Source of the DNA: Pedobacter ghigonis
GTDB lineage: Bacteria > Bacteroidota > Bacteroidia > Sphingobacteriales > Sphingobacteriaceae
DNA length: 64,000 nucleotides
Assembly: GCF_903166585.1 (NCBI RefSeq)
Contig: NZ_CAESCM010000003.1
Span: 372,001 to 436,000 of the forward strand
Direction: 5' to 3'
Positions 1-64,000 of the stretch are shown in pieces. Below the pieces are notes generated by a model, which was not told the origin of the DNA, did no database searches, and saw only the letters and a list, made by a program, of their open reading frames with translations. The position numbers were made by a program, and so were the translations under genes. Position 1 is the first letter of the stretch; every line of letters begins with the position of its first letter.

Positions 1-23
1 TAGGTTAAGAAATCTATTCTTAA

Positions 24-1448
24 TTATCTTGGTCCTGCTCCTTTTGTCACAATCGCAGGAACATCTTGTGCTGCATTTAATGCTGCTTTGTATTCGTAAT
101 TTGGTGCCCAATTACCAGCTGGAGTAGTGATGTTATTGGCCTCACAATTAACATATACATTGGTATTTGCGCCTGTAATGTAACCCGGAGGATCTCCCGC
201 TAAATCTGTAGAGATAGGCATTTTACAATTTGAGAAATAATCATTGTCTGTACGTACATTTCCGCCTGCACGAGCTCCAACCGAATAACCATTATTATTT
301 AAATGATAGTTATTGAACATGTGTACGCTTCCGTAATTCATTGTTGGTTCGCGCTCTGAAATATTGTACCAAAAATTGTGGTGTAATGTTACATGTAATC
401 TGCCAACATCAGTTCCTTCAGATTTTGAATTTATACCCGAACTAATTAGCACTGATAAAACCTGATCGTGAAATTTGTTCCATGATATCGTTACATAATC
501 AGATCCTCTGGCAACGATAACATCTTTACTGTAATAATCATATCCATGATCACGATCCACTGAAAACTCACAATGATCTATCCATACGTGGTGAGCGCCT
601 TCGGAAATGGTAACTCCACCATAGGTTATATAATTGCTCATTTTAAGATTTTGAATAATAACATTACTTACTCCTGAGCCTAAAAGCTGAAATGATGCAC
701 CTTCAACTGACGCTCCTGATAAACCAATAATTGATTTGTTAGACTTTACGTAAATTGGATCAACGCCAGCTCCTTTTATCGCACCAGAAATGTAGACAAT
801 TTTTGGATTGTTATCACCCTCAAGTGCACTTTTAAGCGCTGATAATGAACTTACAGTAACCGTAGAACCTCCCTGACCACCTGTTGTTGAGCCGTTTACG
901 GTAGCATAGCCTAAAATTAACTGGCTTGCATCCGAAGATCCAGGATTAGTTGGTGCGGTGTTATCGGGTGTAGTGATTGATGTATTTCCGGTAACAGAAT
1001 AGGTATATTTTCTACCATTAGTTAATGGATTCGAGTTATCGGATGCTGAAAAATATAAGTACCCCGTCCAATGGCTAAAACGCCCCTTACCTACATTTCT
1101 AATATCATCGTGTAGCGAATGGGCTGGTCCGATTTCAACACCATTTTCGTAAACTTTTAAAATTGATGCTGAAGGTTGGTTTCCTGAATCACTTGTTATA
1201 CTCGGATCAATTGGAACTCTATAAGCAAAGCCTGAATCTTTTTTGCCTGTGCTTACATCAATTCTGGTTAGGCCGGTAATCCCTTTACCTACCGCACTTA
1301 TTGCATTAGTATCACTAATAGCTTCAGTATTGTCGAGAGGCGTTAACGATTCACTCCCTTCTTTTTTACAATTACTGAAACCAATAATTATTGTTATTAA
1401 TAAACTGGGTAAAATCACTTTGTTAAATAATCTTTTTTTAGACTGCAT
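24..1448 (-). CDS. Secreted pectate lyase, polysaccharide lyase family 1
   Basis: Probably cleaves alpha-1,4-polygalacturonate by beta-elimination outside the cell. The first 26 residues are a basic start plus a hydrophobic stretch ending FSNC (Cys27), a lipoprotein-like signal with an atypical Asn before the Cys. Residues about 55-155 form an extra N-terminal domain I do not recognise. Residues about 180-450 are a PL1 parallel beta-helix with the family signature WIDHCEF and the SEREPTMNYG segment that carries the conserved Arg. At 474 residues the length suits a two-domain PL1 enzyme. It is the last gene on the strand of the exopolysaccharide locus, 188 bases after the UDP-uronate epimerase, so it may trim the cell's own uronate polymer or feed on plant pectin. 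No carbohydrate-uptake genes (SusC/SusD) are next to it in the window. Confidence 0.88.
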   Translation of the reverse strand: MQSKKRLFNKVILPSLLITIIIGFSNCKKEGSESLTPLDNTEAISDTNAISAVGKGITGLTRIDVSTGKKDSGFAYRVPIDPSITSDSGNQPSASILKVYENGVEIGPAHSLHDDIRNVGKGRFSHWTGYLYFSASDNSNPLTNGRKYTYSVTGNTSITTPDNTAPTNPGSSDASQLILGYATVNGSTTGGQGGSTVTVSSLSALKSALEGDNNPKIVYISGAIKGAGVDPIYVKSNKSIIGLSGASVEGASFQLLGSGVSNVIIQNLKMSNYITYGGVTISEGAHHVWIDHCEFSVDRDHGYDYYSKDVIVARGSDYVTISWNKFHDQVLSVLISSGINSKSEGTDVGRLHVTLHHNFWYNISEREPTMNYGSVHMFNNYHLNNNGYSVGARAGGNVRTDNDYFSNCKMPISTDLAGDPPGYITGANTNVYVNCEANNITTPAGNWAPNYEYKAALNAAQDVPAIVTKGAGPR

Positions 1449-1636
1449 ATTTGAATTTTGTTTTAATTTACCCCTCTAACGCTAAACGTGTAAGTTGTAT
1501 ATTTTCAAAAAATGCAGTAGGTCAGATATTTATGTATTTTTTTCAAGAAAAAAAAATACGATTATTCTTTGATCATCAGTCAGTTAAGTTTTTTTGATTA
1601 TTCGTTTTTTTAAAAAAAATATAAAGTTTTACTTTT

Positions 1637-2752
1637 TTACGATATGACATGAATATGACAATCTGTTTCAATTTTCACACTTTTTAAGTCGGTGTTTACA
1701 CTTTTTCCATAATAATTGTGAAACCAATTCACAAAATTGTAAACCCCTTTCTTTACAGAAACCACTGGTTCATAACGCAAGTTATTTTTTAATGGATCGA
1801 TATCTGCGGAGGTTGAGCTTACATCACCATCTTGCATCGGTAGTAAGTTTTTTATTGCCTTAATTCCTGTGTGTGTTTCAATTTCGTTTATAAAATCCAG
1901 TAAACTTACTGGTTCACCTCTTCCGATATTATAAACGGCATAAGGTGCGCTTGAACTAGCAGGATCTGGACTTTGATCGTTCCAGTTTGGATTTGCTTTC
2001 GCCGGATTATCAATAACACGCACAATACCTTCAACAATATCATCAACATAGGTAAAGTCGCGTTTCATATCTCCATTATTAAAAACTTCAATTGGCTTTC
2101 CCTCCAAAATGGCTTTTGTAAACATAAACAATGCCATATCGGGGCGTCCCCATGGTCCGTAAACAGTAAAGAACCTCAAACCAGTTGTAGGTAAATCGAA
2201 TAAGGAACTATAAGCATGTGCCATTAATTCGTTACTTTTTTTAGATGCGGCATACAGCGACATTGGATGATTTACACTATCATGAGTGCTGAAAGGCATT
2301 TTTTTATTCATTCCATATACACTCGATGAGCTTGCATAAAGCAAATGGCCGATTTTAAAATTCCTGCAGCATTCCAATACATTTAAAAAACCTTTAATAT
2401 TGGTATCAATATATGCTGAAGGATTAGTAATGCTATAGCGAACGCCAGCTTGCGCAGCCAAATTACACACTGCGTCGAATTCAAACGTTTCAAAACACTC
2501 GTTTAATTTTTCGTTATCGCATATATCTAGTTTTACAAAAGTGTAATTTGGGAATTTTGCACTTGTTTGAGGCGTACCATATTTTAAAGTACTAACATCA
2601 ATTCCCGTTTCGATTAATCTGTCATGCTTTAGATTCACGTCATAATAATCGTTGATATTGTCTATACCAACAACGGTGTCTCCTCGTTCTAACAAGCGTT
2701 TAGCCAAATGAAAGCCGATGAATCCGGCGGTACCAGTAATTAAAATTTTCAT
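1637..2752 (-). CDS. NAD-dependent epimerase, UDP-glucuronate 4-epimerase-like
   Basis: Extended short-chain dehydrogenase. The Rossmann motif TGTAGFIG starts at about residue 7 and the catalytic YAASK motif is near residue 168. The early segment [16 protein letters not shown] is typical of CapI/LspL-type UDP-glucuronate 4-epimerases, which make UDP-galacturonate for surface polysaccharides. This is the last biosynthetic gene of the locus. The domain ends near residue 350. The remaining tail ([20 protein letters not shown]) looks unlike the family and resembles peptides read through a Bacteroidota intergenic repeat, so the natural stop may have been lost. The exact substrate is inferred from the family. 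Confidence 0.88.
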
Positions 2753-2855
2753 AACAGATTATGATTTAGTTTATTTTTAAAGAAAAATTTTTGACATAGA
2801 AAGTGGGACCAGATTGCGTTTGCAACCTGGCATTTATCAAAACCCTAAACTTCAG

Positions 2856-3926
2856 CTATATGGCTTGAAGAAGAGATTGTGCAAATATTTTGGGACTTCT
2901 CTGCTCCAAATAAGCCCTAACGGCTTCACCAGGAGCTAAATTTGAATTGGCTATTGTATTCAACATTGCGTTAGCTAATGCATCGACATTTTCAATTGGT
3001 ACTTTTGAAATATCTGGAATGGCATCAATTCCACCAGCGCAAAATGTGGTTACGATTGCTTTATTTAAAGCCATCATTTCCAGTAGTGTATTAGGAAAGC
3101 CTTCCTTTATAGAGGACACCACACACAATTTTGCTATTCTGTAATATGGCATGGGATTGGCAATATGTCCTTTAAAAATGACTGAATTTGTTAAATTGAG
3201 TTCCTTTACCAGCTCCAATAATTTATCGAGTTCCCTTCCCTCACCTAAAATTAAAAGTTTAAGATCCGGGTAATTGCGATGAACTATGCTAAAAGCCTTA
3301 ATTAGAATGTCAAAGCCTTTTTCAGGTATAAGTCTGCCTGCGGCACATATAAATTGCAGCTCATTTTCCTCAAGTGTTATAGTATTTTTTGCCTGCTCAA
3401 ATAAAGTTGGCAGATCGACTGGATTAGGCTGAACAAGCGTTTTTCTTTCGTTGATAAAACGATTGTGCTCCAACAGCTGCTCTTTCATTAAATCGGTCTG
3501 GCAAATTATTAAATCGGCTCCAGGATACCCTAGCTTGTAGATTAAGCTATATAAATATTTTTTGAATCCGGAAAACCTTGTAAATACTGAGGTACACTCC
3601 CTTACAACCAATTTTGATCTTAACCATCCCATCCGCTTAAAAAAGCCTAAATAAGCATTTAAGTAAGGATGTGTACTCATTACTACTTCATCCCGCTTAA
3701 ATGCTCTTATTAAAACAACGAGTTTTAAAAGGCCAATGAGAATATTGGTATTAGATAAGAACCTCGAAGCTATATTTGAAGGTATAACTAACCGGGATCC
3801 CTTGTTTCTTTTCAAGAAAGTCAATTCCCCATTAATTGCAACTGCCATTTTTAATAGCACTTGTTCTGCCCCATTTGGTTCGTCAGTTAAAGAAATGACC
3901 TGAAATTGCCTATGATTAGTGCTCAT
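2856..3926 (-). CDS. Glycosyltransferase family 4
   Basis: GT-B fold retaining glycosyltransferase of 356 residues. The C-terminal half shows the donor-site pattern AAGRLIPEKGFDILIKAF (about residues 190-208), then FKGHI, and the EX7E-type motif KEGFPNTLLEMMALNKAIV. It presumably adds one sugar to the lipid-linked repeat unit on the cytoplasmic face of the inner membrane. It lies 19 bases downstream of the beta-propeller gene and is followed by a 103-base gap before the epimerase. Donor and acceptor cannot be read from the sequence. Confidence 0.88.
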   Translation of the reverse strand: MSTNHRQFQVISLTDEPNGAEQVLLKMAVAINGELTFLKRNKGSRLVIPSNIASRFLSNTNILIGLLKLVVLIRAFKRDEVVMSTHPYLNAYLGFFKRMGWLRSKLVVRECTSVFTRFSGFKKYLYSLIYKLGYPGADLIICQTDLMKEQLLEHNRFINERKTLVQPNPVDLPTLFEQAKNTITLEENELQFICAAGRLIPEKGFDILIKAFSIVHRNYPDLKLLILGEGRELDKLLELVKELNLTNSVIFKGHIANPMPYYRIAKLCVVSSIKEGFPNTLLEMMALNKAIVTTFCAGGIDAIPDISKVPIENVDALANAMLNTIANSNLAPGEAVRAYLEQRSPKIFAQSLLQAI

Positions 3927-3945
3927 ATACTATTTGTAAAATTTA

Positions 3946-4836
3946 TCAAACACTAACTTTTCGTGCCAGTTTTTTAAAAGGGGTAGTAATATTAAACACT
4001 CTTCTCTTCCCATCAACTACAATTTTATCCTTCGTAAAACTTATTTGATGTATACCTCTTTTATATGTTTCATCGGGTAAAATTTCAAAAACTGTTTCAG
4101 TTTGATACTGGCTTTCGGTTAAACTTATTACCTTGTTCATTTGTATAGAACCTCCATAACAGGTTGATGAATTTTGCGTTGGCCGATACATGATGCCTCC
4201 CACACAAAACAAATTACCAGCACCTCTGCAAGCCTTGTTTTCAACAAGTATGGGGTTTAATTCATGTGGAAGGTAATCCCCATCGATATGGTTGGAATAA
4301 TAAATGAATAACTGATTATTTATTCCTGACACACTAGTAAACAGCCAATATTTACCTGAGTAAAAAATAATTGAAGAATCGACAAACTGTTTACCCTCAA
4401 CAAGGACTTTTTGTTTTTTTAGCTTTGTGGGATTATTTTTATCAACCTTGTATAGTCCTATTTCCAATGATTCAGAAGTTTCTGGGATACAAAATAAATC
4501 TTCGTCATTTTGTAAGAGATATGGATATGACAAATGAATCTGGGAAGGTGTAATTCCGCTAATATTTTTCTTTGTTTTAAAATCAAAATTCTCCATCATC
4601 ATGATTTTCCCTTTCCCCTGCCAAAAATTTAGTTCTTCATAATAAATTTTGATATTATTTTTATCCTTTATAATAAAAGGATCGGCAGCGTAATCCACAT
4701 TATCTTCTTTTAGCCAATTTACTGAGGAAAGTTTTTTGTTCGCCACCAGCTCTTCTATGGATTGATCGACAACACCAATATTCCATTTGTCTATAGCGAA
4801 ACACTTTATAAATAAATTATATATACTAACAAACAT
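3946..4836 (-). CDS. GINT1 N-domain-like five-bladed beta-propeller protein
   Basis: A 296-residue protein without signal peptide. It carries the string of motifs that I associate with the N-terminal domain of plant GINT1 (glucosamine inositolphosphorylceramide transferase) and related bacterial proteins: WNIGVV near the start, ADPFI near residue 50, HLSYPYLL with PETSES near residues 102-120, then D-S-I-I, YWLF, HELNPI, CRGAGNLF, YRPTQN and CYGGSIQM. These repeated W/Y/P-rich blades resemble GH43-like propellers. No transferase domain is attached. It sits inside the glycosyltransferase run, 14 bases after the FemAB-like gene, so a role in handling a sugar or modified sugar is likely, but its reaction is unknown. 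Confidence 0.65.
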   Translation of the reverse strand: MFVSIYNLFIKCFAIDKWNIGVVDQSIEELVANKKLSSVNWLKEDNVDYAADPFIIKDKNNIKIYYEELNFWQGKGKIMMMENFDFKTKKNISGITPSQIHLSYPYLLQNDEDLFCIPETSESLEIGLYKVDKNNPTKLKKQKVLVEGKQFVDSSIIFYSGKYWLFTSVSGINNQLFIYYSNHIDGDYLPHELNPILVENKACRGAGNLFCVGGIMYRPTQNSSTCYGGSIQMNKVISLTESQYQTETVFEILPDETYKRGIHQISFTKDKIVVDGKRRVFNITTPFKKLARKVSV

Positions 4837-4850
4837 GAGCGTACTTCGAT

Positions 4851-5570
4851 TTATAATAATTTAGATAACAAAACCATTAAATAAGGTATGTAATCATTCT
4901 CCTTTTTTAACTGTCCTCCAAAACTGCTTTTAAATTGGTTGATATTAGCCAGGGCCTGATCTTGTATATCAGTGGCATAACCCCCTAAATCATATGTTAC
5001 AAACCCCACTTCCTTAAAATATTGTATATCTGCAAAATGGAGCAATCTATTTGCTCTACCGATTATTGCCCGAATATTGGTGCCATCTTCATTTCTAAAT
5101 AACGATGATGAATGCAGCAATCGGGCTCTCTTCGAATGCTTATCGATAACATAACTATGCATTACAATATCAACATTATCATAAGTAGCTTTAGTAATCA
5201 GCAAGTTGGAGTTGTAGCTCTTTAAATTTTGGTATTTTAATTTGGGAAGCTTTTTAGTTTCGGAAAACTTATTGTAGAAAAGAAGGAATGCCTCGATATC
5301 TTCACCAACTGATGTTGTAACGCCATCCTTTAATGCTCTTCTAATTTCGTAATTGGTATTCTTATCAAAAGCATTTTGGATATCAGAGATATTCTCAGTC
5401 AGATCGATAATTTTGGTATGAAATAACTCCTTTTTAAATCCAAATAAAGGTTTGTGATAGTGGCTTTGTTTGTAAATTGTAGTTAAACAGTTCCAGGGCG
5501 TAGGTTTGTCACTGTACCAGATTACTTTACGGCTTAAAAAGGGTAAGACCTTTAATTTAATACTTAGCAT
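4851..5570 (-). CDS. FemAB/GNAT-like acyltransferase
   Basis: A 239-residue protein with the GNAT fold variant seen in FemAB and BioF2-like (CelD) proteins. The visible pieces are NYEIRRALKDGV (about residues 72-83), the acyl-donor region RARLLHSSSLFR, and the C-terminal signature YDLGGYATD followed by FKSSFGGQ. Proteins of this type in polysaccharide loci transfer acyl or aminoacyl groups to amino sugars. Two aminotransferases upstream in the locus could supply the amine. It follows the amidotransferase gene by 24 bases. The donor (acyl-CoA or aminoacyl-tRNA) is not predictable here. Confidence 0.68.
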   Translation of the reverse strand: MLSIKLKVLPFLSRKVIWYSDKPTPWNCLTTIYKQSHYHKPLFGFKKELFHTKIIDLTENISDIQNAFDKNTNYEIRRALKDGVTTSVGEDIEAFLLFYNKFSETKKLPKLKYQNLKSYNSNLLITKATYDNVDIVMHSYVIDKHSKRARLLHSSSLFRNEDGTNIRAIIGRANRLLHFADIQYFKEVGFVTYDLGGYATDIQDQALANINQFKSSFGGQLKKENDYIPYLMVLLSKLL

Positions 5571-5594
5571 ATATTTTCAAGATTAGTATAGTGA

Positions 5595-7436
5595 TCAGGC
5601 TAACGCTAACTGATTTTTCACGCTATTTTTTTGACCTTTTAACCATTGTGAAAGCACCAATAATTTCCAGATTTGTGCTGATCGATTCCATTTTCCGGTT
5701 AAATGTTCTCTAATTATTTCTTGTGTTTTCGGTACATTAATACCCGGAATATTTTTGAGATCGTTTTCGGAAAGATTGTCCATCAGGTAATCCTTTAATT
5801 CGCTTCTAAACCAGGTAGCCAATGGCATGGTGAACCCTGCTTTTGGTCTGTCAAAAAAGTGTTTCGGCACATGCTGATACAATAAGTCTTTCAAAATCCG
5901 CTTCTGAATGCCATTATTGTACTTAAAGCTAGTGGGTAATGTGCGTGAAAATTCGATTATGCGATAATCCATTAACGGAGAACGCGACTCCAGTGAAAAA
6001 GCCATGGAGGACCGATCGACTTTGGTATTTATATCACCATTTAAATATGTTTTAATATCAAAATCAGAAACTCGCTCTAACAAAGGTTTATTTGGGTTAT
6101 TTAAAATCCGCATCATGCCTTCGTCTAATTTCAAATTCTTTTCTAATAACCATGAGTTCTCTAAAGTACCCAGCATATTTGTATATAAATTCTCAATTTT
6201 ATCGATGGAAATACCCATCGCAATCAGTTTGTGTCGATATTTTGGTGATAGATGAACCAGTGATGCAATCGCTTTGCGCATCCCTACCGGAAGGTTAAAC
6301 AAAAAATTCACATCATTTATCCATCTATAGCGATGATATCCTAAGAAACCTTCATCGCCGGCATCACCGCTTAAAGCTACCGTAACATGATTTTTCGTGT
6401 ATTTACACAATACCAAAGAGGGAATTGCGCTCGAATCAGCAAAAGGCTCATCATAATACCTTGATATATTTTCTATCAAATCTATCCCTTCGTTGTAGTT
6501 ACAGGATATAGTGTGATGATCTGTGCCTAAATGTCGGGCTACTTTTTCGGCATAGCGACTTTCGTCAAAGCCTGATTCGTTAAACTTTATAGAAAATGTT
6601 TTAACCCTATCTACATGTTTTACAGCTAATGCAGCAATCAACGATGAATCTATACCGCCAGATAAAAACACCCCTAACGGTACATCAGCAAACAATCTTA
6701 TTTTTACGGCATCATTTAATAAATCAGACAATTGATGTTTCGCATCTTCATAAGTACCGGTAAAACTATTACCTGCCGAATAATCCAGGTCCCAATATCT
6801 TGAAATTGCTAAATTTCCGCTATACATATCGAATTTAAAACTGCAACCTGCTTCAAGTTTTTTAACCTCGTTATAAATTGATTTGGGCTCGGGAACATAA
6901 CTCCACATCAAAAAATCGTGTATCGCTGTTTCGTCTGTTGATAGATCTCGGCCGATATTTATTTGACTTACCTGGCTGGCAAATTCAAAAGACTGACCCG
7001 AATGGGAATAGTAAAAAGGCTTTTTCCCAAGACGGTCTCTGGCACCAAATAACTCTTTGGTAATTGAATTGTAGATAACAAAAGCAAACATGCCATTGAA
7101 ATGCTTAACACAATCAGCTCCATAAGCCAGGTATGCTGCGCAAATTACTTCAGTATCTGAGGTTGTATTAAATTCATAATTCTTTCCAGCAAGTACTTGT
7201 TTAATATCTTTGTAGTTAAAAATTTCGCCGTTAAAAACAATTCTCAGATGCTGATAGGTGAAAGGCTGATTTGATCGGGGATCAAGATCTATAATAGATA
7301 ACCTGTTGTGACCTAAAGTAATACCATCATAATGTCTGAAGGCAGAAAAATCTGGTCCGCGGAAACTTACCCGATCCAGCTTTTGAGCAATTACCTCATC
7401 CGGATACCTGAATGTTGACCCATAAATTCCACACAT
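5595..7436 (-). CDS. asnB: Asparagine synthase-like glutamine amidotransferase
   Basis: Class II glutamine-dependent amidotransferase of 613 residues. The mature N-terminal Cys2 (MCGIYG) is the glutaminase nucleophile and the first 200 residues are the Ntn glutaminase domain. The PP-loop LSGGIDSSL near residue 260 binds ATP in the synthetase domain. AsnB makes asparagine from aspartate, but homologues inside O-antigen loci (WbpS type) amidate the carboxyl of sugar uronic acids. Its place between glycosyltransferases, in a locus with a UDP-HexNAc dehydrogenase and a uronate epimerase, favours the sugar role. The stop lies two bases before the next gene upstream ends, so the genes are tightly packed. 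Confidence 0.9.
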   Translation of the reverse strand: MCGIYGSTFRYPDEVIAQKLDRVSFRGPDFSAFRHYDGITLGHNRLSIIDLDPRSNQPFTYQHLRIVFNGEIFNYKDIKQVLAGKNYEFNTTSDTEVICAAYLAYGADCVKHFNGMFAFVIYNSITKELFGARDRLGKKPFYYSHSGQSFEFASQVSQINIGRDLSTDETAIHDFLMWSYVPEPKSIYNEVKKLEAGCSFKFDMYSGNLAISRYWDLDYSAGNSFTGTYEDAKHQLSDLLNDAVKIRLFADVPLGVFLSGGIDSSLIAALAVKHVDRVKTFSIKFNESGFDESRYAEKVARHLGTDHHTISCNYNEGIDLIENISRYYDEPFADSSAIPSLVLCKYTKNHVTVALSGDAGDEGFLGYHRYRWINDVNFLFNLPVGMRKAIASLVHLSPKYRHKLIAMGISIDKIENLYTNMLGTLENSWLLEKNLKLDEGMMRILNNPNKPLLERVSDFDIKTYLNGDINTKVDRSSMAFSLESRSPLMDYRIIEFSRTLPTSFKYNNGIQKRILKDLLYQHVPKHFFDRPKAGFTMPLATWFRSELKDYLMDNLSENDLKNIPGINVPKTQEIIREHLTGKWNRSAQIWKLLVLSQWLKGQKNSVKNQLALA

Positions 7437-7438
7437 AA

Positions 7439-8563
7439 CTAATGTTTTATAAGTTCTAGTTTATTATAATAGGCAGCAGCATATTTTGTTGCCGAAATGC
7501 TGATATGGTATTTTGATTTAAAATCGTTTAGGCTATTTTCTTTGATCGATTCTTTATTTTTAAAAAACATCGATGTTTTCAATGCTTCATAATAAGATTT
7601 AACCGTATTGTCTACACTCAAAAATCCGTTAACTCCATGTTCAATCATGTTTTTAATGCCTCCAACCGGAGTACAAACCGAGGTGCAGCCAACAGATAAA
7701 GCTTCAATCAATGAGATTGGCATACCTTCGAAATCACTCGATAAGCAAAAGGCATCAGCTACGCTCAAATAATCTCCAATATTATCTTTTGCACCTAAAA
7801 AGGCTATGAATTTATCGTTATCAACCTTTTTTTGCAGAATATCATATAGTGCTTCATTTTGTACTTCACCAATGATCAATAGTTTACATTTTTGTTTTTC
7901 TGTTTGATTAAAGTATTGAACCGATTCGATTAATAGCTGTTGATTTTTTTCACTTGAAATTCTACCAACATGAACCAAAAGAAAAGCACTTGACTGTGAC
8001 TTGTATTCGGAGACGAGAGCATTGTAGTTACCTGTAGTTTTTAAGCTGTTGCGTCCGTTCTCTATGATGATGTCGTTATTGAGCTGGTAATAATCTTTAA
8101 AAGTTTGACTTCCATTTTTGGAAATGGTAACTGGTACAACCCAGTTATTTTTATATAAAAGCTTTCTAATATTTTTTACTGTGCTATTTGTACACTCTGT
8201 ATTTGCTGTTGAATGGATGGTATGAAAGAACTTAGTAACATGATTAAGTATTCGATACGGTATCGCATATTCAAACGAATTGGTGTGCGTACTCACTATA
8301 TCGGGCTTAACTGCATTTAACCACCTCGTAAGTTTCAAAATAACCTGAAAACTAAAGCCTGGTTTTTTGTTAAATGAATAATAATGAACCCGGTCACTTA
8401 CATCGTTTATAAATGAGTTGGAATCTTCGTTTTCGGCAAGTGATAATAAATGAACCTCATTTTGATCGTTTTTAGCCAGTTCATTACATAAATCAACAAC
8501 AAAACGCTCGGCGCCACCCTTTCCTAATGAGGCAATAATATGTACAATTTTAATTTTATTCAT
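7439..8563 (-). CDS. Glycosyltransferase family 4
   Basis: A 374-residue GT-B glycosyltransferase. The N-terminal acceptor domain begins IVHIIASLGKGGAERFV, the usual GT4 opening. The donor domain has HVGRISSEKNQ near residue 198 and the C-terminal motif EGMPISLIEALSVGC. It probably transfers a hexose or amino-hexose during repeat-unit assembly. The gene lies two bases upstream of asnB, so co-translation is likely. It is a different subfamily from the other two GT4 genes of the locus, which argues for a different linkage. Confidence 0.9.
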   Translation of the reverse strand: MNKIKIVHIIASLGKGGAERFVVDLCNELAKNDQNEVHLLSLAENEDSNSFINDVSDRVHYYSFNKKPGFSFQVILKLTRWLNAVKPDIVSTHTNSFEYAIPYRILNHVTKFFHTIHSTANTECTNSTVKNIRKLLYKNNWVVPVTISKNGSQTFKDYYQLNNDIIIENGRNSLKTTGNYNALVSEYKSQSSAFLLVHVGRISSEKNQQLLIESVQYFNQTEKQKCKLLIIGEVQNEALYDILQKKVDNDKFIAFLGAKDNIGDYLSVADAFCLSSDFEGMPISLIEALSVGCTSVCTPVGGIKNMIEHGVNGFLSVDNTVKSYYEALKTSMFFKNKESIKENSLNDFKSKYHISISATKYAAAYYNKLELIKH

Positions 8564-8618
8564 GATGATAGAGAGAGTCTGAAGGTTAACACCTTATCTT
8601 AAGTACTGGCCTTAAACT

Positions 8619-9593
8619 TTAAGCTTCCTTAATTTTAAGACACATTTTCACAAGACTGGATGGCAACATGTATATGGCTTTTAAGAGCATATATTTCGGA
8701 TAACTTGCTAATGAATTGGTCTCCCTTATTGCTTTGTTGATATAGGCATAAGGTAATTTTTTATCAGAACTAAGTAAATAGGAAGCGTTACCGAGACTTC
8801 TCCAGTAATCTGCCATAAAGTGTGGTTTTGTGGTGGTCTTTGAATTGGTTAAGTATGCTTTAACATGTTCTAATTCTTTATCAACCAGCTCGATACTCAT
8901 ATTTTCAGCATAATTCATTCTTAGTATTTTATTAAACATGAGTTTAGCATTGTTTCGCTTTATAGAACCATTTGGTCCAACCCTGTAATAATACAACAAC
9001 TCTTTTACTACATGTATCTTAGCATTTTTACTGATCATCCGAAGCCATAATTCTCCATCCTGCACGTAATAAAACCTGATATCGTATAATCCCACCTCCA
9101 GCAATTTCTCTTTTTTAACAAAAGCACTTCCGTGAGGAAAGAGTGCCCGATGCTTTAATAAACTTTCTTTATGATCTCTGCACGCCGAAAAACTGACATC
9201 CTGATATACAACATTGCCGAGCAAATCAATTACATAGCAATCAGAGCCAATAACATCTACCCAATCATTTTCTTTTGCAAAATTTAATTGTAGCTCTAAT
9301 CTGTTTGGAGCAGAATAGTCATCAGCATCTTGCCGGGCAATGTATTTACCTTTTGCCAGCAATATGCCTTTGTTTAAAGACTTAGGTAGTCCCAGGTTTT
9401 TTCCATTCTCTATAAATCTGATTCTGCTATCAGTCTTTGCAAATCTCTTACAGATCTCTATAGATTGATCTGTTGAGCCATCATCAATAATTATAAATTC
9501 AAAATCTTTATACGTTTGCGCCAAAATTGAGTTAATCGCCTGATCGAGGTATTGATCAGAATTATAAACCGACATTAAAACAGTAACTTCCAT
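8619..9593 (-). CDS. Glycosyltransferase family 2
   Basis: GT-A inverting transferase of 324 residues. It starts VTVLMSVYNSDQYLDQAI and continues with FIIIDDGSTDQS near residue 35 and the metal-binding RQDADD near residue 89. The C-terminal 100 residues are helical and variable, as in capsule GT2 enzymes. No membrane span is obvious, so it likely acts as a peripheral enzyme on the cytoplasmic side. It is one of two GT2 genes in the locus and is preceded by a 21-base gap from the GT4 gene upstream. Confidence 0.9.
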   Translation of the reverse strand: MEVTVLMSVYNSDQYLDQAINSILAQTYKDFEFIIIDDGSTDQSIEICKRFAKTDSRIRFIENGKNLGLPKSLNKGILLAKGKYIARQDADDYSAPNRLELQLNFAKENDWVDVIGSDCYVIDLLGNVVYQDVSFSACRDHKESLLKHRALFPHGSAFVKKEKLLEVGLYDIRFYYVQDGELWLRMISKNAKIHVVKELLYYYRVGPNGSIKRNNAKLMFNKILRMNYAENMSIELVDKELEHVKAYLTNSKTTTKPHFMADYWRSLGNASYLLSSDKKLPYAYINKAIRETNSLASYPKYMLLKAIYMLPSSLVKMCLKIKEA

Positions 9594-9614
9594 AATTTGA
9601 TTGATTTACGATCA

Positions 9615-10739
9615 TTAAATGTTTGCACTTAAAAACCGACTATAAAAATTCACCTCAGTAATGATGTTTTTAGCGATATCGAAATTTGCTTTAGACCATT
9701 TTAAGGCATTTTTTCCAAGCATTTCTATCTTCGCATCATCTTGTAATAAGTTGCTGATTTCATGCCCAATCGTATCCAGATTTTCTTGATTTGGCGCCTC
9801 GACCATTAAACCATTTATATTATGAGTGATACATTCTCTAATGCCTGGTGCATTCGCCCCAATGCTGGGAATACCACAAGACATTGCTTCTAGCAAAGCT
9901 TTTGGATTTCCTTCAAATACCGATAATATGATTGCACATTTTGCCTGATTGTAATACCTGGGCAAATCGATGTTTTCTACTCTTTCTTTCCAGTCGATTG
10001 ATTTACCACCGTTTGTAGCCTCTTCAACATAATTCCTTAAAGCACCATTGCCTATTATGAGTGTTTTTAGATTAGATTTTTTTACAATCTGCACAATAGC
10101 TTCGATGTTTTTTACTTTGTCCAATCGGCCTACAAATATTAAATCGTAAGTTTTGGGCAATGGCATGGGTTTAAAAACGCCCAGGTTTATGTTATTACTC
10201 ATACACAATATCTTTTTAGGTGTGATATTGTAGTTATTAATAATATAACTGCAAGCTTCGGATGAGGTAGTTAAAATAAGATTGCATAAATGAAAAGCAA
10301 TCCGTTCCTTAATCTTAGTCAGCCACGGAAGTTCTTTAAAATGAGCTATATAATAACCCATTCTTATAATTAATGGAATATTAAAAAAGAACTTCAACCA
10401 TAAACCCATCCATGAAGCTGGAAACTGGTTAGTTTTAGATAAGATGACTTTCTTAAAATCACTCCGATAAATAATTAAAGAGATTAGATTGTAAATCAAA
10501 TTCTGACAGGTAAAAGGAATGTTTTTAGGTATCCAGGATGGCATTTCCAATACCTTAAACCCATCATATTTTGCTACATACTGTTTATCATTACGTCCGT
10601 AGCTGTAAATAATCAATTTAAGGTTTAACTTCAAACATAATCTTTCATAATAATCAAGTTCGCGAGATAGTTGTCCCTGATTGTTCCAGATCTCCAAACT
10701 TATATTAGGTGTCATTAACAATAACAAACTATTTTTCAT
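9615..10739 (-). CDS. Glycosyltransferase family 4
   Basis: A 374-residue GT4-like enzyme. The N-terminal half is divergent, with several hydrophobic stretches (around residues 86-96 and 118-128) that suggest membrane association. The C-terminal half is clear: LIFVGRLDKVKNIEAIVQI near residue 200, and the E-rich motif FEGNPKALLEAMSCGIPSIG near residue 278. It lies just downstream of the initiating sugar-phosphate transferase, so it could add the second sugar, though gene order does not prove this. Confidence 0.85.
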   Translation of the reverse strand: MKNSLLLLMTPNISLEIWNNQGQLSRELDYYERLCLKLNLKLIIYSYGRNDKQYVAKYDGFKVLEMPSWIPKNIPFTCQNLIYNLISLIIYRSDFKKVILSKTNQFPASWMGLWLKFFFNIPLIIRMGYYIAHFKELPWLTKIKERIAFHLCNLILTTSSEACSYIINNYNITPKKILCMSNNINLGVFKPMPLPKTYDLIFVGRLDKVKNIEAIVQIVKKSNLKTLIIGNGALRNYVEEATNGGKSIDWKERVENIDLPRYYNQAKCAIILSVFEGNPKALLEAMSCGIPSIGANAPGIRECITHNINGLMVEAPNQENLDTIGHEISNLLQDDAKIEMLGKNALKWSKANFDIAKNIITEVNFYSRFLSANI

Positions 10740-10785
10740 AAAACAAATGAGGTGGTTAACTGATATATAGATATTATACTATGTT

Positions 10786-11388
10786 TTAATTCGAAATCAT
10801 TCGTCTTAGAGTGAGGAAAATAATTTTGAGGTCAATTGATACATCATGATTGGTAATGTACCTCAGATTATGCTTGATTTTTATTGGGATAATTCGTTGA
10901 ACATAATAATTCTCAGGATCTTCAGCGTTTGCAAGAAGCTCATTTTCATTAAAAAATTCAACTGATGCCCAGTCTGTTATGCCTGGTTTTACCGACAACA
11001 CAAAACGTTGGTTATCGGTATACATATCTACATATTTTCTTACTTCCGGACGTGGGCCTACTAAGCTCATCTCACCGCTTAAAACATTAACTAACTGCGG
11101 TAGTTCATCTAGTTTATACTTTCTAAGCCAATGCCCTACTTTCGTAATTCTGCTATCATTGTTGCCAATAGTTAAAAGGCTGCCCGTTTTTGTGCTGTAG
11201 TACATAGTCCTGAATTTCAACAATTTAAAATCCCGCATATTCCTTCCCACCCTACTTTGCTGAAAAAATATAGGCCCCTTGCTATCCAAAGCCACTAATA
11301 TCATGATCAAGATAAGCAAGGGCAACAATATGATTAAGCCCAGTCCTGATCCAATTATATCCATAATTCTTTTTGCGTCGATTTTCAT
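10786..11388 (-). CDS. Initiating sugar-phosphate transferase (polyprenyl-phosphate, monotopic)
   Basis: A 200-residue transferase of the bacterial sugar transferase family (PglC/WbaP catalytic core). It would start each repeat unit by moving a sugar-1-phosphate onto undecaprenyl phosphate. A single hydrophobic membrane segment spans about residues 9-33. It is followed by LLKFRTM, the catalytic-site block KLDELPQLVNVLSGEMSLVG and GPRPE, then KPGITDWASVEF. The short form lacks the extra N-terminal membrane domain of WbaP. Its start overlaps the stop of the upstream aminotransferase by four bases (ATGA type), a sign of coupled translation. Confidence 0.93.
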   Translation of the reverse strand: MKIDAKRIMDIIGSGLGLIILLPLLILIMILVALDSKGPIFFQQSRVGRNMRDFKLLKFRTMYYSTKTGSLLTIGNNDSRITKVGHWLRKYKLDELPQLVNVLSGEMSLVGPRPEVRKYVDMYTDNQRFVLSVKPGITDWASVEFFNENELLANAEDPENYYVQRIIPIKIKHNLRYITNHDVSIDLKIIFLTLRRMISN

Positions 11389-12647
11389 ACCGCTACAGTG
11401 GTTAAAATTTCAGATTGAAGTGCATTATCCCTTGAAATAAATTGAATATTTACAACGCTAATTAGCGAGGTGATGATAAAATTAATTTCTTCTGCAGTTA
11501 ACTGAGGATAGATTGGAAGGGATATTTCTGTTGCGTAGTTACGATATGCAACAGGATAATTTTTTATATCGTAACCTAAATTTTTAAACACAGTGAGCAT
11601 TGGCATGGGGATGAAATGCACATTTATCGCTATGCCTAGCAAAGCCATATCATCTATTATTTTATCCCTTTGCTCTTCTGTTAATCCTTTAACACGAACA
11701 GGAAACAAGTGATAACAAGATTCCCGGCTTTCGTCAATTAAAGGTGGAGCAATGAACCAGGGTTGACCTTTTAATCCTTGTACATAAAGTTCAGCGATCG
11801 TTTTCCTGGCTGGCAAAATGGTTTGCCAGTATTTTCTGATTTGTGCCAGGCCAATAGCAGCGCAAATATCAGGCATGTTTATTTTCATTCCCGGAAAAGC
11901 AACATCGTAACGCCATCCTCCGCCTTTTGATTTCGCTAATGCATCTTTGTTTTGCCCGTTTAGCGTAAACATTTTCAGATAACTATACTCTTGTTGAGGT
12001 ATAAACTGTTTTGGCAGGTTTAAACAAATGCAACCGCCTTCTGCCGTGGTTATATTTTTTACTGCATGAAACGAAAATATAGTAACATCGCTTTTTTTAG
12101 CTGCTTGTTGACCATCGTATCTGCTACCAATAGAATGGGCCGCATCAGAAATTAATAAAATTCTGCCTAGCTTGTTTTGATTCTCGCTATTTGGGACAAA
12201 TTTTTTGGTAACTGAGGGCGATTTAATAATAGCTTTTAAGGAATTGTAATTACAAGGCCAACCGGCAAAATCTACCGCAATTACGGCCTTTGTTTTAGAT
12301 GTAATTGCTTTCCTAACCTGCTCAGGATCCATGTTAAAATCATCCATAACATCGACCATTACAGGCCTGGCACCACAATGCAACACACTTAAAGCAGTTG
12401 CACAATAGGTATAAGCAGGCACAATTACTTCGTCGCCGGGACCTACACCGAACCACTTTAACATCAACATGGCTCCCGATGTCCATGAGTTTACACAAAT
12501 TGCGGCATCACATCCTGTCAGTGTTAAAATTTCTTGTTCAAAGTCCCTCACTTTGGGGCCAGTCGTGATCCATTTGTTATTAAGTGTATCCAATACTTGA
12601 TCGATAACTGATTGATCGATATACGGTGGTGAAAATGGAATATTCAT
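11385..12647 (-). CDS. DegT/DnrJ/EryC1/StrS sugar aminotransferase
   Basis: PLP-dependent aminotransferase of nucleotide-sugar ketones. I place the start at the ATG giving MNIPFSPPYID, the normal family N-terminus. The frame stays open upstream to 12704 but those 19 residues look non-coding. Key segments are the donor-binding VNSWTSGAMLML, ISDAAHSIGSRYDG, and FHAVKNITTAEGG, whose Lys (about residue 194) should form the Schiff base. ArnB/PseC-type relatives aminate 4-keto-6-deoxy sugars. No 4,6-dehydratase is present in the window, so the keto sugar must come from elsewhere. About 420 residues from this start. Confidence 0.9.
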   Translation of the reverse strand: MNIPFSPPYIDQSVIDQVLDTLNNKWITTGPKVRDFEQEILTLTGCDAAICVNSWTSGAMLMLKWFGVGPGDEVIVPAYTYCATALSVLHCGARPVMVDVMDDFNMDPEQVRKAITSKTKAVIAVDFAGWPCNYNSLKAIIKSPSVTKKFVPNSENQNKLGRILLISDAAHSIGSRYDGQQAAKKSDVTIFSFHAVKNITTAEGGCICLNLPKQFIPQQEYSYLKMFTLNGQNKDALAKSKGGGWRYDVAFPGMKINMPDICAAIGLAQIRKYWQTILPARKTIAELYVQGLKGQPWFIAPPLIDESRESCYHLFPVRVKGLTEEQRDKIIDDMALLGIAINVHFIPMPMLTVFKNLGYDIKNYPVAYRNYATEISLPIYPQLTAEEINFIITSLISVVNIQFISRDNALQSEILTTVAV

Positions 12648-12750
12648 AGCGCTTATATAGTTTTTTGGTTTAAAATGTTGATGACAGGAAAAATTAATCA
12701 ACAATTACTTTGGGACGACAGGGTAATAAAACGGGAAACTGAAAGGGGAA

Positions 12751-13971
12751 TCAGGATACTTTTAGCGTATCTTGTTTCTTTGATTTGAGATTGTATAAGT
12801 GCAATACACTAAAGTATAAAAACAAGGTAGGCCCACATCCACTACCTAAAAGCCATTCGTTATGAAATAGAGCATTGATGGAGATAGCCAAAAATGAAAG
12901 GCAAAGGCAAACTAAAAGCGCGTAATCTTTATCCTTCAGGTGCGATAGCGCAATCCATGTAATTTTAATAATCTTTCGGTAGATAACGAAGAGTAGTCCT
13001 CCTCCTAAAACCAGACCTAAATAGGTTATGAACATTAAATAAGAGTTGTGAGAAGTAACCAAACCGCTTTGGCCTATTCTGAAAACCGGATTACGCCCGG
13101 CAACATCCTCCCAGGTTTTATCTGCAAAGATTAAACCGTAAGGGTTAGCGACAAGTATTTTAATGTTTTCGCCCATTAAATCACCTCTATCGCCATCTGA
13201 TGACCTTTCGTTTTTTGAAAGAATATTTTCTTTTCTTCCGGAGGAAAGATCATCTATGGTAGTTCTAAAACTAAAGGCAACAATTGCAAGAAACCCGAAG
13301 ATAAAAACAACTTTATGTTTAAAATATAAAAGCCAAAAAAGGATAACTGAGGCACCAACGGCAACTACCGCTGATCGATTCATACCGTATAAAATAATAT
13401 ACGCGCTCAGTCCCAGTGCCAACAATCCTACAGCTATCTTTTGTTTGTAAACAGTTACGGCAACAATTGCAAAACTACATAATGCAGCGATCTGGTATCC
13501 AAATGAAAAGATATTTGTTGAAATACCCGATGGCGACTGAACTATAAATTCGCCACCTTTTAACAAACTGCGCAAGCTATCTCCCCGTGAAGGCATGTAA
13601 TGGTTAAGTACCATCACCAGAGATGAAAAAGCGAGTAAAGCGTAGAAAATTATAATCGATTGTTTAAAGCGATGATAATCTGAAGCAACCACGTAGTTAA
13701 AGTACAGCGCGCAAACCATTACAACAACGATTACAACTGAAAAGTACTTAACATCCTGATAGCCTAGAACATATAAAAAAAAGGCAGCTACAAAAAGTAC
13801 AATTACCTCTGTTTTATAAATGAATACCTCTTCTAAGGGTTTTGCCGTTAAAAAAAGCAGCGGCAAGCCAAACAAAAGTGGGTTTGGCAGTAGTTTTATC
13901 ATAAATATATTGAATGTTAAAGTATATAAATACAAAAACATCAACAGTAAAATTGCCGCTTTCGGAATCAT
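12751..13971 (-). CDS. Wzy-like O-antigen/capsule polymerase
   Basis: A 406-residue integral membrane protein with roughly ten to twelve hydrophobic spans and a large hydrophilic loop around residues 235-300. That loop contains SDGDRGDLMGENIKILVANP and TSHNSYLMFITYLGL, the kind of periplasmic loop and HNSYL pattern seen in the Wzy/WaaL ligase family. It would join repeat units on the periplasmic face after flipping. It is the only polymerase candidate in the locus and follows a GT2 gene by 28 bases. Sequence identity in this family is low, so the call rests on topology, the loop motif and context. Confidence 0.78.
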   Translation of the reverse strand: MIPKAAILLLMFLYLYTLTFNIFMIKLLPNPLLFGLPLLFLTAKPLEEVFIYKTEVIVLFVAAFFLYVLGYQDVKYFSVVIVVVMVCALYFNYVVASDYHRFKQSIIIFYALLAFSSLVMVLNHYMPSRGDSLRSLLKGGEFIVQSPSGISTNIFSFGYQIAALCSFAIVAVTVYKQKIAVGLLALGLSAYIILYGMNRSAVVAVGASVILFWLLYFKHKVVFIFGFLAIVAFSFRTTIDDLSSGRKENILSKNERSSDGDRGDLMGENIKILVANPYGLIFADKTWEDVAGRNPVFRIGQSGLVTSHNSYLMFITYLGLVLGGGLLFVIYRKIIKITWIALSHLKDKDYALLVCLCLSFLAISINALFHNEWLLGSGCGPTLFLYFSVLHLYNLKSKKQDTLKVS

Positions 13972-13999
13972 TGTAGTAAGCTAAAATTTTGAAAAACAA

Positions 14000-14863
14000 T
14001 TAAAGTAGTTGACTGATGGTATTGTAAGCGTTCTTAATTTTGAAATCTCTAATCTGAAATAAGAAATACTTCCTTAAGTAGATTTTTAGTAACCCTTTTT
14101 TTTGGTATGATGAGTATTTGAAACTATCAATAAGTATATTAAAATCGTTTATCATTTTTCGTTTTCTGATCTTCGGATCGATCATACTCCAGATCCCACC
14201 GGGATGGATTCTATAACAACTCATTATTTTGGGCCATACGTAAAGTTTGAGGCCACTGGTGGAGGTGATATAAAGCTTTAAAAAATTGTCTATTGCGATT
14301 ACTTTATCAACCGACTGACTAGCCCCAAAATTTTTAAATTCATCTGTTGCCCGGAACACTAACGAGGAAGTACGCGTTTCTTCTTTTTTTCCAATCAAAA
14401 AATCATCGAATGTATATTCTAATGGAACAATATTCTTTGCCACGTAACAGGTTTCATCCTTATCATCTATTACTCTGGAGTAATGACTGCAGGCAACGAA
14501 ATCTTGATTATCTTTTAAAAAATCAACCTGTTTTTGAAGTTTATCAGCATCTGTCCAATAGTCATCGCCATCGCAAAAAGCTAAATATTTACCTGTAGCA
14601 TTTTTCAACACATTGAGCAGGTTTTTTACTCCACCAGCATTTTTTTCGCCCGATAATATTTTGATTAAATCAGGATGCTTGCTTTGATAGTTTTGGATAA
14701 TTTGTCTGGTATTATCTGTAGAATAATCCTCTCCTATTAAAATTTCAATTTTAAAATCGGTTTTTTGCAGCAAGAATCCCTCAATAGCCTGTGCTATGTA
14801 TTTTTCCTGGTTATAAGTTATACAACAAACACTTACTGTTATTTCGTTATTTAAACTTTCCAT
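14000..14863 (-). CDS. Glycosyltransferase family 2
   Basis: A 287-residue GT-A enzyme. The N-terminus reads VSVCCITYNQEKYIAQAIEG, then ILIGEDYSTDNTRQII near residue 40, and the metal-binding FCDGDDYWTDADKL near residue 97. The ITYNQE and GDDYWTD forms are typical of capsule and lipopolysaccharide GT2 transferases of the Bacteroidota. It lies five bases downstream of an aminotransferase gene. The acceptor sugar is unknown. Confidence 0.9.
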   Translation of the reverse strand: MESLNNEITVSVCCITYNQEKYIAQAIEGFLLQKTDFKIEILIGEDYSTDNTRQIIQNYQSKHPDLIKILSGEKNAGGVKNLLNVLKNATGKYLAFCDGDDYWTDADKLQKQVDFLKDNQDFVACSHYSRVIDDKDETCYVAKNIVPLEYTFDDFLIGKKEETRTSSLVFRATDEFKNFGASQSVDKVIAIDNFLKLYITSTSGLKLYVWPKIMSCYRIHPGGIWSMIDPKIRKRKMINDFNILIDSFKYSSYQKKGLLKIYLRKYFLFQIRDFKIKNAYNTISQLL

Positions 14864-14868
14864 TATAA

Positions 14869-16056
14869 TTAGTTAGGTCTTGTGCCGTTGATTGATTGCT
14901 CTAATTGCCTGGTAATTAACATCCCATAATTTTCAACGGTCTGCTCATTTCTTTCAGGCACCAGTTTAGGTACTTTGAAGTAGTTTTGTGTCCTTAACAT
15001 GGTTCTGCAGATAAAATCTATGTCTGAATTGGTGAGCTTGTGATAGAGTGGTAAGCAGACCACTCTTTTTACCACCGAGTCGCACACGGGCATGGCTACG
15101 TTATTTACATAAGGCAGTCCTGACAATGAAGGGTAAAAGTATCTGCGACAATAGATCTTATTCAACTCCAGTTTTTCAAGGCAGGCATGCATTAATTCCT
15201 CACTATCGAAAATGATAGGCAAATACGCAAAGTTATAGGTGCTTTCATTATTAATTTTTTGAAAGCTACATTGCAAATTAGTTAAGCGACTTAAGTAATG
15301 TAATGATAATGCCTTCCTTCTTTCTAATATTTCGTCTACACATTCCAAATTGCATAAGCCCATAGCAGCATGAACTTCGCTGTTTTTGCCGTTTATTCCT
15401 GCACAAGAGTAGGAATCGATGCCGCTAATACCAAAATTTCTGATTGCTGCCATTTTCTTCAAAAGATCAGCGTCTTTGGTAAAGACTGCACCGCCCTCTA
15501 TGGTATGGAAGAGCTTGGTTGCATGAAAACTGGTTATGCTGATGTCGCCATATTCAAAAACAGATTTGTTTTTATATTTTGTACCAAAACAATGTGCTGC
15601 ATCATAAATAACTTTTAAAGAATACTTATCTGCAATAGCCTGAATTGCATCTATATCGCATGGATTTCCATACACATGTGTTGCCAGTATGGCTGTAGTT
15701 CTCGGCGTTATTGCTGCTTCTATCTGCTTAGGATCAATATTAAAAGTTTCCGAATCAATATCTACGTATACCGGTGTACACCCCTGCCAAATAATGGTAT
15801 TTGTTGTAGCTACAAAAGAAAATGGTGTTGTAATAATTTCACCCTCTAACTCAAGTGCCTTAATTGCAATTTGCAAAGCTATTGTACCATTAGACAGGTA
15901 CAATAAATGATCTAAACCGAGGTAATCTTTCAATTTCAACTCTAGATCATTAACTAGCGGACCATTGTTGGTTAGCCATTCTCTATCCCAAATGCTATTC
16001 ACATAGCTAAGGAAATTCTCTTGTTTAGGGAGAAAAGGTTTAGTTACTGGTATCAT
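14869..16056 (-). CDS. DegT/DnrJ/EryC1/StrS sugar aminotransferase (VioA/FdtB-like)
   Basis: PLP-dependent sugar aminotransferase of 395 residues. The opening IPVTKPFLPKQENF with WLTNNGPLV resembles the VioA/FdtB branch, which aminates dTDP-4-keto- or 3-keto-6-deoxyhexoses. The core has FSFVATTNTI, VIYDAAHCFGTKY, and SFHATKLFHTIEGGA with the Schiff-base Lys near residue 180. Its start overlaps the flippase stop by four bases. Two different DegT enzymes in one locus suggest two amino sugars, or one diamino sugar, in the repeat unit. The precise substrate is an inference. Confidence 0.9.
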   Translation of the reverse strand: MIPVTKPFLPKQENFLSYVNSIWDREWLTNNGPLVNDLELKLKDYLGLDHLLYLSNGTIALQIAIKALELEGEIITTPFSFVATTNTIIWQGCTPVYVDIDSETFNIDPKQIEAAITPRTTAILATHVYGNPCDIDAIQAIADKYSLKVIYDAAHCFGTKYKNKSVFEYGDISITSFHATKLFHTIEGGAVFTKDADLLKKMAAIRNFGISGIDSYSCAGINGKNSEVHAAMGLCNLECVDEILERRKALSLHYLSRLTNLQCSFQKINNESTYNFAYLPIIFDSEELMHACLEKLELNKIYCRRYFYPSLSGLPYVNNVAMPVCDSVVKRVVCLPLYHKLTNSDIDFICRTMLRTQNYFKVPKLVPERNEQTVENYGMLITRQLEQSINGTRPN

Positions 16057-17495
16057 CTTTTGAAAATTAAGTTTGTGAAATCTGTTATCGCATTCATTTT
16101 TATTAAATAGCTCACTCCCAGATAGACTGTGAAATAAAAACCACTTATGATTAATATTTCGAGTGCGGTTATTAAGATGAAATGTTTTGTTAAAAACACA
16201 TCAAGAGCATAGCTAAAGGCACCAACGATTATTGAAAGTAAAATGGTTGGTAAAAAATCAAGAACCTGTTCTTTAAAATGGTAATTGATTAGCTTTCCAC
16301 TGTAAATCGTATTGAGGTAGTAGCTGAAAAAATTGAAAAATAATTGAAAATAAAGCAGGCCATATATACCAAAAGACAGCACACCGAAAATACCGAGAAC
16401 ACTAAGCGATTTTTTGATAAACTCTAAACGTAAAAGAGAATCACTACGTCCTTTTACCTTTAAAATATTTAGATTAAAAGATTGTATAGGATAAATAATA
16501 CCTGATATGCATAAGATTTGAAAATATGGAACTGCAGGCAACCATTTTTCGGTTAAAACAAGACGAAAAAGAGGTTCAGCAATTATGCATAGCAGAATCA
16601 AAATCGGAGCAATCCAAAAAATAAGTTGCTGTATAAGCCTTTTATTTACTGCCTTAAGTTTATGGTCATCATCCGCAATCTTTGAAAACATTGGATAAGT
16701 AACGGTATTAACGGTTGATGATATAATGCCAATAGGCAATTGACTCATTGAATCTGCCCGCGAATAAAAACCAAGTTGTGTAGCAGAATAATATTTCCCA
16801 ATAATTAAGGTGTAAATATTTTGGTAAACTGTATTCAACAAGCCCGAAAGGGTCATCTTGTATCCAAAATGAAAGTGTTTTTTAAAACTACTGTAATCAA
16901 ACACAAATGTTGGTCGCCAGTCTGAATAAATCCAATGCAATACGGTGGATAAAAGCGAAGTCATTAAATTCATCCATACCAGGCTCCAAACCCCGTAGCC
17001 CATTTTTGCTAAAACAATCCCCACTATCCCTCCGCCAATTGATGCAGGAAGTTGTATGTTGGTTTGTGTTTTAAAATCCATGTTTTTAACCAGACATGCA
17101 CTTTGGATACAAAAAAAACCGTTAATAATTAGCGTCAATCCATACACCCTTACTATTTTGATGAGTATAAGATGATCGTAAAATGAGGCTATTGCCGGAG
17201 CTGCAAAAAATAGTATTAGATAAATAACACAGCTGCCTATGAGGTTAAAAAAAAAAACTGTACTGAATTCCTGCTGGCTGGCATCAGCAGTTCTAATTAA
17301 CGACGAACTTAAGCCGCTATCTGTTAAACTATTGCCTAATGCTACCAGTACAGAAAGCATGGCTATCAAGCCAAATTCTGCTGGCACCAATAACCTTGCA
17401 AGTACAATTGTTATTAAAAAACTTATAAGCTTTGTGCCAAATTGCTGACCAACTGACCATATAATACCCGAAAGCGTTTTTTCTTTTAAGCTCAT
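16053..17495 (-). CDS. Wzx-type oligosaccharide flippase (WzxC-like)
   Basis: A 480-residue polytopic membrane protein of the MOP/PST exporter superfamily, with about 12-14 predicted spans. The N-terminal block TLSGIIWSVGQQFGTKLISF followed by VLARLLVPAEFGLIAM and SGLSSSLIR is characteristic of the WzxC/TuaB branch. It would flip the undecaprenyl-diphosphate-linked repeat unit to the periplasm. The gene starts six bases after the dehydrogenase stop and overlaps the next aminotransferase. Together with the Wzy-like and Wzc-like proteins it makes the locus a Wzx/Wzy-dependent system rather than an ABC-transporter one. Confidence 0.92.
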   Translation of the reverse strand: MSLKEKTLSGIIWSVGQQFGTKLISFLITIVLARLLVPAEFGLIAMLSVLVALGNSLTDSGLSSSLIRTADASQQEFSTVFFFNLIGSCVIYLILFFAAPAIASFYDHLILIKIVRVYGLTLIINGFFCIQSACLVKNMDFKTQTNIQLPASIGGGIVGIVLAKMGYGVWSLVWMNLMTSLLSTVLHWIYSDWRPTFVFDYSSFKKHFHFGYKMTLSGLLNTVYQNIYTLIIGKYYSATQLGFYSRADSMSQLPIGIISSTVNTVTYPMFSKIADDDHKLKAVNKRLIQQLIFWIAPILILLCIIAEPLFRLVLTEKWLPAVPYFQILCISGIIYPIQSFNLNILKVKGRSDSLLRLEFIKKSLSVLGIFGVLSFGIYGLLYFQLFFNFFSYYLNTIYSGKLINYHFKEQVLDFLPTILLSIIVGAFSYALDVFLTKHFILITALEILIISGFYFTVYLGVSYLIKMNAITDFTNLIFKR

Positions 17496-17501
17496 GATCT
17501 T

Positions 17502-18800
17502 TTATAAGCGAGCATTCACAAATTCAATGGGCAAATGCGATTTTATATCATAAACTACCGCATCAGTTTTACATAAACTTTTAAGATCTAAATCATTAAA
17601 TTCCTGATGGGCTACTGCTAGTAAAACACCATCGTATTGACGATTTATCGATTCCCGGTCTTCACAAACAACACCATAATGAGTTCTGGCTTGTTCAGCA
17701 TCTGCCCAGGGATCATGAATAGTTACCTTAACTTTATATTCCTGTAGTTTTCTAACAATGTCTATTACTTTGGTATTGCGTATATCAGGGCAGTTTTCTT
17801 TAAAGGTGAATCCTAAAATCAACACTTCAGATCCAATGATACACTTGCCATTATAAACCATTTTTTTGATCAACTGTGCCGCTACATAAGCGCCCATACC
17901 ATCGTTAACGCGACGGCCGGCAAGTATAATTTCGGGGTGATAACCAATTTCCTGAGCCTTTTGAGCCAGGTAATATGGATCTACACCAATACAGTGACCT
18001 CCAACTAAACCTGGTTTAAAATTCATGAAATTCCATTTCGTTCCGGCAGCTGCAAGTACCTCGGACGTATCTATGCCTAACTCGTTAAAAATCATGGCCA
18101 GTTCGTTTACAAAAGCAATATTAATGTCGCGTTGGGCATTTTCAATTACTTTGGCAGCCTCTGCAACTTTAATGGAAGATGCCTTGTAGGTTCCTGCATT
18201 TATAATTGATTTATACAGTTCATCTATTTTTGTGGCCGCTTCGGGAGTAGAACCCGAGGTTACTTTTCTAATGTTGGCAACAGTATGTTGTTTATCTCCC
18301 GGATTAATACGTTCAGGAGAATAGCCTACAAAAAAATCTTCATTGAACACTAGTCCTGATTCTTTGGCCAGAACCGGTACACAATCTTCTTCTGTTGCAC
18401 CCGGGTATACGGTTGATTCGTAAACCACGATATCGCCTTTTTTAAGAACGCTACCTACAAGCAGGCTTGCTTTAATTAGCGGTGTTAAATCAGGACGGTT
18501 ATTTTTGTCAACCGGCGTTGGCACTGTAATTATGTACACTTTACAAGAGCTCAATTCATCCGTTTTGTTGGTACAAAACAGCCCTTTTGGTGTACTACAA
18601 CTAAAGCTCAGTACTTTATTAAGCGTTGATTCGTCTATCTCTAAAGTGGAATCATTACCCGCGTTGAGCTCATTAATCCGGCGTTCAAGTATATCAAAGC
18701 CAACAACTTTATTTTGTTTCGCAAATTCTACTGCTAGTGGCAGGCCAACATATCCCAGCCCTATCACAGCCATTTTTATAGGTTCTAGTGTCTGTTGCAT
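17502..18800 (-). CDS. UDP-N-acetylhexosamine/UDP-sugar 6-dehydrogenase (TviB/WbpO-like)
   Basis: Nucleotide-sugar dehydrogenase of 432 residues that oxidises C6 of a UDP-sugar to a carboxylate with two NAD+. The N-terminal Rossmann motif is [15 protein letters not shown] at about residues 12-26. The catalytic Cys is in [13 protein letters not shown] near residue 268. The C-terminal UDP-binding domain contains [17 protein letters not shown]. The overall pattern is that of TviB/VipA (UDP-GlcNAc to UDP-GlcNAcA) rather than UDP-glucose dehydrogenase. The start overlaps the antiterminator gene by 16 bases. An internal ATG nine codons later would also fit. Confidence 0.9.
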
Positions 18801-19342
18801 AATTGTGTAGATTGAATATTGGTTTTTACAATTTGGTTAACTGGGATCTGGGTGATCAATGCGCACTCAAGGTGGTCGAAGCACATGAGCACATTCTGGC
18901 CCTGCACTTTTATTATATTACCTTCAAGGTTATGAAACAGACCGCTTTTAATTCTTACTCTATCGCCTGCAGAAAGACCATCCAAGCTAACAACCCGTAC
19001 ATCGTTATAATTTTTTACTACTTCTTTTAGTTGCTCAATCTCTGTGTCTCTAATCACCGCTGGTTTCCCCATGAAATAGACATAATTCATCACCCCCATT
19101 GTGTAGCGTACTTTGGTGAGTTCTCTGTCGTCTATCCGAACAAAAACATAACCATTAAATAAAGGTGTAGACACCATTTTTTTTCTGTCAGCCCACTGGT
19201 TTTGTACCGTTGTTACAGGGCAAAAACTCTCTATGCCTTGTTCTTGCAACAATTGATCAGTTTTTTTTTCCCAGCGCGGCCTAACATAAATCACAAGCCA
19301 TTTTTTGTCTAAGGGCCTTCTGCCCGGAATTTGAGGATTCAT
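18785..19342 (-). CDS. UpxY/NusG-family transcription antiterminator
   Basis: A 185-residue specialised NusG paralogue. The NGN domain is at about residues 13-115: [20 protein letters not shown], then [12 protein letters not shown] and [18 protein letters not shown]. The KOW domain is at about residues 122-170 ([21 protein letters not shown]). In Bacteroides, UpxY proteins ride with RNA polymerase and let it pass terminators in the leader of their own capsule operon. This gene is the first of the downstream biosynthetic run and is preceded by a 367-base leader with repeats, which fits that model. Housekeeping NusG would lie in a ribosomal-protein operon, which is not the case here. Confidence 0.9.
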
Positions 19343-19709
19343 TTTGTTGATTTAATTAATGAATAGTTAAACTTAGATTGTTCCCCGGCCTGCGTAGCGC
19401 CTTTATTAGATGATAAAAGCATTGGTGATATTTATCGTTAAATTATATGGCTTCGCCATATCACTTACAGCAACATTTTTTTTGGGGCGGGAAACTTAAT
19501 TGGTAATCTGGTATTGATTGGTATTGGTAATCTGGTACTAACTGGTATTCGTAACTTGGTATTATTAATCTGGTAGTTATTCGATTTCGGTGGTTAGTTT
19601 TACCTACCCGTAATCACAGTATGGTTTATTCGGTGTTACTATTTTTTTATTCAACTAGATTTATTGGACCTCACAAACAATAAGTTTGATTGGCCTATTA
19701 AAATATTGT
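19343..19709 (-). promoter_or_regulatory. Leader region of the antiterminator-led capsule operon
   Basis: A 367-base stretch without a gene separates the kinase from the antiterminator. It holds a GGTA-rich tandem repeat at 19500-19575: two 24-base copies of TTGGTAATCTGGTA plus spacer begin at 19500 and 19524, and two diverged copies follow at 19548 and 19562. It also holds a perfect 7-bp inverted repeat with a three-base loop at 19445-19461 (ATATGGC/GCCATAT). No strong rho-independent terminator follows the kinase stop. Given the UpxY paradigm this is the natural place for the antiterminator to load, but that function is inferred. Confidence 0.5.
19500..19575. repeat. GGTA-rich 24-base tandem repeat
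   Basis: The 14-base core TTGGTAATCTGGTA occurs exactly at 19500-19513 and 19524-19537, then as variants at 19548-19561 (TTCGTAACTTGGTA) and 19562-19575 (TTATTAATCTGGTA). The first three cores are spaced 24 bases apart. Further GGTA words fill the spacers. I see no similar array elsewhere in the window. Confidence 0.85.
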
Positions 19710-22001
19710 CTAATTTGTCATGGCATAGCCATAACCACTATAGTTATATTTCTGATTTTTATCCCGTTTGGCATCATTAAAAACCACTAATAGATTTTTA
19801 AGTTTATTTTCCTCACTAATATCTTTTAAGATGGATAGCTGATAATTTTTGGTATAATTATACCTCACCAGATAAATACTTACATCAACATAAGAGGCCA
19901 AACTAAAAGCATCTGCTACCTGGCCTACGGGTGAGGTGTCGATAATTATATAATCAAACCGATCTTTTAAAGTATCGATAAGTTCACCTACTCTTTCACT
20001 CATCATTACCTCAGCCGGCGATTGAGGGATTTCACCGCAACCAATAACACTTACATTTTCGCTTGCTGTAACGGGTTGAATAATGTCCTCAAGACTAATT
20101 TTTTCATTTGTTAAGTAATCTGACAATCCTACTGCTGAGGATAGCTTTAGATTATTCAATAGTGCCGGTCTCCTTAAGTCAAATTCAAGGATGACAACTT
20201 TTTTATCCAGCATACCTAAAGTAGTTGCCAAATTGATACTAAAAAATGTCTTGCCCTCTCCTTTCATACTAGAGGTTACTAAAATCACCTTATTACTGCC
20301 TTCTCTGGTCATGAAACCAAGGTTCATTCTAATGTATCTAAACAGTTCTGATATAGTAGAGCGGTTATCGCGTTGAAAAACGTTTGTTTGTTTATCAAGA
20401 TTATGAGAAAGTTCACCCAACATTTTTGCTCCGGTTAACTCAATACTTCTTGCATCTTTTACCGTATTATTAAAGAAACCTCTCACATATATGATACTTG
20501 CCGGTACAAAGCAACCGAATAAGAAACCACATAAATAAAGTACATTGGTTTTTGGCGATTCTGGTATAGTGTTGTAAGCAGGCTTATCAATAATCTGAAA
20601 TGTAGGCACTGTAGTAGATAAAGACAAGGCAGTTTCTTCACGTTTTTGAATTAAATACTGATATATACCAGATTTTACACTTTGTTTACGGCTTAATTCC
20701 AGTAGTCCACGTTCCAAAAACGGCACAGCTTTACTTTTACCCTTATATTGAGAATAATTGGCAAGTATACCACTGCGTTCAATTTCGTACCCGTTTTTAA
20801 TGGAATTCAGGTTTTCCAGGATATTTGCTTTTAAGCTTGATAACTGGCCATTTAAGTTAAGTACCAGTGGATTTTCTGCACTTGCTGTACGCAACATCCG
20901 GTTTCTTTCTAACTGCAATTCGTTAAACTTTGCAATCATTACGTTTAATACCGGATCTTTGATTCCCATTGCACTGGGTGCTAATGAACTCTCTCCTTGT
21001 CTGCTATTAAAATATTTTTCTATTGATCTGATCAGGTTTAACTGAGTTGTTGACGAAGACAACATTTGATCGTATTCGGATGATCTTGAATTATTGAGTT
21101 GTGCATCTATACTAACATCAGAGATTTGATTCTGTTGTTTGAAGCTTTCGATGTTCTTTTCTGTGCCAGACAGATCGCTAACTAAAGATTTTAACCTGTC
21201 ATCTATAAATTTAATGGTATTTTGGGCAATTACTTGTTTGCTGGTATTAATGTGATTATCATATTCCTGTATTAATTCAGTTAATATATCAACACCCCGC
21301 TGTGTTAAATTATCATTTATACTTATCACAACTGTATTTGCATCTTTAACTACAGGAAATATTTTAAGATTGGCCAAACTATACGACTCGGTTAATGCGT
21401 ATAAATCTCTGAATTTAACGGATATATCACCAAAGTCTTGCGTGTAGGCCAAGCCTTTATTAACTCTTATAGAAAAATTCGGAGTCTGTATCACTGAGCC
21501 ATATGGTACAACTACACTTTTTTGATTATCAACAAATCTAAATAGCGAGTCGCTGATACCTGCAATACTGATGTTTCTTGCATAAGCACTGCTTTTTAGA
21601 TTAAGTACCTCAACATTTACTGGTAGCGTTTTACCATAAAGCTCTATAGTTTTATAGTTCACTTTCTTATGATAAGTTGTTTCCAGATTCAGTTTGCTTA
21701 AAACTTTATAGATTAAGTCTCTTGATTTTAAAATTTCTATTTCATTGTCAACAGTTTTCACCGTTTGAAACATATTTAATTCGCTGAATGCCGTTGTGTT
21801 AGACATTGCGGCTCCATTTTTATCATCTTGTATAAGTAATGTACTACTTATCTTATACTGTGGCGAGGTAAGATATATTTTCCCATAAACAAATGCTAAT
21901 GAAGCAATTATGCAAATTAGAAAATATGGCCAGTTTTTAGCAAACCTTTCGAAGGTTTTAGTAAAATCGTTTAAGCCGTTTAAATTTTGTACCGATCTCA
22001 T
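19710..22001 (-). CDS. Wzc-like polysaccharide co-polymerase and tyrosine autokinase
   Basis: A 763-residue inner-membrane protein that controls chain length and export. A Wzz domain follows the first membrane span (about residues 28-47). A long coiled-coil periplasmic part leads to a GNVR-like region, and the second span is near residues 485-510. The cytoplasmic BY-kinase domain has Walker A SSMKGEGKTFF near residue 580, Walker A' VVILEFDLRRP, and YIIIDTSPVGQVADA. The C-terminus has a Tyr cluster (Tyr752, 754, 757, 759) as autophosphorylation sites. It lies 18 bases after the exporter gene. Phosphorylation cycling of that tail is known to govern capsule assembly in this family. Confidence 0.94.
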   Translation of the reverse strand: MRSVQNLNGLNDFTKTFERFAKNWPYFLICIIASLAFVYGKIYLTSPQYKISSTLLIQDDKNGAAMSNTTAFSELNMFQTVKTVDNEIEILKSRDLIYKVLSKLNLETTYHKKVNYKTIELYGKTLPVNVEVLNLKSSAYARNISIAGISDSLFRFVDNQKSVVVPYGSVIQTPNFSIRVNKGLAYTQDFGDISVKFRDLYALTESYSLANLKIFPVVKDANTVVISINDNLTQRGVDILTELIQEYDNHINTSKQVIAQNTIKFIDDRLKSLVSDLSGTEKNIESFKQQNQISDVSIDAQLNNSRSSEYDQMLSSSTTQLNLIRSIEKYFNSRQGESSLAPSAMGIKDPVLNVMIAKFNELQLERNRMLRTASAENPLVLNLNGQLSSLKANILENLNSIKNGYEIERSGILANYSQYKGKSKAVPFLERGLLELSRKQSVKSGIYQYLIQKREETALSLSTTVPTFQIIDKPAYNTIPESPKTNVLYLCGFLFGCFVPASIIYVRGFFNNTVKDARSIELTGAKMLGELSHNLDKQTNVFQRDNRSTISELFRYIRMNLGFMTREGSNKVILVTSSMKGEGKTFFSINLATTLGMLDKKVVILEFDLRRPALLNNLKLSSAVGLSDYLTNEKISLEDIIQPVTASENVSVIGCGEIPQSPAEVMMSERVGELIDTLKDRFDYIIIDTSPVGQVADAFSLASYVDVSIYLVRYNYTKNYQLSILKDISEENKLKNLLVVFNDAKRDKNQKYNYSGYGYAMTN

Positions 22002-22019
22002 GATGTTAATTTTAATGGT

Positions 22020-22781
22020 TTATCTATTCAAAACTGATGAGATTAATAACGCTACAGCTGATAAAGAAGCGATTACTATTGGCATCGTACGGGTATTCGA
22101 ACTAAACTCTACACTTTTTGATTTATCTGGCTCCACATAAACAATATCGTTCTGCTTTAATGTGAAATACGGCGAATTCAGTACATCCCTGCTATTGAGA
22201 TTAAGCCTCTTCATAATTCGATTTCCGTTTTCTTCTCTTATTATCAAAACATTGTTTCGTTTGCCATAAACAGTCATATCCCCAGCCATTCCAAGAGCCT
22301 CTAGTAAATTTATCCCATCTCCCGATATAGTGAAACTAGATGGGTGGTTTACTTCTCCGATTACTGTAACTTTGAAATTCACAATTTGAACATCTACAAT
22401 TGGCGTTTTTACATACTTCACCAATTTCATTGATAGCATGTCCTGTGCCTCGGCAACTGTTAAGCCCTCAACTTTGACATTTCCTAATACCGGAAAATTA
22501 ATTTCACCATTTTTGTTTACGGTTTGTCCTGCTCCCTTAGCAAATTCGCTGGCCGAAACATTGACCCCTGTATTGTTGGCGAATAAAACATTAGACTCCT
22601 GACTTTGGCTACTTACATTAATTCGAAGTACATCCTTTTGTTGAATCTTTATTGGTTGGTTATCGATTTTTTTCGCGTTAGTTTCATTAGCCAAATCGCT
22701 AAAGTAAACCAGATTTCTTGCACCCCCACATCCGCATAAAAGCACGATGCATAAGATGGATAAAAAAGATAAGTGTTTCAT
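22020..22781 (-). CDS. Wza-like polysaccharide export outer-membrane lipoprotein
   Basis: A 253-residue lipoprotein with signal peptide and lipobox LLCGC (Cys18). The polysaccharide export domain is at about residues 45-130 (DVLRINVSS, GEINFPVLGNVKVEGLT). A SLBB domain follows with FKVTVIGEVNHPSSFTISGD. Near the end are DIVYVEPDKS and a short hydrophobic segment. It forms the periplasm-spanning or outer-membrane exit with the Wzc-like partner encoded next to it. It is the first gene of the locus, so its promoter should lie in the 1.4-kb region upstream, although I could not pick out a clear TTTG/TAnnTTTG pair there. Confidence 0.93.
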   Translation of the reverse strand: MKHLSFLSILCIVLLCGCGGARNLVYFSDLANETNAKKIDNQPIKIQQKDVLRINVSSQSQESNVLFANNTGVNVSASEFAKGAGQTVNKNGEINFPVLGNVKVEGLTVAEAQDMLSMKLVKYVKTPIVDVQIVNFKVTVIGEVNHPSSFTISGDGINLLEALGMAGDMTVYGKRNNVLIIREENGNRIMKRLNLNSRDVLNSPYFTLKQNDIVYVEPDKSKSVEFSSNTRTMPIVIASLSAVALLISSVLNR

Positions 22782-24193
22782 AATTTTAGTTTTAGAAGCA
22801 TTAATCGCTGTTTGTTGAAAACTAAGGTATAGACTTAATTATCATTATTTTCGGGTCTAATTAGTTTGGTAATTAAAATGTATAAGTAATGTAAAGCTTT
22901 ACAGCTATCGAGCTTTTTTATTAGTGATTGACCTGAATGGGGTTGTTTTAAAACAAAAAGTTTACACTTGCCATTTTACATTCCTATACACACTACCAAT
23001 TTTAGTTTTGAAAGTTGTCTGAAAAAAGCGCGCAAATCGTCGAACTTTTCTCTAAACGAAAATAATTTTAGGCAGATATGCACCTTGCAATCCTGCTAAA
23101 TCTGGAAAAAATGTAAAAAATAAAATAGCGAGTTGTGAAAAATAAATTGTCTTTACTCTTGTCATTATTAACCTTGGATAATAATGAAATCCCTGGTCGC
23201 TTTTTGTGATCTTCAAATAAAATATCATGTCGATCATACACAGACACAAGTATCATAGAGTCAATTAAAACACTTTGGTTAGATACCTATTACAGATGAA
23301 TAAAGGTTTAAAATGTGAGCTGAAAACAGTTATTACTTTCCTAAAATATGCATGAATAGCTCATTTGTTGATTTGCCTTTGCTTTCTTCTTATATGTCTG
23401 TCTTATTATAAACCAATTAAAGAAAGGCTAAATAGGTTTTCAAATTGATAAAAGGAATCGTTGAGAAGTGATCATTGGTTATGCTGTCATTTTTTTTTAA
23501 TTACCCTAGATCCTCCCTTTTTTTTCGACCGGTTTAAGGATAATAGAATTCATATTTATAACCAAATCTTTAAAAAACTCTACTTAATTGTAAATTTTAT
23601 CTTCAAAAAACGTACTGTTGTTTAAGATCATTCCCTGAAACTGGTGTGCATACTTAAAAAGTGTAGTTATATAAGCTCGTGTCAGACCATTTTTGGAGCT
23701 TAAATCTATAAGAAAACATGTGTTAGAGGGAACAATGATCTTTCGTATAACCTCACTTCCAACTCTGCATTTCTGTAAGGTAAAAATGAAAAATCGCTAT
23801 ATCTTATAGCCTTTCCTAGACGGTTCAAAATTTTACGGAAAGCTCAATACAGGAAGCCAGAAGCCCAGGGTATTTTGGCAACCAATAGCATAGATGCCTG
23901 ATGTTGAAACGTAGTTCTTTTAGGATTACAAAAAGATATGTGGGTATATTTCCCTGATCTTTAAAACCGGTCATATCTTTTAAAACGCCTATTTCCAAAT
24001 ATTTATTCAAATTAGATTATAACCAATTGCTTATAGCATCCAGTTATCTTCATGCTGAGATTCTTAATTCGCCTTAAATATAAGTTTACATAAAACGTAT
24101 AATTGACATCATGAAGATTACAATTCCAACCAATATCTTAAGTTAACGACTATTAAAGGGTATATTGACTTGGATTAAATTTCCCGATTAAAA
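22782..24193. other. 1.4-kb region without convincing genes
   Basis: Very AT-rich. Open frames reach only 60-65 codons, overlap one another on the minus strand (23052-23256), and have no family signature. One minus-strand frame at 23825-24010 encodes 61 residues without recognisable domains. The promoter of the export genes must lie at the left end and that of the Crp-type regulator at the right end, but no full Bacteroidota consensus pair is visible. The rest may be decayed genes from an older version of the locus or an unannotated RNA. I see no repeats or tRNA. Confidence 0.6.
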
Positions 24194-25300
24194 ATGAAAA
24201 GAATTCTGATCATTGAAAATAATGCAGACTTGTTGTCAAGTTATACAGAAATCCTAACAAAAACAGGATTTGAAGTACTTATCGCTCTTTATGGTGATAC
24301 AGGAATAAATGAGGCTATAACGAAAGTACCTGACTTGATTTTATGCAACACTTTAATACCACACATTGATGGATTTGGTGTGTTAGCTGTTCTTTCTAAG
24401 AATTCGGCAACCGCGCACATTCCATTTATATTTGTTAGCCACACAGCTAAATCAACAAACTTTAGAAAAGGAATGGATATGGGTGCTGATGATTTCATTA
24501 CTCGTCCTTTTCGCGACAATCAATTGATTAAGGCTGTAGAAGCAAGACTCATCAAATCAAAATCACGCGTTGATGCCAGTCAGTCGTTACCCGAATCGTC
24601 TGATAACAAATTTCTCATTGAAAAAGGCATAGATCAACTCCAGGAAACTATTCTGCAAAGCAATTTTAGGCGAATAAAAAAAAAGCAGGTTTTATACTCC
24701 GAAGGTGATTACAACCAGGGTATTTATTTCTTGAAAGAAGGATGTATTAAAACCTTTAAGGTAAATAGTGATGGCCGACAGTTGATCACAAACATATACA
24801 ACAGCAACAGTTTAATCGGATTGGGTTATTTAATGATAGATGGTCCACTTGGCGAAAGTGCCGAAGCAGTTGAATATTCTTCAGTTTATTTTATAGCAAA
24901 AAAAACAATTTTAGATTTACTAAAAGCAGATACCAATCTTAACCATTACATTATCCGGATGTTATCTAGTGATTTGGCACATAAAAATGATCGGTTGGTT
25001 GAATTAGCATACGAGTCGGTTAGAAAAAGACTTTCAAAAATAATTATCCAATTAAATAAAAATTCTTTTCCAATTAATGAAGTAGAAATTTCTAGAGACG
25101 AACTTGCAGGGCTAGCTGGAACAGCTACTGAAACGGTAAGCAGAATATTGACTGATTTTAAGCAACTGGGCTTGATAAAAAGAAACGGAAATTTCATCAA
25201 TATTACTAATTATGAAGGATTAAGTAGAAGTTCAAATATATTATTCATGCTGCCTTTTTTTGAAGTATTTTGCGAATTTGTAAATCATATTTTACGCTAA
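24194..25300 (+). CDS. Pseudo-receiver fused to Crp/Fnr-type transcription regulator
   Basis: A 368-residue fusion. Residues 1-120 are a CheY-like receiver, about 150-265 a cyclic-nucleotide-binding-like sensor (LYSEGDYNQGIYFLKEGCIK), and about 290-340 a Crp helix-turn-helix (DELAGLAGTATETVSRIL). The receiver is degenerate. The acidic pair is Glu8-Asn9, the phosphoacceptor position is Asn52 (LILCNTLIP), and the conserved Lys is Arg104 (FITRPF). Ser82 is kept. Phosphorylation therefore looks unlikely, and the domain may act in dimerisation or ligand binding. The sensor lacks an obvious cAMP-binding cassette and the four Fnr cysteines. It precedes the stress-protein gene by 69 bases on the same strand and may control it. 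Confidence 0.87.
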   Translation: MKRILIIENNADLLSSYTEILTKTGFEVLIALYGDTGINEAITKVPDLILCNTLIPHIDGFGVLAVLSKNSATAHIPFIFVSHTAKSTNFRKGMDMGADDFITRPFRDNQLIKAVEARLIKSKSRVDASQSLPESSDNKFLIEKGIDQLQETILQSNFRRIKKKQVLYSEGDYNQGIYFLKEGCIKTFKVNSDGRQLITNIYNSNSLIGLGYLMIDGPLGESAEAVEYSSVYFIAKKTILDLLKADTNLNHYIIRMLSSDLAHKNDRLVELAYESVRKRLSKIIIQLNKNSFPINEVEISRDELAGLAGTATETVSRILTDFKQLGLIKRNGNFINITNYEGLSRSSNILFMLPFFEVFCEFVNHILR

Positions 25301-25369
25301 TGGTCAACAATTCCTATGATAGATATCATTGTCTGCCCCGAGGAAACTCGGTAGCTTGGATCATTAATT

Positions 25370-26191
25370 ATGGGAAATATACTTTTCGCTACGGATTTAT
25401 CGACAAGTTCAATCTCTGCAATGAACTTCGCCTATACCCTATCTCAAGTCAATGAGTGTAAGCTGATTGTTGTTCACGTTTACCAGGTTGCGAAACCCAA
25501 AACATGGCGTATGCACCGGTTTGAAGATTATGTAAAAAGCAGAAGGGAATTTCTGCTCAATAAGCTTAATAAGTTCTTATCAAAAGGGCTTAAAACTGAT
25601 CATACACTATTAAATATCGAAATTCATCTTAAAGCAGGAAATAACGTTGTTAATTCAATTCTCAATATTACTTCCAAATTTCAGTGTGATTTTTTATGTA
25701 TTGGTACGAGAGGAAAATCTAATGCGATTATCGGTACAACGGCGAGCAAACTTATCGTTGCTTCACCAGTACCCGTTGTCAGCATCCCCAGCAGGCAGTC
25801 TGTGAAAAAGTTAACCAATATTTGTTACGCCAGCAACATGGTAAACTATCAAAAAGAAATTAAAAAAGTTATTGCATTTGCTGAGCCATTGGATGCTGCA
25901 GTAAGTATGTTACACATCGCTGATCCAGAAGAAAATTTTCCAAAATCTAGCGCAGTAGAAACCAGGTTGCTAAAAAAAACCGAAAGAAAAATCAAAGTTA
26001 AATATGTTAAGCGAAATCCTGCAAATACATTATGTGAAGATATTAACTTTGCTGTAAAAAAAATAAAACCTGACCTAATGGTTTTTTTTATTCATCGTTC
26101 ACAATCCTATTGGAATGCGATGTTTCATCCATCCAATATCAAGCCGTTATCCTTTTATGCAAAAATTCCGATCTTAAGTTTTAAAAAATAA
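25370..26191 (+). CDS. Universal stress protein, tandem UspA domains
   Basis: A 273-residue protein with two Usp domains. The first (about residues 1-145) begins NILFATDLSTSS and keeps the ATP-binding motif GTRGKSNAIIGTTASKLI. The second (about 148-273) begins LTNICYASNM but ends FFIHRSQSYWNAMF without the glycine motif, so it probably does not bind nucleotide. This asymmetric double form is common in the Bacteroidota, where such genes often belong to low-oxygen or stationary-phase regulons. A small hairpin with a GAAA loop (25338-25351, CCGAG/CTCGG) lies between the regulator gene and this start. Confidence 0.88.
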   Translation: MGNILFATDLSTSSISAMNFAYTLSQVNECKLIVVHVYQVAKPKTWRMHRFEDYVKSRREFLLNKLNKFLSKGLKTDHTLLNIEIHLKAGNNVVNSILNITSKFQCDFLCIGTRGKSNAIIGTTASKLIVASPVPVVSIPSRQSVKKLTNICYASNMVNYQKEIKKVIAFAEPLDAAVSMLHIADPEENFPKSSAVETRLLKKTERKIKVKYVKRNPANTLCEDINFAVKKIKPDLMVFFIHRSQSYWNAMFHPSNIKPLSFYAKIPILSFKK

Positions 26192-26195
26192 ATTT

Positions 26196-27752
26196 TTATA
26201 CTTGAGGTACTATCTTTGAGAAGATAATATTTGAAAGTGCAGAGGCAAGCCCATTTAACCTTTTTGCATTTTCCAGATGCCAAAATTTATACTTCGTTGT
26301 GTAAATACCTGCCAGTAATGGGCCTATAACATAGAGATTGTCGTTCGCTGCTAAGCTTTCATCAACAGCAAGGCCCATGCCATTTTCGTTTATTTTTAAT
26401 AGCTCTGTGTCTAACAGATTTTTGATCAGTGTGGTTGATGTCTTTGCAATATGTTCTGCTCCTGTACAGTTAATGACGATGGGAAAAGCATCCTCATATT
26501 CCTTTTCGATAACAGTATCGGTTGCTTTATAGGTAAAGATTAGTCCTCCGTTATTGTTCTGTTCATCGCATAGCTTAATGAATCTGCCTTTTAAAAAATG
26601 AAGTTTCCCAGTTTTTACCAGCTCAGCTTCCGCAATGTAATAATCCTCACTGGTGCGTCGGGTAATCCGCGTGTACGACCAACCATGTGTCCTAAAAAAC
26701 TTCAATGCTTCTGTATCACTCAGCTTTTTCTGTATTTTAAAAAATCTTTCATTTAAACTGTAAAGTATTTTTCCAGCCGAAAGCTGATTCTCAAGCGCAT
26801 TTTTAACATCTTTTTCAATGGCATCCATTAATGCATCAGCAAAATAGTTTTCTTTTTCCTCGAGATCTTTTAAATGCTTAAGGATATGATCATGATCTGA
26901 ATTTACATCCAGTCTGTCAGGCAATCCACTGCTTGATAAGATCACTATCTTATTGAAACTGTCTTGATTTATCTTATTGCGTTTGTTTAAAAGGTATACC
27001 ATTTCGGATGCGCTGGCGTTAGAACCAGTGATCAAAATATTCCTAATTGGCGGTGGTAATAATTTAAGGGCTGCATCTAATTTATTTAGGGTTGCATCTA
27101 ATGAAGGCTCATAAATATCCTCAATATTTAAAAAACGATTGGATGAGTTGCCATTCATATGGCTTATATCCAGGCCGCCGGTACTTAAAACCAAGACATT
27201 GGTACTTATAAAAAGCCGCTCTCCCACCGATATCATTTCAACAGTGTATTGATTTTTATTTTGCTTTACAGCATTAATAACTTCACCGCAAATCAGGTCG
27301 ATATTAGCAAGGTTGTCTGCTTTACACTCAGCAATTATATTCTCTAATTTTTGAGCCAAATATATACCGTATAAAAAACGTGGAATATAAACGCCATCTA
27401 CATCAGCGTGATCCAATTTATCAGAACAGGATAATATCCAATTATTTAAGACCTCTTTTTCTTGCGCTGTTATTGCCCCTTGATCTCCACTTCTGAATTT
27501 TTCTAACCATTGAAAAAAAACAGGTTTCTCTTCTTCTAAAAAGAAATCTTTTACAGGATTGATGGTAAGAGAATGAACCGACGCACGGTTTCCATAAGCA
27601 ATGCCCTTCCAAAACTCATTATTCTTTTCAATTACAGCAATGTTGATTCCATTATTAAAAAAGGAATGCTTCCGGATTTTGGAAAGAATATTATAAAGGG
27701 TTACCGACGAGGATAACCCGCTGCCAATAAAAACAATATCATAAATTTCCAT
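26196..27752 (-). CDS. FAD/NAD(P)-binding protein (NAD_binding_9 type)
   Basis: A 518-residue flavoprotein. The N-terminal dinucleotide-binding motif is IVFIGSGLSSSVTLYNIL at about residues 6-23, followed by an acidic residue in AVIEKNN. A second nucleotide-binding stretch is ILITGSNASASEMVYLL near residue 245, and NLYVIGPLLAG near residue 480 is the C-terminal FAD contact. This family, related to the HI0933/L-ornithine-monooxygenase-like proteins, has no settled reaction. The gene is convergent with the stress-protein gene, with stops only four bases apart. Confidence 0.75.
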   Translation of the reverse strand: MEIYDIVFIGSGLSSSVTLYNILSKIRKHSFFNNGINIAVIEKNNEFWKGIAYGNRASVHSLTINPVKDFFLEEEKPVFFQWLEKFRSGDQGAITAQEKEVLNNWILSCSDKLDHADVDGVYIPRFLYGIYLAQKLENIIAECKADNLANIDLICGEVINAVKQNKNQYTVEMISVGERLFISTNVLVLSTGGLDISHMNGNSSNRFLNIEDIYEPSLDATLNKLDAALKLLPPPIRNILITGSNASASEMVYLLNKRNKINQDSFNKIVILSSSGLPDRLDVNSDHDHILKHLKDLEEKENYFADALMDAIEKDVKNALENQLSAGKILYSLNERFFKIQKKLSDTEALKFFRTHGWSYTRITRRTSEDYYIAEAELVKTGKLHFLKGRFIKLCDEQNNNGGLIFTYKATDTVIEKEYEDAFPIVINCTGAEHIAKTSTTLIKNLLDTELLKINENGMGLAVDESLAANDNLYVIGPLLAGIYTTKYKFWHLENAKRLNGLASALSNIIFSKIVPQV

Positions 27753-27964
27753 AAGGAGTACACCTATATAATTTCTAATACAATATACTCGTTTTCTATC
27801 AGTTATTAAAAGTCAAATTAAAAATTGTAAAGTCGGTTTCAGCGGTGTAAAGTGGTTGTTCCTATAGCAAATTGCTATGCCGGGCGGACAAAAAAAAATC
27901 GGAAGAAAAATCTTCCGATAATTACTGGCCATGGCCACTGTATATGTTTTAAAATTCCGAGATT

Positions 27965-28357
27965 TTATGATTTTATTACACTACTATCGGCACTTTTTTG
28001 TAGTTGTACATTAATACGCTTCAACACATCATCAATATCAAAAGGTTTGCTAATGTAGTCATCAGCAAAGGCATCAATAGCTTTCTGCTCACTGTTATTT
28101 TGTGCCGACATAACAATAATCGGGATGTGTTTTGTAAAAATATCTGTTTTTAAATCTTCGCATATTTCTGCGCCGTTACCATCAGGCAGCATCACATCAA
28201 GCAGGAAAAGATCGGGCATTGCATCCTGGATATTCTTTTTTAACTCTGCAAATGATGATGAAAGCTGTAATTCAAATCCTTCATCGCTCAGCAGAATTTC
28301 AATAACGTTTCTGATCTCCTGATCATCCTCTAAAATGTGTATTCGTTTTTTTCCCAT
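27965..28357 (-). CDS. Single-domain response regulator (CheY-like)
   Basis: A stand-alone receiver of about 130 residues. From the ATG giving MGKKRIHILEDDQEI it has the acidic pair EDD, the phosphoacceptor Asp in LFLLDVMLPDGNG, the switch residue Ser in IVMSAQ, and Lys in YISKPFD. All catalytic positions are intact, unlike the Crp fusion nearby. The frame is open to 28393 but the upstream 12 residues are unlike a receiver. No histidine kinase is encoded in the window, so it is an orphan. It follows the GlpR-type gene by 44 bases on the same strand and may be cotranscribed. Confidence 0.9.
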   Translation of the reverse strand: MGKKRIHILEDDQEIRNVIEILLSDEGFELQLSSSFAELKKNIQDAMPDLFLLDVMLPDGNGAEICEDLKTDIFTKHIPIIVMSAQNNSEQKAIDAFADDYISKPFDIDDVLKRINVQLQKSADSSVIKS

Positions 28358-28401
28358 GTTCAAATTATAATGTTTTGGTTTAACCGTTAGCATGGCTTTC
28401 G

Positions 28402-29166
28402 CTATACGATCGTAACAGTAACACCCAAACCCTCTAAATGTTTTACAATTTGTTCAGAAATTCCTTTATCGGTTATAATGTGATCAATTTCTTCCAAACC
28501 GCATATTTTTCCAAAGCCCCTTTTGCCAAATTTGGTCGAATCGGCCAGAACAATTGTTCTTTGCGAAGCGCCAATCATTTTTCTGTTTAAATGGGCTTCC
28601 ATAGCGTTTGTGGTTGTTAACCCGAAATCCAGATCTATCCCATCTACACCTAAAAACAGTTTATTAAAATAAAAATCCTGCAAAACCTGCTCGGCATAAG
28701 CACCCATTACTGATGATGAGCTTTTTCTTAGCAAACCACCCAGCTGAATTACTTCTATGCTGGGCTCGCGCATTAACTCAAGCGCAACATTTAAAGCCGA
28801 TGTTACCACAGTTAAATTTGTGGCAGGGGCAATATTTTTGGCAAAATAAAGTACGGTGGTACCCGAAGCGATTACAATCGAATCGTTATCGTTTAACATA
28901 CCCGCTGCAGCAATGCCTATTTTATTTTTTTCAGTTGATTGCAGTTTTTCTTTCTCATTCACAGGCCTGTCAACCGTGTAGGGGTTATTTACAGTTGCCC
29001 CACCATGTGTTCTGAAAAGCAGGCTCTTATCTTCAAGTAGTTTTAAGTCCTTTCTTATTGTTACAGACGAGACTTTCAGTTCCTTACACAAATCAACCAC
29101 GTTGATGTATTGATCACGTTGCAGGCGACTTAAAATAAACTGATGCCTCTCAGCCAAATTCATCAT
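28402..29166 (-). CDS. glpR: DeoR/GlpR-family transcription repressor
   Basis: A sugar-phosphate-sensing repressor of about 254 residues. The start at MMNLAERHQFILSRLQ fits the family. The open frame reaches 29208 but the extra 14 residues (hydrophobic) are not family-like. The DeoR helix-turn-helix is at about residues 20-50 (LCKELKVSSVTIRKDLKLLE), then FRTHGGAT. The C-terminal DeoRC sensor domain has IASGTTVLYFAK and VIQLGGLLRKSS. Position divergent from glpD-glpK-glpF supports a role as glycerol-3-phosphate-responsive repressor of those genes. The symbol is given on family plus context. Confidence 0.83.
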   Translation of the reverse strand: MMNLAERHQFILSRLQRDQYINVVDLCKELKVSSVTIRKDLKLLEDKSLLFRTHGGATVNNPYTVDRPVNEKEKLQSTEKNKIGIAAAGMLNDNDSIVIASGTTVLYFAKNIAPATNLTVVTSALNVALELMREPSIEVIQLGGLLRKSSSSVMGAYAEQVLQDFYFNKLFLGVDGIDLDFGLTTTNAMEAHLNRKMIGASQRTIVLADSTKFGKRGFGKICGLEEIDHIITDKGISEQIVKHLEGLGVTVTIV

Positions 29167-29285
29167 AGCATATCTAATTAAATCGCTGCAAAATAACAAT
29201 AAAAACAAGCTTTAACATATTTTATATAAATAATTAATAAAATTTTAACCCGCTTATTATATTATTTCGATTATGATTTCTTATA

Positions 29286-29329
29286 ATTGCGTATTGTTTC
29301 GTTTTATTATTTTTGAAAACACAACGAAA
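29286..29329 (+). promoter_or_regulatory. glpD promoter with overlapping inverted-repeat operator candidate
   Basis: A -33-like ATTG (29286-29289), an 18-base gap, and a perfect -7 element TATTTTTG (29308-29315) match the Bacteroidota consensus. An inverted repeat TTTCGTT (29297-29303) / AACGAAA (29323-29329) straddles the -7 element. The arms extend as AATTGC on the left (after a six-base gap) and GCAATT on the right. It is a sensible site for the divergent GlpR-type repressor. Confidence 0.5.
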
Positions 29330-29360
29330 GCAATTAAACATAAGCGTTCGTAATTAAAGG

Positions 29361-30965
29361 ATGAGACCAATGAAGAGATTACATCAACATATACTTGCCG
29401 AAAACATCAATTGGGACCTCATTATTATTGGCGGAGGGGCTACCGGTTTGGGGACGGCCTTAGATGCCGCCAGCCGTGGACTTAAGACCTTACTGGTAGA
29501 GCAATCGGATTTCGCTAAAGGAACATCAAGCAGGAGTACCAAACTCGTGCATGGAGGAGTGCGCTACCTGGCGCAGGGTGATATTGCCCTGGTGAGGCAT
29601 GCTTTGAAAGAACGCGGGTTGTTACAGCAAAATGCCAGACACCTGGTGGATAAAGAAGCATTCCTTATCCCCTGCTACAATTGGTTTTCTACACTCAAAT
29701 ACCTGGCCGGATTAACGCTATACGACTGGCTTTCGGGCAAATACAGTTTTGGAAAATCGAAATACTTTTCAAAAAAAGAAACACTAAGCATGATGCCGGG
29801 CATCAAGGAAAAGGGCTTAAAAGGCAGCATCAGATATTACGACGGCAAATTTGATGATGCCCGCTTAGCCATCAATATTGCACAAACCGCTGTAGAAAAC
29901 GGAGCTGTTTTACTAAACTACACCAAAGTTACCGCTTTATTAAAAAGCGAGGGCGACGCAGTTACAGGTATTGAAACTGAAGATGTACTCACCGGAGAAA
30001 AAGCCAGACACCATGGAAAAGTGATAATTAATGCCACAGGCGTTTTTGTTGATGATATCTTACAAATGAATAACCCCAATGCAAAAAAACTGGTACGTCC
30101 GAGTCAGGGGGTGCACATTGTGTTGGATAAAAGCTTTTTAAACAGCGAATCTGCGCTGATGATTCCAAAAACATCGGATGGAAGGGTATTATTTGCTGTT
30201 CCGTGGCACGAACATTTACTTGTGGGCACCACCGACACCCCTTTGGACGAACATAGTCTTGAACCCAGAGCTTTAAAAGAAGAGGTCGATTTTATTATGG
30301 CTACCGCAACCAGTTACTTTAAGCGTAAGCCATTAGAAACAGATATCCTCAGCGTTTTTTCGGGTTTAAGACCGCTTGCTGCGCCTACAAACAACAACGG
30401 CAACAGCACCAAAGAAATTAGCCGCGATCACAAACTAATGGTATCGGCAAAAGGCTTAATTACCATTACTGGCGGTAAATGGACCCCCTACCGCCGTATG
30501 GCTGAGGAAACGGTTGACCTCGCCATTTCGCACGCCGGTCTCGAAGCGAAAGCATGTGTAACAGAAAATTTAAAAATCCACGGCAGCACCGATATTAAAG
30601 GAGATCATTACCTGGATACTTTTGGCTCAGACCGTGATAGAATCGAGGCATTGATACAGGAAAATCCTAATCTGGCTGAGAAACTGCACAAAGATTTCCC
30701 ATACACCTGTGCCGAAGTAGTATGGTCGGCAAGGAACGAAATGGCCGAAACTGTAGAGGATATTTTAAGCAGGAGATTGCGCATCTTATTTATTGATGCG
30801 CAGGCAGCAAAAGATATGGCGCCTAAAGTGGCCTCGCTCCTTGCGCAAGAATTATCAGCTGATCCCGACTGGGAAGCAAATCAGATTGAAACTTTTAATA
30901 CCTTAGCCAACGGTTATATTTATTATCCAATACATATAAAAAGCGGAAAGGCTTTAGCCCACTAA
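29361..30965 (+). CDS. glpD: Glycerol-3-phosphate dehydrogenase (FAD, aerobic type)
   Basis: A 534-residue flavoprotein that oxidises sn-glycerol-3-phosphate to dihydroxyacetone phosphate and passes electrons to the quinone pool at the membrane. The FAD motif is [20 protein letters not shown] near residue 22. It is followed by the family signatures [15 protein letters not shown] and [13 protein letters not shown], and a C-terminal alpha-glycerophosphate oxidase domain. Two ATGs are possible. AAAGGA at 29356-29361 sits eight bases before the second one (29370), which may be the real start. It heads the glpD-glpK-glpF run, 14 bases before glpK. Confidence 0.96.
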
Positions 30966-30979
30966 CCAAATTCTTAATT

Positions 30980-32470
30980 ATGAGCAAGTACATCCTGTCT
31001 CTCGATCAGGGAACCACAAGTTCGAGAGCAATTATTTTTGATCACAATGGCGACATTATAGCCATAGCGCAGCGCGAATTCACGCAAATTTATCCCCAGG
31101 CAGGCTGGGTGGAACACGATCCGATGGAAATATGGTCTACACAACTGGCCGTTGTAACTGAAGTAATTGTCAAAGCCGGCCTAACCGTGAGTGATATCGA
31201 CTCGATCGGGATTACCAACCAGCGCGAAACAACAGTGGTTTGGGATAGAGAAACCGGTATGCCAGTACACAATGCTATTGTATGGCAAGACCGACGCACT
31301 TCTGCTTACTGCGATGAAATTAAAGCCAAAGGTCTATCGGGTAAAATACAGAAAAAAACCGGACTGATTATAGATGCCTATTTTTCGGCCACCAAAGTAA
31401 GATGGATCCTCGAAAATGTAGCAGGTGCCAGAGAAAAAGCCGAAGCAGGTAAGCTTGCTTTCGGAACCATTGACAGCTGGCTGATCTGGAAATTAACCGC
31501 AGGCGAAAAACACGTTACCGATGTAACCAATGCCTCGCGTACCATGATTTACAACATTCACACTTTAGGCTGGGATGATGAATTACTGGAGCTATTTGGT
31601 ATTCCGAAACAGATGCTGCCAACAGTTAAATCATCGAGTGAAGTATACGGCGAAACAGCAGGTAGGATTCTGGCTGCAAAAATACCTATTGCAGGGATTG
31701 CAGGCGATCAGCAATCGGCTTTATTTGGCCAGATGTGTACCGAAGTGGGTATGGTAAAAAACACCTACGGCACCGGCTGTTTTATGTTGATGAATATCGG
31801 AACGACACCCAAAATTTCGGAAAATAATTTACTAACCACCATTGCCTGGCAGATTAACGGTGAAGTACAATATGCTTTGGAGGGCAGTATTTTTATTGGT
31901 GGAGCAGTAGTACAATGGCTGCGCGATGAAATGGGTTTAATTTCCAAATCGGCGGATGTAGAAACTTTAGCTAAAAAAGTAAAAGATACCGATGGTGTTT
32001 ACGTAGTGCCGGCCTTTGCGGGTTTAGGTGCACCACACTGGGACCAACATGCACGCGGAACCATTACCGGCTTAACCCGCGGCACCAATAAATCGCACAT
32101 TGCACGCGCTGCGCTTGAAAGCATTGCCTACCAAACCATGGATGTTTTAAAAGCTATGGAAGCCGATGCCGGTGTAAACATTGCCGAACTACGTGTAGAT
32201 GGTGGCGCTACCGCCAATAACCTTTTAATGCAGTTCCAGGCCGATTTGTTGAATTGTAAAGTGATCAGGCCAAAAGTAACTGAGGTTACAGCAATTGGTG
32301 CAGCTTATCTGGCCGGTTTAGCTACCGGTTTCTGGGAAAACATCGACCAAATCAGATCGCAGTGGAAAATAGATACCACTTTTGTAGCTGAGGAAGGTGT
32401 AGACAATACTGCCCGAATAAAAGGCTGGAACAGGGCTGTAAAAGCAGCCAGGGTAAACGCAGAAGATTAA
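30980..32470 (+). CDS. glpK: Glycerol kinase
   Basis: A 496-residue FGGY-family kinase that phosphorylates glycerol with ATP and so traps it in the cell. The N-terminus [20 protein letters not shown] and [20 protein letters not shown] are diagnostic of GlpK. The second FGGY block appears as [10 protein letters not shown] and [10 protein letters not shown], then [20 protein letters not shown] and [14 protein letters not shown]. Length is the normal one for the family. It lies between glpD and glpF. Confidence 0.98.
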
Positions 32471-32500
32471 AAATAAGATATTCGCTAAGAAATTTAACGT

Positions 32501-33238
32501 ATGAACATATATCTCGCAGAATTTATTGGCACCGCACTCATGATCCTTTTAGGTAATGGTGTGGTAGCCAATGTTGTACTTAAAGGTACAAAAGGAAACA
32601 ATGGTGGCTGGATTTCCATTACCACCGCCTGGGCACTGGCCGTATTTGTAGGTGTAGTAGTAGCCGGGCCATACAGTGGTGCACACTTAAACCCTATTGT
32701 TACTTTGGGTTTAGCCATAGGCAAAGGTTTTAGCTGGTCTTTAGTACCTTTTTATATCCTGTCGCAATTAGCTGGAGCCATGGTGGGTTCATTTCTGGTA
32801 TGGGTAATGTATAAAGACCATTTCGATGCTACCGAAGATCAAGGGTTAAAAGCCGCTCCATTTGCCACTGCTCCGGCCATCAGAAATAATGCTTCCAATC
32901 TGGTTTCAGAAATTATTGGCACATTCGTGCTCATATTCGTAATCTTTTATTTCACCGATGCGAGCATGGGTACCAAAGAAAATACTACACCAATTGGATT
33001 AGGTTCGCTTGGCGCTATACCTGTTGCATTTTTGGTTTGGGTAATTGGTTTGGCCTTAGGTGGTACTACGGGTTATGCCATCAATCCGGCCAGGGATTTA
33101 GGTCCAAGGATTATTCATGCACTGATTCCAATGAAAGGTAAAGGTAGCAGCGGCTGGGACTACGCCTGGGTGCCGATAATTGGCCCAATAGTCGGCTCAA
33201 CTTTAGCGGCAGTAGTTTACCTGCTCATGCACAAATAA
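32501..33238 (+). CDS. glpF: Glycerol uptake facilitator (aquaglyceroporin)
   Basis: A 245-residue MIP-family channel with six hydrophobic spans and two half-helices. The second pore motif is canonical (GYAINPARDLGPR). The first reads GAHLNPIVTLG, so NPI replaces the usual NPA. The Arg after the second motif and the neighbouring Asp follow the glycerol-conducting branch (NPARD). Gene order after glpD and glpK supports glycerol entry as its role. The run ends 30 bases later in a strong hairpin. Confidence 0.95.
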   Translation: MNIYLAEFIGTALMILLGNGVVANVVLKGTKGNNGGWISITTAWALAVFVGVVVAGPYSGAHLNPIVTLGLAIGKGFSWSLVPFYILSQLAGAMVGSFLVWVMYKDHFDATEDQGLKAAPFATAPAIRNNASNLVSEIIGTFVLIFVIFYFTDASMGTKENTTPIGLGSLGAIPVAFLVWVIGLALGGTTGYAINPARDLGPRIIHALIPMKGKGSSGWDYAWVPIIGPIVGSTLAAVVYLLMHK

Positions 33239-33267
33239 GCCAATCGTCATCTCGACCGAAGCAAAGC

Positions 33268-33303
33268 ATAGTGGAGAGATCTTTAATCAGATTTCTCCAC
33301 TAT
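33268..33303. terminator. Hairpin between convergent glpF and M16 peptidase genes
   Basis: A 15-bp stem (33268-33282 with 33289-33303, one G-T pair) closes a six-base loop. It lies between two converging genes and has no strong T-run, so it may be a repeat-derived hairpin acting as a bidirectional transcription block. The preceding CGTCATCTCGA (33245-33255) resembles the ends of the repeat family at 40536 and 62310. Confidence 0.55.
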
Positions 33304-33337
33304 ACGCTAAAAGACGATCCTCTTCAAAATACGCTCA

Positions 33338-34621
33338 TTACTGAAATGCAGCCTTCCCTACCTGTTCATCGCCCAGGTAAACCCAAATTGCACCTTTCAG
33401 GTATTTGGTAAAAGAATCTTTCATATCTGCTAAGGTTACTTTATTAAAGTTAGGCACCATATCTTCCACCAGTGTGTAACTTCCCAATACTTCAGCCTCA
33501 CCCAAATCTTCTACAATTGAGCTTGCACTTTCCTGGTGCCTGTAGTAACCATCACGATGGTCTTTTTTCAAAGCATCGAGGTAACGCTGACTGTATTTTC
33601 CTTCTTTGATGTTGTTGTAAACAGTAATCATAGCCTTAAAAGCTTTCTTGGGTTGCGTGGTGCTTACAAACATAGAACTATACGGAATCTGCTGTGTCTT
33701 AATGGTAGCACCCGGCGCGTAAGACAAGCCTAAACGCGTTCTCAACTCATAGTTCATGCTTCCGCTTAATGCATTAATAATCAACACAAAAGCATGATAG
33801 TCGGGACTGTTCATGGTGGGTGCATTCATGATGCAGCTCATGTAATTGGTGGCAATATCCCTTTGTTCAACTACCAGACGCTCGCCGGTTAACATTTTAC
33901 GATCGTAAACCGGAGGTGTGTAAGGTTTTCCTTTAAGCTCCTTAAAAGATGCCTGTATTTTTTGTTCCAAAGCTTCTTTGGTAATCTTACCGGCCACAAC
34001 CAGAAACATTTTGTTTTTGTTTAACAACTCGTTATGGTAATAATTACTCACCATTTCGGCGGTAAAGCCACCTACCGTTTTACTATTCCCCAATGGATTA
34101 ATGCTGTACGGCGAATCTTTAAACATGCTTTCCATGCTCATTTGTTCAACCCTGGTTTCGGGATCAGACTGACTGTGGTAAATAGCCGAGATCATCCGCT
34201 CTTTGGTAGTCTGAAATTCAGTTTTATCAAAAGCCGGATTCACCACAGCATCCGAAAACAGCTTCCATCCCTGATCCAGGTATTTGGAAATACAGTTCAT
34301 GCTGATGGTGCCATAATCTGTTGTAGATGAACCTGAAATAGCGATTCCGTATTCATCGGCCAGTTCCTGATAATCGACCACACTATAATTTTTAGTGCCG
34401 CAGGTGGCCGCCGATGCTAAAGCCAGGTTTTCTATTCCCGCTTGTTCGGCAGTATAATTCATTACACCACCCTTAAAAAACATGCTAATGCTAACCGTTT
34501 CTTTTTCAGTGGGTTTTAAAATTACTTTCAAGCCATTAACATCAAATGAAATCGCTTTGGTTTGGGCATCGCTATATTGGAATAATGCCACAAAGGCAAT
34601 AAAAAATATAATTCTTTTCAT
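33338..34621 (-). CDS. M16 family peptidase-like subunit, inactive (lacks HxxEH)
   Basis: A 427-residue exported protein with a cleavable signal peptide (MKRIIFFIAFVALFQYSDAQ). The M16 fold is evident, but the position of the zinc motif reads AGIENLALASA instead of HxxEH, so this subunit cannot bind zinc. It keeps the C-terminal R/Y substrate motif (ELRTRLGLSYAPGA near residue 300). In bacterial M16 pairs one chain gives zinc and the other the R/Y motif, forming a heterodimeric chamber. It starts eight bases after the stop of its active partner. Confidence 0.88.
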   Translation of the reverse strand: MKRIIFFIAFVALFQYSDAQTKAISFDVNGLKVILKPTEKETVSISMFFKGGVMNYTAEQAGIENLALASAATCGTKNYSVVDYQELADEYGIAISGSSTTDYGTISMNCISKYLDQGWKLFSDAVVNPAFDKTEFQTTKERMISAIYHSQSDPETRVEQMSMESMFKDSPYSINPLGNSKTVGGFTAEMVSNYYHNELLNKNKMFLVVAGKITKEALEQKIQASFKELKGKPYTPPVYDRKMLTGERLVVEQRDIATNYMSCIMNAPTMNSPDYHAFVLIINALSGSMNYELRTRLGLSYAPGATIKTQQIPYSSMFVSTTQPKKAFKAMITVYNNIKEGKYSQRYLDALKKDHRDGYYRHQESASSIVEDLGEAEVLGSYTLVEDMVPNFNKVTLADMKDSFTKYLKGAIWVYLGDEQVGKAAFQ

Positions 34622-34629
34622 GAGATCAC

Positions 34630-36000
34630 TTAATTTGTCGATTTAAAAAATGTTTCGGGTTTTACCGTTTTCATACTCGCATTATCCATCATTAAACCAG
34701 CACAGTAGGGCTTATCTTTAATGTATTTACGCACATAGTCCAGCAAATCCTTTCTGGTTACCTTATTCACCTCTTCTTCGTAATGGGTATAATAATCTAT
34801 TGAGGCCGATGCCCACCAAAAAGAAAGTAAATGCGCATAATCAGAGGTTACTTCTCTCCTTTCAACCTGTTCGATTGACAGTAATCTTTTTGCCCGCTCA
34901 ATCTGCAGATCAGACAAATAATCTTCATTGGCCCAAAGCGAAATCTGTTTCAACACTTCATCATAACATTCTTTCACCTTTGCCGGATTTGGGCTCACCA
35001 TTAAACTTATTGGTCCGGTATATTTCTGCGTATAATAATTTACATCTGCTTCCTGCGCCAGTCCGGAGTTAATTAAAGCCTGCTTCATTTTCGAACCGTT
35101 CTGGTTAACGATAAACGAAAACACATCGGCAGCATAGGTTGCCGGGATATCATTACGCGTATCGGGGCCATGCCAGCTAAACAACATGTATGGCACCGGA
35201 CTTTTATTCGATTCTACCAGATAATAGTCGTTTTTAGTAAGCGGTTTAAATTCTGGAATTGGCCATTTTACAAAAGGATCTACTTTCGAGGGTTTCCAGC
35301 CGCTAAAAATATAATCAACGTAACTAAAGGCATCATCAACCTTTACATCCCCGGCAATAACCAACACCGAGTTATTTGGCCAGTAATATTTGTTCTTAAT
35401 CGAATCCATTTTTGAAGGAGTAGCCGATAAAATTACCTCATGGCTGCCGATTACGTTTTTCCGTGAATAATTTGCACCCCACATATGGCGCGAATTGGCT
35501 TCCATTAAAGCAAAAATCGGACTCGATTCGTGACGGGTAAACTCGGCATTTACCACTTCGTTTTCGAGCGCCATGTCTTCCTTAATAAATTTCGGATAGC
35601 GGATAGAAGAATTCATCAGGCTTAGGCCGGCCTTTAAATTCGCAGCAGGCAGTGTAAAAAAGTAATTTACTACTTCCTCTCTGGTAGTGGCATTGGAGTT
35701 AATATCCAGATCGTTCATCCGGCCGTTAAGGCTTTCAAAATCAGGATAATCTTTGTTCGCCTTAAAGAACAGGTGCTCATATAAATGGCTCAACCCGTTA
35801 AATTCGTCGGTTTCGGTAAACGAACCATTTCTGCATGCCATTTCTATGGTAACCAGTGGTACCGTACGATCTACAACAACCAATACCTCCAGGCCGTTAG
35901 GCAGCTTTTTGAAGTGCATATTTTCAGCAAGCTTCTTTTGGGCAAAAGCAGAACCCAAACACATCATACATGCGATAACGCTAAATAATCGTGAGAGCAT
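34630..36000 (-). CDS. M16 family zinc peptidase, active subunit
   Basis: A 456-residue exported peptidase with signal peptide (MLSRLFSVIACMMCLGSAFA). The inverted zinc motif HLYEH lies at His72-Glu75-His76, and an acidic cluster around residues 146-153 (ENEVVNAE) can supply the third ligand. It presumably degrades peptides in the periplasm together with the inactive partner encoded just downstream. No TonB receptor or secretion genes are linked to it in the window, so its substrate is open. Confidence 0.92.
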   Translation of the reverse strand: MLSRLFSVIACMMCLGSAFAQKKLAENMHFKKLPNGLEVLVVVDRTVPLVTIEMACRNGSFTETDEFNGLSHLYEHLFFKANKDYPDFESLNGRMNDLDINSNATTREEVVNYFFTLPAANLKAGLSLMNSSIRYPKFIKEDMALENEVVNAEFTRHESSPIFALMEANSRHMWGANYSRKNVIGSHEVILSATPSKMDSIKNKYYWPNNSVLVIAGDVKVDDAFSYVDYIFSGWKPSKVDPFVKWPIPEFKPLTKNDYYLVESNKSPVPYMLFSWHGPDTRNDIPATYAADVFSFIVNQNGSKMKQALINSGLAQEADVNYYTQKYTGPISLMVSPNPAKVKECYDEVLKQISLWANEDYLSDLQIERAKRLLSIEQVERREVTSDYAHLLSFWWASASIDYYTHYEEEVNKVTRKDLLDYVRKYIKDKPYCAGLMMDNASMKTVKPETFFKSTN

Positions 36001-36130
36001 AATTTCAATTAATTTTTTTGGGCAAATAAGTGCAAATCTTTTACTTTATCAAATAATATACTCACAAATTGAAAATAATTTTTAGCCTGGCTATATCCTT
36101 AAATTGTTATCGTTTATCGGCCTTATTAAT

Positions 36131-36138
36131 TATCTTTG
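36131..36138 (+). promoter_or_regulatory. -7 element upstream of exonuclease gene
   Basis: TATCTTTG is a perfect TAnnTTTG. The nearest TTG upstream (36104-36106) is 24 bases away, longer than ideal. The predicted transcript would start near 36144 and carry a leader of roughly 35 bases before the TTG start codon. Confidence 0.4.
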
Positions 36139-36177
36139 GTCAACATCGGCTTTTAACTGTAAACCTAACCAAGCATT

Positions 36178-36855
36178 TTGCAAGCGTACTTCCTCATTGT
36201 GGATACTGAAACATCCGGCCTGCCTAAAAACTGGTCGGCTTCCTATGCCAAAGAAAATAACTGGCCGCATATTGTGCAGATTGCATGGGTAATTTATGAT
36301 GCCAGCTATCAGGAAGTGAAGCGCGAAAACCATTATCTCAGCAATACGGGTTTTGTTATAGATAAGGCTGCGCAAAAAATACACAATATAAGTGAAGAGT
36401 ACTTACGGGTACATGGAGAAGATAAAGAAGAAATTATGCTCAGGTTTTATGCCGATATTAAAAAGTATAAACCTTTAATTGTAGGACATTTTATTGAACT
36501 CGATTATCATATGGTGAATGTTGAGCTGTTTAGAATGGGTAAAGAAGATGTTTTTAAAGAGCTGTCCTTTTTCTGTACCATGAAAGCCAGTGCTTTGTAT
36601 ATTACCGATTCTGTAATCAGCCATTTAAAACTTGATAAATTTTATACCATATTGTTTAATGAGGTACCGGAGAATATGCACAACGCACTATCGGATGCGC
36701 TGAGTGCAGCTAAAATATTCTTCCACCTTATAGAAAGTAAAAAAATAAGTTTATCATCGGTTTATAGTCAGCAACATAGCTTTAACCGCGAAAAGAAGAA
36801 AGCAAAAGCATTTTCGTTCAAAAAAATTTTAAAAGGAATTTTTAATGGAAGATAA
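36178..36855 (+). CDS. DEDDh 3'-5' exonuclease (DnaQ-like)
   Basis: A 225-residue nuclease domain protein. Exo I is VDTETSG near residue 8, Exo II lies in GHFIELDYHM near residue 103, and Exo III is HNALSDALSAA with His-x4-Asp near residue 165. This is the DEDDh type, as in DNA polymerase III epsilon. The only start that keeps Exo I is a TTG at 36178. No in-frame ATG lies between it and the motif. The C-terminus is basic (KKKAKAFSFKKILKG). It overlaps the CBS-DUF294 gene by 11 bases, a pairing also seen in other bacteria, which points to a shared nucleotide-related job rather than replication proofreading. Confidence 0.85.
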   Translation: MQAYFLIVDTETSGLPKNWSASYAKENNWPHIVQIAWVIYDASYQEVKRENHYLSNTGFVIDKAAQKIHNISEEYLRVHGEDKEEIMLRFYADIKKYKPLIVGHFIELDYHMVNVELFRMGKEDVFKELSFFCTMKASALYITDSVISHLKLDKFYTILFNEVPENMHNALSDALSAAKIFFHLIESKKISLSSVYSQQHSFNREKKKAKAFSFKKILKGIFNGR

Positions 36856-38296
36856 ATTAGCCGACCGCATTTATACCGCCCGAATCGGAGATATCACTTT
36901 TAAAAAAATAGTGAGTTGCGATCCAGGTACCCCAATATTTGAAGCGGCAATTAAAATGGCCGAACAGAAAACCAGCTGCCTATTTGTTAAAGATGAAGCA
37001 CAAGGTTATATGGGGTTTGTAACCGATATAACTTTAAGAGATGAGGTTATTGCCAAACAATTAAATGCAGGCTTAGCGATTGAAACCGTTATGGACCGAA
37101 ACATTGTAACCATAACGCCCGATGCTTATGTTTACGAGGCCATTCTGATGATGTTCAGTAAAAAATCGCGCTACTTGCTCGTAAACGATAACGGTAATTT
37201 TGTTGGCTTTTTGAGCCGCAACAGGTTGTTAAGCGAACAGGCCGAATCTCCTTTGGTTTTTATTCAGTCAGTAAAATCGGCGGTAAATACCAGCGACCTG
37301 AAGTTGAAATGGCAAAAAGTACCCCATATTGTTGCACAATTGCTAAACAGAGGGGTGCACCCCAAAATCGTAAACGAGGTGGTAACTACCATTGCCGATA
37401 CCATTTCGTTCAAAATTATTGAAGATGTAATTGCCAAACTCGGGCCACCGCCTGCAAAATTTGTTTTTATGGTTTTGGGCAGCGAAGGCCGTAAAGAGCT
37501 GAGCCTTAAAACCGATCAGGATAATGCCATTATTTACGAAGATACCCCCGAAGATAAACGGGCGGCCGTACGCTCCTACTTTCTCGATCTGGCTACGCAG
37601 GTTTCAGATAAGTTGAATTATGTTGGTTTTGTATATTGTGATGGCGATTACATGGCTACCAATCCGAACTGGACACATTCATTATCACACTGGAAATACA
37701 ATTACAAAAACTGGATCGAAGAAGCTTTACCCGAAGCAGCGGTAAAGTTTGCAGCTTTTTTCGATTGCAGGGCAATTTATGGCGATTTAAGTATCATGGA
37801 AAGCTTAAGGTCTTTTGTGGATGAAGAACTGCAGAAACCGATAGAGAAATTTTATGTCTACCTGGCTAAAAATGCCTTGCTGTATGAACCGCCACTCACC
37901 TATTTCAGAAATATCCGCACACAGAAAATACAGAAGAAAGAGGTTTTCGATATTAAAACCGCTATGACACCCATTGTTGATCTGGCCAGGGTTTATGCCC
38001 TGCAAAACAGGATTTTTCAGAAAGAAAATACCGGCGAACGTTTAAAAACCTTAAGAGAACTCGGTGTATTTACAGAAGAGCAGTTTAACGAACTTTCGCA
38101 ATCTTATTATTATTTGATGGGTTTAAGGCTTAAACACCAGGCCAATTTAATCATTAACCATCAGGCAGCGCCCAATAACTTTATTGAAATCGATACACTG
38201 ACCAAAATTGAAAAGGTAACCTTAGTCGAGATCTTTAAAATAATCCTCAACTTTCAAAGCGGAATCAGGATGAAGTTTACCAATACTTTGGGCTAA
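36845..38296 (+). CDS. CBS-domain DUF294 nucleotidyltransferase-like protein
   Basis: A 483-residue protein. Residues about 10-130 form a CBS pair that may bind adenine nucleotides (PGTPIFEAAIKM, TPDAYVYEAILMM). Residues about 150-290 form a DUF294 nucleotidyltransferase-like domain with LGSEGRKELSLKTDQDNAII, which carries the GS and DxD-type residues. The rest is the DUF294 C-terminal helical domain. Many relatives have a cyclic-nucleotide-binding domain in front; it is absent here. The family resembles GlnD/GlnE-type nucleotidyltransferases but no substrate is known. It is translationally coupled to the exonuclease. Confidence 0.85.
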   Translation: MEDKLADRIYTARIGDITFKKIVSCDPGTPIFEAAIKMAEQKTSCLFVKDEAQGYMGFVTDITLRDEVIAKQLNAGLAIETVMDRNIVTITPDAYVYEAILMMFSKKSRYLLVNDNGNFVGFLSRNRLLSEQAESPLVFIQSVKSAVNTSDLKLKWQKVPHIVAQLLNRGVHPKIVNEVVTTIADTISFKIIEDVIAKLGPPPAKFVFMVLGSEGRKELSLKTDQDNAIIYEDTPEDKRAAVRSYFLDLATQVSDKLNYVGFVYCDGDYMATNPNWTHSLSHWKYNYKNWIEEALPEAAVKFAAFFDCRAIYGDLSIMESLRSFVDEELQKPIEKFYVYLAKNALLYEPPLTYFRNIRTQKIQKKEVFDIKTAMTPIVDLARVYALQNRIFQKENTGERLKTLRELGVFTEEQFNELSQSYYYLMGLRLKHQANLIINHQAAPNNFIEIDTLTKIEKVTLVEIFKIILNFQSGIRMKFTNTLG

Positions 38297-38912
38297 AATC
38301 ACAACGCTTTTCGAGGTTATTGCTTAGCATTGCCATCAATTATTTGAAGGTAATTTTTTCTTGTTACCCTCCTCTTTATCACATTTTAAGTGGTTATAAT
38401 TTGATTTTTTTGCATTAAAAATTTCTTTTTTTATTTAACCATTTCTGCAACAAAACCAAAGTTTAAAAGCCTAATAAATAATACATCCAGGATATAACCG
38501 CAAAACCACATGTTCTTACAGTTTAACCTGACTAGACAATCAAACGTTTGCGTGTTATAATTATCACATTTTTTATCATCCAAAATAAAAGCTGTAAAAA
38601 CTGGCTGATTATGTTTTTCAGGCTTCACGAATAAATGTATTTCAGACAATTATAACACAAACGTTTGCGCTGATTTATTTTAACGAAGTATGCTTACTGT
38701 GTGTAACTTAAGGATTACAAAACAAACAGAAACTAACTTATTGCGCTTCATTTTTAATTAAACACTGAGAGATAGCGGCCAGGTTTGGCAAATATTGATG
38801 ATGTGATCTTCCGGTATTATGAAGATCAGGACATGTGGCTGAGGTAGGCACGTTAAACAAGGCATTATTAACCAATTGCATATTATCAAATTCCTAACCT
38901 AAAAATTATCTA
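38297..38912. other. 616-base intergenic region with paired operator-like palindromes
   Basis: No believable gene. A 72-codon minus-strand frame (38431-38649) runs through one of the palindromes and shows no family signature. The notable content is the pair of sites at 38541-38562 and 38648-38667, described separately. The right end must carry the promoter of the metalloprotease gene, but no clear consensus is seen. Confidence 0.6.
38541..38667. promoter_or_regulatory. Two inverted copies of a palindromic operator-like site
   Basis: The perfect 10-bp palindrome CAAACGTTTG occurs at 38541-38550 and 38658-38667. Each is flanked on the inner side by the same 11-base sequence, GTGTTATAATT at 38552-38562 and its complement at 38648-38658. 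The copies differ only by a two-base CG insertion. Centres are 117 bases apart, about eleven helical turns. The core looks like a LacI-family operator. The downstream gene starts 245 bases after the second site. Confidence 0.55.
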
Positions 38913-40526
38913 ATGAAAAAAAACAGTCTACTTTTTGCAGGCCTTGTCTCCGCCTGTCTGTTTGCCCTATCTTGCAAAAAGGCCGAAACCTTACAACCTG
39001 AGGAAAAAACGCCTACCCTGAGTCATAAAATGGCTACCGCAAACATTATTACTCAAACGCGTAATGTAAATGTAGTGTATTTTGTGCCTAACGACCTCGA
39101 TACCTTAGCCGGTTACCGTAAAAGATTAAGTGATCTTTTATTGTGGACGCAGGACTGGTACAAACAGGAAATGAACCGGAATGGTTATGGTAACAAAACC
39201 TTTGGTTTGGCCGATGATGGTTCTGGTGGCGTCAAAATTCTAACCATCAGAGGAAGCTTACCAAAAAGCAGTTATCCTTACTCAGGAGGTTCGGGTGCTG
39301 TAGCGAGCGAAGTAAATGCATATTTTGCTGCTCACCCAGCCGATAAAACCAGCGATCATACCTTAATTATTATACCAAGGTACTCTATCGGTTCTAATGG
39401 TACGCCCAGTGGTGGCCCTTTTTACGGTACGGGTAAATGGTGCTATGCACTTGATTACGAAGAAATGGATATTGCCAACCTGGGTTTAAGCACTACCGTG
39501 GGTAACCGTTTCAGTGTTTGGTTTGGTGGTATGGTACACGAGCTGGGCCATGGTTTAAATTTACCACACAACAGGCAAAAAGTTTCTGAAAACTCTACGC
39601 TGGGTATGGCGTTAATGTGGGCCGGTAACGGAACGCTTGGTAAAAGTCCTACGTTTTTAACTGCTGCAGATGCTGCTATTTTAAACGCCAACCAGGTTTT
39701 TAACAATAACTCGAATACCTATTATGGTTCAGTTACGACAAACATTCCTAAAATTTATGCCAGTTACGATAGTGGTCTTGCATCGATTGTGGTGTCGGGT
39801 AAATTTACCTCAACAGGCAATGTAACCAGTATATTGTATTATAACGATCCAAACGTAAATAACGAAGGTACGGGCGTAAACAAAGATTACAATGCCATCA
39901 CCTGGGAGTCGAAAAAGATTGGTACCGATAGTTTTAGGGTAGTAATGCCAATTGCCGATTTACAGGAAAAAGCAGATGGAATTCCTTACGAGCTGAAAGT
40001 GAAACTGGTACATGATAACGGTACAGTAACCGAACAGATTTATGCATATACCTTTTCGGGTGGCTTGCCGGTGCTGGGTTTCTCTACTAAGAACGAATTG
40101 AGTAAAACCGGATGGAGCATTGCTTCTTTTAGCTCGGAAGAGACCAGTGGCGAAGGGGCTACAAATGGCAGGGCGATCAGGTTAATCGACGGAAATGCAA
40201 GCACTTACTGGCATTCGCGCTGGTCGAGCTCTGCAACTACCTATCCGCATAATGTGGTAATTAACTTGGGTTCTTCGAAAACGGCTACAGGTTTAAGCTT
40301 AACCCAAAGAAGTGGTTTAAGCAGAGCCATTAAGAATTTTGAGTTGCTAACCAGTACAGATGGGGTGAACTTTACTTCGGTAAACAATTACGTAGCACAA
40401 AATGCAAATGGGCCACAGTACTTCGATTTCGGAAGCGCCAAAACCTTTCAATACTTTAAAATCATAGCCAATTCGGCGCAGGATGGCTTACAGTTTGCCA
40501 GCTTAGCAGAACTGGGATTATACTAA
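38913..40526 (+). CDS. Zinc metalloprotease lipoprotein with C-terminal discoidin (F5/8 type C) domain
   Basis: A 537-residue surface or periplasmic lipoprotein (lipobox ALSC, Cys21). The zinc site HELGHGLNLPH spans residues 209-219, a metzincin-like HExxHxxxxxH. Residues about 390-537 form a discoidin/CBM32-type domain (GNASTYWHSRWSS, PHNVVINLGSSKTATGLSL, FKIIANSAQDG) that should bind a glycan. The two parts suggest a protease aimed at glycoproteins or anchored to polysaccharide. No SusC/SusD pair is adjacent. Repeats follow the stop by ten bases. Confidence 0.85.
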   Translation: MKKNSLLFAGLVSACLFALSCKKAETLQPEEKTPTLSHKMATANIITQTRNVNVVYFVPNDLDTLAGYRKRLSDLLLWTQDWYKQEMNRNGYGNKTFGLADDGSGGVKILTIRGSLPKSSYPYSGGSGAVASEVNAYFAAHPADKTSDHTLIIIPRYSIGSNGTPSGGPFYGTGKWCYALDYEEMDIANLGLSTTVGNRFSVWFGGMVHELGHGLNLPHNRQKVSENSTLGMALMWAGNGTLGKSPTFLTAADAAILNANQVFNNNSNTYYGSVTTNIPKIYASYDSGLASIVVSGKFTSTGNVTSILYYNDPNVNNEGTGVNKDYNAITWESKKIGTDSFRVVMPIADLQEKADGIPYELKVKLVHDNGTVTEQIYAYTFSGGLPVLGFSTKNELSKTGWSIASFSSEETSGEGATNGRAIRLIDGNASTYWHSRWSSSATTYPHNVVINLGSSKTATGLSLTQRSGLSRAIKNFELLTSTDGVNFTSVNNYVAQNANGPQYFDFGSAKTFQYFKIIANSAQDGLQFASLAELGLY

Positions 40527-40535
40527 TAAAATTAT

Positions 40536-40630
40536 CGTCATTTCGAGCGGAGTGCAGCGTAGTTGAGATCTATTTAAAGATCTCTCCATTTCGCTACGCT
40601 TCATCCGATAGCTATCGGATCGAGATGACG
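40536..40630. repeat. Intergenic hairpin repeat, copy 1, with nested 18-bp palindrome
   Basis: The ends CGTCATTTCGA and TCGAGATGACG are near-complementary, and AGATCT occurs either side of the apex ATTTAA, so the whole folds into an imperfect long hairpin. An 18-bp perfect palindrome (ATCCGATAGCTATCGGAT, 40603-40620) interrupts the right arm. Related copies are at 40707 and 62310. It may also serve as terminator for the metalloprotease gene. Confidence 0.8.
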
Positions 40631-40706
40631 ATTCTTCTATCGGGTCTGTCAATACTGGGCTTAATTATTGGATAAAAATCAATATTAGCAACAGCCACTC
40701 CAGTGT

Positions 40707-40841
40707 CGTCATTTCGAGCGGAGTGCAACGTAGTTGAGAAATCTATTTAAAAATTTCACTCTGTTGTGCTCATCCTACAGCTATTGGATGGGAATCTTAA
40801 GCATAATGCATTAAGATTCCCTCTTGCGAGGGAATGACGAT
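40707..40841. repeat. Intergenic hairpin repeat, copy 2, degraded
   Basis: It begins CGTCATTTCGAGCGG like copy 1 and ends GGAATGACG. The nested palindrome is decayed (ATCCTACAGCTATTGGAT). The right part contains a further 11-bp inverted repeat GGGAATCTTAA/TTAAGATTCCC and a small TTCCCTC/GAGGGAA hairpin. The 35 bases before it match the flank of copy 3 at 62310, so the mobile unit is longer than the hairpin. Confidence 0.75.
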
Positions 40842-40898
40842 CTCGATTTTCGATCATTTAACCCCTACGTTAACATACTTTTAATTCTTACGCTGATA

Positions 40899-40929
40899 TT
40901 GATTTTGCTTACAAACTTTTATAACTTTA
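40899..40929 (+). promoter_or_regulatory. Candidate promoter of the YegP-like gene
   Basis: TTG at 40899-40901, then 20 bases, then TAACTTTA at 40922-40929, which matches TAnnTTTG except for the last base. The predicted start of transcription is about 35 bases before the ATG. Confidence 0.35.
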
Positions 40930-40970
40930 AGTAAATAGCATTTTTTAACCAAATAATTAAAATCAGCACT

Positions 40971-41300
40971 ATGGGAAAATTTGTGATTACTAAAAGGACT
41001 AACGGCGAGTATCAGTTTAATCTGAAGGCCGGTAATGGTCAGGTTATTTTAGCCAGCGAAGGTTATTCTTCGAAAGCAAATTGCGAAAACGGAATCGAAT
41101 CCGTTAAAAAGAATGCTCAGGATGATTCGAAATTTGAAAAGAAAACATCAAGCAATGGCAAGCATTATTTTAGCTTAAAGGCAAGCAACGGACAAATTAT
41201 AGGTTCGAGCGAAATGTACGAAAGCGCAGCAGCAAGAGATAACGGTATTGAATCTGTTCAGAAGAATGCCTCGGATGCAGAAACAGATGATCAGAGTTAA
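40971..41300 (+). CDS. yegP: YegP family protein, two DUF1508 repeats
   Basis: A 109-residue soluble protein made of two tandem DUF1508 units: residues 1-50 (GEYQFNLKAGNGQVILASEGY) and 52-100 (GKHYFSLKASNGQIIGSSEMY). Each unit ends with NGIESVKKNA or NGIESVQKNA. This duplicated form is the standard one. The family is widespread and small, and its function is not established. It is a single gene closed by a clear terminator. Confidence 0.93.
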   Translation: MGKFVITKRTNGEYQFNLKAGNGQVILASEGYSSKANCENGIESVKKNAQDDSKFEKKTSSNGKHYFSLKASNGQIIGSSEMYESAAARDNGIESVQKNASDAETDDQS

Positions 41301-41306
41301 ATGCAT

Positions 41307-41338
41307 AAAAAAAAGGGAGCCATTTGGTTCCCTTTTTT
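41307..41338. terminator. Bidirectional rho-independent terminator
   Basis: GGGAGCC (41315-41321), ATTT loop, GGTTCCC (41326-41332), with an A-run before and a T-run after. It can serve both the YegP-like gene on the plus strand and rplT on the minus strand. Confidence 0.85.
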
Positions 41339-41367
41339 AAATATGATTATCGCCTGAGCGAAAATTT

Positions 41368-41712
41368 CTATTTTACTGCATCAATTACAGCTTTGAAAGC
41401 TTCTGGGTGATTCATTGCTAAATCAGCCAATACTTTACGGTTTAAACCGATTTCTTTTGAAGCTAGTTTACCGATTAATTGAGAGTAAGAAATACCGTGT
41501 TGACGCGCACCAGCGTTGATACGTTGGATCCACAATCCGCGGAATTCTCTTTTCTTAACTTTACGGTCACGGTATGCATATTGCAAACCTTTTTCTACTG
41601 TGTTTTTAGCAACAGTATAAACCTTACTTCTTGCTCCCCAATAACCTTTGGCTAAATTAAGGATCTTTTTTCTTCTTCTTCTCGAAGCTACTGCGTTTAC
41701 CGAACGTGGCAT
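41368..41712 (-). CDS. rplT: 50S ribosomal protein L20
   Basis: A 114-residue basic protein, the normal length. The start [18 protein letters not shown] and [20 protein letters not shown] with [20 protein letters not shown] are diagnostic. It binds 23S rRNA early in large-subunit assembly. It is the last gene of thrS-infC-rpmI-rplT. In other bacteria L20 (or L20 with L35) represses translation of this operon, but I did not find a leader structure to support that here. Confidence 0.99.
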
Positions 41713-41785
41713 GTTGTTGTTGTTTTTTGGTAAGCGGCGTCCAACTAAGGAACTTTAATGCCTGATACCTGGTGAAATTAATGAA

Positions 41786-41986
41786 TTACTTTCCGATGCA
41801 AAGCATACGTTTTACGTTACCTGAATCTGCATCTGTTACAATTCCTGCATTTCCAAGCGCACGTTTACGTTTAGTACTCATCTTGGTTAAGATGTGACTT
41901 TTGTATGCTTTGTTTCTTTTGATTTTACCTGTTCCAGTAAGCGAAAAACGCTTTTTAGCACTGGAATTGGTTTTCATTTTTGGCAT
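41786..41986 (-). CDS. rpmI: 50S ribosomal protein L35
   Basis: A 66-residue basic protein. It opens [20 protein letters not shown] and contains [20 protein letters not shown], the L35 signature. It sits between infC (29 bases away) and rplT (73 bases away), the classic order. The C-terminus VKRMLCIGK is typical. Confidence 0.98.
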
Positions 41987-42015
41987 AACCTGTTATTTAA
42001 TTTATAAAATTGTTT

Positions 42016-42585
42016 TTATTTTTTTGCTACTTTAGGCGCAACAGTTAGGAACATACGTTTACCTTCTAACTTCGGTAATAACTCTACTTTTCCTACATCT
42101 TCCAAAGCCTGGGCAAATTTTAACAATAAAATTTCTCCCTGTTCTTTGTACACAATTGCTCTACCTTTAAAATGCACATAAGCCCTAACTTTCTCACCGT
42201 TCTCTAAAAAGCTTACTGCATGTTTCAATTTAAACTGGAAATCGTGATCGTTGGTGTTAGGACCAAAACGGATCTCTTTAATTACAGTTTGTTTGGCATT
42301 AGCTTTAATTTCTTTCTGCTTTTTCTTTTGCTCGTAAACAAATTTACTGTAATCAATAATCCTACAAACCGGTGGTACAGCATTTGGAGAAATTTCTACC
42401 AAATCCAATTCCAGTTCATCAGCAAGTGCCAAAGCTTTTGCCAAAGGATAAATCCCCGGTTCAACATTATCGCCAGCTAAACGCACTTCAGGCGATTTTA
42501 TATACTGATTAATGTTATGCTCTGCTTCTTTTTTCTTAAAAGGTGGACGTGGTCCCCTGTTAAATCCTGGTCTTCCTAATGCCAA
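42016..42585 (-). CDS. infC: Translation initiation factor IF-3, TTG start
   Basis: A 189-residue factor that blocks premature subunit joining and checks the start codon. The N-domain has [20 protein letters not shown]. The linker is followed by the C-domain with [20 protein letters not shown] and [17 protein letters not shown]. The reading frame begins at TTG (complement of 42583-42585). There is no in-frame ATG before the conserved N-domain, so a non-ATG start is needed. Rare start codons on infC let IF-3 repress its own synthesis (AUU in E. coli). It starts 17 bases after the thrS stop. Confidence 0.97.
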
Positions 42586-42602
42586 ATTTGTACTATTTTA
42601 AT

Positions 42603-44528
42603 TTAAACTGTTATTTCTTTTCTTAATAAATTGTTGAACTCTTCCAACGTCATTTCGCCTAAATCTCCTTCACCATGTTTACGGACAGAAACTTTTCCTT
42701 CTGCCATCTCTTTATCGCCGATAATGAGCATGTATGGGATCTTTTTAACCTCCGCGTCGCGTATTTTGCGACCGATTTTCTCATCGCGAAAGTCAATCAG
42801 CCCGCGAATATCGGAATTATTTAGTTCATCTAAAACTTTTTTTGCATAATCTTCATATTTTTCTGAAATAGGAAGAATGATAAACTGCTCCGGGCTTAAC
42901 CATAACGGGAAGTTTCCGGCACAATGTTCAATCAATACTGCAATAAATCTTTCTAACGAACCAAACGGCGCACGATGGATCATTACCGGTCTGTGTTTCT
43001 GGTTATCGCTACCGGTATATTCCAGTTCGAAACGCTCAGGCAAGTTGTAATCTACCTGAATGGTACCCAACTGCCATTTTCTACCTAAAGCATCTTTAAC
43101 CATAAAATCGAGCTTAGGACCATAAAAGGCCGCTTCGCCATATTCTACAACTGTATTTAAACCTTTTTCGGCAGCAGCTTCGATAATTGCAGTTTCCGAT
43201 AATTTCCAGTTTTCATCAGAACCGATGTACTTCGCTTTATTTTCAGGGTCTCTTAATGAAACCTGTGCGGTGTAGTTTTCAAAACCCAACGATTTGAATA
43301 CATAAAGTACCAGATCGATTACTTTCTTAAACTCATCTTTTACCTGCTCTGGCATACAGAACAAGTGTGCATCATCCTGAGTAAAGCCACGTACACGGGT
43401 TAAACCATGCAATTCGCCACTTTGTTCGTAACGGTATACAGTACCAAACTCTGCAAAACGAACCGGAAGATCTTTGTAAGAACGCGGTTTTGTTTTATAA
43501 ATCTCGCAGTGGTGCGGGCAGTTCATCGGTTTTAAGAAGAACTCCTCTCCTTCCTGCGGGGTTTTAATTGGCTGGAACGAATCTTTACCATATTTTTCCC
43601 AGTGACCAGAAGTTACATACAGGTTTTTATGGCCGATATGTGGAGTAACCACTTGCTCGTAACCTGCTTTAGCCTGTGCCTTAGTTAAGAAATTAACCAA
43701 ACGCTCGCGCAAAGCAGTTCCTTTTGGTAACCACAATGGTAAGCCCATGCCCACTTTTTCAGAAAAAGCAAACAATTCGAGCTCTTTACCCAATTTACGG
43801 TGATCGCGTTTTTTAGCTTCCTCAATCATTGCCAGATATTCGGTAAGCTCGCTCGCCTTAGGAAAAGTTACACCATATATACGGGTTAACTGTTTTTTAG
43901 TTTCATCGCCTCTCCAATATGCACCAGCCACATTCATCAGTTTTACTGCTTTTACAAAACCAGTATTCGGGATGTGCGGACCACGGCATAAATCGGTAAA
44001 TTGACCCTGAGTATAGAAAGTAATTTTTCCATCCTCCAAACCATCAATTAAATCGAGTTTGTACTCATCACCTTTCTCAGTGAAATATTTAATTGCATCG
44101 GCTTTACTTACACTTTCGCGTACAAAAGTTTCCTTTTGTTTAGCCAACTCAATCATTTTAGCTTCGATGGCTTTGAAATCATCAGAAGAAAATTCCTGAT
44201 CGCCGAAATCTACATCGTAGTAAAAACCGGTTTCAATGGCCGGACCAATACCAAATTTAGTTCCCGGATAAAGGGCTTCTAAAGCTTCGGCCATTAAGTG
44301 GGCTGATGAATGCCAAAAAGTTGATTTACCAGCTGCATCGTTCCAGGTTAATAATTTAACCGACGAATCAGCCTCGATTGGTCTTGTTGAATCCCAAACT
44401 TCGCCATTAACCTCGGCGGCTAATACGTTACGGGCTAAACCCTCAGAAATTGATAATGCAATTTGGTGGGCAGAAGTGCCCTTTTCGTACTGACGGACAG
44501 AGCCATCAGGTAAAGTAATGTTAATCAT
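42603..44528 (-). CDS. thrS: Threonyl-tRNA synthetase
   Basis: Class II synthetase of 641 residues: TGS domain (about 1-61), editing domain with the zinc-like [17 protein letters not shown] near residue 73, catalytic domain with [20 protein letters not shown], and anticodon-binding domain from about 540. Motif 2 is [20 protein letters not shown], and motif 3 lies in [14 protein letters not shown]. It charges tRNA-Thr and heads the operon. A promoter is seen 70-100 bases upstream, with no sign of a T-box. Confidence 0.99.
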
Positions 44529-44598
44529 CTACAACTATGATTTAAAGTTTAATAAAAAAGTTTTAAAAGATCACTTACAATGTGATACTAATTTGCTG

Positions 44599-44629
44599 CA
44601 AATATAGGAGTTTTTCGGTCAAAAAGCAA
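44599..44629 (-). promoter_or_regulatory. Promoter of the thrS-infC-rpmI-rplT operon
   Basis: On the minus strand, TTG (complement of 44627-44629), 20 bases, then TATATTTG (complement of 44599-44606), a full TAnnTTTG. Transcription should begin near 44593, giving a leader of about 65 bases. Confidence 0.6.
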
Positions 44630-44651
44630 GTTTTAGTTGAAGAGTGGTACG

Positions 44652-44809
44652 ATGCCACGGAGGCACGGATTAACACGGATTTTTCGGGGTCGACATTGCG
44701 AGAAGGCTTTTTCAGCCGACGAAGATTGCCTGCAACGGGCAGGCAATCTTCCAGCGATCCTGCACCAGACAAAGCGCAATAATGCCACCGATGCACAGAT
44801 TAACACGGA
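44652..44809. repeat. Hairpin flanked by 28-base direct repeats
   Basis: Direct copies lie at 44652-44679 and 44782-44809, with 25 of 28 positions equal; both end GATTAACACGGA. Between them is a perfect 13-bp hairpin (44721-44733 / 44739-44751, GAAGATTGCCTGC) with loop AACGG. It lies upstream of the thrS promoter and downstream of the stop of none of the genes here, so it appears to be an inserted intergenic repeat. Confidence 0.75.
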
Positions 44810-44864
44810 GCAACTTTTTGACCTTATATATTTTATGTATTGATTTGTCTAATATGGTTAACCA

Positions 44865-45956
44865 TTAAGCGGCACGCAAAAATTTATCCTTCAAATATTT
44901 ACGCAAAGGTGCATCTACAAAGCGCATAATGAGGTAAGCCAGAACAATTAAAAGTATTACCGAAACAGGAATTACACCAAAAAGCATCATGCCTGTTGGT
45001 TTCACTACCGCTACATAGGTTAAGTAAATCCACACAAAGGGATAATGCGTCATGTAAAGCGGGTAAGATATTTCTCCTGATAACCTACATACATTTTTTA
45101 AAGCAGGGTTTAACACAGCTCCTGCACCAAGCGATACCAGTAATGGAAAATAAAGGATCACAATTATGGGCTCGGTAATCCAGTTGTACTGATCGCGGTA
45201 AGGGAATAAGAAAGCCATCAGCAGCAGGATGCTAACACCTATAAAACCCAGTTTATTTTTGATGATCCAGTTGAAACGATAAACCATCATTCCCGCCATA
45301 AAAGAGAAAAGTACTCTTGCACCGCCATCAAAGAAGTTCTGACCTCCCCAGCCTCCACTTACATTGGTATGGATCACAGCTATATAACAAATGCAGGCCG
45401 CTCCTATTACAGTTAATACAGTTAGTATCTGTTTGCTGAGTTTGAAAAGGATGAGGATATAAAATATATTCGCAATATATTCCCAGAATAACGACCAGGC
45501 AGGAGCATTAAGGCAAAATAAATTGGTGTAACGCTCGGGCATTGCCGGATAAGGAATTAGAAATGCAGAAGCTAAAAACAGTAAAAGTGTTTTGCCAAAT
45601 CCATAAATGGCGTAAAAATCGCTGTAAGGATCAAAAAGGAAAGTTAGCAGTCCCAGTACAGAACCGATTAACACCAGGGGATGTAAACGGATTAACCGCA
45701 GTTTAATGAACTGCATTAAAGTGATATGTTCGGCTCTGCTATCGTAAGCATAAGCAATTACAAAACCCGATAAACAGAAAAAGAAATCGACAGCCAAAAA
45801 GCCGTGAGATAGAAAATTCTTGTTATAGTCTGTAATGGCAATTTCCATAAAATGGTAAATAACCACTATAATGGCGGCTACGCCTCTTAGTCCATCTAAG
45901 ATCTCGAAATGTTGTTTAGTATTGAGTAGGTTCGTTCTGTTTTCTGCTGTAATCAC
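44865..45956 (-). CDS. Acyltransferase family 3 (OafA/YrhL-like)
   Basis: A 363-residue membrane protein with about ten spans. The N-terminal motif ILDGLRGVAAIIVVIYHF contains the conserved R and H of acyltransferase 3 enzymes. It is followed by FLAVDFFFCLSGFVIAYAYDSR. These proteins move acetyl or other acyl groups across the membrane onto surface sugars. It is 22 kb from the capsule locus and monocistronic, so a link to that polymer is only possible, not shown. Confidence 0.9.
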   Translation of the reverse strand: MITAENRTNLLNTKQHFEILDGLRGVAAIIVVIYHFMEIAITDYNKNFLSHGFLAVDFFFCLSGFVIAYAYDSRAEHITLMQFIKLRLIRLHPLVLIGSVLGLLTFLFDPYSDFYAIYGFGKTLLLFLASAFLIPYPAMPERYTNLFCLNAPAWSLFWEYIANIFYILILFKLSKQILTVLTVIGAACICYIAVIHTNVSGGWGGQNFFDGGARVLFSFMAGMMVYRFNWIIKNKLGFIGVSILLLMAFLFPYRDQYNWITEPIIVILYFPLLVSLGAGAVLNPALKNVCRLSGEISYPLYMTHYPFVWIYLTYVAVVKPTGMMLFGVIPVSVILLIVLAYLIMRFVDAPLRKYLKDKFLRAA

Positions 45957-46030
45957 TTTGGTTAGGTTATATCTGAGGCCAATAATAGGAAATATGTCAG
46001 TATTACAATTAATATTTTCAAAAATGATAC

Positions 46031-46062
46031 AAAAAAAGCCTGCCCCATAAATGGAACAGGCT
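46031..46062 (-). terminator. Rho-independent terminator of the GLPGLI-like gene
   Basis: On the minus strand a 12-bp stem (46051-46062 with 46037-46048, two G-T pairs) with a two-base loop runs into seven T residues. It lies 26 bases after the stop of the gene at 46088. Confidence 0.85.
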
Positions 46063-46087
46063 GTTATGTTTTGTTGTTTGTATGCGC

Positions 46088-46996
46088 TTAATTGCCGCCG
46101 CCGCCAAATACCCTTACCTGGCCTGCACCGCCACCTGGTCTGTTTTGTCTAAAACGTTTCATCATGTTATCCATTTTAGTTTTATACTCGTCTGCGGTAA
46201 TTAGTTTTGCTTTTTTTGGAGCAGTTACATCTTTAGCGCTTACGTTTCTGTACTCAATGCTTTTAGCGATTGAACTGTTTCCTCTGCCTTCGATAGCTAA
46301 AACTGCACCTTCGGTCCACATGTTTGGATTAGGAGAAAAATCGAAGCCCAAATCATTGGTGTACCAGATTTTAGTTTCTTCAACCACGTTTTTATCCATA
46401 TCTAAAATTTTAATGGCCCTGGTTGATCTTACAATAGCCTGATGGCAGGTAAAACCTAAAATCTGTTTAGTAGAATCCGTTTTAACCACTTCAATTTTTG
46501 GAGCCGGTGCTGGTTTTGCTTTAGTAGTATCGTTTGGATTACCACCACCCATCCTGAAGGAAGAAATTGGTCCGGAGCTGGCAAGGGTTAACTTGCTTGG
46601 CATATAATAGGTCGTATCGTTCAGGTCGAAAACCTCGATTAAACCTTTATCAGCGAAAGTATAGTAGTACTCGCGGTTACCGCCGCCACCACCAAAACGC
46701 ATCATCATCCGGCCCATGCCGCCGCCACCGCCACCTGCACCATTGCTATCCTCGGTTTCTTCAACCGGCATATAGCTCGCATTGGTTGCGGTAAATAATA
46801 ACTCAAAATTGCTTTTGCTCGATGAAGGCATTCTGGCTTTCATCTGATCGGTTAACTGGATACCATTGGCAGATGCCATAGCAGCTGGATCGATCGTGTT
46901 TTCGAATTGTATAGCTCCTGAAGTTTTTTTCTTTTGCGCGTTTGCAACCGACGCAATCGATAAAACACCCAATAAAGCGATGAATATTTTTTTCAT
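46088..46996 (-). CDS. Exported GLPGLI/DUF4412-like protein, glycine/methionine-rich
   Basis: A 302-residue secreted protein with signal peptide (MKKIFIALLGVLSIASVANA). The middle and end resemble GLPGLI/DUF4412-type proteins: TKQILGFTCHQAIVRSTRAI, EETKIWYTNDLGFDF, and a final TADEYKTKMDNMMKRF. Two low-complexity tracts stand out: GAGGGGGGMGRMMMRFGGGG near residues 86-105 and the C-terminal GGGAGQVRVFGGGGN. The GLPGLI hexapeptide itself is not present. Function unknown. Met- and Gly-rich loops could bind metal ions, but that is a guess. Confidence 0.7.
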   Translation of the reverse strand: MKKIFIALLGVLSIASVANAQKKKTSGAIQFENTIDPAAMASANGIQLTDQMKARMPSSSKSNFELLFTATNASYMPVEETEDSNGAGGGGGGMGRMMMRFGGGGGNREYYYTFADKGLIEVFDLNDTTYYMPSKLTLASSGPISSFRMGGGNPNDTTKAKPAPAPKIEVVKTDSTKQILGFTCHQAIVRSTRAIKILDMDKNVVEETKIWYTNDLGFDFSPNPNMWTEGAVLAIEGRGNSSIAKSIEYRNVSAKDVTAPKKAKLITADEYKTKMDNMMKRFRQNRPGGGAGQVRVFGGGGN

Positions 46997-47044
46997 TTTG
47001 TTTTGAATTTGTTAGTTAGAGTTTAAAGCCTTTAAAAGGTTTAA

Positions 47045-47052
47045 CAAAGGTA
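47045..47052 (-). promoter_or_regulatory. -7 element of the GLPGLI-like gene
   Basis: Minus-strand TACCTTTG fits TAnnTTTG. No TTG is seen at the proper distance upstream. Predicted leader about 40 bases. Confidence 0.4.
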
Positions 47053-47170
47053 TTTTAGATTTAACGTAAAGCTTGTTAAAAATTGTTAATTAAAACAGTA
47101 AGATAAACTAAACGAGCCCATTAAAGGCTAAAAATCTCCCTTGTAATTTATTTTTTACAAACGCTTTTAC

Positions 47171-47209
47171 ATAAAAAAACCTATCAGGTTTTTAAAGCCT
47201 GATAGGTTT
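47171..47209 (-). terminator. Rho-independent terminator after the LutA-like gene
   Basis: A perfect 12-bp stem (47198-47209 with 47177-47188, AAACCTATCAGG) and nine-base loop, followed on the minus strand by a T-run. It begins five bases after the stop of the LutA-like gene, so it closes the recQ to lutA run. Confidence 0.88.
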
Positions 47210-47213
47210 GGAA

Positions 47214-47954
47214 TTAGTATTCTGTACTTTCCAGCCAGCCATTACACAGTACATCGGCAATGTGCATGGTTTTTATGGGTAGATTGTTTTTATCGATATA
47301 ACCTTGCAGGTGCAGCAGGCAGGATAAATCGGTCGAAATGATATAATCGGCACCTTGCGCCATGGCGTGATTTACTTTTTGCTCGGCCATTGCCGAAGAA
47401 ATGGCATCGAATTTAACCGCAAAGGTACCGCCAAAGCCACAACACATATCGGTATCTTCCATTTCGATCATTTCCAAACCATGTACTTTTGAAAGTAACT
47501 GACGGGGTTCGTCTTTAATTTTACATTCGCGTAAAGCACTGCACGAATCGTGGTAAACAGCTTTTCCTTCAAGCTCGGCCCCGAAATAATCTTTCTTAGC
47601 CACTTTAACCAGAAAATCGGAAAGCTCCCAGATATTCGATTGCAAACTCCGGCATTTGTTGTGTACAATGGTATTGGTAAACAGATCGTTAAAACCACCT
47701 TTTACCATACCTACACAGGAGGCCGATGGTGCTACGATATAAGTGTTTTCAGAAAAATCGTTTAAGAATTTAGTACCTACCTGTTTGGCTTCATCCCAGT
47801 AACCAGCATTATAGGCTGGTTGTCCACAGCAGGTTTGTTTTGAATTATAGCTGACCTCGCAACCCGATTTCTCTAACAATCTTAAGGTATTAAAAGCGGT
47901 TTCAGGATATAACTGATCTACAAAACAGGGCACAAATAATTCTACTTTCATCAT
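47214..47954 (-). CDS. LutA/YkgE-like (Fe-S)-binding oxidoreductase subunit
   Basis: A 246-residue protein with two CCG domains: CFVDQLYPETAFNTLRLLEK with TCCGQPAYNAGYW near residue 42, and YHDSCSALRECKI with DMCCGFGGTFAVK near residue 170. These cysteine motifs bind iron-sulfur clusters. In B. subtilis, LutA works with LutB and LutC to oxidise L-lactate. Here lutB and lutC are not adjacent: the gene follows an MFS transporter by 18 bases and ends at a terminator. They may lie elsewhere. MM start: either ATG is possible. Confidence 0.87.
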   Translation of the reverse strand: MMKVELFVPCFVDQLYPETAFNTLRLLEKSGCEVSYNSKQTCCGQPAYNAGYWDEAKQVGTKFLNDFSENTYIVAPSASCVGMVKGGFNDLFTNTIVHNKCRSLQSNIWELSDFLVKVAKKDYFGAELEGKAVYHDSCSALRECKIKDEPRQLLSKVHGLEMIEMEDTDMCCGFGGTFAVKFDAISSAMAEQKVNHAMAQGADYIISTDLSCLLHLQGYIDKNNLPIKTMHIADVLCNGWLESTEY

Positions 47955-47972
47955 ATTCTTTAGCCTACAAAC

Positions 47973-49280
47973 TTACAATTTTGGTGCTTCTTTGCGTTCG
48001 ATTTTTTTCAAAACAAACAAAAGAATTAAACCAATAATGAAAAAAGATGCCAGGGCGATAATAGAATAACGGATATTTCCTGTGATTTCTTCTATGTAAG
48101 CAAAACTAAATAAGCCGATTACAATAGCCAGTTTCTCGGTAACATCGTAAAAACTGAAAAATGAGGTCGTATCCTGTGTGTCAACAGGTAAATATTTAGA
48201 ATAGGTAGAACGCGATAATGACTGGATTCCGCCCATAATTAAACCCACAATAGCCGAAAGTGAATAGAACTGATACTCATTCGTGATGTAATAACCGTAC
48301 ACACAGCAACCAATCCAAACCAATACAACCATAATCAACACATTTACGTTACCAATCTTTTTGGCCAGGTAAGACATGAGCATAGCGCCCGGAATAGCTA
48401 CCAGTTGGATAATCAGGATTACCGCAATTAGTTTAGCTGTGCCCAGTTTCAATGTTTTTTCGGCAAAGCCTGCAGCCGCCAGCATAATGGTTTGTACTCC
48501 CATCGAGTAGAAAAAGAAAGAAAACAGAAAGCCTTTCAATTTTTGAATCTGTTTCAGCTGTCGCCAAACTTTTGTTAACTCGCTAAATCCGTCTTTAATA
48601 ATATTGGTTTTAACCCTGCCAGCTTGCGGGGCTCCATTAGGCAGTGCCGAAAAAGGAATTTGCGAAAAGGCAATCCACCATACACCAACCAGCAAAAATG
48701 ATAAACGCGGAGGAAAAGAAGCATCGGTGATACCAAACCACTCTGGTTTTAGTACGAACAGAAAACAAATTAACTGCAATAAAACTGAGCCGATGTAACC
48801 GTAAGAAAATCCTTGCGCACTTACGCGATCCTGGTGTTCTTCAGAAGCGATTTCGGGTAGGTAAGAATTACTGAACAAAACCCCGCCAATATACCCCATG
48901 GCTGCTAAAGCAAACAGGATGATACTCATTTCGAGGGTATCGAGTTTAAAGAAATATAAGCCAATACAGGCCAATCCACCCATATAGGTAAAGAATTTCA
49001 TAAACGACTTCTTATTCCCTCTTCTGTCGGCAATTGATGATAAAATGGGTAAAGCCAGCGCCATAATCAGATAAGCGAAAGACAGCGCATAGTTAGATAG
49101 TGAAGTATTAACATAGGTCCGGCCAAAGAAGGTTACCTTATCTCCATGTTCTTTAGTGGTGGTAATAATGGTGTAATAAGCCGGAAAAATAGTTGAGGTA
49201 ATAACCAGGTTATAGGCAGAGTTTGCCCAATCGAAGAAAGCCCATGAGCGGATGGTTTTCTTATTGTTTTTTTCTATCAT
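47973..49280 (-). CDS. MFS transporter, Atg22/UMF1 type
   Basis: A 435-residue transporter with twelve predicted spans. The opening RSWAFFDWANSAYNLVITST is the hallmark of the Atg22/UMF1 branch. It is followed by SYLPEIASEEHQDRVSAQGF and, in the second half, GGIQSLSRSTYSKYLP. Members export or take up amino acids or other small solutes. The substrate here is unknown. Its ATG overlaps the stop of the unknown gene upstream (TAATG), so the two are probably co-translated. Confidence 0.9.
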   Translation of the reverse strand: MIEKNNKKTIRSWAFFDWANSAYNLVITSTIFPAYYTIITTTKEHGDKVTFFGRTYVNTSLSNYALSFAYLIMALALPILSSIADRRGNKKSFMKFFTYMGGLACIGLYFFKLDTLEMSIILFALAAMGYIGGVLFSNSYLPEIASEEHQDRVSAQGFSYGYIGSVLLQLICFLFVLKPEWFGITDASFPPRLSFLLVGVWWIAFSQIPFSALPNGAPQAGRVKTNIIKDGFSELTKVWRQLKQIQKLKGFLFSFFFYSMGVQTIMLAAAGFAEKTLKLGTAKLIAVILIIQLVAIPGAMLMSYLAKKIGNVNVLIMVVLVWIGCCVYGYYITNEYQFYSLSAIVGLIMGGIQSLSRSTYSKYLPVDTQDTTSFFSFYDVTEKLAIVIGLFSFAYIEEITGNIRYSIIALASFFIIGLILLFVLKKIERKEAPKL

Positions 49281-49831
49281 TAACTAGCAGTTAAGTTATG
49301 GTGGTGTATCTGTCTTTTGTATGGATTATAATTTCGATCGTAAAAATAGAAATAGCTGCGAAAAGTTTTATTATAAAGTCTATGATTTAAAATATCAAAT
49401 TCAAATGGAGATGAGGTCATTAGTTCTCTATAAATCTTTAAAAGTTTTTGATTTATTATCGGTTCATCCTTTTTAAGACATCTTAAACCGAAAAAAAACA
49501 TATCATTCTGATCCGTTTCTTCTTTCGCTAAATCAAAAAAAGCAAATACCTGTTCATCGAAATTTGAATGAAATACTTCTACATCGTTATTAGCCCGATC
49601 ATTATATCTTTTGATCAAGAAATCTCTATCTATCTCTATTTTCAATGTTGTTAAGATTTCAAAAATCTCATTTCCATTAAAATTCGTTTCCCAGTATGAA
49701 TTCTCTATATTTAAAAGTTCGTAAAAGCATGCATAAAATGAGAATTCAACATAATTCTTATTTTCAGAAAAATCATGTCTTCCATAATGTAAATCTATCT
49801 TTTCTATTAACTCCCTTTCATTACTAATCAT
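49280..49831 (-). CDS. Hypothetical protein, 183 residues
   Basis: I do not recognise the family. The protein is acidic and rich in Phe, Tyr, Asn and Asp, with no signal peptide or membrane span (DFSENKNYVEFSFYACFYEL, ENSYWETNFNGNEIFEIL). The end is His-rich (RQIHHHNL). Its base composition looks more AT-rich than that of its neighbours recQ and the transporter, which suggests later insertion between them. It lies 24 bases after recQ and overlaps the transporter start. Confidence 0.6.
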   Translation of the reverse strand: MISNERELIEKIDLHYGRHDFSENKNYVEFSFYACFYELLNIENSYWETNFNGNEIFEILTTLKIEIDRDFLIKRYNDRANNDVEVFHSNFDEQVFAFFDLAKEETDQNDMFFFGLRCLKKDEPIINQKLLKIYRELMTSSPFEFDILNHRLYNKTFRSYFYFYDRNYNPYKRQIHHHNLTAS

Positions 49832-49855
49832 AAATACATTTTTCGCTTATATCTG

Positions 49856-51748
49856 TTAAATATAATATTTCTTTCCATCCGTTTTTATCTTGCCAGCATC
49901 TAATAATTCGCGGATGATTTCGATGCGTTCATTTTCAGCGCCATTTTTGATATTCATCACCAAATCATCAAGCACAAGTGGCTCTTGTTGCAGCAGCGAA
50001 ATGATCTCGAATTCTATTTCATCAATCAGCTGGCTTTGGTTCTCTGCTCTTTTTTCGGCCAGGCAAACATCGCATACACCACATTTAGCAGCATTTTGTT
50101 CATCAAAATACTCAAGCAGCTGTATGCTCCTGCAAATGTTAGAGGATGCATATTTAACTACGGCGTTAATTTGTTTGTGTAAAATTTCTTTCCTTAAGCC
50201 CAGGTATTTTACATCCAGATCGAAATGATCCATATCTACCCGTGCGCGGATATATTGCAATTGTGGCTGATCGGTTTGCTGGATATAGGTAAGCAGTTCA
50301 AGCACTTGCAGTTTGTTTAATAAAGCTACAACATCGCGATAAGATAAACCGGTTCGTTTGGCGAGGTCTGCCTCATTTATTTTCACAAAACCATCAAAAG
50401 CCCCTCCGTGCGAACGCAATACGGTTTTAATCACGCCATCGTAAGCCTTATTTTCGATTTGGAAACGGTATATATCTTCATGACTGGCAATAAACATGAT
50501 GCGTGAAGGCAAAAACACGCTTTCGGAAAGGGTGAGGTAACCATCGTGTTCCAGAAATTTTAAACCGGAAATTGTTTTTAAAACACTAATATTAAACCGT
50601 TTGCAAAAATCAGCTAAATCGAAAGAAAAGGTAAGTCCCTCTCCTGCTCCAAAAGCCAGCTGAAAGTAATTGCCCAGGTAGTGGTATATCTTTCTAATTT
50701 CATCAGGTGTTGGAAAACTATCCAGATACCGCGATTCGAGACTCAACACGTCAGACTGATTAGCCAGCAGCACTGCATAGCTCCGTTTTTCATCGCGACC
50801 AGCACGGCCAGCTTCCTGATAATAAGCTTCTAAACTTTCGGGCAGGTCTAAATGCACCACAGTACGCACATCCGCTTTATCTATCCCCATACCAAATGCA
50901 TTGGTAGCCACCATGATACGGGTTTTGTTTTGTTTCCAGTCTTCCTGTTTCTGAAAGCGGATATCTCTTTCCAGGCCCGCATGGTAATAATCGGCCTTGA
51001 TTTGGTTACGGTTTAAAAAGTTAGCTACTTCTGCTGTTTCCCTGCGGTTACGTACATAAACCAGGCCTGTGCCTTTTACATTGCTGCAAATATCAATCAG
51101 TTTTTTGTATTTATCTTCATTGCCAAAAACCACATAGCTTAAATTCTCGCGGGCAAAGCTTTTAATAAAAACCTGCGGATCTTTCATCTCGAGTTTGGCC
51201 ACAATATCCTCACGCACAAAAGCCGTTGCTGTAGCCGTTAATGCAAGTACCGGAACATTCGGGTGGATTTCGCGGAGTTTAGCCAGTTGCTGGTAAGGTG
51301 GCCTGAAATCATAACCCCACTGCGAAATACAATGGGCTTCATCAACAGCAATCAGGTTCACATTCATGTAAGAAATCCTTACACGAACCAGGTCAGAAAG
51401 CAATCTTTCGGGCGATAAATAAAGAAACTTAATCTTGCCGTAAATACAGTTATCCAACAAAATATCGATTTCTCGTTTGCCCATACCTGCGTAAATGGCA
51501 ATGGCTTCGATCCCTTTTGCTTTCAGATTTTCTACCTGATCCTTCATCAGGGCAATTAATGGTGAAACCACTATACAAATCCCTTCTTTTACCAATGCCG
51601 GCACCTGAAAACAAATCGATTTCCCTCCTCCTGTTGGTAAAAGCGCCAGGCTATCTTTCCCTTCTAAAACCGAAGCAATAATATCTTCCTGCAGTGGCCT
51701 GAAAGCCTGGTATCCCCAATATTTTTGTAAAATGTCTATTGCTGTCAT
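49856..51748 (-). CDS. recQ: ATP-dependent DNA helicase RecQ (short form)
   Basis: A 630-residue SF2 helicase that unwinds 3'-tailed DNA in recombination and fork repair. Walker A is LLPTGGGKSICFQVPAL near residue 36, DEAH is in VDEAHCISQWGYDFRPPY, and motif VI is QEAGRAGRDEKRS. The zinc-binding part of the RQC region (CRSIQLLEYFDEQNAAKCGV then CDVCL) is intact. The C-terminal HRDC domain is missing, as in the shorter Bacteroidota RecQ type. A -7-like TAGTTTTG (complement of 51762-51769) sits just before the start. Confidence 0.96.
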   Translation of the reverse strand: MTAIDILQKYWGYQAFRPLQEDIIASVLEGKDSLALLPTGGGKSICFQVPALVKEGICIVVSPLIALMKDQVENLKAKGIEAIAIYAGMGKREIDILLDNCIYGKIKFLYLSPERLLSDLVRVRISYMNVNLIAVDEAHCISQWGYDFRPPYQQLAKLREIHPNVPVLALTATATAFVREDIVAKLEMKDPQVFIKSFARENLSYVVFGNEDKYKKLIDICSNVKGTGLVYVRNRRETAEVANFLNRNQIKADYYHAGLERDIRFQKQEDWKQNKTRIMVATNAFGMGIDKADVRTVVHLDLPESLEAYYQEAGRAGRDEKRSYAVLLANQSDVLSLESRYLDSFPTPDEIRKIYHYLGNYFQLAFGAGEGLTFSFDLADFCKRFNISVLKTISGLKFLEHDGYLTLSESVFLPSRIMFIASHEDIYRFQIENKAYDGVIKTVLRSHGGAFDGFVKINEADLAKRTGLSYRDVVALLNKLQVLELLTYIQQTDQPQLQYIRARVDMDHFDLDVKYLGLRKEILHKQINAVVKYASSNICRSIQLLEYFDEQNAAKCGVCDVCLAEKRAENQSQLIDEIEFEIISLLQQEPLVLDDLVMNIKNGAENERIEIIRELLDAGKIKTDGKKYYI

Positions 51749-51818
51749 AAATCGGCGATATCAAAACTATAAAAAAGCTATTGATATTGCCTAAATTGCG
51801 GCACAATTAATCAAAAAT

Positions 51819-54800
51819 TTGATGAAGCACCTTTATTTTCTCTCTGCCCTCACCCTAATGTTTCTAAATTCGAATGCCCAGGAAAAAAAATGGGATATCG
51901 AAAAATACCAGGGAACAACCAAGAACTTTACTTTAAATACCGACGAAGGCACCTGGATGAATCTCGACGTAAGTGCAGACGGACAGGAAATTGTTTTCGA
52001 TTTATTGGGCGATATTTATGTAATGCCTGTTACCGGCGGTATAGCTAAACTAATTAGCGGCGGTATTGCCTGGGATGTTCAGCCACGTTTTAGTCCAAAT
52101 GGAAAATACATTTCCTATACCAGCGATAAAAGCGGTGGCGATAACATCTGGATCATGAACCGCGACGGATCGGGAAAGAAACAGATCACAAAAGAAAGCT
52201 TCAGGTTATTGAACAATGCTACCTGGACACCTAACAGCGAATATATTGTGGCGCGTAAACACTTTACAGCAGGCCGTTCGTTAGGTGCAGGCGAAATGTG
52301 GATGTACAGCATTAATGGCGGCGATGGTGTTCAGTTAACCAAACGTAAAAATGACCAGCAGGATGCAGGCGAGCCGAATGTTTCGCCTGATGGAAAATAT
52401 GTTTACTTTAGTGAAGATGTAAGCCCCGGCCCGAATTTCGAATACAGCAAAGATCCCAACGGAACAATTTATGCCATTCGTCAGCTGGATTTAACCACAG
52501 GTAAACTAAACACTTTAATTAACGAACAAGGTGGCGCATGCAGACCACAGGCATCGCCAGATGGTAACCTGATTGCCTTTGTAAAACGGGTGAGGTTAAA
52601 ATCTACTTTATATGTACAAAACCTTAAAACCGGCGAAGAATGGCCGGTAAGTGAAGAACTATCTCACGATCAGCAGGAAACCTGGGCTATTTTCGGGGTT
52701 TATCCCAACTTTGCCTGGACACCAGACAGCAAAAGCCTTATCTATTATGCAAAAGGCAAAATCAGGAAAACCGAAATCGGCACATTAATTAACAGTACCA
52801 TTCCTTTTCAGGCCAATACCATTCAAACGGTTCAACAAGCGCTACACTTTGAGCAACAGGTTTTCAGCAATGAGTTTTCGGCCAAAATGTTGAGGCAGCT
52901 TACGACTTCGCCTGATGGAAAAACTATTGTTTTTAATGCTGCAGGTTATTTGTATAAACAGGAACTACCAGCCGGAACACCTGAGCGATTAACCAATGGT
53001 TTGGATTTTGAATTTGAACCTGCTTTTAGTCCCGATGGTAAATATGTAGTTTACACCACCTGGAGCGATGAATTACGCGGTGCCATTAAAAGAACCGACT
53101 ATAAATCGGGCAAAACCATTACTTTAAGTGATGAAAAAGGCTTTTATTATTCTCCCCAATATTCAACCAAAGGCGATAAAATTGTTTTCAGAAAAGGAAG
53201 CGGCAACGATGTTTTAGGTTATAACTATGGCCGCGGAACCGGTATTTTTATGATGGCTGCCAATGGAGGTGCCAAAACTTTAGTATCAGAGAACGGCATC
53301 CGTCCGCAGTTTAACAACACCGATACCCGCATTTATTTCCAAAGTTATGCCGATGGTAAAAAAGCACTTAAAAGTATCGATTTAAATGGTGCCAATGAGC
53401 GTACTCATTTCACTTCTCAATATGCAAACCAGTTCGTGATTAGTCCGGATAACAAATGGGTGGCTTTTAACGAGCTGTTTAATGTGTATATCACCCCGAT
53501 GATTAATATTGGTGCTGCCCAGGATGCTTCGGCAGGAAATAAAGCGATTCCTGTAACCAAAGTTACTACCGATGGTGGTACTTATATTCAGTGGAGCGCC
53601 GATAGCAAAACCCTGCACTGGACATTAGGCCCAAAATATTACAGCATTGATGTAAACAGTGCTTTCAACTTTGATGGCAACACACCAAAAACGCAGGCTA
53701 CATCAACCGATATTAATCTGGTGCTTAAATCGGATTTACCAACCGGAATTGTAGCTTTAAAAGGTGCCCGTATCATTTCGATGAAAGGTGAAGAAGTAAT
53801 TGAAAACGGAACGATACTTACCGATGGTAATAAAATAACCGCCATTGGCAAAGTTGATGCTGTAACCATCCCTGCCAACGCTAAGGTTATTGACGTAAAC
53901 GGCAAAACAATTATGCCGGGTATTATTGATGTGCATGCGCATTTGCGTACCAGTCCTGATGGGGTTACCCCGCAAAACGATTGGAGCTACATGGCTAACC
54001 TGGCATTTGGTGTTACCACTTCGCACGATCCATCGAGCAATACAGAAATGGTTTTTAGCCAGAGTGAAATGCTTAAAGCCGGTCGTATGGTTGGACCAAG
54101 GGTATATTCAACAGGTTCTATTTTATATGGTGCTGACGGTGATTTCAAAGTCGTCATTAATAGCCTGGATGACGCATTGGCCAATTTACGCAGGTTAAAG
54201 GCTGTAGGTGCTTTCTCGGTAAAATCGTACAATCAACCCCGTCGTGAGCAACGCCAGCAGATTTTAGAAGCAGCCCGGCAACTAAAAATGGAAGTGGTAC
54301 CCGAAGGTGGTTCTACTTTCTTTACTAATATGAATATGGTTGCCGATGGACACACCGGAATTGAGCACAGTATCCCTGTTTTGCCGGTTTATAAAGATGT
54401 AACCACGCTTTGGAACAATACTGAAGTGGGCTATACCCCTACTTTAATTGTGGCTTACGGTGGTCAGTGGGGCGAAAACTACTGGTACGACAGAACCAAT
54501 GTTTGGGAAAACGAAAAGTTAATGACCTACACACCACGCTCGATTATTGATGCCAGGGCACGTCGCCGGACGACATCAGAGTACAGTGATTACAACCACA
54601 TCGATATTGCAAAAGCGACAAAACAGATTGCAGATGGTGGTACCAAAGTTAATTTAGGTGCACATGGTCAAATTCAGGGACTTGGTGCACATTGGGAGCT
54701 TTGGATGCTGGTTCAAGGCGGATTCTCACCTTTACAGGCCATTAAATCGGCTACCTTAAATGGTGCACATTATTTAGGAATGGACAAGGAAATCGGATCA

Positions 54801-55049
54801 TTAGAGGTAGGTAAACTGGCCGATATGGTTATTATGGATGCCAACCCACTTGATGACATCCGCAATTCGGAGAAAATTAAGTATGTAATGATTAACGGCC
54901 GCCTTTACGATAGTGCAACCATGAACGAGGTGGGTACCAGAGAAAAATTAAGAGGCAAATTGTGGTTCGAGAACACGAGAGGAAATGGCTTTATCATCCC
55001 AACAGGAGATTCAGAAACCTGGACTTTCACTGTTCCTCATTGTGATTAA
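51819..55049 (+). CDS. Exported amidohydrolase with N-terminal TolB-type beta-propeller
   Basis: A 1076-residue secreted protein with signal peptide ending SNAQ. Residues about 40-620 hold PD40/TolB-like blades (DIYVMPVTGGIAKLISGG, RFSPNGKYISYTSDKSGGDN, FSPDGKYVVYTTW). Residues about 690-1050 are a metal-dependent amidohydrolase: GIIDVHAHLRTSPDG near 702, VVPEGGSTFF, KVNLGAHGQIQGLGAHWELW and GKLADMVIMDANPLDDI. Relatives include prolidase- and imidazolonepropionase-like enzymes. The substrate is unknown, and peptides or cyclic amides are plausible. It is followed by a 14-bp inverted repeat. Confidence 0.92.
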   Translation: MMKHLYFLSALTLMFLNSNAQEKKWDIEKYQGTTKNFTLNTDEGTWMNLDVSADGQEIVFDLLGDIYVMPVTGGIAKLISGGIAWDVQPRFSPNGKYISYTSDKSGGDNIWIMNRDGSGKKQITKESFRLLNNATWTPNSEYIVARKHFTAGRSLGAGEMWMYSINGGDGVQLTKRKNDQQDAGEPNVSPDGKYVYFSEDVSPGPNFEYSKDPNGTIYAIRQLDLTTGKLNTLINEQGGACRPQASPDGNLIAFVKRVRLKSTLYVQNLKTGEEWPVSEELSHDQQETWAIFGVYPNFAWTPDSKSLIYYAKGKIRKTEIGTLINSTIPFQANTIQTVQQALHFEQQVFSNEFSAKMLRQLTTSPDGKTIVFNAAGYLYKQELPAGTPERLTNGLDFEFEPAFSPDGKYVVYTTWSDELRGAIKRTDYKSGKTITLSDEKGFYYSPQYSTKGDKIVFRKGSGNDVLGYNYGRGTGIFMMAANGGAKTLVSENGIRPQFNNTDTRIYFQSYADGKKALKSIDLNGANERTHFTSQYANQFVISPDNKWVAFNELFNVYITPMINIGAAQDASAGNKAIPVTKVTTDGGTYIQWSADSKTLHWTLGPKYYSIDVNSAFNFDGNTPKTQATSTDINLVLKSDLPTGIVALKGARIISMKGEEVIENGTILTDGNKITAIGKVDAVTIPANAKVIDVNGKTIMPGIIDVHAHLRTSPDGVTPQNDWSYMANLAFGVTTSHDPSSNTEMVFSQSEMLKAGRMVGPRVYSTGSILYGADGDFKVVINSLDDALANLRRLKAVGAFSVKSYNQPRREQRQQILEAARQLKMEVVPEGGSTFFTNMNMVADGHTGIEHSIPVLPVYKDVTTLWNNTEVGYTPTLIVAYGGQWGENYWYDRTNVWENEKLMTYTPRSIIDARARRRTTSEYSDYNHIDIAKATKQIADGGTKVNLGAHGQIQGLGAHWELWMLVQGGFSPLQAIKSATLNGAHYLGMDKEIGSLEVGKLADMVIMDANPLDDIRNSEKIKYVMINGRLYDSATMNEVGTREKLRGKLWFENTRGNGFIIPTGDSETWTFTVPHCD

Positions 55050-55058
55050 TATATAAAC

Positions 55059-55113
55059 ACCATGTAAGACTTTTGGCCCAACAGAAGATCTGAGCTTATA
55101 AGTCTTACATGGT
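55059..55113. repeat. 14-bp inverted repeat after the amidohydrolase gene
   Basis: ACCATGTAAGACTT at 55059-55072 and its exact complement at 55100-55113, 27 bases apart. It begins nine bases after the stop codon and could act as a terminator or RNA end protector. Its right arm contains the upstream ATG of the next frame, which argues for the later start there. Confidence 0.75.
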
Positions 55114-55129
55114 AAATTACATCCCATAT

Positions 55130-55393
55130 ATGAAACCCAACAAAGTATACAACATTGCCTCAGCTGCTTTTCTGCTTTTAGGCTGCCTGGTATTTGCCTA
55201 TGATGGTTATAGTTTATTGGGAATATCGACAGTAAACCTGTTTCTGGCCTTAATGGTTATGGCTTATGCCAGTTCTTTTATTGCCTTAATGAAAGACCGT
55301 AAATCGGTTATTTCTTGGCTATTGCTGATTTTAAATTCCATCATTGTTATCTGCATCATTTATTTCTTAACGCATTTTAGCATGAAGATGTAG
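55130..55393 (+). CDS. Small hypothetical membrane protein
   Basis: About 87 residues with three hydrophobic spans (IASAAFLLLGCLVFAYDGY, STVNLFLALMVMAYASSFIA, WLLLILNSIIVICIIYFLTH) and a short basic loop (MKDRKSVIS). I use the ATG giving MKPNKVYN because the earlier ATG at 55109 lies within the arm of a 14-bp inverted repeat. No family recognised. It may be independent of the amidohydrolase because of the hairpin between them. Confidence 0.6.
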   Translation: MKPNKVYNIASAAFLLLGCLVFAYDGYSLLGISTVNLFLALMVMAYASSFIALMKDRKSVISWLLLILNSIIVICIIYFLTHFSMKM

Positions 55394-55395
55394 TA

Positions 55396-55565
55396 TCTTC
55401 ATTTCATTAAATACTGCCCTAAATGAGGATTACGCATTGGTCGGTGAGGACACCAACCAATAGAGAAAGTATTTAGTTAAACTCTTCATTTCATTAAATA
55501 CTGTCCTAAATGAGGATCGCGCACTGGTCGGTGAGGACACCAACCAATAGACAAATACTTTAGAT
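55396..55565 (+). repeat. Two tandem copies of an 87-base hairpin repeat
   Basis: Copies begin at 55396 and 55483 (period 87). Each carries TTGGTCGGTG/CACCAACCAA with loop AGGA (nine of ten pairs) inside an outer AAATACT/AGTATTT-like pairing. They fill most of the 247-base gap between the small membrane gene and the radical SAM gene. The rest of the gap shows nothing else. Confidence 0.8.
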
Positions 55566-55640
55566 TAGGCGATGAAATCGCCCGGTTATTTCCACACGCG
55601 TTAGAAACGAGCGTGAGCCTATAAGTACTAAACAAACGAC

Positions 55641-57857
55641 TTACAGAACCAATAAGCCGTATTCCCGCAATGTATTAATGGGCTTCGAATACCAGAACAA
55701 TTCGAAGTTTTCCCTTTCACGCTCAAAATCGGCTTTAATATCCTGAAAGGTGCTAACACCCTCGTTTGATATTGCGATTTTGGTTAATATATCAGCCAGC
55801 CATTTGCCTTCATTTTTGTTGGCCTGTACGGTAAAGGTTTCTTTTTTATCATGAAAAGTTAGCGAGGCCAGCTCCCAGGTATTTCCCTTTTTCGATTTGG
55901 TAAAATAATCTACCTCCGGCTTACCTCCTATCCAAACCACTTTGGCAGTAGGCTTGGTATTAAAATTTTGATCATCGTTTAAGGCCCTTTCAATAAAATC
56001 AGCTGGTATTTTAGTTCTCGGAATCTTAAAATCGAACCAGTCTTGCAACTCGTAATCGAAACAGATGCCATGCATAAAGTTGAACAACGATTTCTTTAAG
56101 CCGAAACTGAATTTATTGTGGTCGATGCCCGTTTTATCGATATAATTAATGTCGTTATTGGCAAAAGTACCGATTGTTTCAGTTTCCTTTACTACTCCAA
56201 ATTTCTCAGGATACATGCCTACAGGGCTATGCGCCGTCATGGCAAACTGGTGCCAGAAACCCGATTGCAACACACCTGCTTCAAAAAGCTGGCGCACCAT
56301 CTCCAGACTATCAACCGTTTCCTGTACTGTTTGTGTAGGATAGCCATACATTAAATAAGCGTGTACCATAATGCCAGACTCGGTAAAGTTCCGGGTTACC
56401 CTTGCCACCTGCTCCACAGTTACACCTTTATCTATAAGTTTTAATAAACGATCTGATGCTACTTCCAGTCCACCCGAAACGGCAATGCAACCCGAAGCTT
56501 TCAATAGCAGGCATAAATCGCGGGTAAAGCTTTTTTCGAAACGGATATTCGTCCACCAGGTTACCGCAAGTTTTCTCCTGATAATTTCGAGGGCTACCTC
56601 TCGCATTAAAGCTGGCGGAGCCGCCTCATCTACAAAATGGAAACCATTCTGTCCGGTTTTCTGGTACAAATCTTCTATCCGGTCTACAATTAGTTTAGCC
56701 GCAACAGGTTCGTAAACCTTAATATAATCTAAAGAAATATCGCAAAAAGTACATTTTCCCCAATAGCAGCCATGCGCCATGGTTAGTTTGTTCCATCGAC
56801 CATCGCTCCACATGCGGTGCATCGGGTTTACGATTTCAATCACCGAAATATAGCTGTCAAGTAGCAGATCGCTGTAATCTGGAGTGCCTACATCTGCCTG
56901 TTTGTAGTCGTTTCTGAATGCATCATTGCGGTAAACCACCTTTCCATCTTCGAGCAGAAATGTCCTTTTGTAAAAATGGGCTGCAGCAGGAATGGGATGG
57001 GTAATATTATGATATAACAGTTCGATCGGTAATTCGCCGTCATCTAAAGTGATAAAATCGAAAAACTCGAACACGCGTACATCCGACAACGATCTCAGCT
57101 CTGTATTCGGGAAACCACCACCCATTGAGATCTTAATTTCCGGATGATTTGCTTTAACCCATTGGGCGCAGCGGAAAGCGCTGTACAGATTGCCGGGAAA
57201 AGGTACCGAAATCAAGAACAACTTTGGGTCAACAGCTTCAATCTTCTCTTTTAGTACCGAAATCAGGATCTGATCGATGTAGGTTGGTGACTGTGCTAAA
57301 GCTTCATACAATTCGTCGAAAGAATTGGCGCTTCTGCCTAAACGCTCGGCGTAACGGCTAAAGCCAAAGTTTTCATCGATACATTCTACGATATAGTCGG
57401 ATATGTCTTCAAGATAAAGCGTTGCCAGGTGTTTGGCTTTATCCTGCGTACCCATGGCGCCAAAAGCCCAGTCGAGTTCTTCCAGTTGCGAAAAACGCGA
57501 AGCCTGTGGCAGAAAATCGTCGCTGCAGATTTGTAATGCCAGAGTTGGATTTTTCCCTTGCAGAAAAGCTATCACCGCATCAATCGTTTTTAAATAATCA
57601 TCCTGCAAGGCATGAATGCGCTTTGCATTATCACTTATGGTTTTCCCCCCATTGACACTTCTACCCTTTGCGGCATGACTGAATAAATCCTGCAATCCTT
57701 TTTTCGAAAAAAGCTTCAAAATAACTTCGATGCCTAAATCGGCCTGTGTTGAAGTGATATTTTTGCTATTCAGAAACCCTTTAATATACGCTGTGGCTGG
57801 ATAAGGAGTATTCAGTTGGGTAAAAGGTGGCGTAACAACAAAAAGTTCTGTTTTCAA
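55641..57857 (-). CDS. B12-binding-domain radical SAM protein
   Basis: A 738-residue enzyme. The region around residues 190-260 looks like a cobalamin-type Rossmann domain (LFLISVPFPGNLYSAFRCAQ, ISMGGGFPNTEL). The 4Fe-4S motif is HGCYWGKCTFCDISL near residue 365 (Cys-x3-Cys-x2-Cys). The following TIM-barrel part includes WWTNIRFEKSF, GCIAVSGGLEVASDRLLKL and MVHAYLMYGYPTQT. This architecture covers methyltransferases and ring-modifying enzymes, and the reaction is unknown. It is monocistronic, with a -7 element (TACTTTTG, complement of 57877-57884) just upstream. Confidence 0.87.
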   Translation of the reverse strand: MKTELFVVTPPFTQLNTPYPATAYIKGFLNSKNITSTQADLGIEVILKLFSKKGLQDLFSHAAKGRSVNGGKTISDNAKRIHALQDDYLKTIDAVIAFLQGKNPTLALQICSDDFLPQASRFSQLEELDWAFGAMGTQDKAKHLATLYLEDISDYIVECIDENFGFSRYAERLGRSANSFDELYEALAQSPTYIDQILISVLKEKIEAVDPKLFLISVPFPGNLYSAFRCAQWVKANHPEIKISMGGGFPNTELRSLSDVRVFEFFDFITLDDGELPIELLYHNITHPIPAAAHFYKRTFLLEDGKVVYRNDAFRNDYKQADVGTPDYSDLLLDSYISVIEIVNPMHRMWSDGRWNKLTMAHGCYWGKCTFCDISLDYIKVYEPVAAKLIVDRIEDLYQKTGQNGFHFVDEAAPPALMREVALEIIRRKLAVTWWTNIRFEKSFTRDLCLLLKASGCIAVSGGLEVASDRLLKLIDKGVTVEQVARVTRNFTESGIMVHAYLMYGYPTQTVQETVDSLEMVRQLFEAGVLQSGFWHQFAMTAHSPVGMYPEKFGVVKETETIGTFANNDINYIDKTGIDHNKFSFGLKKSLFNFMHGICFDYELQDWFDFKIPRTKIPADFIERALNDDQNFNTKPTAKVVWIGGKPEVDYFTKSKKGNTWELASLTFHDKKETFTVQANKNEGKWLADILTKIAISNEGVSTFQDIKADFERERENFELFWYSKPINTLREYGLLVL

Positions 57858-58550
57858 AAGAGAAAGGATTAAAATGCAAAAGTAAGGGATTTTTAGCAGT
57901 TTAATTAGGCTAATTCCTACAATCGTTACCCTCTGCTTAGTAAAGGCTAATTATCATGTGATTTCTTTTCTGCATTAACCTAAATATTTCCCACAAATTA
58001 AAATGATATCAACCATTACATTTTCAAAAAGTAAATTGAAATCTGCCGAATCTGCGTTTCTTTTCTGCGTAATCAGCGGGCAATATTTACTTAATTATTC
58101 TCCCGCAGATTTAAGTGATAATCGCAGATTAACCATCACGTTGCATTTCAAAGACAATTAAATCCGCGACATCTGTGTAATCAGCGGGCAATGTGCAGCT
58201 AATTATTCTCCCGCAGATTTAAATGATAATCGCAGATTAACTATCATCACTTAGCATTTCAAAGACAATTAAATCCGCGGGATCTGCGTAATCAGCGGGA
58301 AGTATATAGTTAATATCCTCTCGCAGATTTAAATGATAATCGCAGATTAGCCATCACGTTGCATTTCAAAAACAATTAAATCCGCGGGATCCGCGTAATC
58401 AGGGGGGAAATGTATAGTTAATAATTTCCCTACAGATTTAAACCATATTTTCAATCAACCAGGGCATCTTCAAACGCAATTAAAACCTGTGAGCTATAAA
58501 CTAAAAACCCAATTCAAACGTTTCATAACTACATCAACGCCTTTTGCTAA
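57858..58550. other. 693-base intergenic region holding a 108-base tandem repeat
   Basis: No gene seen. The middle part (about 58030-58450) is a degenerate tandem array, described separately. The left end carries the promoter of the radical SAM gene on the minus strand, and the right end precedes the secreted hypothetical protein. Confidence 0.7.
58030..58450. repeat. Tandem repeat of about 108 bases, nearly four units
   Basis: The anchor AATCAGCGGG recurs at 58071, 58179 and 58290, and as AATCAGGGGG at 58397, so periods are 108, 111 and 107. Each unit also has CGCAGATTTAA, GATAATCGCAGATTA and CAATTAAATCCGCG, which can pair with one another. Copies differ by point changes and small indels. 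There are no unique spacers between short identical repeats, so it is not a CRISPR array. Confidence 0.85.
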
Positions 58551-59267
58551 ATGAGATTTTTGCCCTTACTCCTGTTGCTGCTCTTTGTTCAAGTTACATT
58601 TGCTCAAAAAACCTTTCTTTTCCCGAAAGTTAAAGCACAGGGAAATGCTGTTGCACAGCTTACGCCACAAAACTGGACACTAATTGAAAGTGCAAGCGGT
58701 GATTTAAATAACGATGCTGCAGATGATCTTGCATTGATTTTCGAATCTAACCAGATTATTGATGAAACACGAACCTACGGCGATAACCATTCCGACATTA
58801 TCAAAGAAACCCAGAAACCCCGAATTTTAGCGATCTACTTCAAGGATAAAGCCAGTGGCGATTATAAACTATCCGCACAAAACAACGACTTCATTTTACG
58901 ATCCGAAGAAGGTGGTAAAGTTGGAGATCCGTTGCAGCAAATGGCCATTAAAGATCAGCAACTGTTTTTGAGGTTTAAGGGTGGCAGCGAATGGCGCTGG
59001 GAACTGGGTTATACCTTTAAGTTCCAAAACAAAGATTGGTTTTTAACCAGTGCCATTAACCTTTATTTTAACCAGAATACCGGCGATATGACCGAAAGGA
59101 TTTACGATTTCAGTAGCCGCCAGTTGTTTACTACTGTTGGTAATTTACACCGGCGCGATATTGCCAACCGCAAAACCAGCGAAGTGCTATTTTTTAACCA
59201 GTTAAGAACTTTCAAAACCTTTAAAAAGCCATGGGCATGGGAGATTATGCCGAATGTTTATTTGTAG
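58551..59267 (+). CDS. Secreted hypothetical protein
   Basis: A 238-residue exported protein with a clear signal peptide (MRFLPLLLLLLFVQVTFAQ). No family is recognised with certainty. The segment SGDLNNDAADDLALIFESNQ near residue 50 resembles a calcium-binding repeat of the FG-GAP/dockerin kind (D-x-N-x-D-x-x-D-D). The rest is beta-rich with Trp and Tyr (WRWELGYTFKFQNKDWF). It converges with the flavoprotein gene, with only seven bases between the stops. Confidence 0.7.
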   Translation: MRFLPLLLLLLFVQVTFAQKTFLFPKVKAQGNAVAQLTPQNWTLIESASGDLNNDAADDLALIFESNQIIDETRTYGDNHSDIIKETQKPRILAIYFKDKASGDYKLSAQNNDFILRSEEGGKVGDPLQQMAIKDQQLFLRFKGGSEWRWELGYTFKFQNKDWFLTSAINLYFNQNTGDMTERIYDFSSRQLFTTVGNLHRRDIANRKTSEVLFFNQLRTFKTFKKPWAWEIMPNVYL

Positions 59268-59274
59268 GTTTGAA

Positions 59275-60468
59275 TTACAAATTCTGCGCAATTACAAAAC
59301 CACTTGCCCAGGCCCACTGAAAATTATAGCCACCAAGCCAGCCGGTCACATCCATACATTCCCCGCCGAAAAACAGATTAGGTATTTTTTTACATTCGAG
59401 GGTTTTAGAAGAAATTTCGCTGGTATCAATCCCACCACGCATTACTTCGGCTTTATCGTAGCCTTTATCGCCTGCAGGTTTCACCTTAAAATAATGGATG
59501 GTTTGCTCAACTAAATCGAGTTCTGCTTTCGTTAAAGCCGCAACAGGTTTGTTTAAAGGTAAAAACTTGCCCAATGCATCGGTAAATTTCCTGGTGTAAA
59601 AACGATGCAACAAGGTAGATAATAAGGTTTTGCCATTGTTTTTCCGTTCATCATCTAACAACTCAACGATATCATGGTTGGGCAACAAATTGATGCGGAT
59701 TGTTTCTCCCCGTCTCCAGAAAGAAGAAATTTGCAAAATAGCCGGACCACTTAATCCCCAGTGCGTGAAAAGAATATTTTCTTCAAACGCGATTTCATCA
59801 TTGCTCACTTCGCAGAAAACAGAATTGCCCGAAAGCTGTGCAAACCATTCTTCGTCTTTCCCGGTAATGGTTAGCGGTACCAAAGCAGGAGCTGTTTCTA
59901 TAATTTTAAGTCCGTTTTTACGGGCAAAACGCAGCGCAAAATCAGTAGCTCCCATTTTAGGGATGGGTAGTCCGCCGCTTGCTATAACTAGTTTTTCGGC
60001 TGTTAAAACTATTGTTTTTCCATTCTTTTCGTAACTCACTTTAAAATGGTCATCCAGTATTTCAATCTCGTTTACCGCAGCATTACATCTAATTTCCTGA
60101 CCAAAATCTTCGCAAATGGAGGTAAAAACAGCAACCACATCTTTTGCATTCTTATCATCAGGGAATAGCTGACCTAAAGTTTTTTCCTTTCCATCAATGC
60201 CGTATGTTTCAAAAAAGCTGATGGTATCTTCAACTGTCCATTGGGTAAAGGACGATTTTACGAAATGCGGATTGGCAGAGATAAACTGCTCTGCTGATGC
60301 GAATTGGTTGGTATAATTGCAGCGCCCGCCACCCGAAATTAGAATTTTTGCTCCTGGTTTTTCATTTTTTTCGAGTACAATTACCCGCTTGCCCAGATAG
60401 CCCGCCTGCACTGCACACATCAATCCACAGGCACCCGCCCCAATAATTATCGCATCTGCATCCATCAA
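59275..60468 (-). CDS. HI0933/BaiN-family flavoprotein
   Basis: A 397-residue FAD/NAD(P)-dependent oxidoreductase. The N-terminus AIIIGAGACGLMCAVQAGYL binds FAD, followed by EKNEKPGAKILISGGGRCNY, the family hallmark. The C-terminus has LFFGGECMDVTGWLGGYNFQ. The HI0933/BaiN group is widespread, and roles proposed range from bile-acid to unknown reductions. It is divergent from purK across 53 bases. Confidence 0.9.
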   Translation of the reverse strand: MMDADAIIIGAGACGLMCAVQAGYLGKRVIVLEKNEKPGAKILISGGGRCNYTNQFASAEQFISANPHFVKSSFTQWTVEDTISFFETYGIDGKEKTLGQLFPDDKNAKDVVAVFTSICEDFGQEIRCNAAVNEIEILDDHFKVSYEKNGKTIVLTAEKLVIASGGLPIPKMGATDFALRFARKNGLKIIETAPALVPLTITGKDEEWFAQLSGNSVFCEVSNDEIAFEENILFTHWGLSGPAILQISSFWRRGETIRINLLPNHDIVELLDDERKNNGKTLLSTLLHRFYTRKFTDALGKFLPLNKPVAALTKAELDLVEQTIHYFKVKPAGDKGYDKAEVMRGGIDTSEISSKTLECKKIPNLFFGGECMDVTGWLGGYNFQWAWASGFVIAQNL

Positions 60469-60484
60469 TAAATTTAAATATTGT

Positions 60485-60502
60485 TACTTTTGTGCAAAAT
60501 TA
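60485..60502. promoter_or_regulatory. Back-to-back -7 elements between flavoprotein and purK
   Basis: Plus-strand TACTTTTG (60485-60492) faces purK, and minus-strand TAATTTTG (complement of 60495-60502) faces the flavoprotein gene. Both match TAnnTTTG and lie two bases apart. The minus one has a TTTG (complement of 60526-60529) 23 bases upstream. No -33 is seen for the plus one. Confidence 0.45.
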
Positions 60503-60521
60503 GCATAATTTTCAACCCCTC

Positions 60522-61661
60522 ATGGCAAAACAGATAAGCGAATTAAAATTAGGTATTTTAGGTGGTGGACAATTGGGCCGGATGCTCATCCAGCAAGCCA
60601 TCAATTACAATGTTACTTCATTGGTTTTAGATCCTGATCCAGATGCGCCCTGTAAACACATTGCAAATTACTTCGAAAACGGTTCAATTACCGATTTTGA
60701 TACGGTTTATAATTTCGGCAAAAAAGCAGATATCATTACCATCGAAATTGAGAAGGTAAACATAGATGCGCTGGAGCAACTGGAAAAAGAAGGCAAAAAG
60801 GTTTTCCCGCAGTCGCGTGTTATCCGTTTAATACAGGATAAAGGCGTACAAAAACAGTTTTTTAAAGAAAACGATATCCCAACTTCACCCTTTCAAATTG
60901 TGAATACAAAGGAGGATATTGCAAACAGCCAGTTCCAGTTTCCATATATCTTAAAACTGAGAAAAGACGGATACGACGGAAAAGGTGTGATGAAAATCAA
61001 CAGTGCCGCCGATTTAGATAAAGCCTTTGATGCACCTTGTATTATCGAAAAACTGGTCGACTTTGAAAAGGAAGTAGCGGTAATTGTGGCACGCAATGCC
61101 AATGGCGACATGAAAACATTTCCGATGGTAGAAATGGAATTTAATCCGGAAGCCAACCTGGTTGAGTTCTTGATTTCTCCTTCAACTTTTGCCGAAAGCT
61201 TACAACAAAAAGCCGAAAATATTGCCAAAAATGTAGCTTCGGCGATGAACATTACCGGCATATTAGCGGTTGAAATGTTTGTGTGCAAAGATGGCGAGTT
61301 ATTGGTTAATGAAGTGGCTCCCCGTCCGCACAATAGCGGTCACCAAACCATTGAAGGTAATTATGTTTCGCAATTTGAACAACACTTGCGTGCGATTTAC
61401 AACCTTCCATTAGGCGATACCAGCAGCATAACTAATGCAATTATGATTAACCTGCTGGGCGAAAAAGGCTATGAAGGCGTAGCGAAATACGAAAATTTAG
61501 AAAAAATATTAGCCATTGATGGTGTTTATGTGCACTTGTATGGCAAGAAATATACCAAGCCTTTCCGTAAAATGGGTCATGCTACCATTGTTGATATTGA
61601 CAGGGATAAAGCCATTGAAAAAGCACGGTTCGTACAAAAAACATTACGCGTAATTGCATAA
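60522..61661 (+). CDS. purK: N5-carboxyaminoimidazole ribonucleotide synthase
   Basis: A 379-residue ATP-grasp enzyme that uses ATP and bicarbonate to carboxylate AIR in purine synthesis. The N-terminus [20 protein letters not shown] is diagnostic. The ATP-grasp core has [20 protein letters not shown] and [19 protein letters not shown]. Near the end are [19 protein letters not shown] and [17 protein letters not shown]. Length is normal. It lies 29 bases before purE, whose product uses N5-CAIR. Confidence 0.98.
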
Positions 61662-61690
61662 CCTTTACCATAAAATTTAAAAAATATATC

Positions 61691-62191
61691 ATGAGCAATA
61701 CAAATTCATCAAACTTCAGTGTCGGCATAATAATGGGTAGCAAATCAGATTTACCGGTTATGCAGGATGCTGCTGATATACTAAAAGAATTTGGAATCAG
61801 TTACGAAATTACTGTGGTTTCGGCGCACAGAACGCCTGAGCGAATGTTCAATTATGCCAAAGAAGCACAAGGCAGAGGGTTAAAAGTAATTATTGCCGGT
61901 GCTGGCGGTGCTGCACACTTACCTGGTATGGTGGCTTCCATTACAACATTACCTGTTATTGGTGTACCGGTAAAATCATCGAACTCTATTGATGGCTGGG
62001 ATAGTATTTTATCGATCCTGCAAATGCCAAACGGTATTCCAGTGGCTACAGTTGCTTTAAACGCTGCTAAAAATGCAGGTTTACTGGCCGCTCAGATTTT
62101 AGCTACTGCTGATGAATCTTTAACTGTAAAAATGCAGGCTTATAAAGATGATTTAAGGAAAAAAGTTGAGGAAAGTGCTGCTTCAATGTAG
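61691..62191 (+). CDS. purE: N5-carboxyaminoimidazole ribonucleotide mutase
   Basis: A 166-residue class I PurE that rearranges N5-CAIR to CAIR. It shows [16 protein letters not shown], the active-site [15 protein letters not shown] with catalytic His, and [16 protein letters not shown]. The presence of PurK beside it confirms the two-step bacterial route. The operon seems to end here, since repeats follow. Confidence 0.98.
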
Positions 62192-62590
62192 TCTTTAGCC
62201 CTGGATCCGTTTATGAAAAAATATAACAGACTGAATCCTAAATAAAGATTGTCATCCTGAGGGTTAATTTATTTCATAAAAATCAATATTGTAACAGCCC
62301 CTTCTGAGTCGTCATTTCGAGCGGACCCGATAGCTATCGGGTGCAACGTAGTCGAGAACCACGCAGTGCTCAGCGAAGCTAAATCTATTTAAAGATCTCT
62401 CCATTTCGCTGCGCTTCAGTCGAGATGACGATTCTTCTATACCGTCTGTTAATGGTAGCTTGTCGAAGGACCTGCTTAAACACAAAGCGAGGCATTTCGA
62501 CAGGCTCAACGTGACAAACTTAAAAAGAAACTAAAATTAACCATATTTTGCATTTAGTACATTTAGTAACTGAAAATTGCTAAATGTAAA
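62192..62590. other. 399-base intergenic region filled by repeats
   Basis: Between the converging purE and YqgE genes. It holds hairpin repeat copy 3 (62310-62430) and a second repeat, about 62454-62518, with the near-complementary pieces CTTGTCGAAGG and CATTTCGACAGG. No gene is seen. Confidence 0.75.
62310..62430. repeat. Intergenic hairpin repeat, copy 3, with palindrome in the left arm
   Basis: The ends CGTCATTTCGAGCGGA and TCGAGATGACG match copy 1 (40536-40630), as do the centre ATCTATTTAAAGATCT and the flank CGATTCTTCTAT. Here the 18-bp palindrome ACCCGATAGCTATCGGGT (62325-62342) interrupts the left arm instead of the right. Confidence 0.82.
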
Positions 62591-63154
62591 CTAATTCAAA
62601 TTCGGATCAATCGGGAAATTGCTCACATGGGCAAATTTTGGTCCTAAGTGCACAATCACGTCGCGCCAGAGCTTTTCGTCATCGTTACCAAAAATCAGAT
62701 CAACATTAGGGATATTGCTTACCATCCAGGCATTATCATCAATCTCGCGGTCTAGTTGTCCTACACCCCAACCCGAATAGCCCATAAAAAACTTAATTTC
62801 ATCAGCACTTATGGCATTGGTATTCATCAGGATTTTAAGTGTTTCGAAATTACCACCCCAGTATAAGCCATCGCCAATAGGCTCCCCGCTTTGCAACTTA
62901 TCGTAGCAACGGTGTATAAAATGGAGGGTATCAGCTGCTACAGGCCCACCAAAATAAATGTGATTATCGGCCTGCCATAAATCTTGGATTACATCATTTA
63001 AAATTAAGTTTCCTACCTGATTAAGGATATAGCCAACCGTCCCCTCTTCGCCATGCTCGGTTAACAGTACAACTGATCTTTTAAAATTCGGATCGGCCAT
63101 AAAGGGTTCTGAGATCAGCAGGCGGCCAGTTTTCGGTTTAATGTTGTTAAGCAT
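62591..63154 (-). CDS. YqgE/AlgH family protein
   Basis: A protein of about 187 residues from MLNNIKPKTGRLL. The open frame extends seven residues upstream (63175) but the internal ATG fits the family. Diagnostic parts are GRLLISEPFMADPNFKRSVV near the start, GTVGYILNQ, IYFGGPVAADTLHFIH and FFMGYSGWGVGQLDREI. AlgH/YqgE proteins are small and widespread, with unclear function. It is divergent from pdxH. Confidence 0.93.
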   Translation of the reverse strand: MLNNIKPKTGRLLISEPFMADPNFKRSVVLLTEHGEEGTVGYILNQVGNLILNDVIQDLWQADNHIYFGGPVAADTLHFIHRCYDKLQSGEPIGDGLYWGGNFETLKILMNTNAISADEIKFFMGYSGWGVGQLDREIDDNAWMVSNIPNVDLIFGNDDEKLWRDVIVHLGPKFAHVSNFPIDPNLN

Positions 63155-63165
63155 GACGATAATCA

Positions 63166-63196
63166 TTTGTAGCACCGTAAAAGATGCCTATTTTTG
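63166..63196 (+). promoter_or_regulatory. Strong promoter of pdxH, near-leaderless
   Basis: TTTG (63166-63169), 19 bases, then TATTTTTG (63189-63196), a full match to the Bacteroidota consensus in both boxes and spacing. The start ATG is at 63200, only three bases after the -7 element, so transcription should begin at or next to the start codon. Confidence 0.65.
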
Positions 63197-63199
63197 TTT

Positions 63200-63850
63200 A
63201 TGCAAGTTACAAATGAATTTCTACAAAACCTGCGCCAAGATTACAAAAGCGCTTCACTAGACGAATCAGACGTAGACAACGATCCGATTGTACAGTTTAA
63301 AAAATGGTTTGAACACGCTGTTGAAGCTAAAATATACGAACCCAATGTAATGACGCTGGCTACAGCCGATAAATCGGGCAGACCTGATGCACGTATCGTA
63401 TTACTAAAAGGTGCTGATGAGCAGGGTTTCAGGTTTTACACCAATTACCTGAGCGCCAAAGGAAAAGAACTCAAGAGAAATCCATATGCCTGCCTGGTAT
63501 TTCACTGGCCCGAACTGGAGCGACAGGTAAGAATTGAAGGTTCGGTTGAGAAACTCGATAAAGAAACCTCAGAGGCTTATTTCAATACCCGTCCTGAAGA
63601 AAGCCAGATTGGTGCTATTGCTTCGCCGCAAAGTCAGGTGATACCCGACAGGGCTTTTTTAGAGCAAAAGGTTGCCGATTTTAAAGTTAAAAACCAGGAT
63701 AAAACTATTGTTAAACCTGCACACTGGGGCGGCTATGTGGTGAAACCTACACGTATAGAGTTTTGGCAAGGACGCAGCAACAGATTGCACGATCGTATTA
63801 ATTTCGAATGGATTAAGGGCAGCTGGGTGAAAAGCAGATTGGCTCCTTAA
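63200..63850 (+). CDS. pdxH: Pyridoxamine 5'-phosphate oxidase
   Basis: A 216-residue FMN enzyme that makes pyridoxal 5'-phosphate. I use the ATG (MQVTNEFLQNLRQDY) rather than the TTG two codons earlier. The N-terminal NLRQDYKSASLDESDVDNDP, RIVLLKGADEQGFRFYTNY, and SQIGAIASPQSQVI align with E. coli PdxH. The C-terminus IEFWQGRSNRLHDRINF and final RLAP are the family signature. Confidence 0.98.
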   Translation: MQVTNEFLQNLRQDYKSASLDESDVDNDPIVQFKKWFEHAVEAKIYEPNVMTLATADKSGRPDARIVLLKGADEQGFRFYTNYLSAKGKELKRNPYACLVFHWPELERQVRIEGSVEKLDKETSEAYFNTRPEESQIGAIASPQSQVIPDRAFLEQKVADFKVKNQDKTIVKPAHWGGYVVKPTRIEFWQGRSNRLHDRINFEWIKGSWVKSRLAP

Positions 63851-63880
63851 GTAGAAAGCTGAAAGCAAGTTACCTTAAAC

Positions 63881-63915
63881 AAATAGAGATCGGCTATCCA
63901 GCACGATCTCTATTT
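63881..63915 (+). terminator. Rho-independent terminator after pdxH
   Basis: A 12-bp perfect stem AAATAGAGATCG (63881-63892) with 63904-63915, 11-base loop, and a short T-run. It lies 31 bases after the stop of pdxH. The last 85 bases of the window show no gene. Confidence 0.75.
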
Positions 63916-64000
63916 TAACTAATCATTAACTAACCTAAATTTACTAGGAAGTACCTTTATTGAAACGCCTTCATTTTTCTTAAATCTGGCGGTAATTTTC

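Follow-up and report, generated by a model that had tools for sequence, protein, structure and literature searches.

The leader that separates wzc from upxY in the capsule locus studied here probably carries an ops-like pause-and-recruitment element for the antiterminator UpxY, which the protein would recognize as a hairpin in the non-template DNA combined with an upstream half-site. We place the likelihood of this reading, which is built on sequence comparison, at roughly 0.7. The core of the element, TGTAAGTGA-TATG-GCGAAGC, occupies positions 19450-19469 on the minus strand of the window (the whole 64,000-nt stretch of DNA analyzed), where it is the sole match at up to three mismatches (0 expected). 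Its full form, TGTAAGTGA-nnnn-GCGAAGC-YnTR (19469-19446, minus strand), lies 240 nt past the wzc open reading frame (ORF) and 107 nt ahead of the upxY start. It comprises the half-site TGTAAGTGA (19461-19469, minus strand), a member of the TGTRASTGA family, and a GC-GAA-GC mini-hairpin with a GNA loop (19450-19456, minus strand). In this lineage the mini-hairpin is extended by a 7-bp inverted repeat (19445-19461, minus strand) whose arms, ATATGGC (19445-19451) and GCCATAT (19455-19461), flank a 3-nt loop; the transcribed strand reads ATATGGC-GAA-GCCATAT. The predicted pause places the RNA 3′ end at the T at 19447, with 19446 as the next nucleotide (minus strand).

All genes of the locus are read from the minus strand. 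The first encodes a wza-type polysaccharide export protein (22020-22781, domain scan) and the second a wzc-type chain-length tyrosine autokinase (19710-22001, domain and profile scans). The leader follows, filling exactly the 367-nt gap between two ORFs (19343-19709), then upxY (18785-19342), a NusG-paralog antiterminator gene encoding 185 amino acids, and a UDP-sugar dehydrogenase gene, the first biosynthesis gene, whose ORF (17502-18800) overlaps the end of upxY. Further capsule genes (1637-17495) are presumably transcribed by UpxY-bound polymerase in what we take to be an operon; the part of their ORFs that was scanned includes a flippase, an aminotransferase, glycosyltransferases, an asparagine-synthase-like protein and an epimerase. 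The antiterminator thus sits third, behind the export genes, as the initial annotation of this DNA had proposed, and the 367-base leader with a GGTA-rich 24-base repeat and a 7-bp hairpin that it described is likewise found. No upxZ lies between upxY and the dehydrogenase gene in the window; the UpxZ model PF06603 matched in 0 of 296 genomes, this one (about 5.9 Mb) included, and control genomes gave no match to it either. No TAnnTTTG promoter match was found on the coding strand between 19300 and 19760, an absence that says little. Plasmid records held no match to upxY and its leader. The window has no Rfam match at the gathering threshold and, at a lax threshold, just one snoRNA hit (E 2.8) on the other strand. 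Divergent from wza lies a gene (24194-25300) for a response regulator receiver fused to a cNMP-binding domain and a Crp-type HTH, a possible regulator of the capsule promoter. Elsewhere in the window, positions 55396-55563 hold an 87-nt tandem repeat (1.9 copies, 91% match).

Assignment of the 18785-19342 product to the UpxY family is firm: it scores 142.5 bits against NF033644 (cut-off 100) and matches PF02357, while the RfaH, NusG and LoaP models stay below their respective cut-offs. An AlphaFold2 model shows a NusG-like N-domain and a beta C-domain. Residues 128-173 are modeled as beta strands with a pLDDT lower than the overall mean of 80.9, in a setting where fold switches may escape prediction. 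Residues W15, Y19, E25, K27, P42, W50, D52, R53 and K55, among others, are invariant in a 34-sequence UpxY alignment. Judged by eye, UpxY has no obvious conserved basic set corresponding to the ops-reading residues of RfaH.

The element recurs before upxY genes throughout the genus. Among the best 30 of all same-genus UpxY matches, chosen by protein similarity, GCGAAGC is present within 300 nt upstream of upxY in 30 of 30 leaders, against 0.17 expected from shuffles and 0/30 on the reverse strand. The proposal that this leader holds a loading or pausing site for UpxY is well supported by comparison, through the hairpin element. The consensus in these leaders is close to TGTAAGTGATATRGCGAAGCYNTR, with TGTRACTGAGGT replacing TGTAAGTGATAT in some of them. 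The T at the predicted pause is found in 43/45 cases, even though the search did not impose it; one element (L024) has no T at +22. Fourteen of the 30 leaders hold two elements 72-86 nt apart, and in one (L050) the second GCGAAGC is not an element. A degenerate pattern run over 144 same-genus genomes returned 77 sites in 51 genomes, one to three per genome, and its reversal none. The element occurs in 49 of 56 genomes with a strong UpxY (at least 114 bits) as opposed to 2 of the 88 others (Fisher 3e-28), and in both of these exceptions it lies just downstream of a weaker-matching UpxY. Where a distinct UpxY has an element nearby (86 cases), the element is upstream in 76 and downstream in 10. 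The half-site appears to follow the UpxY tree (9 letter changes versus 31.6 in shuffles), a pattern to be read with the reservation that relatedness alone can cluster such labels.

A more conspicuous feature of the leader is the GGTA-rich 24-nt tandem repeat (19499-19584; strand unspecified), TACC-rich when read on the transcribed strand, which the initial annotation had put forward as a possible site of UpxY loading or pausing whose copy number might tune expression. The repeat is real: positions 19499-19564 hold 2.8 copies of period 24 (83% match, score 90), and a third, less exact one follows at 19561-19584. Both exact copies of the 14-mer core, TTGGTAATCTGGTA, that the genome contains lie in the leader; with up to two mismatches the genome count rises to 158 (61 for the reversed pattern), and a looser TACC pattern falls in 5 places (reversal 0). 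At up to two mismatches, the core is present in three copies here and in a single copy in the relative whose UpxY resembles this one most (90%), and is missing from the 28 remaining leaders of 29 other same-genus ones. A search with the leader DNA against 145 same-genus genomes points the same way. Five genomes had a match, this one included; three of the four others matched over 23-38 nt at the hairpin, and the relative just mentioned, the fourth, over the second half of the leader. Several other leaders (e.g., L036, L038-L040) do contain TACC clusters above simple shuffles, indicating that the leader region tends to be TACC-rich without the core. On this comparison, and by the test that the initial annotation had itself set, we reject the repeat as the recruitment site, and a loading role for it with expression tuned by copy number has next to no chance of being correct. 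The repeat looks lineage-local, and what aligning the leaders for its core brought out as conserved is the adjoining hairpin. Number does vary between leaders, but it is the number of elements, one or two, that does so. A striking repeat can mislead when the conserved piece beside it is shorter and less conspicuous.

In other Bacteroidota, the element takes the form TGTRASTGA-N4-GCGNAGC-YNTR. A scan of named genomes matched at least 119 stretches, of which 80 loci were analyzed. By title these are mostly Bacteroidota (Pedobacter, Mucilaginibacter, Chitinophagaceae, Bacteroidales and others) with a few metagenome-assembled genomes (MAGs) labeled as other phyla, and the same element and neighborhood are seen in many named Pedobacter records. 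These 80 loci carry 87 sites. At 44 of them a same-strand UpxY open frame starts between -300 and +600 nt; another 8 are no more than 700 nt from an end, and for the remainder the stretch (up to 8 kb) has UpxY elsewhere (7) or not at all (28). The bases that follow GCGAAGC lay outside the search pattern; since they are conserved nevertheless (in 85 sites, Y at +20 in 83, T at +22 in 84 and R at +23 in 73), the sites are not chance matches. The MAG sites labeled Deltaproteobacteria, Kryptoniota, Methylotenera, Thermodesulfobacteriales and Dadabacteria (L095, L108, L116, L124 and L128, the last with a UpxY-like ORF within the stretch) reflect either spread beyond Bacteroidota or misbinned contigs.

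Leaving loop and spacer open in a scan of 296 genomes of the class yielded 43 sites in 36 genomes, and 0 with the reversed pattern. The loop was GAA in 34, GGA in 6, GTA in 1 and something else in 2, that is, GNA in 41/43. We also read 110 class-level UpxYs (L206-L315; 30 loci and 80 more, taken from among the matches over the cut-off). The full element stands within 600 nt upstream in 21 of the 110 (1 on the reverse strand) and GCGNAGC in 35 (5 reverse), which assigns the element to a part of the UpxY family; many UpxYs thus use another signal or a site elsewhere. An element with a GNNA loop was looked for before the same genes and rejected: it was found with the half-site in 0/110, and the bare GCGNNAGC occurred in 7 forward and 8 reverse. 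In 88 class-level leaders lacking GCGAAGC, enriched k-mers included TGTGACTGA (6 forward, 0 reverse) among many A+T-rich words, and this word led to the GGA and GTA loop variants. Ten UpxYs without an upstream element were read on their downstream side, where three (L375-L377) have the element just downstream and seven have none by pattern; the stretches of L377 and L378 end at contig ends.

Consensus pause sites have the spacing G-10, Y-1, G+1. The arms and loop GC-GNA-GC, in 41 of the 43 open-loop sites, stand with a G and a T at the -10/-1 spacing, an architecture that appears to be of the ops type. In the ops oligonucleotide, GGCGGTAGCGTG, C3 pairs with G8 around a G4-A7 loop and the pause falls at U11 (PMC5995543); it follows from this sequence and pairing that ops contains GC-GNNA-GC. 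When the leading GG of GGCGGTAGCGTG and GGCGAAGCYGTG are aligned, the near-invariant T of the UpxY element coincides with U11 of ops. The ops sequence itself is not matched, GGCGAAGCCATA standing in its place here and GGCGAAGCYGTG being commonest elsewhere. Extraordinary stability is known for DNA mini-hairpins that close a GNA or GNNA loop with two or more G-C pairs; GCGAAGC melts at 78 degrees (PMC4686876). With its DNA parameters, ViennaRNA returned -2.3 kcal/mol for the window's form, -1.7 for GGCGGAGCCGTG and -0.9 for ops, and 0 kcal/mol both for the commonest form, GGCGAAGCTGTG, and for GGCGTAGCTGTA; these parameters seem to lack a bonus for GNA loops. Because some variants score 0, the case that every variant folds rests on the cited measurements.

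The same hairpin might act as RNA, with UpxY or a partner binding the nascent transcript in the way that LoaP binds dfn, a mode of recruitment that does exist (PMC12691694). The stem does reach 7 bp in this lineage, and the R12/Y20 pairs at the 87 sites (A-T 19, G-C 27, G-T 39, G-G 2, A-C 0) fit G-U wobble. We nevertheless regard an RNA site as unlikely, though a serious rival. Among the 41 GNA sites, 24 lack a standard or G-T pair at 11/21 and five have T12-C20 (all five in one genome). In addition, the predicted pause would put the hairpin bases inside the RNA-DNA hybrid, so that the DNA strand alone would stay free, and an RNA hairpin leaves both the unpaired TGTRASTGA and the near-invariant T unexplained. 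What the wider sites have in common is reduced to GC-GNA-GC, and we lean toward DNA rather than RNA being read; the class of the loop, the half-site and the spacing of the pause all argue for DNA.

The hairpin could also be a terminator or attenuator that UpxY overcomes after being recruited elsewhere; Bacteroides UpxY proteins are described as preventing premature termination within their leaders (PMC7819879). In the window the hairpin is not followed by a U-run, and the unpaired half-site belongs to what is conserved, both of which make this account very improbable as a replacement for recruitment at the element, although the two roles are not mutually exclusive.

The element is also found at operons where upxY does not come next. 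A second capsule locus of the same genome has the order wza, wzc, upxY2, element (TGTGACTGAAAGGGCGAAGCTGTG) and asparagine-synthase-like gene, with glycosyltransferase, ABC-transporter, acyltransferase and Wzt-type genes beyond. The half-site beside this second UpxY is TGTGACTGA, and in both loci the element forms the boundary between wza-wzc and the repeat-unit genes. The upxY2 arrangement recurs in three genomes of the window's own family, the family to which L375-L377 belong. In nine same-genus genomes a second site lies 26-29 kb away in convergent orientation, a tenth (in G125) being on another contig, and all ten are followed by a UDP-sugar dehydrogenase gene; these are element-bearing operons without an adjoining upxY.

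In all, 64 of 105 sites were listed as not directly followed by upxY. Eight of them have no ORF before the end of the stretch, three (L123, L140, L146) do have upxY, and 53 were scanned, using at 8 of the 53 the second or third ORF as the first was short. The 53 include kin, ten representing one same-genus arrangement (L346-L355) and four coming from one genome (L358-L361), and L158 and L352 are apparently one site counted twice. A polysaccharide-type gene comes next at 33 of the 53: wza, wzz, UDP-sugar dehydrogenase, epimerase or glycosyltransferase in 31, and an asparagine-synthase-like gene in 2, one of them that of the genome's own second locus. At three (L101, L137, L151), upxY is the next gene but one. 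The other 20 genes are non-polysaccharide or have no Pfam match; they include two T2SSF, integrase, helicase, Schlafen, AAA_15, NOV_C and PDDEXK genes, two sulphate-metabolism genes, a carbamoyltransferase and 6 without a Pfam match.

A Schlafen-type, NOV_C, UvrD/DEAD helicase, AAA_15, integrase or PDDEXK gene follows the element at L101, L119, L120, L121, L136 and L137, which may hint that control by NusG paralogs extends to defence or mobile genes. A T2SSF gene lies directly after the site at L108 and L109. One genome (G385) has five sites by the open-loop pattern; at four of these (L358-L361) no recognized polysaccharide gene comes next, the neighbors being DUF7003, a secreted protein with a sorting tail and two proteins without a Pfam match. 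Sites before integrase, helicase, Schlafen or AAA genes would also suit an operator of an ordinary DNA-binding regulator, or a repeat dispersed by mobile elements, that happens to lie before capsule genes. Such an origin is improbable for an element that the same-genus scan finds one to three times in a genome, placed on the coding strand before upxY in every one of the 30 same-genus leaders (21 versus 1 reverse at class level) and linked to both the presence and the phylogeny of UpxY.

In the ops-like scheme that we favor, RNA polymerase would halt at a consensus-type pause once GGCGAAGCCAT has been transcribed (3′ end at 19447). The exposed non-template strand would fold into the GC-GAA-GC mini-hairpin on the polymerase surface, to be read by UpxY, which probably also reads the TGTAAGTGA half-site in the adjacent upstream DNA. 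UpxY would then bind in the place of NusG and stay on through some 17 kb of biosynthesis genes. With wza and wzc placed ahead of the site, expression of the export genes would not require UpxY. Expression of upxY and of the repeat-unit genes would, which we propose gives positive feedback on upxY.

More tentatively, and with the odds somewhat against it, one code may recruit NusG paralogs in distant phyla. An extraordinarily stable mini-hairpin in single-stranded DNA (GNNA in RfaH-ops, GNA for UpxY) would occupy the same place in a consensus pause, and a separate upstream half-site (TGTAAGTGA or TGTGACTGA) would tell apart the paralogs present in one cell; the same code would let UpxY work in trans at further polysaccharide operons and at certain defence or mobile genes. 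The restriction to GNA loops, set beside the GNNA of ops, makes it possible to test sharply and at low cost whether NusG paralogs generally read DNA mini-hairpins. The 24-nt consensus lets likely UpxY targets be listed for these genomes, including operons that do not encode upxY.

A literature search of limited reach returned no recruitment sequence for UpxY-family antiterminators outside Bacteroides. Recruitment in Bacteroides has reportedly been published already (Saba et al. 2024), UpxY being said to read non-template DNA and upstream duplex DNA at the pause. This account fits a two-part element, which makes the class of mechanism a known one. Unless that study gives them as well, the Bacteroidota consensus, the GNA loop rule and the register match to ops are added here.

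The closest parallel to the UpxY element is ops of E. coli, the site of RfaH, which was as of 2020 described as the only such protein with a detailed mode of recruitment (Wang et al. 2020, PMC7593976). Both are coding-strand elements in a transcribed leader, with a small hairpin between the bases of a consensus pause and the T and next base in the same register, and ops too recruits a NusG paralog (PMC5995543, PMC7819879). They differ in the loop, GNNA (GGTA) in ops and GNA in the UpxY element (commonly GGCGAAGCYGTG), in the extra conserved half-site TGTRASTGA 4 nt upstream, in the frequent position of the UpxY element beside the regulator's own gene, and in the protein family concerned. Like the Bacteroides leaders, the present one would be acted on by a UpxY-family protein encoded in the same operon, but upxY is third here and is followed by the UDP-sugar dehydrogenase gene with no adjoining upxZ, unlike the UpxY/UpxZ gene order featured in PMC12632263, and the element sequence is defined for Bacteroidota other than Bacteroides. 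LoaP of Bacillus is likewise a NusG paralog with a leader hairpin, dfn; this, however, is bound as RNA and is described as causing no discernible pause (PMC12691694). Finally, the P1 promoter oligonucleotide of the phage N4 virion RNA polymerase, a "hairpin DNA promoter", contains GTTGCGAAGCAAC, the same GCGAAGC mini-hairpin (PMC12633501), put there to a different use: promoter recognition by a phage polymerase, an unrelated protein.
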